This document shows positions 1 through 39,759 of a stretch of 39,759 nucleotides of DNA, one piece after another. A program made the translations under genes and the position numbers. The number at the start of each line of letters is the position of its first letter. Positions within the stretch are counted from its first letter, which is position 1. The notes under the pieces are model-generated. The model searched no databases, was not told the DNA's origin, and saw only the letters and a program-made list of their open reading frames with translations. Origin of the DNA: Erysipelotrichaceae bacterium (lineage in GTDB: Bacteria; Bacillota_I; Bacilli_A; Erysipelotrichales; Erysipelotrichaceae); NCBI GenBank assembly GCA_015058875.1, contig SVBN01000025.1, forward strand, positions 1 to 39,759. Reading direction: 5' to 3'.

Positions 1-216
1 GTCAATATCGGCGAAGGCATGAAGCTGACCGACCGCTTCCGCTTCTATATCACTTATATTCTTCCGCTGATTGTTGCGGCGGTATATCTGAGAGGATACT
101 GGGACTTCTTCGCAAAGCGTCCGATGCCGTTCCGCATTGCGATGATGGCTGTTGCCTGTGCATTCCTGAGCCTGGTTGTCTATCTGGTATTCTGGCGGGA
201 TAAAAGCGAAAACTGA
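1..216 (+). CDS. NSS-family sodium:amino-acid symporter, C-terminal end (partial)
   Basis: The frame is open from base 1 and ends at the TGA at 214-216, so only the last 71 residues are present. The visible part reads NIGEGMKL followed by a hydrophobic helix containing ILPLIVAAVYLRGYW, a short basic link (FAKRP) and a final helix ending LVVYLVFWRDKSEN. A conserved N-x-GEG-x-K stretch before the last helices is typical of the neurotransmitter:sodium symporter family (TnaT/MetP-like bacterial members), which import amino acids with sodium. The substrate cannot be told from this fragment. A hairpin follows the stop codon, and a small one-helix protein is encoded just downstream. Family call is fairly sure; specificity is not. 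Confidence 0.75.
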   Translation, partial: VNIGEGMKLTDRFRFYITYILPLIVAAVYLRGYWDFFAKRPMPFRIAMMAVACAFLSLVVYLVFWRDKSEN

Positions 217-228
217 TGTTCTGAATGA

Positions 229-257
229 AAAGGGGACTGCACTGTTCAGTCTCCTTT
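229..257 (+). terminator. Hairpin terminator after the symporter gene
   Basis: Arms AAAGGGGACTG and CAGTCTCCTTT pair over 11 positions with one G-T pair around a 7-base loop. The 3' arm supplies the T-rich stretch, and there is no longer U-tract beyond it, so termination may be partial and some read-through into the next small gene is possible. Confidence 0.55.
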
Positions 258-306
258 ATAAAACATACTGATATATGAAAACAGAGAAACCGGAGGTACC
301 ACAGGA

Positions 307-486
307 ATGAAAGGAAAAAGCACCGGAGGATGGCAGCCGTTCAGATCGGAAGATGATCCGCAGATTCCGGGACAGGAAATCGGAAATATCTTTTCCAGAG
401 AAGGACTGATACTGATATTGCCGGTGATGATCGTACTGATTGCCGGAGGAATGATATATGCGCATTTCTTCGGACCGCATGCATGA
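307..486 (+). CDS. Small single-helix membrane protein beside the symporter
   Basis: An ATG at 307 with GGAGG ten bases upstream opens a 59-residue frame. The first ~32 residues are polar (MKGKSTGGWQPFRSEDD...) and are followed by one strongly hydrophobic helix of about 21 residues (LILILPVMIVLIAGGMIYAHF). The predicted topology is N-terminus inside. Position directly after an NSS transporter recalls MetS, the small subunit required by the NSS methionine transporter MetP in Corynebacterium; I see no convincing sequence identity to MetS, so this is only an analogy from context. A hairpin separates the two genes. It is too small for confident family assignment but has a good ribosome site and a coherent membrane segment. 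Confidence 0.5.
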   Translation: MKGKSTGGWQPFRSEDDPQIPGQEIGNIFSREGLILILPVMIVLIAGGMIYAHFFGPHA

Positions 487-537
487 ATCCTCCATTGCGG
501 AATTATTCAGCCGGCTGAAACAGATACTCTGATATGT

Positions 538-568
538 AAAAAACCTGCCGTTTCTGCGACAGGTTTTG
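538..568 (-). terminator. Terminator of the tRNA-Gln gene
   Basis: Read on the minus strand, AAACCTG and CAGGTTT form a stem after the tRNA 3' end, extended by inner C-G pairs, and are followed by a run of six T. This is a standard intrinsic terminator about 4 bases beyond the encoded CCA. Confidence 0.75.
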
Positions 569-571
569 ATA

Positions 572-647
572 TGGCTGGGATAGAGAGATTCGAACTCCCG
601 AAATGACTGGTTCAGAGCCAGTTGCCTTACCGCTTGGCTATATCCCA
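572..647 (-). tRNA. tRNA-Gln, anticodon CUG
   Basis: On the minus strand the sequence folds as a complete cloverleaf. The acceptor stem is TGGGATA/TATCCCA with discriminator G and encoded CCA; the D arm contains AGCCAAGCGGTAAGGC; the anticodon stem is ACTGG/CCAGT with loop CTCTGAA (anticodon CTG, reading CAG); and the T loop contains TTCGAAT. The gene is divergent from gltX. A separate promoter and terminator flank it, so it is a monocistronic tRNA unit. Most Bacillota charge tRNA-Gln indirectly with a non-discriminating GluRS and GatCAB, which gives the neighbouring gltX a plausible functional link. Confidence 0.93.
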
Positions 648-659
648 ACAGCAAGTATT

Positions 660-687
660 ATTATACACATCTTTTCGTACAATTCAA
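660..687 (-). promoter_or_regulatory. Promoter of the tRNA-Gln gene
   Basis: On the minus strand TTGAAT (682-687) and TATAAT (660-665) are separated by 16 bases. Transcription would start a few bases upstream of the mature tRNA 5' end at 647. Confidence 0.75.
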
Positions 688-751
688 CGGTTTTTTTTAT
701 TTTATTTATGCAGGAATTGATATAGAATTAATTGGCTAAGGAGTTTATAAA

Positions 752-2197
752 ATGTCTGAAATAAGAACAAGATTTGCCCCGAGTCCGACGGGGTACATGC
801 ATATCGGAAATCTGCGCACAGCACTGTATGCATATCTGGTTGCGAAAAAAGAAAAGGACGGCGTCTTTATTCTGAGAATTGAAGATACAGATCAGGGACG
901 TCTGGTTGAAGGTGCTACGGACATCATCTACGAAACACTGAAACAGTGCGGTCTGAAGCACGACGAAGGACCGGATGTCGGCGGACCGGTCGGACCGTAT
1001 GTGCAGTCCGAACGCGTGCATGCGGGAATTTATATGGATTATGCAAAGAAGCTGATACGTCTGGGCGGAGCGCATTACTGCTTCTGCGATGAAGAGACGC
1101 TGAGTGCTTCCAGGGAAGCGGAAGGCGACAGCTTCAAGTTCAACGATCCCTGCAAGAATCTCACGATTGAAGAAGCTGAGGCAAGGGTTGCGGCAGGCGA
1201 AAGCTTTGTTGTGCGTCAGACGATTCCGGAAGGAACGACATCCTTCGATGATGAAGTGTTCGGAACGATTACCGTTGACAACTCCACACTGGATGAATCC
1301 GTTCTGATCAAGAGCGACGGATTCCCGACATACAACTTTGCGAACGTTGTCGATGACCATCTGATGGGCATTACCGACGTTGTCAGAGGCATGGAATATC
1401 TGTCATCCGCACCGAAGTACAATCTGATCTATGAGGCGTTCGGCTGGGATATCCCGCGCTATATCCACTGCCCGCCGGTCATGAAGGATGAGCATTCAAA
1501 GCTTTCCAAGAGAAACGGCGATGCAAGCTTCCAGGACCTGGTCGCAAAAGGATATCTGCCTGAGGCAATCCTGAATTATATTGCCCTGCTCGGCTGGGCA
1601 CCGGAAACCAACCAGGAGATCTATACGCTGGAAGAGCTGACTCAGGCCTTCAACGTAAAGCGCATCAATACCAGCGGCGCGATCTTCGATCCCGTCAAGC
1701 TGACCAGCATCAACGGACTCTGGCTGAGAAACATGGACCTGGATTCCTACTATCAGCTGGTAAAGCCGTATATCGACCAGGCTGTCAAAGGGGACTTTGA
1801 CGGAAAGAAGATTGCGGCTGTCGTACAGGTACGTGCGAATACGCTGAATGAAATTCCGGAAATGCTCGATTTCCTGGATACATTCCCTGAGTATTCCAAT
1901 GATCTGTACAACCATAAGAAGATGAAGTCCAATCCGGAGGTTGCACTGGTATCCCTGAAAGCCGCAAGAGAGCTGCTGGCAGGGGAAAACGACTGGACGC
2001 AGTCCGCTCTGCATGAGCATCTGATGGAACTGCCGGCAAAGCTCGGCATGAAAAACGGTCAGGTTCTCTTCCCGCTGCGCCTTGCCATTACCGGAAAGCA
2101 GTCCACGCCGGGCGGAGCGATTGAAATTGCCGAAATTCTCGGAAAAGAAGAAACACTCCGCAGACTTGATCTTTCCATTGCCCAGCTGGAGAAGTAA
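752..2197 (+). CDS. gltX: Glutamyl-tRNA synthetase
   Basis: This is a class I aminoacyl-tRNA synthetase that charges tRNA-Glu, and in bacteria lacking GlnRS often also tRNA-Gln. The HIGH-type signature appears near residue 9 as APSPTGYMHIGN and the KMSKS-type loop as KLSKRNG around residue 251. Length (481) is normal for bacterial GluRS. The start has AAGGAG about 9 bases upstream. Lysine and arginine residues and the C-terminal helical anticodon-binding region look intact. A divergent tRNA-Gln lies just upstream, and the stop codon overlaps the next ATG by one base, coupling it to a FemABX-type gene that uses aminoacyl-tRNA. Whether the enzyme discriminates between the two tRNAs cannot be read from sequence alone. 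Confidence 0.97.
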   Translation: MSEIRTRFAPSPTGYMHIGNLRTALYAYLVAKKEKDGVFILRIEDTDQGRLVEGATDIIYETLKQCGLKHDEGPDVGGPVGPYVQSERVHAGIYMDYAKKLIRLGGAHYCFCDEETLSASREAEGDSFKFNDPCKNLTIEEAEARVAAGESFVVRQTIPEGTTSFDDEVFGTITVDNSTLDESVLIKSDGFPTYNFANVVDDHLMGITDVVRGMEYLSSAPKYNLIYEAFGWDIPRYIHCPPVMKDEHSKLSKRNGDASFQDLVAKGYLPEAILNYIALLGWAPETNQEIYTLEELTQAFNVKRINTSGAIFDPVKLTSINGLWLRNMDLDSYYQLVKPYIDQAVKGDFDGKKIAAVVQVRANTLNEIPEMLDFLDTFPEYSNDLYNHKKMKSNPEVALVSLKAARELLAGENDWTQSALHEHLMELPAKLGMKNGQVLFPLRLAITGKQSTPGGAIEIAEILGKEETLRRLDLSIAQLEK

Positions 2198-3435
2198 TGA
2201 TGCTGCTGCGCACCATTGATGAAAGCGTTCTGAACCGGTTTGTATCCGGACACCCGAACGTACACTATATGAAAACAGGCATGTGGGCGCACTTCAAAGA
2301 GAAAACGGATGGGGATGCCCCATCCTTTCTTGGCTTTTATGAAGATGAAGAGCTGAAAGCAACAGCCATGGTCCTCAGCAATACCTGGCTGATGCATAAG
2401 TATCTGTATGTTCCCTGGGGGCCCTGCATGGACTATGAGGATGAACATGTCAGAAATGAAGTGTTCCGTCTGCTGAAGGAATATGCCGATGAGAAAAATG
2501 TGCAGTTTCTGCGCGTCGATCCCAATGTCGTGCGCTGCCATCATACGATCACCGGCGAGCTGATTGAAGACGGCTACAGCAATGAATGCGTCACGGAGGA
2601 TCTGAAGCGCCTGGGCTATACCCACAAAGGGTACGGCTATGCATACAACGGATCCTGGACGAACAGATATACGCTGTTTGTGGATCTTTCCGCCGATATG
2701 GATACCGTGATCTCACGGTTTGCAAAACCGCGAAGAACATCGCTGAACCGCCATAAGACAACCCATGTCACAACCCGTATCGGAACAAAGGATGATCTGC
2801 CGTATCTGATGGACTTTGAGCGCCAGCTTGCGGAACAGGACGGATTTGCGCCGCACAGCCGGCAATTCTTTGAAGCGCTGCTTGACTGCTTTGGGGAACA
2901 TGCAGTTCTCTATGTAACTGAGATTGATCTGGACGCAATGATTCAGGGCATCAGCGACGAGCTTGCCGGAAAGAAATACCGGAAGGATCCGGAAGCCAGG
3001 GAAGCCAAGGAAAAGGAACTGGAAAAAGCTTCACAGCTCAAAGAGACATGGGGCGCGAAACTTCCCATTGCCTGCGGACTGTTTATCCGGCTGGGACATA
3101 TGTCATGGGACCTTTATACCTACAACCACAAGGCGTTCGGATTTGTGAAGCCGGTCGATTCCCTGCATGCATTCGCCATGAACGATATGAAGCAGAACGG
3201 CGTCACCGTATATGACATGTGCGGTTTTTCCGGTACGGCTTCCAGGGAAGATCCGTATTACGGACTGTATTCCTACAAGCGCTCCTTCGGACCGGAATTC
3301 ATTGAACAGATCGGTGAATTCGATTACGTCCGCAGGGAAAAGGCAATGAAGCGCTTCCGCTTTGAAAAGCTTGCGGTCAATCATCTCAAGCGGAAATGGT
3401 GGCGCATGCGCTACATGAAAACGAATAAATCCTGA
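2197..3435 (+). CDS. FemABX/MurM-family peptidoglycan bridge aminoacyltransferase
   Basis: The 412-residue protein resembles enzymes that add amino acids from aminoacyl-tRNA to the lipid II stem peptide to build the interpeptide bridge at the inner membrane face. It has the paired GNAT-like arrangement: an N-terminal fold with YLYVPWGPCMDYED, a central RRTSLNRHK basic segment, and a second fold containing YTYNHKAFGFVKPVDSLHAFAMNDMK and the typical Y-D-M-C-G-F-S-G stretch. A charged helical arm (about residues 248-285, rich in E and K) interrupts the second domain, as in FemA. The ATG overlaps the gltX stop by one base. The amino acid added is unknown. Family assignment is strong. Confidence 0.9.
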   Translation: MMLLRTIDESVLNRFVSGHPNVHYMKTGMWAHFKEKTDGDAPSFLGFYEDEELKATAMVLSNTWLMHKYLYVPWGPCMDYEDEHVRNEVFRLLKEYADEKNVQFLRVDPNVVRCHHTITGELIEDGYSNECVTEDLKRLGYTHKGYGYAYNGSWTNRYTLFVDLSADMDTVISRFAKPRRTSLNRHKTTHVTTRIGTKDDLPYLMDFERQLAEQDGFAPHSRQFFEALLDCFGEHAVLYVTEIDLDAMIQGISDELAGKKYRKDPEAREAKEKELEKASQLKETWGAKLPIACGLFIRLGHMSWDLYTYNHKAFGFVKPVDSLHAFAMNDMKQNGVTVYDMCGFSGTASREDPYYGLYSYKRSFGPEFIEQIGEFDYVRREKAMKRFRFEKLAVNHLKRKWWRMRYMKTNKS

Positions 3436-3461
3436 GGTTCCTGTGTCCGGGAACCTTTTTC
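3435..3461 (+). terminator. Terminator after gltX-FemABX operon
   Basis: AGGTTCC and GGAACCT form a 7-bp stem directly at the stop codon, with an 8-base loop and TTTTTC after it. Confidence 0.85.
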
Positions 3462-3530
3462 AATTCATGATATGCCGGTAAATGTGACAGGTTTTTGTTA
3501 TAACGATCAGGCTGTATTTCTCCATGAAAC

Positions 3531-3539
3531 TGTTATAAT
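3531..3539 (+). promoter_or_regulatory. Extended -10 promoter for the metallophosphoesterase
   Basis: TG-N-TATAAT (3531-3539) is a perfect extended -10 with no clear -35 box. A second TATAAT at 3561-3566 could also serve. The resulting leader would be about 45-75 bases and contains the hairpin at 3582-3605. Confidence 0.5.
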
Positions 3540-3581
3540 ATAAACACCTTCAGATCATTTTATAATTATTTGCTTATAGCT

Positions 3582-3605
3582 GGCTGTCATTCAGCAATGG
3601 CAGCC
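3582..3605 (+). promoter_or_regulatory. Leader hairpin just before the metallophosphoesterase ribosome site
   Basis: GGCTGTCATT and AATGGCAGCC form a 10-bp stem with a single G-U pair and a CAGC loop. The hairpin ends immediately before GGAAAGG, the only ribosome-site-like sequence for the ATG at 3619. It is not followed at once by a T run, so it looks more like a translational or stability element than a terminator. Confidence 0.45.
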
Positions 3606-3618
3606 GGAAAGGTTTTTT

Positions 3619-4344
3619 ATGATTTACATTACCGGAGATATGCACGGCAGATTCGACCGTGCTGACGCATTCTGCCGCCGCATGGGTACCAGAACTCAGG
3701 ATATTCTGATTGTGCTCGGAGATGCATGCATCAATTTTACTTCCGATGAACAGGACCGCAGGCTCAAACAGAGGCTTGCCGGAATTCCTGTTACATTTTT
3801 CTGTATCCACGGCAATCATGAAAACAGACCGCAGAATATTCAAAGCTACATGAAAAGAACATTCCGCGGGGGCAGTGTAATGTATGAACCGGAGTATCCC
3901 AACATCCTGTTTGCGGAAGACGGGGAACTGTTTGATCTGGACGGGCGGAAGACAATTGTCATCGGCGGCGCATATTCCCTCGACAAACAATACCGTCTTG
4001 GAAACAGACTTCCGTGGTTTGAAGATGAGCAGCCTTCCGCAGAAATCAAGCGGAAAACAGAACGCGTTCTGGAAGAGCAGGGATGGCGCGTCGATACCGT
4101 GCTTTCCCATACCGTTCCGAGCCGGTATGTGCCGAGCGAAGCATTTCTGAAGGGAATTGATCAGAGTGCCGTTGATAAATCGACCGAGGAATGGCTGGGC
4201 AGGATTGAATCGCGGCTGACATATCAGAAATGGTATGCCGGACATTTCCATATCGAGAAGAAAATCGACCGGCTGGAGATCATGTATACCAACTTCGATA
4301 TCTTCTGCCATAATGTGCCGGTCAGAAACCGCCTGCAGGACTGA
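3619..4344 (+). CDS. Calcineurin-like metallophosphoesterase
   Basis: The 241-residue protein has the metal-binding motifs of the calcineurin-like phosphoesterase fold in order: GDMHGRF near residue 6, a GD box (VLGDACINF) near residue 34, GNHEN near residue 64, and GHFHIE close to residue 212. These residues bind two divalent metals and hydrolyse phosphomonoesters or diesters. It lacks a signal peptide, so it should act in the cytoplasm. The substrate is not evident; relatives include Ser/Thr phosphatases, Ap4A hydrolases and nucleases. It stands alone between terminator-like sequences, with an extended -10 promoter and a hairpin in the leader. Confidence 0.85.
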   Translation: MIYITGDMHGRFDRADAFCRRMGTRTQDILIVLGDACINFTSDEQDRRLKQRLAGIPVTFFCIHGNHENRPQNIQSYMKRTFRGGSVMYEPEYPNILFAEDGELFDLDGRKTIVIGGAYSLDKQYRLGNRLPWFEDEQPSAEIKRKTERVLEEQGWRVDTVLSHTVPSRYVPSEAFLKGIDQSAVDKSTEEWLGRIESRLTYQKWYAGHFHIEKKIDRLEIMYTNFDIFCHNVPVRNRLQD

Positions 4345-4377
4345 AGGAATTCATTTCCATCAGCCTTTTGTTTTGTG
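4341..4377 (+). terminator. Weak terminator after the metallophosphoesterase
   Basis: CTGA-A-GGAA and TTCC-A-TCAG form an interrupted stem followed by CTTTTGTTTT. The stem has one mismatch and is short. It overlaps the -35 region of the rdgB promoter. Confidence 0.4.
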
Positions 4378-4401
4378 ATGGATGCTGTATTGGGATATAA
4401 T
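4373..4401 (+). promoter_or_regulatory. Promoter of rdgB, start site at the initiation codon
   Basis: TTGTGA (4373-4378) and TATAAT (4396-4401) are spaced by 17 bases. The expected transcription start (about 4407-4409) coincides with the ATG at 4409, which has no ribosome site upstream. Confidence 0.65.
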
Positions 4402-4408
4402 TATCAAC

Positions 4409-5008
4409 ATGAAAACAGAAGAAAAAGTAATTGTCGTCGCTTCGACGAATCAGGGAAAAATACGCGAATTCCGTTCCATGCTGGAACCGGAAGGATATAT
4501 TGTAAAATCGCTTGCCGATATGGAAGGAATGCCGGAGATTATTGAAAACGGAACCACATTCAGTGAGAATGCGGTGATTAAGGCACAGTCGGTGACCGAC
4601 TATTTCGGAATTGAGGCAATTTCGGATGATTCCGGCCTGGAAATCGATGCCTTCGGCAGGGAACCGGGCGTGCACAGCGCCCGCTGGCTCGGTCATGATA
4701 CGCCTTACAGCTATAAGAATCAAGTCATTCTGGACAGGATGAAGGGAGAAACAAACCGGACCTGCCGTTATGTCTGCGCGATTGCCTGGACGGCTCCCGG
4801 AAAGCAGCCGGTGGTATTTGAAGATACGGTGGAATGCGAGATTGCCTATGAGCCGAAAGGTGAAAACGGATTCGGCTATGATCCCGTAATCTGGTATCCG
4901 CCGTTCGGCAAAACCATGGCGGAAATGAGCGATGAGGAGAAGAACAGCATCTCCCACCGCGGCAAGGCGATCCGGAAACTGGAGGCATGGCTGAATGAAA
5001 AGAAGTAA
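4409..5008 (+). CDS. rdgB: XTP/dITP pyrophosphatase (HAM1/RdgB)
   Basis: This enzyme hydrolyses non-canonical purine nucleoside triphosphates (ITP, dITP, XTP) to monophosphates, cleaning the nucleotide pool. The N-terminus VIVVASTNQGKIREF is the family signature, and SDDSGLEIDAFGREPGVHSARW, FGYDPV and SHRGKA follow in the expected order. The 199 residues are normal. I chose the ATG at 4409 rather than an in-frame ATG at 4382 because the homologous region begins here and the promoter would exclude 4382 from the mRNA. No Shine-Dalgarno sequence precedes it, suggesting leaderless translation. It overlaps the next gene by 14 bases. Confidence 0.93.
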   Translation: MKTEEKVIVVASTNQGKIREFRSMLEPEGYIVKSLADMEGMPEIIENGTTFSENAVIKAQSVTDYFGIEAISDDSGLEIDAFGREPGVHSARWLGHDTPYSYKNQVILDRMKGETNRTCRYVCAIAWTAPGKQPVVFEDTVECEIAYEPKGENGFGYDPVIWYPPFGKTMAEMSDEEKNSISHRGKAIRKLEAWLNEKK

Positions 5009-5672
5009 GCTGATTTATCCGGCGTTCTTCCTGCTGGCGCTGACGCTGCTTCTGACAGTCATTGACCGCAGAAGCTTTGACCGCCCGTTCTATAAAAAAG
5101 AATATGAGCAGAACAATACGGCGGAATACATGGGAATGTCGCAGGAAGACCTGGACCGCACGACCGATGTGCTGCTGGGTTATCTGCAGGACGAGCGGGA
5201 TGATATCATCGTCACAGCTGTTGTGGACGGCCAGGAGCGGGAAGTGTTTGACGAGCGGGAAACGCTCCATATGATCGATGTAAAGAATCTGTACCGGAAT
5301 GCACTTCTGTTCCGCAATATTGCCGGCATCGGCGGTGTAATCCTGCTGATAACAGCGTTATACGGCGCTGAGAATAAGAAAAAGATTCTGAATCAGGGAT
5401 TTATGGGCGGCGTCGGACTGCTGTTTGCGGTAATTGCGGCACTGGCTGTATGGGCCGCAATGGACTTCAATGCATTCTGGATCCAGTTCCATGAAGTCTT
5501 CTTCGACAATGACCTGTATCTTCTGAATCCGAATACGGAACTGCTGATCCGGATGGTGCCGGAACAGTTCTTCTATGATCTCGTGATGCGGATCATCATT
5601 GAATTCCTCGGCATTCTGGCCGTGACCGGCATCGTACTGAAGCTGATTCCGGAAAAGAAGGAACAGGCATGA
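4995..5672 (+). CDS. DUF1461/TIGR01906-like integral membrane protein
   Basis: The 225-residue protein has an N-terminal helix (LIYPAFFLLALTLLLTVI), an extracytoplasmic charged domain of about 90 residues (with MGMSQEDLDRTTDVLLGYL and a following I-V-T-A-V-V-D-G), and then three more hydrophobic helices (around 108-126, 134-154 and 190-215). This four-helix plan with a first large outer loop matches the TIGR01906/DUF1461 family, whose function is unknown. It overlaps rdgB at its start and trmL at its end (ATGA), so the three genes form a coupled operon. The family call is from pattern memory. Confidence 0.75.
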   Translation: MKRSKLIYPAFFLLALTLLLTVIDRRSFDRPFYKKEYEQNNTAEYMGMSQEDLDRTTDVLLGYLQDERDDIIVTAVVDGQEREVFDERETLHMIDVKNLYRNALLFRNIAGIGGVILLITALYGAENKKKILNQGFMGGVGLLFAVIAALAVWAAMDFNAFWIQFHEVFFDNDLYLLNPNTELLIRMVPEQFFYDLVMRIIIEFLGILAVTGIVLKLIPEKKEQA

Positions 5673-6175
5673 TTCACATCGTACTCTATGAGCCCGAGAT
5701 ACCGGCCAATACCGGCAATATCATGCGGACATGCATGGCCTTCGGATGCGTGCTGGATCTGATTGAACCGCTTGGATTCTATATGGATGATGCGCATCTG
5801 AGACGTGCCGGGATGGATTATCGGGACCGCATGACGTTTCATATCTGGCCTGACTGGAACAGCTTCCGCAACGGGAATCCGGGAGATTACTGGTATGTGA
5901 CAAGATACGGATCACATACGCCTTCCTCCTTCGACTACACAAAGTCGGAAGGGGATATCTATCTGGTATTCGGAAAGGAAAGCACCGGCATTCCCAGGGA
6001 AATCCTGAGGGAAAACACAGAGAGATGCATGCGCATCCCGATGAAGGCGGATGCGAGAAGCCTGAATCTTTCCAACTGCGTTTGCCTTGTGGCGTATCAG
6101 GTGCTGGATCAGCTGGGCTTTCCCGGACTGGCAATGAATGAAGTGATCAAAGGCGCCGATTATCTCACGCGCTGA
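5669..6175 (+). CDS. trmL: tRNA (cytidine/uridine-34 2'-O)-methyltransferase TrmL
   Basis: This SPOUT-class methyltransferase modifies the wobble ribose of tRNA-Leu isoacceptors in known homologues. The N-terminus HIVLYEPEIPANTGNIMRT is diagnostic, and the C-terminal knot motifs LVFGKESTGIP and RSLNLSNCVCLVAYQ are intact. At 168 residues it is a minimal SPOUT protein of normal length. It starts within the stop codon of the preceding membrane-protein gene (ATGA). Confidence is high for the family and good for TrmL rather than another SpoU-type enzyme. Confidence 0.93.
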   Translation: MIHIVLYEPEIPANTGNIMRTCMAFGCVLDLIEPLGFYMDDAHLRRAGMDYRDRMTFHIWPDWNSFRNGNPGDYWYVTRYGSHTPSSFDYTKSEGDIYLVFGKESTGIPREILRENTERCMRIPMKADARSLNLSNCVCLVAYQVLDQLGFPGLAMNEVIKGADYLTR

Positions 6176-6204
6176 ATTATGTATCAGAACAGGAGGTGCT
6201 TCAA

Positions 6205-6459
6205 ATGATAGAAAATCTGAGCGACTTCTTGTCGGTAGCCGTAACGGCTGCTTTCTCGCTTGCCGGCTTTTATCTGCTTTATCAGGCAAATATCAGCCAT
6301 TATGAGAAAAACATGCGTTACCTGGAAGAACGTTATTACCGCTATTACGACGAATCCGATAATGAATATGACGACATTATCTGGGATGAACCTTTCTATG
6401 AGGAATATGCTGCCCATGACACTGATGGAAACAATACACAGTCCTCTGATTCACAATGA
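6205..6459 (+). CDS. Small single-helix protein with Tyr/acidic tail
   Basis: An ATG at 6205 with AGGAGG nine bases upstream (6191-6196) opens an 84-residue frame. Residues about 9-29 are hydrophobic (VAVTAAFSLAGFYLLYQA) and form one membrane helix. The rest is a polar tail unusually rich in Tyr, Asp and Glu (ERYYRYYDESDNEYDDIIWD). I recognise no family. The strong ribosome site and non-random composition argue that it is real. Its 3' end overlaps the start of the RidA-like gene in another frame, so translation may be coupled. Confidence 0.6.
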   Translation: MIENLSDFLSVAVTAAFSLAGFYLLYQANISHYEKNMRYLEERYYRYYDESDNEYDDIIWDEPFYEEYAAHDTDGNNTQSSDSQ

Positions 6460-6856
6460 GGATGTTTTCTCACCGGCACTGAGAATCGGTGACTTTATTT
6501 TCATATCCGCCCAGAATGCATCGGGATCAGAAGGCTATAAGCCGTCCATGGATATCCTGCTTCAGACGCAGATCAGTCTCAAAAATGTTCTGAATCTGCT
6601 CAGGGAAACGATGAATCAGCCCTCCGCAGTGATCAGGCTGAATGTGACGGCCGTACGGGAAAGTGATATTCCCGTGATCCGCAGCGTTCTGGCAAAGGCG
6701 TTCGTTGAACCGTATCCGGTCATTGAGATTACCGGAGCGGCATTTCTGGAACACGGATGTGCGGTGCAGATCTCTGCGCTTGCGGCTGACGCATTCCGGA
6801 TTGCCCAGATGCAGGCACAGCCGCTGGGATGTGAAGGCTGTGAGCGCCGGGGGTAA
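6407..6856 (+). CDS. RidA/YjgF-family protein lacking the family arginine
   Basis: The segment NEDVFSPALRIGDFIFISAQNASG followed by TQISLKNVLNLLRE and DIPVIRSVLAKAFVEPYP is the RidA fold (trimeric enamine/imine deaminase family). The catalytic arginine, normally in PYPAR-T, is replaced here: the sequence reads PYPVIE, so deaminase activity of the classical type is doubtful. The start is uncertain: ATGs at 6407, 6416 and 6425 are all in frame and overlap the previous gene; 6416 is better placed relative to GAGGA at 6400-6404. The C-terminus carries a short CEGCERRG extension. It is followed at once by the comK-like gene. Confidence 0.7.
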   Translation: MLPMTLMETIHSPLIHNEDVFSPALRIGDFIFISAQNASGSEGYKPSMDILLQTQISLKNVLNLLRETMNQPSAVIRLNVTAVRESDIPVIRSVLAKAFVEPYPVIEITGAAFLEHGCAVQISALAADAFRIAQMQAQPLGCEGCERRG

Positions 6857-7363
6857 ATGAACCGCATCCTGATGATGCAGAATGATTCTGCACGCGGAAA
6901 CATACATTGCCTGAAAGAGACAGACGGGTCTGTGCATATTCCCGGCAGCTGCCTCGATATCCTGAACGGGATGTGTCTGGCTCACGGATCCACGGTTTCG
7001 GGACGCCGCAGCGCCTGTACGGCCAGAACAGGACAGAGAATCAAGGTTCCCGTACTGATCAGCGAAATGACAGAGGAAATCTACTTCCCGCTGCTGTCAC
7101 CGGAATCCGCGGACTGCATCTGGATTCTGTACAATGAACTCGCCGGATTTCATGCACAGTCCGGCGGATGCCGTCTCGTGTTTTTCAACGGGATGCCGGC
7201 GTTTATTCCGTATGATTACCGCATGGTAAAGAAACAATGCCGCCGCTGCGGTGATTACCTGAAGATGCTGAGACAGGAAAGAGATGCGGATGAATGCAGG
7301 ATGCCGGAGGTACTCCGGCAGATCGCACGGGAAAAGACGTATGAAACCGTCATATTCCGCTGA
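6857..7363 (+). CDS. comK: ComK-like competence transcription factor
   Basis: The 168-residue protein shows the ComK pattern: GSCLDIL...C..HGSTVSGRRSACTARTG (compare SCRFFGSSYAGRKAGT in Bacillus ComK), then KVPVLISE, IYFPLLSPESADCIWI and a C-terminal basic region (YDYRMVKKQCRRC). ComK activates DNA-uptake genes in Bacillus and is controlled by MecA/ClpCP proteolysis. The ATG lies directly after the stop of the RidA-like gene, so the three small genes from 6205 form one unit. No other competence gene is in the window. Spx, another classical ClpP substrate, is the next gene. Homology is moderate and based on motif spacing. Confidence 0.75.
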   Translation: MNRILMMQNDSARGNIHCLKETDGSVHIPGSCLDILNGMCLAHGSTVSGRRSACTARTGQRIKVPVLISEMTEEIYFPLLSPESADCIWILYNELAGFHAQSGGCRLVFFNGMPAFIPYDYRMVKKQCRRCGDYLKMLRQERDADECRMPEVLRQIAREKTYETVIFR

Positions 7364-7419
7364 ATAACCTGTTTGTAAAACATATTTTTAAAATTGTCGA
7401 AATTTTACATTCTGTGAAA

Positions 7420-7447
7420 TTGAATTGCTTTGTTTTCATGCTATACT
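7420..7447 (+). promoter_or_regulatory. Promoter of spx
   Basis: TTGAAT (7420-7425) and TATACT (7442-7447) have 16-base spacing. The start would be near 7454, giving a leader of about 9 bases that still includes GAGG before the ATG at 7463. Confidence 0.6.
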
Positions 7448-7462
7448 TCTCGTGAGGTACAT

Positions 7463-7912
7463 ATGATTGTAGTTTACACTTCTCCGGGATGCGCCAGCTG
7501 CCGCAAGGTCAAGCAATGGCTGAAAGACAGAAATCTTCCGTTTGTGGAAAAAAATATCTTCAAAACGCTTCTGAATGACAGTGAAATCCGTCATCTTCTG
7601 ATCCGCAGCGAAAACGGTACGGATGATATTATTTCCAAGCGTTCCAAGGTGATTCAGGAAAACCATCTGGATCTGGATGCGATGACGCTGGATGAGCTGA
7701 TCTCATTTATCAAGAATAATCCGAGCATTCTGAAGCGTCCGATTATCCTGAATGAAAAGAATTTCCAGGTAGGATATGACGCTGAGGAAATTACAATGTT
7801 CATTCCGGAAGAGCTCCGCAGTGTTGCGGATAAAGCATGTCCTATGACCTGTCCGTCCTTCAGCGGATGCGCACAGGTACGTGAGGATGCGCTGCCTGCA
7901 GGCAATCAGTAA
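7463..7912 (+). CDS. spx: Spx/ArsC-family redox transcriptional regulator
   Basis: Spx binds the RNA polymerase alpha subunit and activates thiol-stress genes. The N-terminal CXXC redox switch is Cys10-Ala-Ser-Cys13 (SPGCASCRK), and the family block ILKRPIILNEKNFQVGYDAEEI is present near residue 92. At 149 residues it is longer than the roughly 131 of Bacillus Spx because of a tail after IPEELRS that contains three cysteines in C-x3-C-x5-C spacing (ACPMTCPSFSGCAQ). The tail replaces the usual ClpXP-recognised end and could tune redox response or turnover; that is inference. The stop codon lies inside a terminator palindrome. Confidence 0.88.
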   Translation: MIVVYTSPGCASCRKVKQWLKDRNLPFVEKNIFKTLLNDSEIRHLLIRSENGTDDIISKRSKVIQENHLDLDAMTLDELISFIKNNPSILKRPIILNEKNFQVGYDAEEITMFIPEELRSVADKACPMTCPSFSGCAQVREDALPAGNQ

Positions 7913-7937
7913 ACGGTCAATTGACCGTTTATTTTTT
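7911..7937 (+). terminator. spx terminator (perfect palindrome) overlapping the mnmA promoter
   Basis: AAACGGTCAA and TTGACCGTTT (7911-7930) form a perfect 20-base palindrome, followed by a run of seven T (7932-7938). It begins within the spx stop codon. The 3' arm contains the TTGACC -35 box of mnmA. Confidence 0.85.
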
Positions 7938-7949
7938 TGAAACTATACT
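7921..7949 (+). promoter_or_regulatory. Promoter of mnmA-recD2
   Basis: TTGACC (7921-7926) and TATACT (7944-7949) are spaced by 17 bases. The predicted start (7956-7957) coincides with the ATG at 7957, so the mRNA would have no leader. There is no ribosome site before either ATG at 7951 or 7957. Confidence 0.75.
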
Positions 7950-7956
7950 TATGGAT

Positions 7957-9105
7957 ATGACTGAAAAAAGAAAAGTAATGGTCGGCCTTTCCGGAGGCGT
8001 GGACAGTGCCGTTGCGGCATGGATACTGAAAGAGCAGGGGTATGACGTCACCTGCGCTTTCATGCGCAACTGGGATTCACTGACGAATGATGATATCCTC
8101 GGAAACCCGACGCTGAATGATGACGTATGTTCCCAGGAACAGGACTGGACGGACGCAAAAGCCGCGGCGGATAAGCTGGGACTGCCGCTGTTGCGGGTGG
8201 ATTTTGTTCAGGAATACTGGACGGAAGTATTCCGGCGTTTTCTTGACGATTACCGCAAGGGAAGAACGCCGAATCCGGATATTCTCTGCAACAGATATAT
8301 CAAGTTTGACAGCTTTCTGAAATTCCGTGATGAAAACGGATTTGATACCGTAGCGACGGGCCATTATGCAAAGATGGTGAAGATGGACGGACACAATATC
8401 ATTGCCAAGGCGGATGACAGAAACAAGGATCAGTCTTATTTCCTTGCCCAGGTGAAAAAGGAAGTCCTGGATGACGTCCTTTTCCCGCTCGGATCAATTG
8501 ACAAGCCCGAAGTGCGCAGGATCGCGCATGAGCTGGATCTGAATGTGGCGGAAAAGAAGGACAGCACCGGCATCTGCTTTATCGGTGAGCGTCAGTTCCG
8601 GCAGTTTCTCAGCAACTATCTCCCGATGAAATCCGGCAGGATTGTCAATCTGCCGACACATGAAACCGTCGGCGAGCATAAAGGCGTGCTCTATTACACA
8701 ATCGGACAGCGCAAGGGGCTGGATATCGGCGGGACCGGTCCGTATTTTGTCATCGGCAAAGACGTGCAGGAAAACATTCTCTATGTCACCGACGCCGCCC
8801 ATCAGGATCTGCTTTACAGCGACAGCTGCCTGGTTACCGGCGTGAATCTGCTCAGCAGCCGGATGATTGAAGGGGATCTCTGCGCCAAATTCCGCTACCG
8901 TCAGAACGATAATCCCGTCAGTGTCAAAGTCCTGGATGAAAACAGCGTCCTGGTATCCTATCCGCAGACAGTGCGGTCGGTGACTCCCGGACAGCAGGCG
9001 GTATTCTATGACGGGGATATCATGCTCGGAGGCGGAACAATCGACGCCGTATACAGAAACGGACAGGATCTGATGAACTGCATCATCACGGAAGGAAAGA
9101 AATGA
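7957..9105 (+). CDS. mnmA: tRNA-specific 2-thiouridylase MnmA
   Basis: MnmA adenylates and thiolates U34 of tRNA-Lys, -Glu and -Gln. The PP-loop VMVGLSGGVDSAVAAW is near the N-terminus. The first catalytic cysteine is in NPDILCNRYIKF and the second in DSTGICFIGER. The central YTIGQRKGLDIGGTGPYFV block and C-terminal beta domain are intact. Length is about 382. An in-frame ATG at 7951 (MDMTEK) is possible, but the promoter predicts transcription starting at 7956-7957, so I prefer 7957. No Shine-Dalgarno is present, again pointing to leaderless initiation. It overlaps recD2 by ATGA (9102-9105). Confidence 0.95.
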   Translation: MTEKRKVMVGLSGGVDSAVAAWILKEQGYDVTCAFMRNWDSLTNDDILGNPTLNDDVCSQEQDWTDAKAAADKLGLPLLRVDFVQEYWTEVFRRFLDDYRKGRTPNPDILCNRYIKFDSFLKFRDENGFDTVATGHYAKMVKMDGHNIIAKADDRNKDQSYFLAQVKKEVLDDVLFPLGSIDKPEVRRIAHELDLNVAEKKDSTGICFIGERQFRQFLSNYLPMKSGRIVNLPTHETVGEHKGVLYYTIGQRKGLDIGGTGPYFVIGKDVQENILYVTDAAHQDLLYSDSCLVTGVNLLSSRMIEGDLCAKFRYRQNDNPVSVKVLDENSVLVSYPQTVRSVTPGQQAVFYDGDIMLGGGTIDAVYRNGQDLMNCIITEGKK

Positions 9106-11294
9106 GCGAAGCGGAAACTTCCATGCTGTTCGGCAAAGCGGTCCGGATCGTATTCAGAAATGACAGCACCATGTATACGGTGCTGCGTTTTCAGCTGAAT
9201 GATGAAAGCGAACGCGTCATTACCGTAACCGGACTGTTTCCGGCAATTGAAAAGGATGTGCTTTACCGGATTTACGGCCGATATGTCGAGCATCCCAGAT
9301 ACGGCATGCAGTTTGCCATGAGACGCTATGAAAAGCCGCTGCCGAACGAGCGGGAAGGCATTATCCGCTATCTTTCCGGCATCCGCTTTCCCGGAATCGG
9401 AAAAAAGACGGCGGAAAAAATCGTTGATCTCATCGGCGAGGACTGCCTTGAAACAATCAAGGCCGATCCGGATGTTCTGCGCAATGTGCGCGAGCTTTCC
9501 CCTGAGAAAAGGAAAACGATTCTGGACGGCATCAATGAGGATGATGAAGGCATGTCCCAGCTGGTGCAGTTTCTGAATGTGCACGGCATCGGGATGAGAA
9601 ATCTGATCCGTCTGAACCGCGCCTATGGAAAAGAGGCGCTGGAAAAGCTGAAGGAAAATCCGTACCGGGTGATTGATGAATGCGACGGATTCGGATTTGC
9701 GACGGCAGATAAGATTGCCGAAAGTCTCGGCTTTGCCAAAGACGACGAGCGCCGTCTGTATGCATATCTGGTTTCTCTGTGCATGGACAGATGCATGGCC
9801 GGCGGTGATTCATGGGTCGGTTATGATGATCTGAAAGAAACGTTCCTGAAAAAGACAAGAGGAGCGGATTTCGAATACGACGATCTGTTTCAGAAAGCCG
9901 TGATAAACAGAAGACTGATCATGGAAGAAAACAGAGTATATCCCGTTACCCAGTATGAAGCGGAAACCGGCATTGCCGGCTTCCTGAGATATTTTCCTTA
10001 TGCATGGATTGATCCGTATGATCCGGATGAGCTGGTTCATGACATAGAAGTGATAGAGAAAGAATTCGGAATTTCATATGATGAAAGTCAGAAAGAGGCG
10101 ATTACATCCTTTTTCACCTCGCCGTTCATGATTCTGACCGGCGGACCGGGCACCGGCAAGACAACGGTTGTCAGAGCCATGGTGCGCCTGTTCAGACTGA
10201 TGTATCCGGATGCCTCACTCGTCTGTGCGGCACCGACCGGAAGAGCCGCCAAACGGCTGTCTGAGCTGACCGGAAATGAAGCGACAACGATTCATTCCCT
10301 GCTGAAATGGGACCTTGAAACAAATACCTTCGGCGTGAATGAAGAAGAGCCGCTGGATATCGATGTGCTGATCGTCGATGAGTTCTCCATGGTGGACGCC
10401 TGGGTGTTCCATAATCTGCTGAAAGCATCGCGCTCCGTAAAGAAGATCTGCATCATCGGCGATGAAGACCAGCTTCCAAGCGTATCTCCCGGAAGCGTGC
10501 TGCGCGATCTGATTGAATCGCAGCGCTTTCCGCTGATCCGGCTGAATCATATCTACCGCCAGAAGGACGGCAGTGATGTTATTGCCCTGGCACACAGCAT
10601 CAGGGAAGGCAATGCGGATCTGGCCGGGCTGAAAGGGGATGTCCGCTTTCTGGAATGCGAGCGTTATCAGATCCGGGATGCTGTCCTGACGATTGTAAGA
10701 AATGCACTGGACAAAGGGTATGACATCAATGATATTCAGGTGCTTTCACCGATGTACGGCGGAGCTGCCGGCATCGATATTCTGAACAACGCCCTGCAGG
10801 AAACATTCAATCCGCCTGCCAAAGACAGACGGGAATTCCGGTACGGTTATCTGACCTTCCGCACCGGCGACAAGATCCTGCAGCTGAAGAACCAGCCAGA
10901 TGATGATGTCTACAACGGCGATATCGGGATCCTGGAAGAAATTCTGAAGCCCGAGGAGACGGAAAACCATCAGACGGTTCTGGTTGTCCGGTTTGATGAC
11001 ATTTATGTGGAATACAATCAGGAAAATCTCGGCAACATTACCCTTGCATACTGCATCTCCGTACACAAGTCGCAGGGCAGTGAATATCCGATCGTCATCT
11101 TCCCGATTACCTTCCAGCACGTCATCATGCTGCAGAGGAACCTGATCTATACCGGTGTGACCAGGGCAAGACAGTCGCTGGTCATGATCGGGGAAGCGGA
11201 TGCTTTCCGGAAGGGAATTGAAACAAAGGAACGGCATCACCGCCAGACCGGTCTGAAAGAGAGATTAAGCATTGAAGAAGACATTCTTTTGTAG
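9102..11294 (+). CDS. recD2: RecD2-type ATP-dependent DNA helicase
   Basis: The 730-residue protein is a superfamily 1B 5'-3' helicase of the RecD2 type (not in a RecBCD complex), implicated in replication-fork and mismatch-repair work in Bacillus and Deinococcus. The N-terminal OB-like region is followed by helix-hairpin-helix GIGKKTAEKIVD near residue 102. Walker A is GGPGTGKTT near residue 348 and Walker B IVDEFSM near 423. GDEDQLPSV and the C-terminal VHKSQGSEYPIVIFP plus YTGVTRAR complete the helicase motifs. It starts within the mnmA stop and its 3' end forms part of a terminator stem. Confidence 0.95.
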   Translation: MSEAETSMLFGKAVRIVFRNDSTMYTVLRFQLNDESERVITVTGLFPAIEKDVLYRIYGRYVEHPRYGMQFAMRRYEKPLPNEREGIIRYLSGIRFPGIGKKTAEKIVDLIGEDCLETIKADPDVLRNVRELSPEKRKTILDGINEDDEGMSQLVQFLNVHGIGMRNLIRLNRAYGKEALEKLKENPYRVIDECDGFGFATADKIAESLGFAKDDERRLYAYLVSLCMDRCMAGGDSWVGYDDLKETFLKKTRGADFEYDDLFQKAVINRRLIMEENRVYPVTQYEAETGIAGFLRYFPYAWIDPYDPDELVHDIEVIEKEFGISYDESQKEAITSFFTSPFMILTGGPGTGKTTVVRAMVRLFRLMYPDASLVCAAPTGRAAKRLSELTGNEATTIHSLLKWDLETNTFGVNEEEPLDIDVLIVDEFSMVDAWVFHNLLKASRSVKKICIIGDEDQLPSVSPGSVLRDLIESQRFPLIRLNHIYRQKDGSDVIALAHSIREGNADLAGLKGDVRFLECERYQIRDAVLTIVRNALDKGYDINDIQVLSPMYGGAAGIDILNNALQETFNPPAKDRREFRYGYLTFRTGDKILQLKNQPDDDVYNGDIGILEEILKPEETENHQTVLVVRFDDIYVEYNQENLGNITLAYCISVHKSQGSEYPIVIFPITFQHVIMLQRNLIYTGVTRARQSLVMIGEADAFRKGIETKERHHRQTGLKERLSIEEDILL

Positions 11295-11310
11295 AATTTC
11301 TTCTTTTTTT
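11273..11310 (+). terminator. Terminator overlapping the end of recD2
   Basis: AAGAAGACATTCT and its imperfect complement AGAATTTCTTCTT pair around a short loop, then a run of T follows (11304-11312). The 5' arm encodes the last residues of RecD2. Confidence 0.75.
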
Positions 11311-11371
11311 TTCGGCAATTTCGGGGAATTCGTATTTTTTTTGCGTATATGTTAAGCAGGGGAGATAAATT

Positions 11372-12379
11372 ATGGCGGTAAGAAATAAAAAGGATATCCT
11401 CGAAAAAAGCCTTCTGAATTATCCGGAAGTATTCTGTGATATTTTTAATAATCTTGTTCTGAAAGGACAAGGAACTATGAGACCGGAAGATCTCAGGGAA
11501 AAGAATATCTGGTCCTCCTATATGGATGCGGAAGGAGAGACACGTGAACAGTACCGTGACGTGCTGATGCTGTGGAAAAAGCACAGAACACACATTCTGC
11601 TTGTTGGAGTGGAGAATATGACAGCGCCTGATGATTCACTATTTTTAAAAATCCCGGAATATGACAGTTCGGTGTTAAGAAAACAATTAAAAGAAGGCAA
11701 AATCAAAGGAAAAGTGACTCCTGCAGTAACAATCGTATTGTATTATGGGTACAGGAAATGGAACGCTCCTGAGGATTTTCATTCCTGGAAGAGGGTTCAG
11801 TCTCTGCCGGATGAACTGCGGAGTATCATTACAAATTACAGATATATAGTCATTGATCTCGGCGCATTGACAGAAGAAGAGATTCATCTTCTGAAAAGTG
11901 ATTTCAGGGTTGTGGCCGATTATCTGTCACAGATGAGAAGAACGAAGAAATACATACCGGAAAACTGGACACTGAAGCATCCGAAAGAAGTATTTGAACT
12001 TCTGAGGGTAATGACCGGTACAAGAGAATTCGAAGAACTTGAAGCATTAAACTGGAAAGGAAAGGAATATAATATGACAGCATATCCAATCGGTCCCGTC
12101 GAAAAAATGAGAAGAAAGATGGAAAGAGAACTCGAAAGAAAACTGCTGAAAAAAGATGAAGTGATCAAACAGAAAGATGAAGAGATCAGTCAGAAAGATG
12201 AAGAGATCAGTCAGAAAGATGAACTGTTAAGTCATAAAGATATAGTAATTGGACAGTTAACAAAAACTGTGATTAAGCAGTTTGGCTCTGAAGCACTCAG
12301 CATTCTGAAAGAATCCGGTATCAGTGAATCTGATCTTGAAGAGCTGACTGAATTCAAAACGGCATCGCACTGTGGATGA
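11372..12379 (+). CDS. Rpn-family PD-(D/E)XK recombination-promoting nuclease
   Basis: The 335-residue protein matches the Rpn/putative transposase (PDDEXK) family: an N-terminal CDIFNNLVLKGQGTMRPEDL segment, YRDVLMLWKK, and LLVGVENMTAPD, followed by a regularly structured TIVLYYGYRKWN strand. Many relatives read G-I-E-N-Q where this protein has GVENM, so the last active-site-like position is altered. The tail (about residues 245-295) is a coiled coil built from 7-residue repeats (KDEEISQ). The gene is visibly richer in A and T than its neighbours, which fits horizontal transfer. Rpn proteins are often mobile and multi-copy. GGGGAGAT precedes the ATG. Confidence 0.85.
   Translation: MAVRNKKDILEKSLLNYPEVFCDIFNNLVLKGQGTMRPEDLREKNIWSSYMDAEGETREQYRDVLMLWKKHRTHILLVGVENMTAPDDSLFLKIPEYDSSVLRKQLKEGKIKGKVTPAVTIVLYYGYRKWNAPEDFHSWKRVQSLPDELRSIITNYRYIVIDLGALTEEEIHLLKSDFRVVADYLSQMRRTKKYIPENWTLKHPKEVFELLRVMTGTREFEELEALNWKGKEYNMTAYPIGPVEKMRRKMERELERKLLKKDEVIKQKDEEISQKDEEISQKDELLSHKDIVIGQLTKTVIKQFGSEALSILKESGISESDLEELTEFKTASHCG
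12152..12256 (+). repeat. Five 21-bp tandem repeats inside the Rpn gene
   Basis: Units begin at 12152, 12173, 12194, 12215 and 12236, each starting AAAGAT. Units 2 and 3 are identical, and units 1, 4 and 5 have diverged. Each unit encodes seven residues (K-D-E-x-x-x-Q/H), a coiled-coil heptad, so copy-number change would keep the frame. Confidence 0.9.
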
Positions 12380-12380
12380 T

Positions 12381-12413
12381 CAAAAATAAAAATCCGTGCA
12401 GTGCATGCACGGA
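12381..12413 (-). terminator. Terminator of the minus-strand ABC importer operon
   Basis: On the minus strand TCCGTGCA and TGCACGGA form a perfect 8-bp stem with a 5-base loop followed by TTTTTATTTTT. It lies between the convergent Rpn gene and the ABC ATPase. Confidence 0.88.
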
Positions 12414-12423
12414 CCTGATTCAT

Positions 12424-13230
12424 TTATTTGGAAAGCAGAGCCTTATCGTCAGAGAACTCTTCCCCGCTGGCTTCTTCGAAGCGGCGCATGAGATCTTCGA
12501 CGGTGAGGTTTTTCTTTTCTTCTCCTCTGATATCGTACAGGACTGTTCCTTCATACATCATGATGAGACGATTGCCTGTAGCGATGGCATCACGCATATT
12601 ATGCGTAACCATCAGTGCAGTCAGATGATCCTTCTCAACAATCTCTCTGGTAATATCCAGAACTTTTTTCGCTGTTTTGGGATCAAGAGCTGCTGTATGT
12701 TCATCGAGCAGAAGCAGTTTCGGTTTCTGCAGGGAAGCCATCAGAAGGGTAAGCGCCTGACGCTGTCCGCCCGAAAGCAGTCCGACTTTCTGACTCAGAC
12801 GGTCCTCCAGACCAAGACCGAGAATTTTGAGACGTTCTCTGTATTCATCACGTTCCGCTGCAGTGACACCCCATTTCAGCCCTCTGCGCTTTCCGCGTCT
12901 TGCGGCCAGGGCAAGATTTTCATCGATCTGCATATCCGGAGCAGTGCCCATCATCGGATCCTGGAAAACTCTGCCGATCAGATGCGCACGTTTGAAATCG
13001 GGAAGGGCGGTAACATTTTCACCGCCGATAACGATCGAACCGGTATCAATCGGCCATACACCGGCAACCGCATTAAGCATTGTTGATTTGCCGGCACCGT
13101 TGCCGCCGATGACGGTCACGAAGTCACCGTCCTCCATTTTCAGATTGATATTGGAAAGAGCATGTTTCTCATTGATTGTTCCGGGATTGAAAGTCTTGCA
13201 TACATCGGTTAATTCAAGCATTGCCGTCAT
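12424..13230 (-). CDS. ABC importer ATP-binding protein (TrpZ-like)
   Basis: This is an ABC ATPase of 268 residues. Walker A is GGNGAGKST, the Q-loop lies in VFQDPMMGT, the signature reads LLSGGQRQ, Walker B is KLLLLDEHTAALDP, and the switch histidine is in MVTHNMRDA. The pairing with a LivH/RbsC-type permease and an ABC_sub_bind (PF04392) lipoprotein matches the TrpXYZ-type layout, in which tryptophan or related solutes have been proposed as substrates. I start it at the ATG at 13230 (AAGGAAG eight bases upstream) rather than an in-frame GTG at 13239. It begins one base after the permease stop codon. Confidence 0.9.
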   Translation of the reverse strand: MTAMLELTDVCKTFNPGTINEKHALSNINLKMEDGDFVTVIGGNGAGKSTMLNAVAGVWPIDTGSIVIGGENVTALPDFKRAHLIGRVFQDPMMGTAPDMQIDENLALAARRGKRRGLKWGVTAAERDEYRERLKILGLGLEDRLSQKVGLLSGGQRQALTLLMASLQKPKLLLLDEHTAALDPKTAKKVLDITREIVEKDHLTALMVTHNMRDAIATGNRLIMMYEGTVLYDIRGEEKKNLTVEDLMRRFEEASGEEFSDDKALLSK

Positions 13231-13231
13231 A

Positions 13232-14206
13232 TTATTCACTTCCTTTCCCGTTCAGTGTCCTGATGGAATTCCTGCCTGCCCTGGCGAAGGAATTCTGAGA
13301 ATGACTGCGGATATTCGGGAATGCCAGGAATACCGCGACAATGACCGCTGTAAAGAACTTCAGCATATTGGAGTTCAGACGCAGCCAGAGAACAACAACG
13401 ACAACCAGGTAGTAAATGATTCCGCCGACGACCACAAATGAGAGTCTGCCGGCAAAATTGACACGCTTGCCCATGACGGCATCATGCGCCACTTCACCGA
13501 TAATGATTGCGGCAAGTCCGATGACGATTGCGCCGCGCCCCATATTAATATCGGCAAATCCCTGGAACTGTGCCATCAGCCCGCCTGCCATTGCGACAAC
13601 CGCATTGGAAAGGGCAAGTCCGATGACTTTCATGACATTGATATTGATGCCCTGTGCCTTTGACATCTCGGGATTGCAGCCGGTGGCACGGATGGCCGAA
13701 CCGGTTTCGGTGCCGAAGAACCAGTACATAATGCCGATCAGCACCGCCGCAAACACCAGTCCGATGATAATCGCGGAATTGATATTGCGCGATGAGATCA
13801 GAAGATCATACTTGGCAACATTGAGCGCCTTGTTGGCGGAGAATCCCATGATCGCAAGGTTGACCGACCACAGGGCAAACTGGGTCAGGATACCGGAAAG
13901 AATCGCAGGTATGCCGAGTCCGGTATGCAGAAGCCCGGTCACGGTACCGGCAATCATGCCGGCAATAAATGCAGCAAGAATCGCTGCGGCAGGATTCCAT
14001 CCCGCCAGTATCAGCATGACCGTAACAGCGCCGCCGGTTGTAAATGTTCCGTCTACGGAAAGGTCTGAGATCTCAAGCAGCCGGAATGTGATGTACAGAC
14101 CGAGCGCCATGATTCCCCATATAATTCCCTGGGCGATGCCGCCCGGGACATTGCCGAGCAGGTCCGAGAATCTGAGACCGGCTCTGGCGATAATGAAAGG
14201 ATCCAT
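13232..14206 (-). CDS. ABC importer permease (LivH/RbsC-like, TrpY-like)
   Basis: The 324-residue integral membrane protein has about eight to nine hydrophobic helices and the family stretch DLSVDGTFTTGGAVTVMLI near the N-terminus, with later GGLMAQFQGFADINMGRGAIVIGLA. These belong to the BPD_transp_2 permease fold. It would form the membrane channel for the importer whose ATPase follows at one base distance. The ATG at 14206 has AGGGGG nine bases upstream; an in-frame TTG at 14212 is less likely. A GC-rich hairpin lies between this gene and the binding protein gene upstream. Confidence 0.88.
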   Translation of the reverse strand: MDPFIIARAGLRFSDLLGNVPGGIAQGIIWGIMALGLYITFRLLEISDLSVDGTFTTGGAVTVMLILAGWNPAAAILAAFIAGMIAGTVTGLLHTGLGIPAILSGILTQFALWSVNLAIMGFSANKALNVAKYDLLISSRNINSAIIIGLVFAAVLIGIMYWFFGTETGSAIRATGCNPEMSKAQGININVMKVIGLALSNAVVAMAGGLMAQFQGFADINMGRGAIVIGLAAIIIGEVAHDAVMGKRVNFAGRLSFVVVGGIIYYLVVVVVLWLRLNSNMLKFFTAVIVAVFLAFPNIRSHSQNSFARAGRNSIRTLNGKGSE

Positions 14207-14261
14207 AATCAATACCCCCTGATGAAGTTTTATAAGAAATCACTATGTGAATAAAAATGAA

Positions 14262-14281
14262 GGGCGGCTTTTACCCCGCCC
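14262..14281 (-). terminator. Intercistronic hairpin between binding protein and permease genes
   Basis: On the minus strand GGGCGG and CCGCCC pair around an 8-base loop and are followed by TTCATTTTTATTC. It looks like a leaky terminator or mRNA-protecting hairpin that would leave the binding protein more abundant than the permease and ATPase. Confidence 0.5.
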
Positions 14282-14306
14282 CCTGAGTGTCTGCTGATGT
14301 CAGTGA

Positions 14307-15293
14307 CTATTCACCGATGGGCTCATAATCGGAAGGCACAGAAATTCCGAGTGCTTCACATCTGGATGCCATGTACTTCTTTGTCGGATTTGCATAGTAT
14401 TCGACCGGCATAGTCTTTACATCTTCACCGTTGAGAATTCTTTCAGCCATCATGCCGGTAGCGCGTCCGAGCTCATAATAGGAAATGGAAAGGGTGGCGA
14501 TTCCGCATCCTTCGCAGAGGCCTTCTTCACCGCAGATAATCGGAACGTTTGCCTGGGAAGCAACATTGTCGATTGCAGCAGCGGAAGAAGCTGCAGTGTT
14601 GTCGGTCGGAATATAAAGCGCATCATTTTCAGCGCAGGCAACACCGGCTACCTGGGCAACATCATTGGAATCGGAGAAGGTATAGACGGTAACTGTCTTT
14701 CCCTTGTCCTCAAGAGCAGCCTTGACAACATCCGCCTGATATACGGAATTTGCTTCAGCGGAGCAGTAGAGGATGCCGATGTTGTTTGCATCCGGAAGCA
14801 GTTCATCAAATATGTCTGCCTGCTGATCCAGCGGCGCAAGATCTGATGTACCGGAAACGTTTGTTCCGACAGTACCGTTGAAGTTGTCGATGTCAAGTGC
14901 TACGCCGTATTCGGTGATGGATGTGCCGAGCACCGGAATCGAATCGGTAGCGGATGCGGCTGCCTGAAGGGCAGGAGTGGCGTTGGCAAGAATCAGATCA
15001 ACTTTCTCGGAAACCAGCTGATTGCAGATGGTAACGCAGGTTGCCGGATCGCCGGCAGCGTTCTGATCGACAAATTCAACTTTGTCTCCGTATGCTTCTT
15101 CCAGATAATCACGGAATCCCTGGGTTGCCGCATCGAGGGCAACATGCTGGACAAGCTGGCAGATACCGACGGTATAGGTATCACTGCCTGCATCTGTGTT
15201 TCCGGAAGGGGCTGTATCCGCGCTTCCTCCGGAGCATCCGGCCAGGGAAACTGCCGCTGCACCGGCAAGGAATAATGCTGTAAACTTTTTCAT
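14307..15293 (-). CDS. ABC substrate-binding lipoprotein (TrpX-like, PF04392 type)
   Basis: The 328-residue protein has a signal peptide and lipobox (AAAVSLAGC), so the mature protein is anchored by a lipidated Cys and captures solute outside the membrane. The body contains VGICQLVQHVALDAATQGFRDYLEE, QNAAGDPATC, IPVLGTSITEYG, ADIFDELLPDANNIGILYCSAEANS and SYYELGRATGMMAERIL, the pattern of ABC_sub_bind proteins. The first in-frame ATG (15302) has its ribosome site directly abutting, so the ATG at 15293, nine bases from AGGAG, is preferred. No T-box or other long leader precedes it, so amino-acid control is not supported and the substrate stays open. Confidence 0.9.
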   Translation of the reverse strand: MKKFTALFLAGAAAVSLAGCSGGSADTAPSGNTDAGSDTYTVGICQLVQHVALDAATQGFRDYLEEAYGDKVEFVDQNAAGDPATCVTICNQLVSEKVDLILANATPALQAAASATDSIPVLGTSITEYGVALDIDNFNGTVGTNVSGTSDLAPLDQQADIFDELLPDANNIGILYCSAEANSVYQADVVKAALEDKGKTVTVYTFSDSNDVAQVAGVACAENDALYIPTDNTAASSAAAIDNVASQANVPIICGEEGLCEGCGIATLSISYYELGRATGMMAERILNGEDVKTMPVEYYANPTKKYMASRCEALGISVPSDYEPIGE

Positions 15294-15330
15294 TTCTTTC
15301 ATCTCCTATGTAAATTTTACACGTGTTTAA

Positions 15331-15359
15331 ATTATATTTCTTTCCGACCATACGGTCAA
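15331..15359 (-). promoter_or_regulatory. Promoter of the minus-strand ABC importer operon
   Basis: On the minus strand TTGACC (15354-15359) and TATAAT (15331-15336) are spaced by exactly 17 bases. The -35 box lies within GACC-GTAT-GGTC, a small inverted repeat, and an ACACGTGT palindrome (15319-15326) sits near the expected start. Both are possible operator sites. Confidence 0.8.
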
Positions 15360-15506
15360 TTCATATTAAAAGGAAACAGTGCAAACAGACAGGTTTTGGA
15401 CGAAACCCGTCATGAAATATTTTCACCGGCATCTTATTCCTCCCGAAAGCACAGTTTCCATAAATATTTGTTATGCACTTATTGTATATGCTTATATGCT
15501 GAATCC

Positions 15507-15532
15507 AATTCAAAATCCATATAATTTGAATT
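15507..15532. promoter_or_regulatory. Inverted repeat in the divergent intergenic region
   Basis: AATTCAAA (15507-15514) and TTTGAATT (15525-15532) are perfect 8-base inverted arms ten bases apart, with a TATAAT (15520-15525) between them. The 15303-15642 stretch between two divergent importer operons contains no gene. This repeat is the best operator candidate in it. Confidence 0.45.
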
Positions 15533-15608
15533 CATAAGGTACGCTGATTTTTGCAAAAAAAAATTAATTTTTGAAAATAAACCGCTGTTCTCGGAAACAA
15601 GTGTCGTG

Positions 15609-15614
15609 TATAAT
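15609..15614 (+). promoter_or_regulatory. -10 box for phnD
   Basis: TATAAT at 15609-15614 is placed to start transcription near 15621, just before AGGAGG and the ATG at 15643. No good -35 box is seen 16-18 bases upstream, which suggests activator dependence or a weak promoter. Confidence 0.5.
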
Positions 15615-15642
15615 TGCCATGTTCATAAATAGGAGGAAAGAA

Positions 15643-16725
15643 ATGAACGCAAAGAAATTTATGTCAGGTTTCCTGGCAGCTGCACTGCTTGCAGGCTGCA
15701 GCTCCGGATCTGCTTCCGGAAGCGGTGAAGCTCAGGAAGAAGGCGGCGCAAAGAAGATCGATACACTTCACTTCCAGTTTGTACCTTCCAGAGATCCCGG
15801 TGAGATCATCGAAGGAACAAAGGATCTCGGTCAGCTCGTCATCGACGAAATGGCTACCCGCGGATACGAAATCGGCAATGTTGACATCACAGTAAGTGAT
15901 TCCTATGAAGCTGCCGGTGAAGCGCTCTCCGCAGGTTCCATCGAAGTCGCATGGCTGCCGGGCGGAACTTATGCATTATATTCCGAAGAAACAGATGTCA
16001 TTCTGACTGCTACAAGAAACGGTCTGTCCAATGACTCCGAAGAACCGTCCGACTGGAACGGTCAGGAAAATGCAACTCAGAAGAATGGCCCGCAGGTTAA
16101 GTACTACCGTTCCCTGATCTATGCAACACCGTCCGAATACGGCAAGGTTCTTGCTGAAAAGGTCAACAACCATGAAGAACTGACATGGGAAGACCTCGAC
16201 AAGGCAAGCTGGGCTGTTATGAACGTTTCCAGCTCCGCAGGTTATATCTATCCGACAATCTGGCTGATGGAAAAATACGGAAAGAAGATCACAGACCTCT
16301 CCAACGTTACAACAATGGACGGCTACATGGCTGCATTCCAGCAGGCTGCTGCCGAGCAGGTTGACGTTATTGTCTGCTACGCTGACGGAAGAAACGACTA
16401 TGAAGGTTCCTGGAACCTCCCGGCTGACAAGCAGGATGATACAGGACACCAGGGTCTCGGACGTGTTGACGGCGGTTCCATCTGGGATGAGCTGAATGTT
16501 ATCGGTGTTACTGAAGGTATCTATAACGACACAGTCGCTATTACAAAGGCTAACCCTGACATCTATAACGATGAATTCAAGACAGCTCTTCAGGACTCCC
16601 TGATTGCAATTTCCGAAACAGAAAAGGGCAAGGAAATCTTCGCAGTTTATTCCCACACCGGTTATGCAAAGGCTACAGATGCCGAGTATGACGGTGCCCG
16701 TACAGCTCTTGAAGTTGTAAAATAA
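15643..16725 (+). CDS. phnD: PhnD-type phosphate/phosphonate ABC binding lipoprotein
   Basis: The 360-residue protein has a lipoprotein signal (FLAAALLAGCSSGS) and the PhnD fold: LHFQFVPSRDPGEI, VIDEMATRGYEIGNVDITVSDSYEAAGEALSAG, VAWLPGGTYALY, and late ITKANPDIYNDEFKTALQDSL and FAVYSHTGYAKATDAEYD. Family members bind phosphonates, phosphite or phosphate esters. It starts at 15643 with AGGAGGAAAG. It uses a narrow, optimal-looking set of codons compared with its neighbours, which suggests high expression. A strong hairpin separates it from phnC, consistent with excess binding protein. The ligand is unknown. Confidence 0.9.
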   Translation: MNAKKFMSGFLAAALLAGCSSGSASGSGEAQEEGGAKKIDTLHFQFVPSRDPGEIIEGTKDLGQLVIDEMATRGYEIGNVDITVSDSYEAAGEALSAGSIEVAWLPGGTYALYSEETDVILTATRNGLSNDSEEPSDWNGQENATQKNGPQVKYYRSLIYATPSEYGKVLAEKVNNHEELTWEDLDKASWAVMNVSSSAGYIYPTIWLMEKYGKKITDLSNVTTMDGYMAAFQQAAAEQVDVIVCYADGRNDYEGSWNLPADKQDDTGHQGLGRVDGGSIWDELNVIGVTEGIYNDTVAITKANPDIYNDEFKTALQDSLIAISETEKGKEIFAVYSHTGYAKATDAEYDGARTALEVVK

Positions 16726-16743
16726 GGTTAAGGAAGATTGATG

Positions 16744-16780
16744 AAAACAGAGCAGTTTTGCAAAGGCTGCTCTGTTTTTT
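16744..16780 (+). terminator. Strong hairpin between phnD and phnC
   Basis: AAAACAGAGCAG and CTGCTCTGTTTT form a perfect 12-bp stem around an 11-base loop, followed by further T. It would stop most transcripts after phnD; downstream genes need read-through or another promoter, and no convincing one is visible before 16830. Confidence 0.85.
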
Positions 16781-16829
16781 CAGAATTATCAGAATCACAG
16801 TATCATACGGCGAAAGGAGAACGCAGAAT

Positions 16830-17609
16830 ATGATTGAGTTTAAAGACGTATCAAAGACTTATCCGAACGGTACGAAAGGCCTCCAGCATGTCAACCTGCA
16901 GATCGAGCAGGGGGAATTCGTTGCGATTATCGGTCTTTCCGGTGCCGGAAAATCCACACTGATCCGCACGATCAACCGCATGATTGACATCACCGGAGGA
17001 CAGCTTCTGGTCGACGGAACGGATGTGATGACGCTGAAAGGAAAATCACTGCGCAAGTTCCGCCGTAAGATCGGCATGATTTTCCAGTCCTTCAACCTTG
17101 TATCCAGATCTTCCGTTATCAAGAACGTTCTTTCCAGCAATGTCCCCGACATGCCCTGGTATAAGGTCCTGTTCGGCATCTATTCGAAGGAACAGAAGAT
17201 GCATGCCCTGGAAGCACTGGATAAAGTCAATATTCTCGATAAGGCATATCACCGCTGCGACGAGCTTTCCGGCGGTCAGATGCAGCGTGTTGCGCTGGCC
17301 AGAACGCTCGCCCAGAATCCTTCCATTATACTTGCGGACGAACCGGTCGCTTCCCTGGACCCGATCATGGCGGATGTTGTCATGAGCGACTTCCAGAAAA
17401 TCAATCAGGAAATGAACATCACGATCCTGCTCAATATCCACCATGTCGACCTGGCGCTGAAATATGCCAGCCGTGTCATCGGTGTCAGAGCCGGTCAGAT
17501 CGTTTATGACGGACCTGCCGCAAATGTGACGCAGGATATTCTTGATCAGGTATATAACGGAAAAGCAGTTCCGAAATCAACGGATATCAAAACTGAGGCG
17601 GAGGCATAA
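16830..17609 (+). CDS. phnC: PhnC-type phosphonate ABC ATPase
   Basis: This 259-residue ABC ATPase carries Walker A GLSGAGKST, the Q-loop MIFQSFNLV, signature ELSGGQMQRVALA, Walker B IILADEPVASLDP and a switch histidine in LLNIHHVDLALKYA. The N-R-S-K-rich insert after the Q-loop (VIKNVLSSNVPDMPWYKVLFGIYSK) is typical of PhnC. The start is the ATG at 16830 preceded by GGAGAACGC; upstream in-frame codons lie inside the terminator hairpin. It is three bases from the first permease gene. Confidence 0.92.
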   Translation: MIEFKDVSKTYPNGTKGLQHVNLQIEQGEFVAIIGLSGAGKSTLIRTINRMIDITGGQLLVDGTDVMTLKGKSLRKFRRKIGMIFQSFNLVSRSSVIKNVLSSNVPDMPWYKVLFGIYSKEQKMHALEALDKVNILDKAYHRCDELSGGQMQRVALARTLAQNPSIILADEPVASLDPIMADVVMSDFQKINQEMNITILLNIHHVDLALKYASRVIGVRAGQIVYDGPAANVTQDILDQVYNGKAVPKSTDIKTEAEA

Positions 17610-17612
17610 TCT

Positions 17613-18458
17613 ATGAGTGCCCCGAAGGTCAGAAAAACTCCGCTCTTTGACCGTGTGTTCAAACCCGAGCACATCGTCCTTAACAACGGAAACAGCGTGG
17701 ACAGACCGCGCAGCCGGATGCCGATGATTCTGATCTGTCTTCTGATTGTCATTTACATCTCGATGAAAATGACGGGATTCAATATGGGAATTATCGTCAG
17801 CCGTGCCGCACAGCTGACAGTCATTCTCGGACAGATCTTCCATCCGAATTTCTCTTACTTCCCGAATGTAATCACACCGCTGATCGAAACGATCAAGATG
17901 TCGATTCTCGGTACCGTTGCCGGATGCGCGATCGGACTTCCGCTGTCGATTCTTGCCTCCAGCAATATCAACAGCAACCGTCCCTCACTGCTCGTCATCC
18001 GCTTTATCCTTTCCATCATGCGTTCCGTTCCGACCCTGATTTATGCTTCGGTTCTGGCGCTGGTGTTCGGACTCGGTACATTTGCCGGTACGCTTGCAAT
18101 TACCGTATTCACGATTGGTATTGTCGCCAAGATGCTGTATGAAAGCATTGAGACCATTGACATGAAGCCGTATGAGGCCATGGTCAGCTTTGGTGCTTCA
18201 ACGCTCCAGGCATTCTGGACAGCCTGCATGCCGCAGATTCTGCCGACCTATATCGACGACTGCCTGTACTGCTTTGAACTGAACGTACGTGCATCTTCGA
18301 TTCTCGGTTATGTCGGTGCCGGCGGTCTCGGCGTGCTGATCCGTGAAAGAACCGGACTGCGTGCTTATAATGATCTCGGCATGGTACTGCTGATTCTCTT
18401 TATCGTAGTTCTTGTCATTGACTTTGCGAACGACTATGTCCGTTCGAAGATTTCCTGA
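17613..18458 (+). CDS. phnE: PhnE-type permease 1
   Basis: The 281-residue permease has a cytoplasmic N-terminal extension of about 40 residues, then about six hydrophobic helices. The permease coupling loop reads EAMVSFGASTLQAFWTACMPQILP, and the following SSILGYVGAGGLGVLI stretch is characteristic of PhnE. It forms a heterodimer-like channel with the second PhnE copy encoded 12 bases downstream. Two-permease versions of the PhnCDEE system are common in Bacillota. Confidence 0.9.
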   Translation: MSAPKVRKTPLFDRVFKPEHIVLNNGNSVDRPRSRMPMILICLLIVIYISMKMTGFNMGIIVSRAAQLTVILGQIFHPNFSYFPNVITPLIETIKMSILGTVAGCAIGLPLSILASSNINSNRPSLLVIRFILSIMRSVPTLIYASVLALVFGLGTFAGTLAITVFTIGIVAKMLYESIETIDMKPYEAMVSFGASTLQAFWTACMPQILPTYIDDCLYCFELNVRASSILGYVGAGGLGVLIRERTGLRAYNDLGMVLLILFIVVLVIDFANDYVRSKIS

Positions 18459-18470
18459 GGAGGTGCACGC

Positions 18471-19280
18471 ATGACAGTATTAGAACAGCTTCAGGCTGAG
18501 CCTAAAAATCTCTGGAAACGCGTTGTTCTCTTCCTTGTGCTTCTGGCAGTGGTTGCCTGGGGCAGCGATTCCATTTCCTATAACGGCATTGCCGCGAAGG
18601 GCTCGGTTGTCGCTTCCGGTATCATTCACGGCATTACCCATCCGAATACATCACTGCTGTTCTCACTCAGCGACAGCGGCGTTCCTTATCTGGTTCTGCA
18701 GACCATCGCCATCGCGATTCTCGGCACCATTTTCGGCGCCATCCTGGCCATCCCGATCAGCTTCCTTTCTTCCACAAACATTGTACCGAAGTGGGTTGCC
18801 TATATCTTCCGTGCACTGATCCTTCTGATCAGAACCATTCCTTCCATGGTTTGGGCACTGGTATGGATCAGAGTTACAGGTCCGGGGGCGCTGTGCGGCG
18901 TCGTGACCCAGTCGGTCTGCTCGATCGGCATGATTTCAAAGATGTACATCACGGCAATCGAAGATCTGGATACCGGTATCCTGGAATCCCTGGATGCGGC
19001 CGGCTGCAACTCCTTTGAAAAGATCCGTGTCGGCATTCTGCCGCAGCTTTCCGCAAGCTTTATTTCCACGGCTATTTACCGTTTCGATATCAACCTGAAG
19101 GATGCAACAACTCTCGGTATCGTCGGTGCCGGCGGTATCGGTTCCCCGCTCGTTCAGTCGATTACCTATTCCAGATGGTCCAATGTCGGCGCATTCCTGT
19201 GGGCATTGATCTTCCTGGTTCTGATCATTGAGTACTTCTCGACAAAGATCCGCTCCACACTGGCAAGAGGAAAGCAGTAA
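18471..19280 (+). CDS. phnE: PhnE-type permease 2
   Basis: The 269-residue permease has about six hydrophobic helices. The coupling loop ESLDAAGCNSFEKIRVGILPQL and the motif ATTLGIVGAGGIGSPLV parallel those of the preceding permease. GGAGG stands before the ATG. The stop codon TAA overlaps the ATG of the nucleotidase gene by one base, tying import to an intracellular phosphatase. Confidence 0.9.
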   Translation: MTVLEQLQAEPKNLWKRVVLFLVLLAVVAWGSDSISYNGIAAKGSVVASGIIHGITHPNTSLLFSLSDSGVPYLVLQTIAIAILGTIFGAILAIPISFLSSTNIVPKWVAYIFRALILLIRTIPSMVWALVWIRVTGPGALCGVVTQSVCSIGMISKMYITAIEDLDTGILESLDAAGCNSFEKIRVGILPQLSASFISTAIYRFDINLKDATTLGIVGAGGIGSPLVQSITYSRWSNVGAFLWALIFLVLIIEYFSTKIRSTLARGKQ

Positions 19281-20791
19281 TGTCACTCATCCGGATTCTT
19301 GCGACATCGGATGTGCACGGAACGGTATTCCCGGAATATTACGGAGACCGTTCCTGGCGCAGGCTCGGGATTGCTGCATTGAAGAAGGCATTTGATGAGC
19401 TGCGGGATGAAAACACTTTAATCATCGACAACGGCGATACGCTGGAGGGCACGCCGCTGACATTCCGGCATTATTCCTTTGAACCGGATCAGGTATGCCC
19501 GATTACAAAAGCAATGAAAGCTGCCGGATATGATCTGATCAATCTCGGCAATCATGACTTCAACTACGGTGAGCAGGCGATGTTCACGCATCTGGAGAAT
19601 TCCGGTGCCGCCTGCATCACTGCCAATGTCTTTTACAAAGGCGAACGGATCTGTCCGCCTTACCGCATCATCGAAAAGGGCGGAAAGAAGCTTGCCGTAT
19701 TCGGCGTAATCACCCAGTACATTCCGTTCTGGGAAAAGGCGGAGCATATCCGCAATTTCACCTTTGCGGATGCTTTTGAAACCGCAAAGGAAATCACACG
19801 GATGATCCGCGAAAATGAACAGGCCGATTATGTCGTATGCTGCTATCACGGCGGATTTGAGCGTGATATCGAAACAGGCGAGCCCAACCAGGATCTGACC
19901 GGTGAAAATGAAGGATATATGATGCTGAAGGAAATCGAAGGCATCGATATCCTGATCAGCGGCCACCAGCACCGGACCCTGTGCGGACAGGCGTTCGGAA
20001 AAGTCTATACCCAGACAGCCTCCACCGGCAGTGAATTCGCCTGCATCGAGATCGATGAAACCGGTATCCATGCAGAAATCCGCAAACCTGCGGAAGAAGC
20101 GGATCAGCAGGTTCTGGATCTTGTGCAGGAAGAAGAGGACGCATGCCAGATCTGGCTCGACCAGGCGCTCGGCAGATGCATTTCCGATCTGAAAGTCACC
20201 GATGAATTCGATGCAAGACTCCACAAGACACAGCTGATTACATTTCTGAACAAAGTACAGGCGGAAGCCACCGGCGCACAGCTGTCGGCTTCGGCACTGT
20301 TCTCCGGCGCTACCGGATTTGATTCCGAAATCACGATGCGCAATATCGTTTCCACATATGTTTTCCCGAACACGCTGACGCTCAAGAAAATGAGCGGAAA
20401 ACAGCTGCGGGCATATCTGGAGAAATGCGCAGAGTATTGGGATGTCAGAGACGGACAGATCATTGTTTCACCGGCATTTGATTATCCGACGCCGATGCAT
20501 TTCAACTATGACATGATCGACGGGGCGGAGTATACAATCAAAGCCTCCAATCCCGTCGGACAGAGGATTGTATCCCTGAAGGTGGACGGAAAAGACGTGA
20601 CGGATGATGATTTCTTTACGATCTGCGTCAACAACTACCGCGCCGGCGGAAGCGGCGGATTCTCCATGGTCCGCGAAGCAGAAACGCTGAAGGAAGATCT
20701 GACTGCGATGGTCGATATTCTGGCGGCATATATCATGGATAAGAAAACGATTGAATTCGAGCCTGTGCACAACATTCAGGTCATCGTATAG
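19280..20791 (+). CDS. Cytoplasmic 5'-nucleotidase/2',3'-cyclic phosphodiesterase-family enzyme
   Basis: The 503-residue protein has the two-domain UshA/YfkN-type layout. The N-terminal metallophosphatase domain carries ATSDVHG, IIDNGDTLEG, NLGNHDFNYG, YHGG and ISGHQHR. The C-terminal 5_nucleotid_C domain has YVFPNTLTLKKMSGKQLRAYLE and NNYRAGGSGGFSM. Unlike UshA and most homologues it has no signal peptide, so it should work in the cytoplasm. It is translationally coupled to the PhnDCEE importer, suggesting that it releases phosphate from an imported phosphate ester. The substrate is inference; nucleotides, cyclic nucleotides or sugar phosphates are all possible. Confidence 0.88.
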   Translation: MSLIRILATSDVHGTVFPEYYGDRSWRRLGIAALKKAFDELRDENTLIIDNGDTLEGTPLTFRHYSFEPDQVCPITKAMKAAGYDLINLGNHDFNYGEQAMFTHLENSGAACITANVFYKGERICPPYRIIEKGGKKLAVFGVITQYIPFWEKAEHIRNFTFADAFETAKEITRMIRENEQADYVVCCYHGGFERDIETGEPNQDLTGENEGYMMLKEIEGIDILISGHQHRTLCGQAFGKVYTQTASTGSEFACIEIDETGIHAEIRKPAEEADQQVLDLVQEEEDACQIWLDQALGRCISDLKVTDEFDARLHKTQLITFLNKVQAEATGAQLSASALFSGATGFDSEITMRNIVSTYVFPNTLTLKKMSGKQLRAYLEKCAEYWDVRDGQIIVSPAFDYPTPMHFNYDMIDGAEYTIKASNPVGQRIVSLKVDGKDVTDDDFFTICVNNYRAGGSGGFSMVREAETLKEDLTAMVDILAAYIMDKKTIEFEPVHNIQVIV

Positions 20792-20804
20792 GAAGGCTGC
20801 GCGG

Positions 20805-21764
20805 ATGTCCGAAGTATTTCATACCATCCTGCTGGTCGCATTGCCGGCAAGCGGGAAATCCGAGCTGCGCAATCTGATGGCACATATGCCTGCAGATCAG
20901 CTGAAGATGGAATTCCATATCGGTGAAACACTGCAGCTGGATGATTTTCCCTACGTGCATCTGATGCGCAGAATCGATGAGGAACTGACGGAAATCGGCG
21001 AACCTCCGGTATATTATCCCGGAAACAATCCGTTTTACGATCCCCGGGACTGGGGAACGCTGATCAGACTGCTCAATGAAGATTACAATGATCTTCTGAA
21101 CCGGAATACGGTTCATCCGGACAGTGCGGCGGAATATCTGCTGGAGCGGATCGACCGGGCATCACTGGCGGTCGGACTCCCGCCGCGGAACGCATTGCTG
21201 AAAGATGTGCGCAGGCAGATCGCCGCAAAGCTGGAGACGGAAGCCCGCGCCATGCTGGAAGAAAAGCAGGCCCAGTATCCGGAAAGCTTTGAAGGAAAGA
21301 CGATCATCATCGAATGCGCAAGAGGCGGACCGGACGGAGCGTCCATGCCGCTGACCGGAGCGTACGGATACCAGTATTCCTTTGCACAGCTGTCTCCGGA
21401 AATCCTGGAACATGCTGCGGTGCTGTATATTCTGGTCACACCGGAAGAAAGCAGAAGGAAAAACTTCGAACGGACGGATCCGGATGATCCGGGATCCAAC
21501 CTGTTCCATGGCGTACCGCTTTCCGTCATGCTCGGAGATTACGGGTGTGATGACATGCAGTATCTGCTGGATACGTCCGGCAAACCGGATACCATTGTGA
21601 TCCATGCATACGGAAGGGAGTATGTTCTTCCGGCCGGCGTCTTCGACAACCGTAAGGACATGACAAGCTTCCTGCGTCAGGATCCCTCAGAGTGGGATCC
21701 GGAGATGCTGAAGGAAGTCACGCAGGCATTAAAGGCTGTCACAGACAGAATGCAGAGAATATGA
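20805..21764 (+). CDS. P-loop NTPase, unknown function, in the importer operon
   Basis: The 319-residue protein begins with a P-loop (LLVALPASGKSE, near residue 12) like that of small-molecule kinases. Further recognisable features are a FHIGETLQLDDFPYVHLM stretch, a helical middle and an IIIECARGG strand (possibly Walker B-like) near residue 168. I do not recognise a named family; related proteins are uncharacterised. It follows the nucleotidase by 13 bases and precedes a terminator, so it is the last gene of the phn-like operon. A kinase or nucleotide-handling role is only suggested by the P-loop and neighbours. Confidence 0.7.
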   Translation: MSEVFHTILLVALPASGKSELRNLMAHMPADQLKMEFHIGETLQLDDFPYVHLMRRIDEELTEIGEPPVYYPGNNPFYDPRDWGTLIRLLNEDYNDLLNRNTVHPDSAAEYLLERIDRASLAVGLPPRNALLKDVRRQIAAKLETEARAMLEEKQAQYPESFEGKTIIIECARGGPDGASMPLTGAYGYQYSFAQLSPEILEHAAVLYILVTPEESRRKNFERTDPDDPGSNLFHGVPLSVMLGDYGCDDMQYLLDTSGKPDTIVIHAYGREYVLPAGVFDNRKDMTSFLRQDPSEWDPEMLKEVTQALKAVTDRMQRI

Positions 21765-21768
21765 AACC

Positions 21769-21795
21769 AAGGGAGATCCAAGGATCTCTCTTTTT
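21769..21795 (+). terminator. Terminator of the phn-nucleotidase operon
   Basis: AGGGAGATCC and GGATCTCTCT pair closely (one G-U) and run into TTTTTC. Confidence 0.8.
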
Positions 21796-21860
21796 CTACG
21801 GATAACGCTTTTCCTGCAGTTCATAACGCTGTTATTGTTCTTTCCGGCATCTCATGAAAG

Positions 21861-21866
21861 TATAAT
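21861..21866 (+). promoter_or_regulatory. -10 box for the membrane protein-PhzF-EFR1 unit
   Basis: A TATAAT at 21861-21866 lies 25 bases before the ATG at 21891. The nearest -35-like sequence (TTGTTC, 21835-21840) is at a wide 20-base spacing. Confidence 0.5.
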
Positions 21867-21890
21867 GATTAAAAACTGCAGGATCTGATT

Positions 21891-22541
21891 ATGTGGACAC
21901 AGGGAACAGAACTTACAACAGCCGTTACGGATCTGATCAATGGCATCATGGCAGTGATACTGCTGCTGCGCATGGGAAAACTGAAGGCATGCGGTTTGAG
22001 AAACGTGTGGATGGTTTTCTACCTGATGCTGGGACTTGTCAGTCTGATCGGATTTCCGGCGCATGCCTTCGTCATGAGCGCCGAAACAAATCACCGGATC
22101 TGGGCGGTTCTTTATCCCTGCATGATTGCCATGGTGCTCAGCTATTACGCAGCTGTCGTCTGTAATGTTAAGGGGGATGCGGCGATGCGGAAAGCGCTGA
22201 TGATTCTGATACCGGCATCTGCCGCAGCCAGTGCGGGACTGATCTGGATGGACCGGAATATGCGTTCGCGGGCGTTCATTGTCTTCGGCTTATGGTGTCT
22301 GATCCTGCTGGCCGGTATCCTTGGCAACCTGATTCCGGCCGCAAAAAAGAATCCGTTATATAAAAGCTATCTTGCAGCACTGGCACTGCTGGTAACCGGA
22401 AGCATTCTGCAGAGCATGAAGTTCATCCGTTTCACACTGATATTCGAATTCAATTACAACGGCGTTTATCATTTTGCCATACTGCTGCTGATGCTGGTGC
22501 AGTATTGGGGCGTATGCAGAAGAATAAAGGAGATTGGCTGA
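21891..22541 (+). CDS. Seven-helix membrane protein of unknown function
   Basis: The 216-residue protein has about seven hydrophobic helices with short loops. The last helices contain IFEFNYNGVYHFAILLLMLVQYWGV; an N-x-N-G-V-Y-H motif at the start of the last helix recalls ceramidase/hemolysin III-like and DUF6962-like membrane families, but I cannot confirm membership. No signal peptide or catalytic motif is clear. The ribosome site is poor (GGAT). The stop is one base before the PhzF start, so the two are likely cotranscribed. Confidence 0.65.
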   Translation: MWTQGTELTTAVTDLINGIMAVILLLRMGKLKACGLRNVWMVFYLMLGLVSLIGFPAHAFVMSAETNHRIWAVLYPCMIAMVLSYYAAVVCNVKGDAAMRKALMILIPASAAASAGLIWMDRNMRSRAFIVFGLWCLILLAGILGNLIPAAKKNPLYKSYLAALALLVTGSILQSMKFIRFTLIFEFNYNGVYHFAILLLMLVQYWGVCRRIKEIG

Positions 22542-22542
22542 T

Positions 22543-23325
22543 ATGAAGCAGTATATCATCGATGCATTTACGGACAGACCGTTTTCCGGCAATCCGGCGG
22601 CGGTATGCATTATGGATGAATGGCCGGCGGATGCATCCATGATGAAACTGGCCAGGGAAAACAACCTTTCCGAAACAGCGTTTCTTGTGAAGGAAAAACA
22701 GGGATGGCATCTGAGATGGTTCACGCCGGGAACGGAAGTGGATCTCTGCGGACATGCCACCCTGGCGTCGTCATTCGCCGTGCTGAACTATATTGAACCG
22801 GATCAGAATGAAGTGCATTTCCATACAAGAAGCGGGGAACTGATCATCCGCAGGAAGAACGGTCTTTATGAAATGGAATTTCCTGTTTATGAACAGGAAG
22901 AAATCCCGGTAACGGATCTGATGGAACAGGCGTTCGGCACCAGGCCTGAGAAAGCATATCTCGGCGTCGATCTGGTCTGCGTTTTTGATAATGAAGAAGC
23001 CGTCAGGAAGATGCGTCCGGATCAGAATCTGCTTGTCCGGCTGCCGGGCAGAATACAGAATGTGACGGCGAAGGGGAAGGAAACCGACTGTGTTTCCAGA
23101 AGCTTCTGCCCGAAACTTGCAATCGCGGAAGACCCGGTATGCGGTTCGGCACACTGCCAGATCGCACCGTACTGGGCGTCCGTATACGAAAAAAACGAAA
23201 TACATGCATACCAGGCATCCGCACGGGGCGGATATCTGACATGTACAGTTGACGGCAATCAGATCAAAATCAGCGGCAATGCCGTGATTGTTGCTGTCTC
23301 GGAAATACTGGCCGTCCTGCAGTAA
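22543..23325 (+). CDS. PhzF-family isomerase/epimerase-like protein
   Basis: The 260-residue protein shows the PhzF duplicated diaminopimelate-epimerase-like fold: YIIDAFTDRPFSGNPAAVCIM at the N-terminus, NNLSETAFL with the family's catalytic glutamate, FTPGTEVDLCGHATLASSF, and late DPVCGSAHCQIAPYW. Roles vary (phenazine synthesis in Pseudomonas, unknown in most Bacillota); there are no phenazine genes here. ATG at 22543 has GGAG ten bases upstream; an in-frame TTG at 22534 is closer to the ribosome site and remains possible. Function unassigned beyond family. Confidence 0.9.
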   Translation: MKQYIIDAFTDRPFSGNPAAVCIMDEWPADASMMKLARENNLSETAFLVKEKQGWHLRWFTPGTEVDLCGHATLASSFAVLNYIEPDQNEVHFHTRSGELIIRRKNGLYEMEFPVYEQEEIPVTDLMEQAFGTRPEKAYLGVDLVCVFDNEEAVRKMRPDQNLLVRLPGRIQNVTAKGKETDCVSRSFCPKLAIAEDPVCGSAHCQIAPYWASVYEKNEIHAYQASARGGYLTCTVDGNQIKISGNAVIVAVSEILAVLQ

Positions 23326-23338
23326 AAGGTGAAGCATT

Positions 23339-24124
23339 ATGATTCTGTATTTCAGTGCAACAGGAAACACCAGACTCATCGCCGAAGCTCTGGCGCATGA
23401 GTTGAACGATGAATGCGTCTCTCTGCTTCAGCGGATCAGAGAGTCCGATTACTCCGATATTCATTCCCGGAATCCGTTCATTTTCTGTGCACCGGTTTAC
23501 ATCAGCGAGCTTCCGGTATTCTTTTCGGAATATCTTCAGAAAGTATCGCTGACGGGATGCGGCGTTGTTTACGGTATCTTAACCAACGGCGGATACTCCG
23601 GAATTGCCGGCGGACAGATGAAAAAAATCATCGAAGAGAAAGGGCTGACCTTCAAAGGCTATGCGGAGTTCAAGCTTGCCAGCAATCATATCACCAACAA
23701 AAGCCATAAACCGTCTGGGGAAGATGAGATTGTGCACAGGATCCGTACATCATTGAGCGGAATCCCGCAGACTGCCGTTACAATACGGAACGGCGGTCAC
23801 TTCAGAAACCGTCATCTTTTCCTGCTGGAATATGCCGTTACGGTTCCCGTGGCTCCGGTTCTCTGCTATTTTAATCAGGGGACTGCCGGATTCCGGGTAA
23901 AGGAAAACTGCATCTCCTGCGGAAAGTGCGCCGGACTCTGTCCGATGAATGTGATCCGTATGGAAGATCATAAACCGGTATGGGATATCCCGGGATGTGC
24001 GCACTGCATGTCATGTATCCAGAACTGTCCGGCTGCGGCAATCGAGTACAAAGATGTGACAGAAGGGCGGAAACGGTATAACGCTTCCGCATACATCCAA
24101 AAAGCTGCTGCGAACGGATTATGA
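23339..24124 (+). CDS. EFR1-type flavodoxin-ferredoxin fusion protein
   Basis: The 261-residue protein joins a flavodoxin-like domain (ILYFSATGNTRLIAEAL with the FMN phosphate loop, APVYISELP, LTNGGYSG) to a C-terminal ferredoxin domain with two cysteine clusters, CISCGKCAGLCPMNVI and CAHCMSCIQNCPAAAIEY, each suited to a [4Fe-4S] centre. Such EFR1-family proteins shuttle electrons in anaerobes. Partners are unknown. The gene lies 13 bases after phzF. A GCCTGC/GCAGGC hairpin without a T run follows at 24128-24147. Confidence 0.92.
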   Translation: MILYFSATGNTRLIAEALAHELNDECVSLLQRIRESDYSDIHSRNPFIFCAPVYISELPVFFSEYLQKVSLTGCGVVYGILTNGGYSGIAGGQMKKIIEEKGLTFKGYAEFKLASNHITNKSHKPSGEDEIVHRIRTSLSGIPQTAVTIRNGGHFRNRHLFLLEYAVTVPVAPVLCYFNQGTAGFRVKENCISCGKCAGLCPMNVIRMEDHKPVWDIPGCAHCMSCIQNCPAAAIEYKDVTEGRKRYNASAYIQKAAANGL

Positions 24125-24157
24125 GATGCCTGCAGTAAAGCGCAGGCGTAAAACTGT

Positions 24158-24186
24158 TTGAATTCATGTGAAAACAGTGGTAACAT
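24158..24186 (+). promoter_or_regulatory. Promoter of the alaS T-box transcript
   Basis: TTGAAT (24158-24163) and TAACAT (24181-24186) have a 17-base spacer. Transcription would start near 24193, just before the T-box leader. Confidence 0.65.
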
Positions 24187-24192
24187 AACTGA

Positions 24193-24420
24193 GAATTCGT
24201 TGAAGAAGACGAGTAGTACGGATCAGATGATCCAGAGAGCGGATGGAAGGTGAAAATCCGTGATTCTGCCGTATGAAGCTGCTTCGGAGAGTGCCCAATC
24301 CGCACCGTATCCGGCGTTAACGGACAATTAAGAGCGCATCTGAAACAGATGCGAATCAGGATGGTACCGCGCAGAAAGCGTTCCTGTGATATTTCACGGG
24401 AACTTTTTTATTGGAGGAGA
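24193..24420 (+). promoter_or_regulatory. T-box riboswitch controlling alaS
   Basis: The leader has T-box landmarks in order: AGTAGT and AGAGAGCGGATGG (stem I), a likely specifier GCT (Ala) in ATGAAGCTGC near 24275-24280, and the T-box core TGGTACCGCG (24362-24371). An intrinsic terminator follows, with stem GTTCCTGTGA/TCACGGGAAC (24380-24403) and six T. Uncharged tRNA-Ala would bind the specifier and the TGG side and favour the antiterminator, raising alaS expression. The Ala codon agrees with the downstream gene; exact stem boundaries were assigned by eye. Confidence 0.92.
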
Positions 24421-24427
24421 AAAGCTT

Positions 24428-27058
24428 ATGAAACAGTTAACCGGAAACCAGGTCAGACAGATGTTCCTGGATTTCTTCAAGTCAAAGGGCTGCATGGTGG
24501 AACCCGGTGCAAGCCTGATTCCGCATGATGATCCGACGCTGCTCTGGATCAACGCCGGCGTATCCGCGCTGAAGAAGTATTTCGACGGCACCGAGAAACC
24601 CGCCAGCAACCGTATCTGCAATGCCCAGAAATCAATCCGCACCAACGATATCGAGAATGTCGGCAAGACCGCAAGACACCATACGTTCTTTGAAATGCTC
24701 GGCAATTTCTCCATCGGCGACTATTTCAAGCAGGAAGCCATTCCCTGGGCATGGGAATTCCTGACCAGTCCGGAATGGATCGGATTTGATCCGCAGCGCC
24801 TGTATGTCACGGTTTATCCGGATGACAACGAAGCGTATGACCTGTGGGTAAAGGTCGGCATGAATCCGGCCCATATCCGCAGAACAGCCGACAACTTCTG
24901 GGAAATCGGCGAAGGTCCCGGCGGACCGGATACCGAACTGTATTATGACCGCGGCGAAAAATACGATCCGCAGGGCCTCGGTGAGAAGCTGTTCTTTGAG
25001 GATATTGAAAACGACAGATATATCGAAGTATGGAATATCGTATTCTCCCAGTACGACTGCCGTCCGGGTGAAATGCCCCGTTCCGAATACAAGGAACTGC
25101 CGCAGAAGAATATCGATACCGGCATGGGACTCGAGCGTCTGGTATGCCTGATTCAGGACGGCGAGACAAACTTCGATACCGATCTGTTCCTGCCGATTAT
25201 CCGCGCTGCCGAGAAGTATGCTAAGCATCCGTATTCCGATCCCGAATACAAGATGGCATACCGCGTCATTGCGGACCACATCAGAACCGTTACATTCGCT
25301 CTGGCCGACGGCGCCACATTCTCCAACGAAGGCAGAGGATATGTCCTGAGAAGAGTGCTCAGAAGAGCCGTCCGCTACGGCATCAAGCTGGGCATTGAGG
25401 GCAGCTTCATGTACCGTCTGGTAAAGGTTGTTGCGGACAACATGATCGATTTCTATCCGTATGTCCAGGAAAAGGTCAGCCTGATCGAACGTCTGGTTAA
25501 GACCGAGGAAGAGTCCTTCCACAAGACGCTGGTCAACGGCGAAGCGCTGCTGAACAATGAACTGGCAAAGCACGCCGATACAAAGACGCTGCCGGGTGAA
25601 GTTGTATTCCGCCTGTATGACACATACGGATTCCCGAAGGAGCTGACATCCGAGATTGCCGAAGACAACGGCTACCATGTCGATCTGGAAGGCTTCGAGA
25701 AAGAGATGGCCGAACAGAAGAGAAGGGCAAGGGAAAGCCGCGGTGAACAGCAGTCCATGGGCACGCAGTCCAAGGATCTGATGGACTTCACACAGGATTC
25801 CGTATTCCTCGGCTATACCGAAAAAGAATGCGAAGGAAAAGTCATCGGCCTGTTCAGGGACGGCGTCAGCGTCGACTTCCTGGAAGATGAAGGCGATGTC
25901 ATCCTCGATCAGACAGTCTTCTATGCCGAATCCGGCGGACAGTGCGCCGATACCGGTACATTGTCAAATGATTCCTTCAAAGCATTTGTTTCCGATGTCC
26001 GCAAGGCGCCGCACAAGCAGCCGATGCATCACATCGAGCATGTCGAAGGCACACTGAGCATTGGTGATACCGTGCATGCCGCGTATGATTTCGAACGCCG
26101 TGAAAAGACAAGGGCAAACCATTCTTCCCTGCATCTGCTTCAGTCAGCGCTGCGTCAGGTTGTCGGCAGCCATGTCGCTCAGGCCGGCTCCTACAACGGT
26201 CCGGATTACGCCCGTTTCGACTTCACGCATTATGAGAAAGTTACCGACGAACAGCTGAAGGAAGTTGAGCGTCTGGTCAATGAAATGATCCAGAAGAACG
26301 CCAAGGTTACAACCGAGGTCATGGATATCGAAGATGCGAAGAAGACCGGCGCGATCGCTCTGTTCGACGAGAAATACGGCGACAGCGTCAGAGTCGTCAC
26401 CATGGGTGATTTCTCCAAGGAATTCTGCGGCGGCACACATGTTTCCGAGATTTCCGAACTCGGCGTGTTCAAGATCATTTCCGAAGAATCCATCGGATCC
26501 GGCATCCGCCGCATCACCAGCAAAACCTCTCTTGCGGCATATGATGAATTCAAGCATGAAGAAGAATATCTGATCGAAACAGCGAAGATGCTGAAGATGC
26601 AGAACTGGAATACCCTGAAGGAGAGAATTAAGTCCCTGATGGAAGAAAATGCCGCGCTGAAAAAGGAAAACAGCGAGGCAAAGCAGAAGGCGCTTGCCGC
26701 AAATGCGGAAAATGCAGCCGACAACAGCGAAGACATCGGCGGTCTGAAGGTGCTCTTCCTGAATACGGACGGTATGGATTCCGCCGGTATGAAGAATTAT
26801 GCCGAACTGCTCAGAAACAAGAACGACGGAATCGTCTTCCTGAGCGCAACAGACGGCGAAAAAGTGACATTTGTCTGCGCCGCTTCGAAGGCAGCCATTG
26901 CGAAAGGCCTCAAAGCCGGCGATCTTGTCCGCAAAGCAGCGGAAGTATGCGGCGGTAAGGGCGGCGGACGTCCCGATATGGCACAGTCCGGCGGCAGAAA
27001 TCCGGAATCTGTACCGGAAGCTCTGAAGGCCGTACGTACACTCATTGAAAACGCCTGA
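24428..27058 (+). CDS. alaS: Alanyl-tRNA synthetase
   Basis: This 876-residue class II synthetase charges tRNA-Ala and edits mischarged Ser/Gly. The catalytic domain has FLDFFKSKGC, NAQKSIRTNDIENVGKT, HHTFFEMLGNFSIGDYFK and the GMGLERL motif 3. The editing domain has HSSLHLLQ and CGGTH (zinc ligands H-x3-H and C-x3-H). The C-terminal coiled coil and DHHA1-like GGKGGGRPDMAQSGG end are intact. The ATG at 24428 follows GGAGGA. It is controlled by the T-box. In Bacillus this gene is followed by ireB; here it is followed by the 9-kb insertion. Confidence 0.97.
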   Translation: MKQLTGNQVRQMFLDFFKSKGCMVEPGASLIPHDDPTLLWINAGVSALKKYFDGTEKPASNRICNAQKSIRTNDIENVGKTARHHTFFEMLGNFSIGDYFKQEAIPWAWEFLTSPEWIGFDPQRLYVTVYPDDNEAYDLWVKVGMNPAHIRRTADNFWEIGEGPGGPDTELYYDRGEKYDPQGLGEKLFFEDIENDRYIEVWNIVFSQYDCRPGEMPRSEYKELPQKNIDTGMGLERLVCLIQDGETNFDTDLFLPIIRAAEKYAKHPYSDPEYKMAYRVIADHIRTVTFALADGATFSNEGRGYVLRRVLRRAVRYGIKLGIEGSFMYRLVKVVADNMIDFYPYVQEKVSLIERLVKTEEESFHKTLVNGEALLNNELAKHADTKTLPGEVVFRLYDTYGFPKELTSEIAEDNGYHVDLEGFEKEMAEQKRRARESRGEQQSMGTQSKDLMDFTQDSVFLGYTEKECEGKVIGLFRDGVSVDFLEDEGDVILDQTVFYAESGGQCADTGTLSNDSFKAFVSDVRKAPHKQPMHHIEHVEGTLSIGDTVHAAYDFERREKTRANHSSLHLLQSALRQVVGSHVAQAGSYNGPDYARFDFTHYEKVTDEQLKEVERLVNEMIQKNAKVTTEVMDIEDAKKTGAIALFDEKYGDSVRVVTMGDFSKEFCGGTHVSEISELGVFKIISEESIGSGIRRITSKTSLAAYDEFKHEEEYLIETAKMLKMQNWNTLKERIKSLMEENAALKKENSEAKQKALAANAENAADNSEDIGGLKVLFLNTDGMDSAGMKNYAELLRNKNDGIVFLSATDGEKVTFVCAASKAAIAKGLKAGDLVRKAAEVCGGKGGGRPDMAQSGGRNPESVPEALKAVRTLIENA

Positions 27059-27066
27059 ATCAGATA

Positions 27067-27096
27067 AAAACAGGGGTGAGCTCTCATCCCTGTTTT
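27067..27096. terminator. Bidirectional terminator between alaS and the minus-strand HTH gene
   Basis: AAAACAGGGGTGAG and CTCATCCCTGTTTT form a nearly perfect 14-bp stem with a CT loop. A on one side and T on the other mean it can stop transcripts from both directions. Confidence 0.88.
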
Positions 27097-27097
27097 C

Positions 27098-27424
27098 TTA
27101 ACGGCTCCGCCATTTCTTCAGCGCCCGATACAGCGTGCGCTCCGGTATTGAGAAATGCTCCGAAGTATCTTTGATCGTATGACTGCCGGCATATTTCAGC
27201 ACTTCTTCTTTTTTCTGATCGATATAGGAGATTCTGCCGGCGTGACGGTTTGTCGTACGGATATATGCGGAAAAATCAGACCGGATTTCCAGCAGGGAAT
27301 GATTCTCATCCATCGTCTGCAGCGAACATGAAATCCCGATCCTGTTGAGCAGGCTGTTGAGTTCCGCCGTCTGTACCTGATCCTGTTCCGTATTCTGAAT
27401 GACAAAAGTAATATATTCTTCCAT
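27098..27424 (-). CDS. Small protein with C-terminal helix-turn-helix
   Basis: The 108-residue protein has an unrecognised N-terminal domain (about residues 1-65, alternating beta/alpha pattern starting MEEYITFVIQN) and a C-terminal HTH-like stretch (IKDTSEHFSIPERTLYRALKKW, residues about 83-104) of the resolvase/AsnC size class. The coding start has no clear ribosome site, and a 28-base palindrome lies only three bases upstream of the ATG. An autoregulatory DNA-binding role is plausible. The gene lies downstream of the larger tandem-HTH regulator on the same strand, separated by about 60 bases. Confidence 0.6.
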   Translation of the reverse strand: MEEYITFVIQNTEQDQVQTAELNSLLNRIGISCSLQTMDENHSLLEIRSDFSAYIRTTNRHAGRISYIDQKKEEVLKYAGSHTIKDTSEHFSIPERTLYRALKKWRSR

Positions 27425-27427
27425 AGG

Positions 27428-27455
27428 ATACTGCCATATTTAATTATGGCAGTAT
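27428..27455. repeat. 28-bp perfect palindrome upstream of the small HTH gene
   Basis: ATACTGCCATA and TATGGCAGTAT are perfect 11-base arms flanking TTTAAT. On the plus strand it is followed by TGTTTTT (terminator-like). On the minus strand it directly precedes the start codon at 27424. It may be an operator, a terminator for antisense transcripts, or both. Confidence 0.7.
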
Positions 27456-27484
27456 TGTTTTTGAAATGGAAGACCCTGAAGGAA

Positions 27485-29188
27485 TTAACGGCCGGAGCTG
27501 AAGCGAAGGAACAGCTGGGCGGCGTAGTTTTCAAATGCCCGGATCATCAGCGGATGGGAAACGGTGAACAGAGCAGGGCGGGCTCCGGTATAGATGATCT
27601 GTACATTCGTCTCATTGATGGCAGCCGTTACATTGGCAAACAGCGGACGCGGCAGAAAGACAAAGCGGCTGTCCGGCCGTGTATCCATCAGTTCCTCAAT
27701 ATGTCTTACATAACGCTCATATTGTTCCTGCGTATAACTGACGGCTGCACATCCCGGCATATTTTCTGTATGCATTGTCATGTCCCGGCTGCCTGCGGGG
27801 ATGAATTCCATGTACGGTCCGCTTTCAAGCTGTTTTTCCAGCAGCGGTGCGGTGATTTTCCGGAAAGCGGATATCTGAGCCCCAAGCTCATCCGCGAGAT
27901 CCTGCGGCATGGAAGAAACGGGAAGGGCGCTGCGGATCCAGGTATGCCCGGTGATTTCTTCCGCACGGAAAGAACGGCTGACGCTGATCAGCGGTTTTGT
28001 CTGCTTTTTCAGCATCCGGAAAGTTTTTTCGCAGCGGGTCAGTTCCTCCGGATCATCAATCCACGCATAGCTGCCTTCCGCTTCCGTACCGGGCACATGG
28101 AATGCCTGTATGGCCGCGACCCCGGGCATGACAAACAGTGTATGTGAAAAACGGGGATTTCTTTCGGATGTGCAGTAAAACGATTCCACCATGCCGCTCA
28201 TATACAGCGGCAGCCAGCCGGTGATGGCCGCGTTCATTTCAGCCAGACTGCGGTCAATATTATGGATGATTGTAATACCTGTGCCGTTATGAACAGCCGC
28301 GTTCATCAGAATACCCCAGTTTCTGAGAAAGACAGGATCCCCGGTCATCCATTCCATATCCTGATCGGAATACAGCAGAAGCTGCGGTGCTTTCCGGCGG
28401 TATGCCAGGGAAAGAAATCTCAGCACAGCTTCCCGCAGTCCGCTGTATCCGCAATACGTACCGCCCTGATGCTCCGTGTCAAATGAAATCTCCGGTACCG
28501 GCAGTAAGAAATCCTCATATCTGTCCAATACTTCGAGCAGGTTTTCCGCCGTCTGCGATTGGGAAGATGATGATTCATCCCGGGCAAAGAGCCACTGTGA
28601 AAACACGCTTCCGGACAGTTCATCTTCTGGGACAGACAGTATGCGGGCAAGTTCTTCCGTTCTGTTCATCCGTACGGTCTGATCCCACAGGACTGCGCAG
28701 AGCCTGGCTGAACTGTGGGAATCCTGGCGGGGAGTGCGGGCCCCGCTGCGGTAGCGGCTGATCAGGGAAGAGTCGGTATAAAGCAGACGGCTCAGCCTTG
28801 CATTGGTCAGCTCCAGCAGATTCATAACCGCATCGAGCTTTCTGCCGAAAGACTGTTCCGGAATACCCGCAGTGCCGGGTGCCTGCCGCTCAGGCGTCTC
28901 ATTCTGATCTTCAAACAGATACAGCTGCAGTTTCCGGAGCGCTTCTTCTTTTCCGGTGTTTTCCGGAAGATCCAATGCCGCAGAAAGTGCATCCAATCTG
29001 TTTTTCTTCAAAGCAATCATATAAAGGGCGTGCACAAGTTTTTCCGAAGCCGCTCCGTCTTGTTTCGGGACTCTTGCGCCGCTGAGAAAACGGCTGATAT
29101 TAGTGCGGTCAAATCCGGCATATCCGGCTGTTTCAGACCCGGAAGCTTCCAGCAGATCCATCAGCTGCCTTAATCTTTCTGAAAACAT
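27485..29188 (-). CDS. Tandem-HTH transcriptional regulator with large C-terminal domain
   Basis: The 567-residue protein contains two related DNA-binding modules. The first lies near residues 1-60 (FDRTNISRFLSGARVPKQD) and the second near 112-165 (YTDSSLISRYRSGARTPRQD). Each has an I-S-R-x-x-S-G-A-R-x-P-x-Q-D core, an internal duplication. The remainder (about 215-567) is an alpha/beta domain (GYSGLREAVLRFLSLAYR, LLLYSDQDMEWM, GITIIHNIDRS) that I do not recognise; it could sense a ligand. There is no membrane helix. GGAGG stands nine bases before the ATG. It is divergent from the six-gene cassette, with a cluster of TGACA-type inverted repeats between, so it probably controls that cassette and itself. 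Confidence 0.75.
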   Translation of the reverse strand: MFSERLRQLMDLLEASGSETAGYAGFDRTNISRFLSGARVPKQDGAASEKLVHALYMIALKKNRLDALSAALDLPENTGKEEALRKLQLYLFEDQNETPERQAPGTAGIPEQSFGRKLDAVMNLLELTNARLSRLLYTDSSLISRYRSGARTPRQDSHSSARLCAVLWDQTVRMNRTEELARILSVPEDELSGSVFSQWLFARDESSSSQSQTAENLLEVLDRYEDFLLPVPEISFDTEHQGGTYCGYSGLREAVLRFLSLAYRRKAPQLLLYSDQDMEWMTGDPVFLRNWGILMNAAVHNGTGITIIHNIDRSLAEMNAAITGWLPLYMSGMVESFYCTSERNPRFSHTLFVMPGVAAIQAFHVPGTEAEGSYAWIDDPEELTRCEKTFRMLKKQTKPLISVSRSFRAEEITGHTWIRSALPVSSMPQDLADELGAQISAFRKITAPLLEKQLESGPYMEFIPAGSRDMTMHTENMPGCAAVSYTQEQYERYVRHIEELMDTRPDSRFVFLPRPLFANVTAAINETNVQIIYTGARPALFTVSHPLMIRAFENYAAQLFLRFSSGR

Positions 29189-29214
29189 AAAAGCAATCCT
29201 CCGAAAAAACAGAC

Positions 29215-29253
29215 GTCACAGTTTCAGGTGTGACATGAATGGTGTCATTGACA
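29215..29253. promoter_or_regulatory. Operator-like cluster of inverted TGACA repeats, with a -35 box
   Basis: Within 39 bases there are GTCACA-N8-TGTGAC (29215-29234), TGACA-N7-TGTCA (29231-29247) and the perfect palindrome TGTCA-T-TGACA (29243-29253). The last contains TTGACA (29248-29253), a consensus -35 box for the plus-strand cassette, though the matching -10 (ATATCG, 29271) is poor. The repeats share a half-site and lie between two divergent start codons. Confidence 0.65.
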
Positions 29254-29327
29254 ATTGGGATGGCACGCGGATATCGGCCGGCAGAATTTTTACAATAAAA
29301 ATATACCATGAATCAGCGGAGGTATAT

Positions 29328-30023
29328 ATGCCTGTACAATATGCAGAAAACAAAATGCAGTCCGCAGATGATTTCCTGTTTCAGGAAGATGAATCCGGAC
29401 AGAATATGACGGAACCCGTGAGCACTCCCGAAGTGTCGGAACAGAAGGCGGTTCCTTTGCGCTGGGTTTATGAACAGCCGATGATGAAGAGTTTTTTCCT
29501 GCTGTTTGAAGTCTGGAAAGCAATGGGGCTGACCGGTGCTATTCTGATTCTCTTTATGATCATGATCAATCTGTTCTCCGGCCAGGGACTCTCAGGCATT
29601 ATCGGTGCAGTCGGGATCGGTCTTCTTGTCTGCGGCATACTTCTGGTGCTGTCCCTGCCGGCATACTGGATTGTGACAAAGGCAAACAACGGCATGTATA
29701 CAGTTCTTTTTGAAATGGACGATGAAGGCGTGGATCATATTCAGATCAAAACCGAAAAGGCAAAGGCGCTGGATATCCTGACAATTGCGGCCGGAATCAT
29801 CTCAAAGAACAGATCGGTTATCGGTTCCGGACTGATATCCGCATCCGGTGCATCGTTATATTCACGCTTTTCGGATATCAGAAAAATCCGGGCGTATCCG
29901 GATAAGAATCTCATCACGCTGAAAGGAAGATTTATGACCAATCAGGTATATGCGGATGATGAGGAATTCGGAGATATTCTCGATTTCATTCTCGATCATT
30001 GCCCCGATGCGGAAATCGGTTAA
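29328..30023 (+). CDS. Cassette gene 1: two-helix membrane protein, YcxB-like tail
   Basis: The 231-residue protein starts at 29328 with GGAGG five bases upstream. It has an acidic N-terminal cytoplasmic segment (residues 1-50), two membrane helices (about 67-85 and 89-114) and a cytoplasmic domain with MYTVLFEMDDEGVDHIQIKTEKAKA and SRFSDIRKIRAYPDKNLITLKGRF. That last pattern resembles YcxB-like or PH-like domains; the resemblance is weak. It is the first gene of a six-gene unit (spacing to the next: 22 bases) and is divergent from the tandem-HTH regulator. Confidence 0.65.
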   Translation: MPVQYAENKMQSADDFLFQEDESGQNMTEPVSTPEVSEQKAVPLRWVYEQPMMKSFFLLFEVWKAMGLTGAILILFMIMINLFSGQGLSGIIGAVGIGLLVCGILLVLSLPAYWIVTKANNGMYTVLFEMDDEGVDHIQIKTEKAKALDILTIAAGIISKNRSVIGSGLISASGASLYSRFSDIRKIRAYPDKNLITLKGRFMTNQVYADDEEFGDILDFILDHCPDAEIG

Positions 30024-30045
30024 ACCGGTTCGGGAGGTAAAGCAG

Positions 30046-31068
30046 ATGGCTGCCAGAAACAGAATCTGTCCGGTATGCGGAAATAAGGCTGCTCCGGACG
30101 CAAAATTCTGCATGAAGTGCGGGACCCGTTTTGAGGAAGAAAAGATAAAACAGGAAGTCCGGATGTGTCCCTCCTGCGGAGCGGAAGTGAAAGATGATGC
30201 GAGGTTCTGCCTGAAATGCGGCGCTTCACTTGTATCAAAGAAGAAAGAAAAAAGACCTTTAAAGACTGCGGTGCCATCCACGCCGAAACCCTCCGTGATT
30301 CCCGCTGGGATTGCGGCAGGGAAGCGTATTGCGGCTATGGACAGTGCCGGTGAAATGGATCTCGGTGATGCGGGCGGTTTTTCTGCCGGTATTTCTTCGG
30401 ATATGAACCTGTCGGGCTCTGCGGCAGAAAAGACGGGGAAGGTATATTCCCCGATCAGCGGACTGCTGCACTGCCTCGGTTCATACGCCCGAGGTCTTTT
30501 CACCATGCCTGCAAAGCCGAAAGTACTCCTGTTTTCACTTATGATGGCCGGAATCTGGACGGTGCTTGCCATGCTGAAAAACAGCGGATCGGAAGCTGTG
30601 GAGTTTCTTTCCTGGCTGACATTTGCGGAAGGCGGGCTGAACCGGGAAGGAGCGGGAGTGATCGGCGGAATACTCGGAAAGGGGTGCACGGCCGTACTGC
30701 TTTCCACACTGTTCAGCGGCGGCTTTGCCAATACTGCGAAAGGAATCGGATCTTTGTTCCGCAATGAAGGGAAGGGAAGTCTTATCGGAACATTGCTTGG
30801 CATCATAACCGGCGCATCGGCGTGTCTTTGTTTCATGGGAATCGATACCGCATCCGCGTCTTCCTCCATGGCAGGCATTTCCGGCGCCCTGCTTTGCCTG
30901 CAGGCGATCGGAAGAAAAGACGGAAATCTGTATCAGCTGGCGGAGTCTCTGACTTCACGGAAAATCAGCGGTCTGCGTTCGGCACGGCCCGGAAAGGCGA
31001 AAAGCCTGCTGTCCGGTATTTCCATGGGATTTATCCTGATGACGGCAATCGCCGCAATCGGCGTATGA
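30046..31068 (+). CDS. Cassette gene 2: double zinc-ribbon membrane protein
   Basis: The 340-residue protein starts at 30046 (GGGAGG upstream). Two zinc ribbons lie at the N-terminus: CPVCGNKAAPDAKFCMKCG and CPSCGAEVKDDARFCLKCG (four Cys each). A low-complexity linker follows. Then come about five hydrophobic segments from residue ~163 (VLLFSLMMAGIWTVLAML, AVLLSTLFSGGFA, SLIGTLLGIITGASACLCFMGI, and a C-terminal GFILMTAIAAIGV). Topology suggests that the ribbons are in the cytoplasm. Zinc-ribbon membrane proteins of this general kind are common and uncharacterised. It ends 11 bases before the large gene. Confidence 0.75.
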   Translation: MAARNRICPVCGNKAAPDAKFCMKCGTRFEEEKIKQEVRMCPSCGAEVKDDARFCLKCGASLVSKKKEKRPLKTAVPSTPKPSVIPAGIAAGKRIAAMDSAGEMDLGDAGGFSAGISSDMNLSGSAAEKTGKVYSPISGLLHCLGSYARGLFTMPAKPKVLLFSLMMAGIWTVLAMLKNSGSEAVEFLSWLTFAEGGLNREGAGVIGGILGKGCTAVLLSTLFSGGFANTAKGIGSLFRNEGKGSLIGTLLGIITGASACLCFMGIDTASASSSMAGISGALLCLQAIGRKDGNLYQLAESLTSRKISGLRSARPGKAKSLLSGISMGFILMTAIAAIGV

Positions 31069-31079
31069 AAGGAGTGCAT

Positions 31080-34000
31080 ATGAAAGATTACAGAGCAATC
31101 ATGCAGAGATGTCTTCGTGCGCTTCCGGCTGCACTGCTTCTGTCGTGCACGCTGATCATGCCTTTTGCGGCCGTCAGAGCCCGTGCGGAACAGGAGCGTG
31201 TTTACCAGGTCATCTCGGATACCATGCCGTTCGGGGAAACATACATATATAAAGACGGCTATATGTCCTATTCCGAAAAGAGAGGTTCGGTGGACTGGAT
31301 GCTGGAAGCGATGTGTCTGGAACCATGGGATCTGAAAATCGTGCAGGAAAACAGCACGCCGGAAGCATCTTCATTCTACAGAACAGTGGATGAACGCGTT
31401 TACCGCGGTCATCTCAGCGAAGGGGATACACTGCGCTCTTCCGCATCTATCAACGGAATCAACGGCTTTATCAGTACGCACGCCATAGTCTATTTCGGCA
31501 GCGGAAATGATTTTGAATACAGAATCAGTTCGGAAAATGATTATAACCTGATGGACGCGGCAGACGGCGATTCGGTGGACAGCACCGCCACGAAGTCATG
31601 GACTGTTTTTAACGACTATACCGTTGAAAAGGGCGTTAAAAAGGTTGTTGTCTTTATTCATCATGACGGCGACTTCAGAGGACGTACGGTGACAACGGAT
31701 GATGCATATATGAATATCCGCTTTGAATTCACCGTGGATAAAGTCAGTCAGTCGGTGACGGAAACAGCGGATGACCGGCCGGGAGAGGACTCCGGTACCG
31801 GTATCATCGATGAAATCATCGATGATTCTGATGATCCGGATCTTATCGGACCGATTGCCGTGAGCTTCGGCGGAGCAGCCGCCGCTGCCGCCGCAATTGC
31901 CTCGGGCAGTTCCCGGGACAAAGGCGGAGATGCAAAGTCCTCCCGGAAAGAAAAGAAAAAAGCATCCCGTTACAGGATGTATGTCTATAAAAACTTCGGC
32001 AATGCAATCAGGAAAGACGGAAAACCTGTAACCGTCGGTGCCCGGATTGCGGAAATCGATGAAAACAACAAAGAAATACCGAGGAATGATCTGACAAAGC
32101 ATATTCAGGTATTCTCGGAAGACGATACCCTGAACGTCAAAGACGGCGGGATGAGCGGCAGATACAGGAACGCTCTGGCAACTGCGGAAAAGAACAGTGA
32201 ACTTCATGAAGGAACGGTATCCTTCCGATATACCGGCGAAGGCGGGACATTCACAAAGAATGTTGTATTCCGTCTGGTCGATGAAGTGCAGATCGTTTTC
32301 CCTGCCATGAATGAAGAGGGCAGATGGATTGCCAATGCAAATCTGAACGAAACGGACGTCATTGCCGGAATGAAAGGCCGTACAAAACTGCGCTTCATGT
32401 TTATGGATGCCGTGGAAGAACCGGAACAGATTACTTTCAGCAACACCACCGGATTCGGTATTACTGCCGTAAAAGACAGCGAATATGCATATACATATTG
32501 GGCGGAGATTGAAAACCGGAAGCGGGAAATACAGAAGGAAGCCGGTATCTTCGCAGACATGAAGACGCAGAAAATCGGTATTCATGCTGTCTTTCCGGAT
32601 CATACCGCCGTCACAAACGAATTCATAATCAATATCTGGCCTGAGGGAATCTCCGTGCCGATGGAAGATCAGAAAGACGGATATATTGAGATGTGCACGG
32701 TGCCGGATGAAAATGCCGTCGGCAGCGCAAAGATACCGCCTGCCATGTTCAATGTATATGTATGCCGCATGAACGGTGAGGAAGCAGTCGTTCAGAAGAA
32801 TCCGGGCATGACATGGAACGGATTCTATGACGACGGAAAATACGGAAATACATTCAAACAGCACTTCCCGTGGAAAATATACGGCGGAGCCGGTATTTCC
32901 ATCTATGCGTTCAACACGCTTCCGGTCATTATTGATCCGTATTACTCCTGGATGATTCTGAAATATGAGGAAGCCGGATACAAAGCGGAAGAAAAGCTTC
33001 CGTTCCGCATGACCGGCATCAAACCGGACCTGCCCAGCCTTGCCCGGAAGGAAGCCGCGCTGAAGAAGCTTAAGCGGGCAATTGAAATATACGGACTCGG
33101 TTCGGACCCCGATCTCAGAAATGCCCTCAGGAACGCCCCGAATATGTCCGGTGCGGACATTGAACATCTGTGCTATCAGCTGCTGCTTGCGGGCAGAACG
33201 TACTATGAAGCAGACAGCGAAGAATTCGCTTCGATCGATGCCGTCATGACAAGATATATCGTCGTGGCTTCCTCGATGGTCGCAGTCGGTGACAAGGCTG
33301 TCGAATATGCAATCCAGCTGTACTGGCCGAATGCGCCTGCTGACCTGATCGCGGCCTTTGCCAATCCGTTCAAGAATGCAATGGCGGAATATCTCGGACA
33401 GTATGTTGCCAGATGGTCCTGGGTGGATCTGACCGAAGGCGGTAATATTGAAGAATTTGCGTTCATGAAAACGCTGATCAGCAGCTCCAATGAAACGCTG
33501 AGTGCAATCATTACCGGCGAAAGAGAAGTACATCCGAAGGTGCTGGGACAGATTGTCTCGCTGTATCTGATGCTGAGCTATGCGAACCATTATTTCTATG
33601 GAGAAGGAGAAGAAAAAGGTGATATTTTCAAATCCGTTATGGCTGCTCTCGGCGATCTGACGCTGACCAAATTCAAACAGTTTATCGGAAATCAGATCAA
33701 GGATCTGAACAAGAAGCTGTTTGCCAAGATCGGAAACTACGCCGGAAAACTGCTGTCGGACCAGCTCAGGAAAGGATATCAGGCAAAAGCGGATACCGCC
33801 GGACTGAATGTCTTCATGCAGTATGTACGCGGTTCCTACAATGCATCCGGAAAGCTTACCAATGAAGGATTCAAAGCCGCGAATGCAGCCAAGGATTCCC
33901 TGAAATCCGAGTACATGAAAGGTGCTGAAAAGGCGATTGAGGAGACGGTGTCTCAGGCAGCGGAAGCTGCGGATATTGCCATTGCCCAGCTGCTGAACTA

Positions 34001-34451
34001 TCTGTGCGGCGGAACGCTGGATGAAAATGACGCTCTCGGAGTACAGACACATGAAGTCGAAGCAGGATACATCATTGACCGTTCCGGCAGAACCGCACGT
34101 CTCCTTGCCCGCGGCTTCAAAAAATGCTTTGGCATCGATGTTGAAAAAGCATACGAAGACACGGTAAAAGCGCTGGAAATCTCGGTAAGGCTGGACGGCG
34201 CATATCTCATCATAAAGATGTTCGGCTATTGCGTGGAAATTAATTATATCGATAATTTCGAAGCGCTGTTCCAGGTGATCTATGATGAAATGTTCAGCTG
34301 GATGGAAGTATTCTGGACAGACAGAATCCATGCGGAAACGGGATACGATCCCAGAGATGAAATCACCGACGATACTTCGCTGCTGGAAGTTCAGAAAGAG
34401 CATATGGAGAAACTGGAAAAATCAGTCAATATCACTTATTACGGAAAATAA
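31080..34451 (+). CDS. Cassette gene 3: large exported/membrane-anchored protein
   Basis: The 1123-residue protein (ATG at 31080, AAAGGAG) has a signal peptide ending near ARA-EQ (residues 1-36) and an extracytoplasmic domain of about 210 residues. An acidic linker (DEIIDDSDDPD) follows, then an A/G-rich helix (IAVSFGGAAAAAAAIASG, about 255-273) followed by a lysine-rich stretch (RKEKKKASR). If that helix spans the membrane, the remaining ~830 residues lie in the cytoplasm. This part begins YRMYVYKNFGNAIRKDGKPV, has beta-rich repeats to about 640, then becomes mostly helical. I recognise no enzyme motif. It is the largest protein of the cassette and probably its scaffold. Confidence 0.75.
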   Translation: MKDYRAIMQRCLRALPAALLLSCTLIMPFAAVRARAEQERVYQVISDTMPFGETYIYKDGYMSYSEKRGSVDWMLEAMCLEPWDLKIVQENSTPEASSFYRTVDERVYRGHLSEGDTLRSSASINGINGFISTHAIVYFGSGNDFEYRISSENDYNLMDAADGDSVDSTATKSWTVFNDYTVEKGVKKVVVFIHHDGDFRGRTVTTDDAYMNIRFEFTVDKVSQSVTETADDRPGEDSGTGIIDEIIDDSDDPDLIGPIAVSFGGAAAAAAAIASGSSRDKGGDAKSSRKEKKKASRYRMYVYKNFGNAIRKDGKPVTVGARIAEIDENNKEIPRNDLTKHIQVFSEDDTLNVKDGGMSGRYRNALATAEKNSELHEGTVSFRYTGEGGTFTKNVVFRLVDEVQIVFPAMNEEGRWIANANLNETDVIAGMKGRTKLRFMFMDAVEEPEQITFSNTTGFGITAVKDSEYAYTYWAEIENRKREIQKEAGIFADMKTQKIGIHAVFPDHTAVTNEFIINIWPEGISVPMEDQKDGYIEMCTVPDENAVGSAKIPPAMFNVYVCRMNGEEAVVQKNPGMTWNGFYDDGKYGNTFKQHFPWKIYGGAGISIYAFNTLPVIIDPYYSWMILKYEEAGYKAEEKLPFRMTGIKPDLPSLARKEAALKKLKRAIEIYGLGSDPDLRNALRNAPNMSGADIEHLCYQLLLAGRTYYEADSEEFASIDAVMTRYIVVASSMVAVGDKAVEYAIQLYWPNAPADLIAAFANPFKNAMAEYLGQYVARWSWVDLTEGGNIEEFAFMKTLISSSNETLSAIITGEREVHPKVLGQIVSLYLMLSYANHYFYGEGEEKGDIFKSVMAALGDLTLTKFKQFIGNQIKDLNKKLFAKIGNYAGKLLSDQLRKGYQAKADTAGLNVFMQYVRGSYNASGKLTNEGFKAANAAKDSLKSEYMKGAEKAIEETVSQAAEAADIAIAQLLNYLCGGTLDENDALGVQTHEVEAGYIIDRSGRTARLLARGFKKCFGIDVEKAYEDTVKALEISVRLDGAYLIIKMFGYCVEINYIDNFEALFQVIYDEMFSWMEVFWTDRIHAETGYDPRDEITDDTSLLEVQKEHMEKLEKSVNITYYGK

Positions 34452-34470
34452 AAAAAGCGGGAGGGGAATC

Positions 34471-34956
34471 ATGATCAGACGAATCATAATGACGGCACTC
34501 TGTGCTTTGCTTGTCTCAGCCGGCACGGCCTGCTCGTCAAAACCGGATAATATGCCGTATGAACCGGACACGCCGGAACCTGATGCGCATGCCGGACTGT
34601 TTGTTTCGGAATACGGAACGATGGAATTCAGTGGGGACGGTGAATCCGTCACCATTGATTTCTCAGACGAACTTGCGGAACTCAGCGGACTGCCCTCAGG
34701 CAGGCATGAAGCAGCCTATGTGTTTCTCAGCGGCGATCTGCCGCCCCACGGCAGTATGCCGGTCCGCTACGATACGGCGCATGAGCTGAAGATTACGGTG
34801 GATGATGTATCTTCCGTGATCGATATGGCAATCGTCGCAGAAGACGGCAAAGCGTATCTCGGCGTCGGAACGGTAACGCCGGAAAAGATTCCGATGCTGT
34901 TCCGGTCGGAAGAAAGCTATATTCCGGCTGTGTTTGAAAAACAGAAAGGAGATTAA
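34471..34956 (+). CDS. Cassette gene 4: probable lipoprotein
   Basis: The 161-residue protein begins MIRRIIMTALCALLVSAGTAC, a hydrophobic signal ending in Cys21. The lipobox (G-T-A-C) is not ideal, but the Ser-rich polar start after the Cys fits lipidation. The mature part is acidic, with a beta-type pattern (GTMEFSGDGESVTIDFSDELAEL, HELKITVDDVSSVIDMAIV). No known family recognised. GGGAGGGG stands four bases before the ATG; the next gene begins two bases after its stop. An external, membrane-tethered location is likely. Confidence 0.65.
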   Translation: MIRRIIMTALCALLVSAGTACSSKPDNMPYEPDTPEPDAHAGLFVSEYGTMEFSGDGESVTIDFSDELAELSGLPSGRHEAAYVFLSGDLPPHGSMPVRYDTAHELKITVDDVSSVIDMAIVAEDGKAYLGVGTVTPEKIPMLFRSEESYIPAVFEKQKGD

Positions 34957-34958
34957 TC

Positions 34959-35852
34959 ATGGCTGTATATTGTCCCGAATGCGGGCGGAAGCTGCCCGAT
35001 GAAGCGGAATTCTGCGATAACTGCGGCACCAGAATACCGAATATGAAACAGCCGGAGAAACAGACATTCCATGAAACGGCAGGAAAGAAAAAACCAGGTA
35101 CCGGAAAAAAGGTTCTGATGTTTCTCGGACTCGGCTCTCTTGCAGCAATGCTGTACGGAGGATATCAGGAATTGATGGATGACGGCGCCGGTCCGACGGA
35201 AAAACCGGTACAGACAATTACGCATAACACGGAGAACAGCTCCGGAAAAACAGACAGCAATACACCGGTCAAGCCGGCAGAGACACAGCACAGACCGGCG
35301 GAAACAGATAAAGAGACAGCTCAGAACGGAGATAATACCCAGTCTGTACCGCAGGAAGCTGTCAGTGCACCGGCTGACGGAGATATTTCACAGGGATTTG
35401 AACCCCTTGGAAACGTCTGGTTTGATGATTTCCTGTTCTACGAAGACGATGTTTATGAAAACGGTATTCCGGATGGTGCTCTCATGCGGGAAGCAGGATA
35501 TATCAGCGGTGAATGGAAATACTGTCTCACATTCAACCGGACCCTGGAAGGGGAAGAGCGGATCGATGAGATCGGCACGGCCGAGGTATCCTTCGGGGAA
35601 AATGCGGCACAGCTGATTCTGCATCCCATGTATATCCGCTATTCTGATGAAGTCATTCCGGAAACGGACGAGGAAGTCGGATATGAACCGTTTGCGGGAG
35701 AATGGGACCCGGAATATATCGATGTCAATGACGGCAGGATCTTTATCGGCATCGGACCGTATTATTCCCTGAATGATACGGATTACGCACTCGGCAATAT
35801 CGTTGTGAAAGATTCCGGCATGTTCGGTGATTTCCTTATGGTGCGTCCATAG
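34959..35852 (+). CDS. Cassette gene 5: zinc-ribbon, one-helix, ectodomain protein
   Basis: The 297-residue protein has an N-terminal zinc ribbon (CPECGRKLPDEAEFCDNCG), a basic stretch (KKKPGTGKK), one membrane helix (VLMFLGLGSLAAMLYGG, about 51-68), a Thr/Pro/Glu-rich spacer to ~145, and a C-terminal globular domain (EYISGEWKY-like region with GYISGEWKYCLTF and late DGRIFIGIGPYY). The arrangement places the zinc ribbon inside and the C-terminal domain outside. The ectodomain has a plan similar to the lipoprotein encoded just upstream (short acidic beta-type domain), but I cannot claim homology. AAAGGAG overlaps the previous gene's end. Confidence 0.7.
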   Translation: MAVYCPECGRKLPDEAEFCDNCGTRIPNMKQPEKQTFHETAGKKKPGTGKKVLMFLGLGSLAAMLYGGYQELMDDGAGPTEKPVQTITHNTENSSGKTDSNTPVKPAETQHRPAETDKETAQNGDNTQSVPQEAVSAPADGDISQGFEPLGNVWFDDFLFYEDDVYENGIPDGALMREAGYISGEWKYCLTFNRTLEGEERIDEIGTAEVSFGENAAQLILHPMYIRYSDEVIPETDEEVGYEPFAGEWDPEYIDVNDGRIFIGIGPYYSLNDTDYALGNIVVKDSGMFGDFLMVRP

Positions 35853-35860
35853 GAGGGTGT

Positions 35861-36157
35861 ATGAAGCGGTTTCAATCATATGCGGAGCTTGTAACGGAAG
35901 CTTCAAAGCTGTGCAATGTCTGGCGTGATATTCAGGGAAAACCGGTCACAATCCTGGAGCTCGTTGATTCCGCCGGCAAAAATCCCGATCTGACATATCC
36001 GCAGTCCTATGTTCTTTCCGAAGAAGGGGCAATCGGTGCAGCAGACCGGTATGAATATACTGCAGCATGGATCCTTGTGCCGATGGAAGACTGTGAAGAA
36101 AAGGAAATCCTGACGGAGAAAATCACGGCGTATTTCCGGCATGCCGCACAGCAGTAA
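35861..36157 (+). CDS. Cassette gene 6: small acidic cytoplasmic protein
   Basis: The 98-residue protein has no signal or membrane helix. It reads as one compact alpha/beta domain (SYAELVTEASKLCNVWRDIQ, VTILELVDSAGK, YEYTAAWILVPMEDCEEKE). AGGAGG stands before the ATG, eight bases after the preceding stop, so it belongs to the cassette operon. I recognise no family. No clear terminator follows; about 135 bases separate it from ireB. Confidence 0.6.
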   Translation: MKRFQSYAELVTEASKLCNVWRDIQGKPVTILELVDSAGKNPDLTYPQSYVLSEEGAIGAADRYEYTAAWILVPMEDCEEKEILTEKITAYFRHAAQQ

Positions 36158-36292
36158 ATCTTCTTTCCATGCAATATGAAACGGGCAGAGTGATCTCAAT
36201 GAAACCTTAAAGAGTGAAACTGTTTTGTGAAACATTTTTCATATACTTTTCGATTTGTTTGGGATAAAATAACTTCAAAGGAGGATAGGAAT
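36158..36292 (+). promoter_or_regulatory. Gene-free spacer between cassette and ireB, likely containing the ireB promoter
   Basis: TATACT (36242-36247) and a TAAAAT-like element (36265-36270) are candidate -10 boxes; neither has a convincing -35. AAAGGAGG (36278-36285) is the ireB ribosome site. No terminator for the cassette is visible. Confidence 0.35.
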
Positions 36293-36556
36293 ATGGCAGG
36301 AAATGACATTTCTCCAACGGTTAGTTTTAATGCGGATGAATTAAGACGTCAGAATATTTCCAAGGTTCTGCAGCTTGTGCAGGAGGCTCTGGAAGAACGC
36401 GGATACAATGCAATCAATCAGCTTGCAGGGTATCTGATCTCCAATGATCCGGCTTATATCTCAAGCCACAAGAATGCCCGCGGAATTATTCAGTCCGTTG
36501 AACGTCATGAAATTATTGAAGAGCTTGTCCGTTTCTATCTGGAAGAACACCAGTAA
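36293..36556 (+). CDS. ireB: IreB-family (UPF0297) regulatory phosphoprotein
   Basis: The 87-residue protein is a clear UPF0297/IreB member: TVSFNADELRRQNISKVLQLVQEALEERGYNAINQLAGYLISNDPAYISSHKNARGIIQ. In Enterococcus, IreB is phosphorylated by the PASTA kinase IreK and affects cephalosporin tolerance. The N-terminal Thr in ISPTVSF fits the phosphorylated region described there. I start at 36293, not at an upstream in-frame ATG (36227), because of AAAGGAGG and the family start. Its usual neighbour ruvX (yrrK) does not follow. Confidence 0.93.
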   Translation: MAGNDISPTVSFNADELRRQNISKVLQLVQEALEERGYNAINQLAGYLISNDPAYISSHKNARGIIQSVERHEIIEELVRFYLEEHQ

Positions 36557-36575
36557 GCCGGATGATGTTTTTCAT

Positions 36576-36660
36576 GGTGCCGGAAAGGCACCGGAATGCG
36601 GTGACACGTATTTCATTTTTTGAATGACGAAAGAAAGGCGTGAGTAACATCCGCCTTTTG
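36576..36660 (+). terminator. Two hairpins between ireB and the DUF1292 gene
   Basis: GGTGCC/GGCACC (36576-36592, GGAAA loop) is followed by AAAGGCG/CGCCTTT (36634-36658), which runs into TTGTTT. The second can act as a terminator or attenuator. ruvX, expected here in Bacillus-like order, is missing; nothing coding is seen in 36557-36677. Confidence 0.55.
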
Positions 36661-36677
36661 TTTGTGAGGTGAATTTT

Positions 36678-36938
36678 ATGGATGACAGACAGATTATACT
36701 GACAGGTGACGACGGAAAGGAATTTGTATTCGACATTCTCTTTACATTTGATGATGAAAAGGGAAACCAGTTCGTTCTGGTCACCGATCCCGAAGATGAA
36801 GAAGGCAATGTCTACGCCTTCCGCTATGACGATGAAGGCGAGCTCTATGAAGTGGACGACCCGGAACAGGCGGAGATGTGCGCGGAAGTACTGAGCGCGT
36901 TTGTCAGCGAGGAAGAGGAAGCAGATGGCGAAGCGTAA
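36678..36938 (+). CDS. DUF1292 (UPF0473/YrzB) family protein
   Basis: The 86-residue acidic protein matches DUF1292: ILTGDDGKEFVFDILFTFDDEKGNQFVLVTDPEDEEGNVYAFRYDDEGELYEVDD. Function is unknown, but the gene travels with ireB and mltG across Bacillota. ATG at 36678 has GAGGTG seven bases upstream. Its end overlaps the mltG start by 14 bases. Confidence 0.9.
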   Translation: MDDRQIILTGDDGKEFVFDILFTFDDEKGNQFVLVTDPEDEEGNVYAFRYDDEGELYEVDDPEQAEMCAEVLSAFVSEEEEADGEA

Positions 36939-37998
36939 GCGCAGAAAGCTGAAGCTCGGAAGAATTCTGGTCATCATTCTGGTGCTTCTGCTGGGGGCAG
37001 CCGGACTGATGTACCGTAGCTATCAGAAAGCTTTGAAGCCGGTGAGCAGCGAATCTCAGAATGTGCTCTTTACGGTCAGCGCCGGCGAGAATGCGAAAAA
37101 GGTCTGTGAAAATCTGGAAGCGGCGGAGCTGATCAATGACAGCGGCTGGAGCTATGTCTATGTCAGGCAGAACAAGCTCAGCGATGTCAAGGCCGGAGAA
37201 TATCTGCTGGATCCTTCCTGGGATACCGATCAGATTTTCAAAACGCTGAACGATCCGCTTGCGGCAATCGTGGATGAAGGCGTCGTTACCATTATCGAAG
37301 GCGACTGGATCAAGCACATCGCTTCCAAGATCGCTTCGGAAACGGAAGTAAAGGAAGAGGATCTTCTGAATCTCTGGAATGATGAGAAATACATCCGTTC
37401 CCTGATGGACCGCTATCCGTTCCTGAGTGAGGACATGTTTGACAAAGATGTGCGCTACCTGCTGGAAGGATATCTTGCCCCGAATACCTACAGGTTCTTC
37501 CGTGATACCACGGCGGAAGAGGTAACGGAAAAGATTCTTGATGAAACGCTGCGTGTCTACAATGAATTTGCGGCCGATATGAAAAAATCAAAGCTTTCCG
37601 TTCATGAGCTGTATACCCTGGCAAGCATCGTCCAGTATGAATCCGGACTCCCGGAAGATATGAAGAAGATTGCCGGTGTATTCTATAACCGTATGGATGC
37701 GGATATGCCGCTGCAGTCCAGCGTAACGGTATGCTACGCCATCGATCTGGAGTCTTCGGAAAACTGGCAGGCGTGCGAGATGAATCCGACATTCGATTCC
37801 CCGTACAACACCTATAAGTATTCCGGACTTCCACCCGGACCGATTGAAAACCCGGGCAGGGAAGCACTGGATGCGGTGCTGCATCCGGCAAAGCATAAGT
37901 ACTATTTCTTCATGGCGGAGGTATACGGAGACGGAACCGTCCATTACGCCGAAACCCTGGAAGAACATGAAAAGAACGTTGAGAAGTATCTGAAATGA
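36925..37998 (+). CDS. mltG: Endolytic murein transglycosylase MltG
   Basis: The 357-residue protein has a basic cytoplasmic start, one membrane helix ([17 protein letters not shown], about 13-30), a LysM-like region and the YceG domain. MltG cleaves nascent glycan strands at the outer membrane face, setting strand length. The catalytic Glu aligns with E in [11 protein letters not shown]. coli has LxxxxEKET, where the second Glu (E218) is catalytic, and it is retained here while the first is Gln. [29 protein letters not shown] and [10 protein letters not shown] follow. The start overlaps the DUF1292 gene. The last codon region overlaps the next ORF by four bases (ATGA). Confidence 0.95.
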
Positions 37999-39098
37999 TC
38001 TGCTCGACATTGTGCTATCTCAGAAGAGGCAGAGAATGGCTGATGCTGCTGAGAAACAAAAAGCAGAATGACATCAACGAGGGAAAATGGATCGGCGTCG
38101 GGGGAAAGATAGAGGCCGGCGAGGATCCCGAGACATGCATACGCCGGGAAATCCGGGAAGAAACCGGATATGAAGCAGGAACGCTGAAGCTGTCCGGGAT
38201 GCTGGATTTCTATTACCAGGGAGCGGAAAGCGAACGGATCTGGGTCTATGAATGCCATGATTTCAGCGGACAGGAAACCGACTGCCCGGAAGGCACGCTG
38301 AAATGGATTCCCCGGGAAGAGATACTGTCGCTGAATCTCTGGGAAGGCGACCGTCTGTTCCTGAAGGAAATGCTGGCAGAAAGCAATGAGCAGTTCCGGC
38401 TCAGGCTGGAATATGATTCCGAAGGGAATCTGATATCAACGCAGAATCTGAAAACGGAGGAAGGTATGAACAAGCCTATTATCATCGGTATCGCCGGAGG
38501 CAGCGCTTCCGGAAAAACAACGATTGCAAGAAGGATTCAGGAAACATTTTCCGACCGGAAATCGGTGCTGATCATCCGCCAGGATGACTACTACAAGGAT
38601 CAGTCGCAGAAACCGATGGAAGAGCGGATCAAGACAAACTACGACCATCCGTTTGCCTTTGACAATGATCTGCTTGTCGCCCATATCCATCAGCTGCTGG
38701 AAGGTCATCCGATCGAAAAACCGACCTACGACTTTGTGCATCACACCCGCTCCGATGTGACGGAGCTGTGCAATCCGGCGGACGTCATCATTCTTGAAGG
38801 TCTGTTTGTTCTGGAAAATGAAGAGCTGCGGGATCTCGAATCAATCAAGATCTTTGTCGAGACAGCTTCCGATATCCGTTTCATCCGCAGACTGCTCAGG
38901 GATGTCAACGAGCGCGGCAGAACGGTGGACTCTGTTGTCAGCCAGTACGTCGATACCGTGCGCGTCATGCATGAACAGTTCATTGAACCGACCAAGCGCT
39001 ATGCCGATCTGATCATTCCGGAAGGCGGCTCCAACAATGTTGCGGTCGATCTGCTCGTGACAAAAATCAGTAGCATCATACATCACTCGATGTTATAA
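37995..39098 (+). CDS. udk: NUDIX hydrolase fused in frame to uridine kinase
   Basis: One open frame of 367 residues encodes a NUDIX domain (residues 1 to ~155) and a complete uridine kinase (158-367). The Nudix box GKIEAGE...REIREETGY is intact and the domain resembles MutT/MutX 8-oxo-dGTP diphosphatases. The kinase has Walker [29 protein letters not shown] and IILEGLFVL; it makes UMP/CMP from uridine/cytidine. An internal ATG at 38466 with GGAGGAAGGT upstream would give a normal 210-residue Udk, so both a fusion and a free kinase are possible. The frame begins inside the mltG stop (ATGA). udk and greA are adjacent in many Bacillota. Confidence 0.9.
38455..38468 (+). promoter_or_regulatory. 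Internal ribosome site and start codon for free uridine kinase
   Basis: ACGGAGGAAGGT lies just before the ATG at 38466, within the NUDIX-udk frame. The match to anti-Shine-Dalgarno is strong and the spacing is normal, favouring independent translation of Udk. Confidence 0.7.
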
Positions 39099-39099
39099 T
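39091..39099 (+). promoter_or_regulatory. Extended -10 promoter of greA
   Basis: TG-N-TATAAT (39091-39099) overlaps the udk stop codon. The start would be near 39106, leaving a 19-base leader with AAAGGAG before the ATG at 39125. No good -35 is seen. Confidence 0.6.
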
Positions 39100-39124
39100 A
39101 ATCGGGCAAAAAAGGAGTTTACAA

Positions 39125-39595
39125 ATGGCAGAAGATAAGATTTATGTAACCGAAGAAGGTCTGAAAAAACTGCAGGATGAATATGAGCATCTTGTCCACG
39201 TCGTCAGAGAAGAAGTCAAGCAGGAGCTGAAAGAAGCACGTGCCCTCGGTGACCTTTCCGAAAACGCGGACTATGACGCTGCCAGAGATCAGCAGGCACA
39301 GGTAGAATCCAGAATTCTCCAGCTGGAAAACATGCTCCAGCATTATGAGCTGATCGATACAAGCAAAACCGGATCCAGAACAGTACATATCGGTTCCGAA
39401 GTTGTACTGCAGTTCATGGATACAAAAGAAGAGCAGTCGTTCCGCATTGTCGGTTCCACCGAAGCGGATCCGCTCAACGGCAAGCTTTCCAACGAAACGC
39501 CGCTGGCTCAGGCGATTCTTGACCGGAAAATCGGTGATATTGTGGAAGTTTCCGCAAAAATTCCGTATGAAGTTGAAATTCTTGATGTGAAATAA
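39125..39595 (+). CDS. greA: Transcription elongation factor GreA
   Basis: GreA rescues backtracked RNA polymerase by stimulating transcript cleavage. The N-terminal coiled coil carries the acidic tip ARALGDLSENADYDAARD (the D and E residues that hold catalytic Mg). The C-terminal FKBP-like domain ends VEVSAKIPYEVEILDVK. At 156 residues the length is normal. AAAGGAG precedes the ATG. It has its own extended -10 promoter overlapping the end of the udk frame. Confidence 0.96.
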   Translation: MAEDKIYVTEEGLKKLQDEYEHLVHVVREEVKQELKEARALGDLSENADYDAARDQQAQVESRILQLENMLQHYELIDTSKTGSRTVHIGSEVVLQFMDTKEEQSFRIVGSTEADPLNGKLSNETPLAQAILDRKIGDIVEVSAKIPYEVEILDVK

Positions 39596-39644
39596 CGGGA
39601 ATTCGGTCAAAAAAAGCGTAAATGATAAGCAGGAGGACATTTTT

Positions 39645-39692
39645 ATGAGGTCCTCTAAAATTGGACGGGAAAAGAGTAAAACCGTACAGTAA
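39645..39692 (+). other. Possible 15-codon leader ORF with strong ribosome site
   Basis: AGGAGG (39631-39636) lies eight bases before an ATG at 39645 that opens a 15-codon frame (MRSSKIGREKSKTVQ). Its start and ribosome site fall in the inverted-repeat region at the window edge. It could be a leader peptide or chance. Confidence 0.25.
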
Positions 39693-39735
39693 GATAAGTC
39701 GGGATGAGAATAAACCCAATATGGTTTAGAGGACA
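39650..39735. repeat. Long-range inverted repeat at the right edge
   Basis: GTCCTCTAAA (39650-39659) is perfectly complementary to TTTAGAGGAC (39726-39735), with additional ATTGG/CCAAT pairing inside. GGAGGAC (39632-39638) can also pair with GTCCTC, so two structures compete. The GTCCTCTAAAATTGGAC stretch also resembles an IS3-type insertion-sequence end. The window stops too soon to decide. Confidence 0.5.
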
Positions 39736-39759
39736 TCCGGAAAAGGAAAATCTAAAGAA

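Follow-up and report, generated by a model that had tools for sequence, protein, structure and literature searches.

The window, a 39,759-nucleotide stretch of DNA from an Erysipelotrichaceae bacterium (contig SVBN01000025.1), contains a block of six plus-strand genes, here called P1 to P6, that faces a divergently transcribed gene for a putative helix-turn-helix (HTH) regulator (Table 1). The six genes had been described in an earlier note as tightly spaced, and this was confirmed: all reading frames are open, the intergenic gaps from P1 to P6 are 22, 11, 19, 2 and 8 bases, and a purine-rich ribosome-binding site is visible 5' of each frame. The left boundary that had been placed at 29328 was not upheld, because the regulator gene and an operator-like dyad lie to the left of it and the unit starts further left.

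Table 1. Features of the gene block and its flanks (positions in the window)
Feature	Position	Strand	Description
alaS (alanyl-tRNA synthetase)	24386..27058	+	Left flank of the insertion; Pfam tRNA-synt_2c 2.3e-194
Divergent HTH regulator gene	27485..29188	-	567 aa
Operator-like dyad	29230..29266	.	37 bp, within the 139-bp divergent intergenic region
P1	29328..30023	+	231 aa; two transmembrane helices, C-terminal domain read as cytoplasmic
P2	30046..31068	+	340 aa; two zinc ribbons, then a multi-helix membrane domain
P3	31080..34451	+	1123 aa; signal segment, ectodomain, internal helix, large C-terminal part
P3 internal-helix codons (residues 255-273)	31842..31898	+	
P4	34471..34956	+	161 aa; lipoprotein-like
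P5	34959..35852	+	297 aa; zinc ribbon, one helix, linker, ectodomain
P6	35861..36157	+	98 aa; small protein
ireB	36293..36556	+	Right flank of the insertion; Pfam IreB 3.4e-32

In 26 of the 29 congeners examined, the ends of alaS and ireB were 64-232 bp apart, which corresponds to the empty site; by this comparison, the cassette is inserted between the two genes. The GC content of the island (0.48-0.53) was inside the range of the window, and no repeat pair at the insertion ends was present among the repeats listed for 26900-36700. The homologues of P1-P5 showed purifying selection, with pN/pS values of 0.09-0.58 in 42 pairwise comparisons; synonymous sites were near saturation in the comparisons with the window, and it is the close pairs that carry weight.

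Searches of Pfam, NCBIfam, PHROGs and PADLOC agreed with most of the earlier description of the proteins. P2, which had been called a double-zinc-ribbon multi-helix protein, matched Pfam Zn_Ribbon_1 (6.4e-17) and showed several hydrophobic helices. The signal peptide and internal helix assigned to the 1123-residue P3 were borne out, as was the zinc-ribbon, one-helix and ectodomain plan of P5 (ribbon 5.7e-9); the signal of P4, inspected by eye, was lipoprotein-like and ended in GTAC. It had been stated that no enzyme could be recognised, and indeed zero enzyme families were over the cut-off in Pfam and NCBIfam, with ribbon-type or weak matches only in PHROGs and PADLOC. The lack of a recognised counterpart likewise held in these four libraries, and a literature search found no description of this cassette in the titles and abstract starts of the papers listed. 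P2 and P3 matched no named family beyond zinc ribbons in the libraries searched, P3 none at all. Against PDB sequences, none of the profiles of P1, P2, P3, P4 and P5 reached an E value below 0.096, and P3 searched alone gave no match.

It was found that P1 in the window has no zinc ribbon, and that one is present N-terminally in relatives (genomes and contigs are referred to below by our own G and C numbers). This absence most likely represents a loss, because 6 of 15 aligned P1 sequences matched the ribbon model and two more carried a partly decayed ribbon. The ribbon was missing in many relatives; ribbons therefore cannot be essential to P1. When the P1 profile was compared with 12 relatives of YcxB (PF14317), a family with a PH-like fold, hhalign probabilities of 49.5 (local) and 57.1 (global) were obtained, against 1.7 or less for five controls. 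The likeness to YcxB-like proteins consists of this weak profile similarity, whereas P1 had no Pfam YcxB match at E<=1: zero Pfam families were obtained for P1 at that threshold, YcxB had zero matches in the own genome, and it was not among the best 25 of 56 families listed for 15 P1 sequences. A P1 model built from two sequences (mean pLDDT 49.5) gave 93 Foldseek matches in the PDB at E<=10 and none at E<=0.001; several weak matches to PH-like domains were not relied on.

The homologues of P4 in G210, G208 and G225 possess an N-terminal helix without the lipoprotein cysteine, and G210 contains a 53-aa remnant of P5. P6 was initially a candidate for a gene unique to the window, which was rejected when a copy was found in G241, the one homologue in 315 genomes besides the own; it lies directly after P5 and is 62% identical. 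In the same genome, P1, P4, P5 and P6 occur together without P2-P3.

P3 comprises an ectodomain of ~220 aa, the internal helix, a lysine-rich segment and then ~850 aa that are read as cytoplasmic. The 25 residues on either side of the helix have a net charge of -10 before and +6 after it, and the charge was more positive after than before the helix in 12/12 homologues with a signal segment and a helix. Two relatives (G036 and G105) have no signal segment, show the opposite charge pattern and are preceded by a radical-SAM gene, and therefore the topology of P3 may not apply to every member of its family. A P3 model from three sequences was too poor to use (mean pLDDT 30.8). A membrane-inserting hairpin in P3 was considered and dropped, the hydrophobic stretch near residue 737 being borderline.

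In 10 of 14 P3 loci, P2 either immediately precedes P3 or is fused to it. The two reading frames overlap by 4 bases in G455, G773, G714 and G763, and in the fusion in G139 the P2 profile matched residues 30-157 (E 2e-6). A P2-like gene upstream of every P3 was rejected, as no significant P2 was found in G036, G105, G203 or G046, the locus of the last being partly masked in this search. The position of the pair was observed to vary: in the window it separates P1 from P4, in G208, G225 and G210 it follows P5, and in other families it occurs without P1, P4 and P5. Between two genomes of different bacterial families, G455 and G773, the DNA of P2-P3 was 98.4% identical over 3,959 bp, with different neighbours, and its presence in the order was sparse (10/315). 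No relatives of P3 were found in phage records, plasmid records or IMG/VR; the G455 version was absent from the phage, plasmid and IMG/VR collections and the G763 version from IMG/VR. Judged from gene content and order, the cassette is evidently composite, with a base of P1, P4, P5 and P6 and a separate P2-P3 unit, and the view that P2-P3 moves by itself is supported. One six-gene apparatus had been proposed earlier. That the genes form a conserved set, found together in the genus and read as reaching from the cytoplasm through the membrane to the outside, stood; its indivisibility was not supported, for the sub-modules occur apart and the order varies. Independent scattering of the genes, which the earlier note had regarded as contrary to its proposal, was found between the two sub-modules, P2 and P3 themselves staying together in the fraction of loci given above.

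The N-terminus of the regulator resembles an XRE-type HTH, with 21.1 bits for Pfam HTH_31 (cut-off 27), and a wide HTH profile retrieved repressor-type HTHs from PDB sequences at E 0.0039 and worse. By eye, a second HTH-like stretch was noticed near residues 113-170. The C-terminal domain (~320 aa) matched no library family, and residues D275, D284, H309, R313 and E317 were among the invariants in 14 aligned sequences. Homologues with 36-39% identity occupy the same divergent position in G210, G208 and G225. The dyad, GTGAC-N8-TGTCA-T-TGACA-N8-GGCAC, lies between the two transcription units. Its half-site, CAWTGACA-N8-GGCAC, was present in the divergent region of 8/8 examined loci with an HTH gene facing P1 or a variant cassette, the window included, and both arms were present in 7/8; P2-P3 is lacking at two of these loci (G241 and G202 contig C12). 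Other HTH relatives did not have the half-site; two of them (G242 contig C38 and G202 contig C8) face a small ribbon protein. The half-site had one exact match in the 3.03-Mb genome of the window; with <=1 mismatch, 2 sites were observed in the window versus 0.11 expected. Outside cassettes, 29 occurrences were counted in 42 genomes, compared with 3 for the reversed control pattern. The TTGACA in the dyad was also considered as the -35 box of P1 and dropped, because a TAAAAT-like sequence was seen by eye ~37 bases off in G210.

The layout of an XRE-type autoregulated operon is present: a weakly scoring HTH domain and, between the divergent genes, a conserved dyad. Like XRE-type repressors that carry an extra domain, the regulator has an N-terminal HTH and a divergent gene with a dyad in between; it differs from them in its weak HTH scores and in a C-terminal domain that matched none of the library families. 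Comparison of the loci supports a divergent HTH gene separated from the operon by a conserved dyad.

As a whole, the locus is probably best explained as a horizontally mobile, self-regulated membrane cassette. The HTH protein would bind the dyad, repress the operon and release it on a signal. P2, with its multiple helices, and P3, with an ectodomain, one helix and a large cytoplasmic part, might form one membrane complex, because one relative has them as a fusion and most have them side by side. The cell surface would be monitored by the ectodomains of P3, P4 and P5, and its state would be relayed inward by the cytoplasmic ribbons together with the large inner part of P3. As the most likely use of the cassette we tentatively propose envelope surveillance and protection against attack from outside (phage, bacteriocin or antimicrobial), a step that, taken alone, has somewhat less than even odds.

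A rival reading is an envelope-stress sensor-responder like TcaA or the YdjG/YdjH group, whose zinc-ribbon proteins would detect damage to the wall or membrane and adjust the envelope, without a role in defence. TcaA of Staphylococcus aureus is described in PMC10328498 as a protein with a zinc finger inside, one membrane helix and an ectodomain, and P5 shares this layout, with presumed sidedness of its parts. The P5 score of 16.9 bits, against an NCBIfam cut-off of 550, was confined to residues 5-45, and the likeness does not extend beyond the ribbon region. The TcaA partners tcaB (efflux) and tcaR (MarR), named in PMC10611510, were without a Pfam counterpart among P1-P6. YdjFGHL of Bacillus subtilis, as outlined in PMC11237479, combines PspA with zinc-ribbon membrane proteins, more than one per operon, and the layout of YdjG and the presence of more than one ribbon-bearing protein in the operon are points of likeness; however, P1-P6 matched no PspA, band-7, TPM or YpeB-like domain in Pfam, and no LiaF, YdjH-type or Toastrack-type domain either. 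Patchy presence and movement would also be unusual for a housekeeping stress system. We regard such a sensor-responder as an unlikely account of the cassette, yet one to be taken seriously.

P2-P3 might instead be a new two-gene anti-phage or anti-bacteriocin unit, with P2 anchoring P3 in the membrane and the cytoplasmic helical part of P3 acting, once triggered, on the membrane or on some other target. The near-identical copies in two families and the sparse presence in the order argue for this, as do the neighbours: a T5orf172 protein and a DpnII restriction-modification set beside P2-P3 in G773, PDC-M33B/A candidates ~2-5 kb from P2 and a type I restriction subunit ~7 kb away in G455, a DUF234 ATPase (PDC-S27) at 0.7 kb in G714 and a RhuM-family fragment at 0.1 kb in G763. 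These neighbours were, however, hand-chosen for their defence-like look (9/10 of those sent to PADLOC matched strongly), and ten hand-picked neighbours from the within-order loci (G208, G225, G210, G197 and G046) gave no strong PADLOC match (best E 2e-4); the neighbour search left out the window, G036, G105, G139 and G203. In three genomes of the class, the PADLOC candidates PDC-M33, PDC-S27 and PDC-S57 lie near P2-P3, but neither P2 nor P3 is itself a credible match to any of them: among P1-P6, PADLOC returned only weak matches for P1, P2 and P6 (E 0.0076 or worse), and P3-P5 had none. No effector motif was found, the stretch near residue 737 being borderline. A two-gene defence unit is likewise an unlikely account, yet one to be taken seriously. 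Its extension is a more speculative proposal still: P2-P3 would be a new two-component membrane-anchored defence unit travelling alone between Bacilli defence islands, with a bitopic P3 that joins an outside sensor to a ~850-residue cytoplasmic effector part and is held by its multi-helix partner, and in this genus a zinc-ribbon surface cassette under separate regulation would have taken the unit up and brought it under the cassette's operator.

A surface or contact apparatus for adhesion or export, whose large slot (P3 or an 891-aa zinc-ribbon protein) would be an interchangeable business end, is improbable, since the large part of P3 reads as cytoplasmic and no ATPase or secretion family was over the cut-off in the six proteins. 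Chance neighbourhood in a decaying island would agree with the decay of the P1 ribbon and the P5 remnant in G210; the purifying selection on P1-P5 and the shared operator-like dyad argue against it, and we consider it very improbable.

If the mobile, self-regulated membrane cassette is the true explanation, proteins that are named only 'zinc ribbon' or not named would become a bounded, testable unit, with a two-gene core that apparently passed between bacterial families in the very recent past. This P2-P3 core, the exact candidate operator and the natural versions with and without the core would together make its function testable, and the cassette would show a role of membrane zinc-ribbon proteins in gut Bacillota.

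The window is contig C50 of a 3.03 Mb draft genome, and the six open reading frames of the cassette (P1–P6) were found where an earlier note had placed them, with intergenic gaps of 22, 11, 19, 2 and 8 bases. All comparison genomes (G-numbers) are draft or single assemblies, so no conclusion is drawn from a gene missing at a contig end. The cassette is flanked by AlaS and IreB, which are 9.2 kb apart. Survey of ireB gave a match in 62 of 70 genomes and returned 30 loci, one of which was the window, leaving 29 congeneric loci. In 26 of these, alaS ended 64–232 bp ahead of ireB; its end was 1,236 bp away in one of the remaining three, and none was found within 1.5 kb in the other two. The alaS–ireB site was also empty in G208, G225, G210 and G197, whose cassette sits elsewhere (G197 and G210 are of the same genus as the window). 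An empty site in congeners, cassette carriers included, indicates that the cassette was added there in the window genome. L093 and L100 (loci of G226 and G165), in which alaS was missing within 1.5 kb ahead of ireB, are perhaps other insertions at this site. Between alaS and the HTH gene lies a small HTH-like gene, which may belong to the insertion, and a hairpin was observed next to it. On the ireB side, one open frame joins a NUDIX domain to a uridine kinase and reads through the kinase's apparent own start and ribosome-binding site.

Coordinates of features in the window and in comparison loci (L-numbers)
Feature	Sequence	Position	Remark
Cassette P1–P6	window	29328..36157	plus strand
HTH gene, 567 aa	window	27485..29188	minus strand
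Small HTH-like gene, 108 aa	window	27098-27424	minus strand; HTH_28 9e-5, below cut-off
Hairpin	window	27427-27456	12 pairs and T-run
Dyad GTGAC-8-TGTCA-T-TGACA-8-GGCAC	window	29230-29266	nearly perfect; between HTH gene and P1
Half-site	window	29246-29266	only match in the window's own genome
NUDIX–uridine kinase frame	window	37995-39098	
577-aa zinc-ribbon–KptA/Tpt1 fusion	L005 (G210)	12752-14485	in frame
P5 ribbon remnant, 53 aa	L010 (G210)	4163-4324	ahead of inserted 891-aa gene
811-aa P3 relative, after radical-SAM/SPASM gene	L026, L027 (G036, G105)	2488-6979, 4388-8879	start MKQRRGFVTNSSSTN
182-bp stretch, G455/G773	L038, L035	4093-4272, 11754-11934	just upstream of P2 in G455

The HTH gene adjoins the cassette directly on the left and is divergent from it. 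G208, G225 and G210 each have a homologue 36–39% identical to it that is placed and oriented in the same way, and an HTH relative facing P1 or a variant cassette was also found in G241, G243, G216 and contig C12 of G202. The half-site CAWTGACA-N8-GGCAC was common to all eight intergenic regions of these loci (window included; G208 and G225 are near-identical), when only 0.00005 half-sites per set were expected after base-by-base shuffling of the eight sequences. A left arm, GTGMC, stood 6–8 bases ahead of the centre in seven of the eight; G241 had the centre and right arm only. The half-site was absent beside other HTH relatives: those of L063 and L075–L078, and a further two whose opposite gene encodes a small ribbon protein (L066 on contig C38 of G242; L065 on contig C8 of G202).

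Whether the half-site is peculiar to the cassette was judged from 42 hand-chosen genomes of the window's genus, 23 of which held 37 matches in total, eight within the divergent regions and 29 elsewhere. The reversed pattern gave three matches, so that the forward half-site was commoner than this control even outside cassettes. None of the 15 outside matches inspected had a cassette gene within ~1.5 kb, and 13 of them fell within an ORF of at least 150 aa. This location is uninformative, because the loose criterion also catches the window's own site, which lies in an alternative long frame of P1; only the absence of a nearby cassette gene carries weight.

P3 relatives were rare. Counting the own genome each time, they were found in 2 of 195 sampled family genomes (single-sequence search), in 10 of 315 order genomes (profile search), in 2 of a phylum sample of 392 (same profile) and in 5 of a class sample of 395 (wider profile); DFIS01000039.1 and JAFUCL010000086.1, which correspond to the contigs of G197 and G210, each hold a close relative of the window P3. 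P2 was fused to P3 or directly upstream of it at 10 of 14 inspected loci: directly upstream in the window, G210, G197, G208 and G225; overlapping P3 by 4 bases in G455, G773, G714 and G763 (E 1e-27 to 4e-8, profile of five genus P2s); and as one 1261-aa ORF in G139, whose residues 30–157 match P2 (second-round profile, E 2e-6) and whose remainder is P3. P2 of G714 and G763 had no ribbon, and the ribbon is therefore not essential to the pair. P2 was not recognised at four loci: in G046 the upstream ORF was partly masked (P2 profile E 0.09), none was found beside P3 in G203, and no significant P2 match was obtained in G036 and G105, where P3 is preceded by genes for a radical-SAM/SPASM protein and a multi-helix protein with a zinc knuckle; this may be a peptide-modifying version of the system.

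The P2–P3 DNA of G455 (family f19) and G773 (family f6) was 98.4% identical over 3,959 bp, the shared stretch stopping ~150 bp ahead of P2 and at a contig end on the other side. Unless one bin is contaminated, this points to recent exchange between the two families. The genes around P2–P3 differed between the two genomes. A 182-bp stretch of G455 shared 90% identity with the final part of a Lamin-tail/Big_3 surface-protein gene of G773. Defence-like neighbours, picked by eye and thus a lead without a count, were, in G773, a T5orf172 protein and DpnII restriction-modification next to P2; in G455, PDC-M33B/A (~2–5 kb from P2) and the C-terminus of a type I restriction subunit (~7 kb); and, near P3, a DUF234 ATPase in G714 and a RhuM fragment in G763. 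PADLOC gave no strong match for ten neighbours picked by hand at loci inside the order (best E 2e-4).

Pfam matches above cut-off were zinc ribbons in P2 and P5, with nothing for P1, P3, P4 and P6; NCBIfam, PHROGs and PADLOC added just ribbon-type or weak matches. P3 had no match in PDB by sequence, and its profile (11 relatives) had a single one (E 1.7). The earlier note had described P1 as a two-helix protein. A complete N-terminal ribbon, lacking in the window P1, was found on P1 of G210, G208 and G225; the ribbon model matched 6 of 15 aligned P1 sequences, and partly decayed ribbons were seen in L060 and L061. The window P1 is therefore most likely a former zinc-ribbon protein. As a suggestion only, P1 could be distantly YcxB-like (probability 49.5–57.1 against 12 YcxB relatives; five controls ≤1.7). 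Twelve of 14 P3 homologues had an N-terminal hydrophobic segment (internal, after P2, in G139) and a second helix, and each of these 12 had a higher net charge over the 25 residues after this helix than over the 25 before it (−10 and +6 in the window; weakest −2 and 0 in G203, 0 and +2 in G763). The relatives of G036 and G105 had a single N-terminal helix and the opposite charge sign. From charge, P3 is read as having ~220 residues outside and the last ~850 inside.

Other fusions and remnants were observed in G210. A paralogue of the 891-aa zinc-ribbon protein is fused to a nearly complete KptA/Tpt1 RNA 2'-phosphotransferase (PF01885, 6.9e-43); the fusion point resembles a deletion at short sequence in common or, alternatively, a chimera made in assembly. 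Over 100 bases the DNA of the P5 remnant was 83% identical to that of intact P5, and recombination may use ribbon-coding stretches as seams.

Position and conservation suggest that the HTH regulator would be a repressor acting at the dyad. Fusion, overlap and co-transfer are consistent with P2 and P3 forming one complex, and by their layout the ectodomains of P3, P4 and P5 would be surface sensors and the inner parts relays. P5 shares the layout given for TcaA in PMC10328498, and as a group the proteins bring to mind YdjG and YdjL, ribbon-bearing proteins of the PSP literature (PMC11237479), but by scores the similarity is confined to the ribbon region. As to function, protection of the envelope and defence against phage or bacteriocins are the two main candidates, which sequence does not separate. 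P2–P3 matched no named family beyond zinc ribbons in Pfam, NCBIfam, PHROGs or PADLOC, and among the papers listed by literature searches no title or opening of an abstract described the cassette; the pair is for this reason called undescribed. We rate the whole as a probable HTH-controlled mobile membrane cassette, a known kind, built around this undescribed pair.
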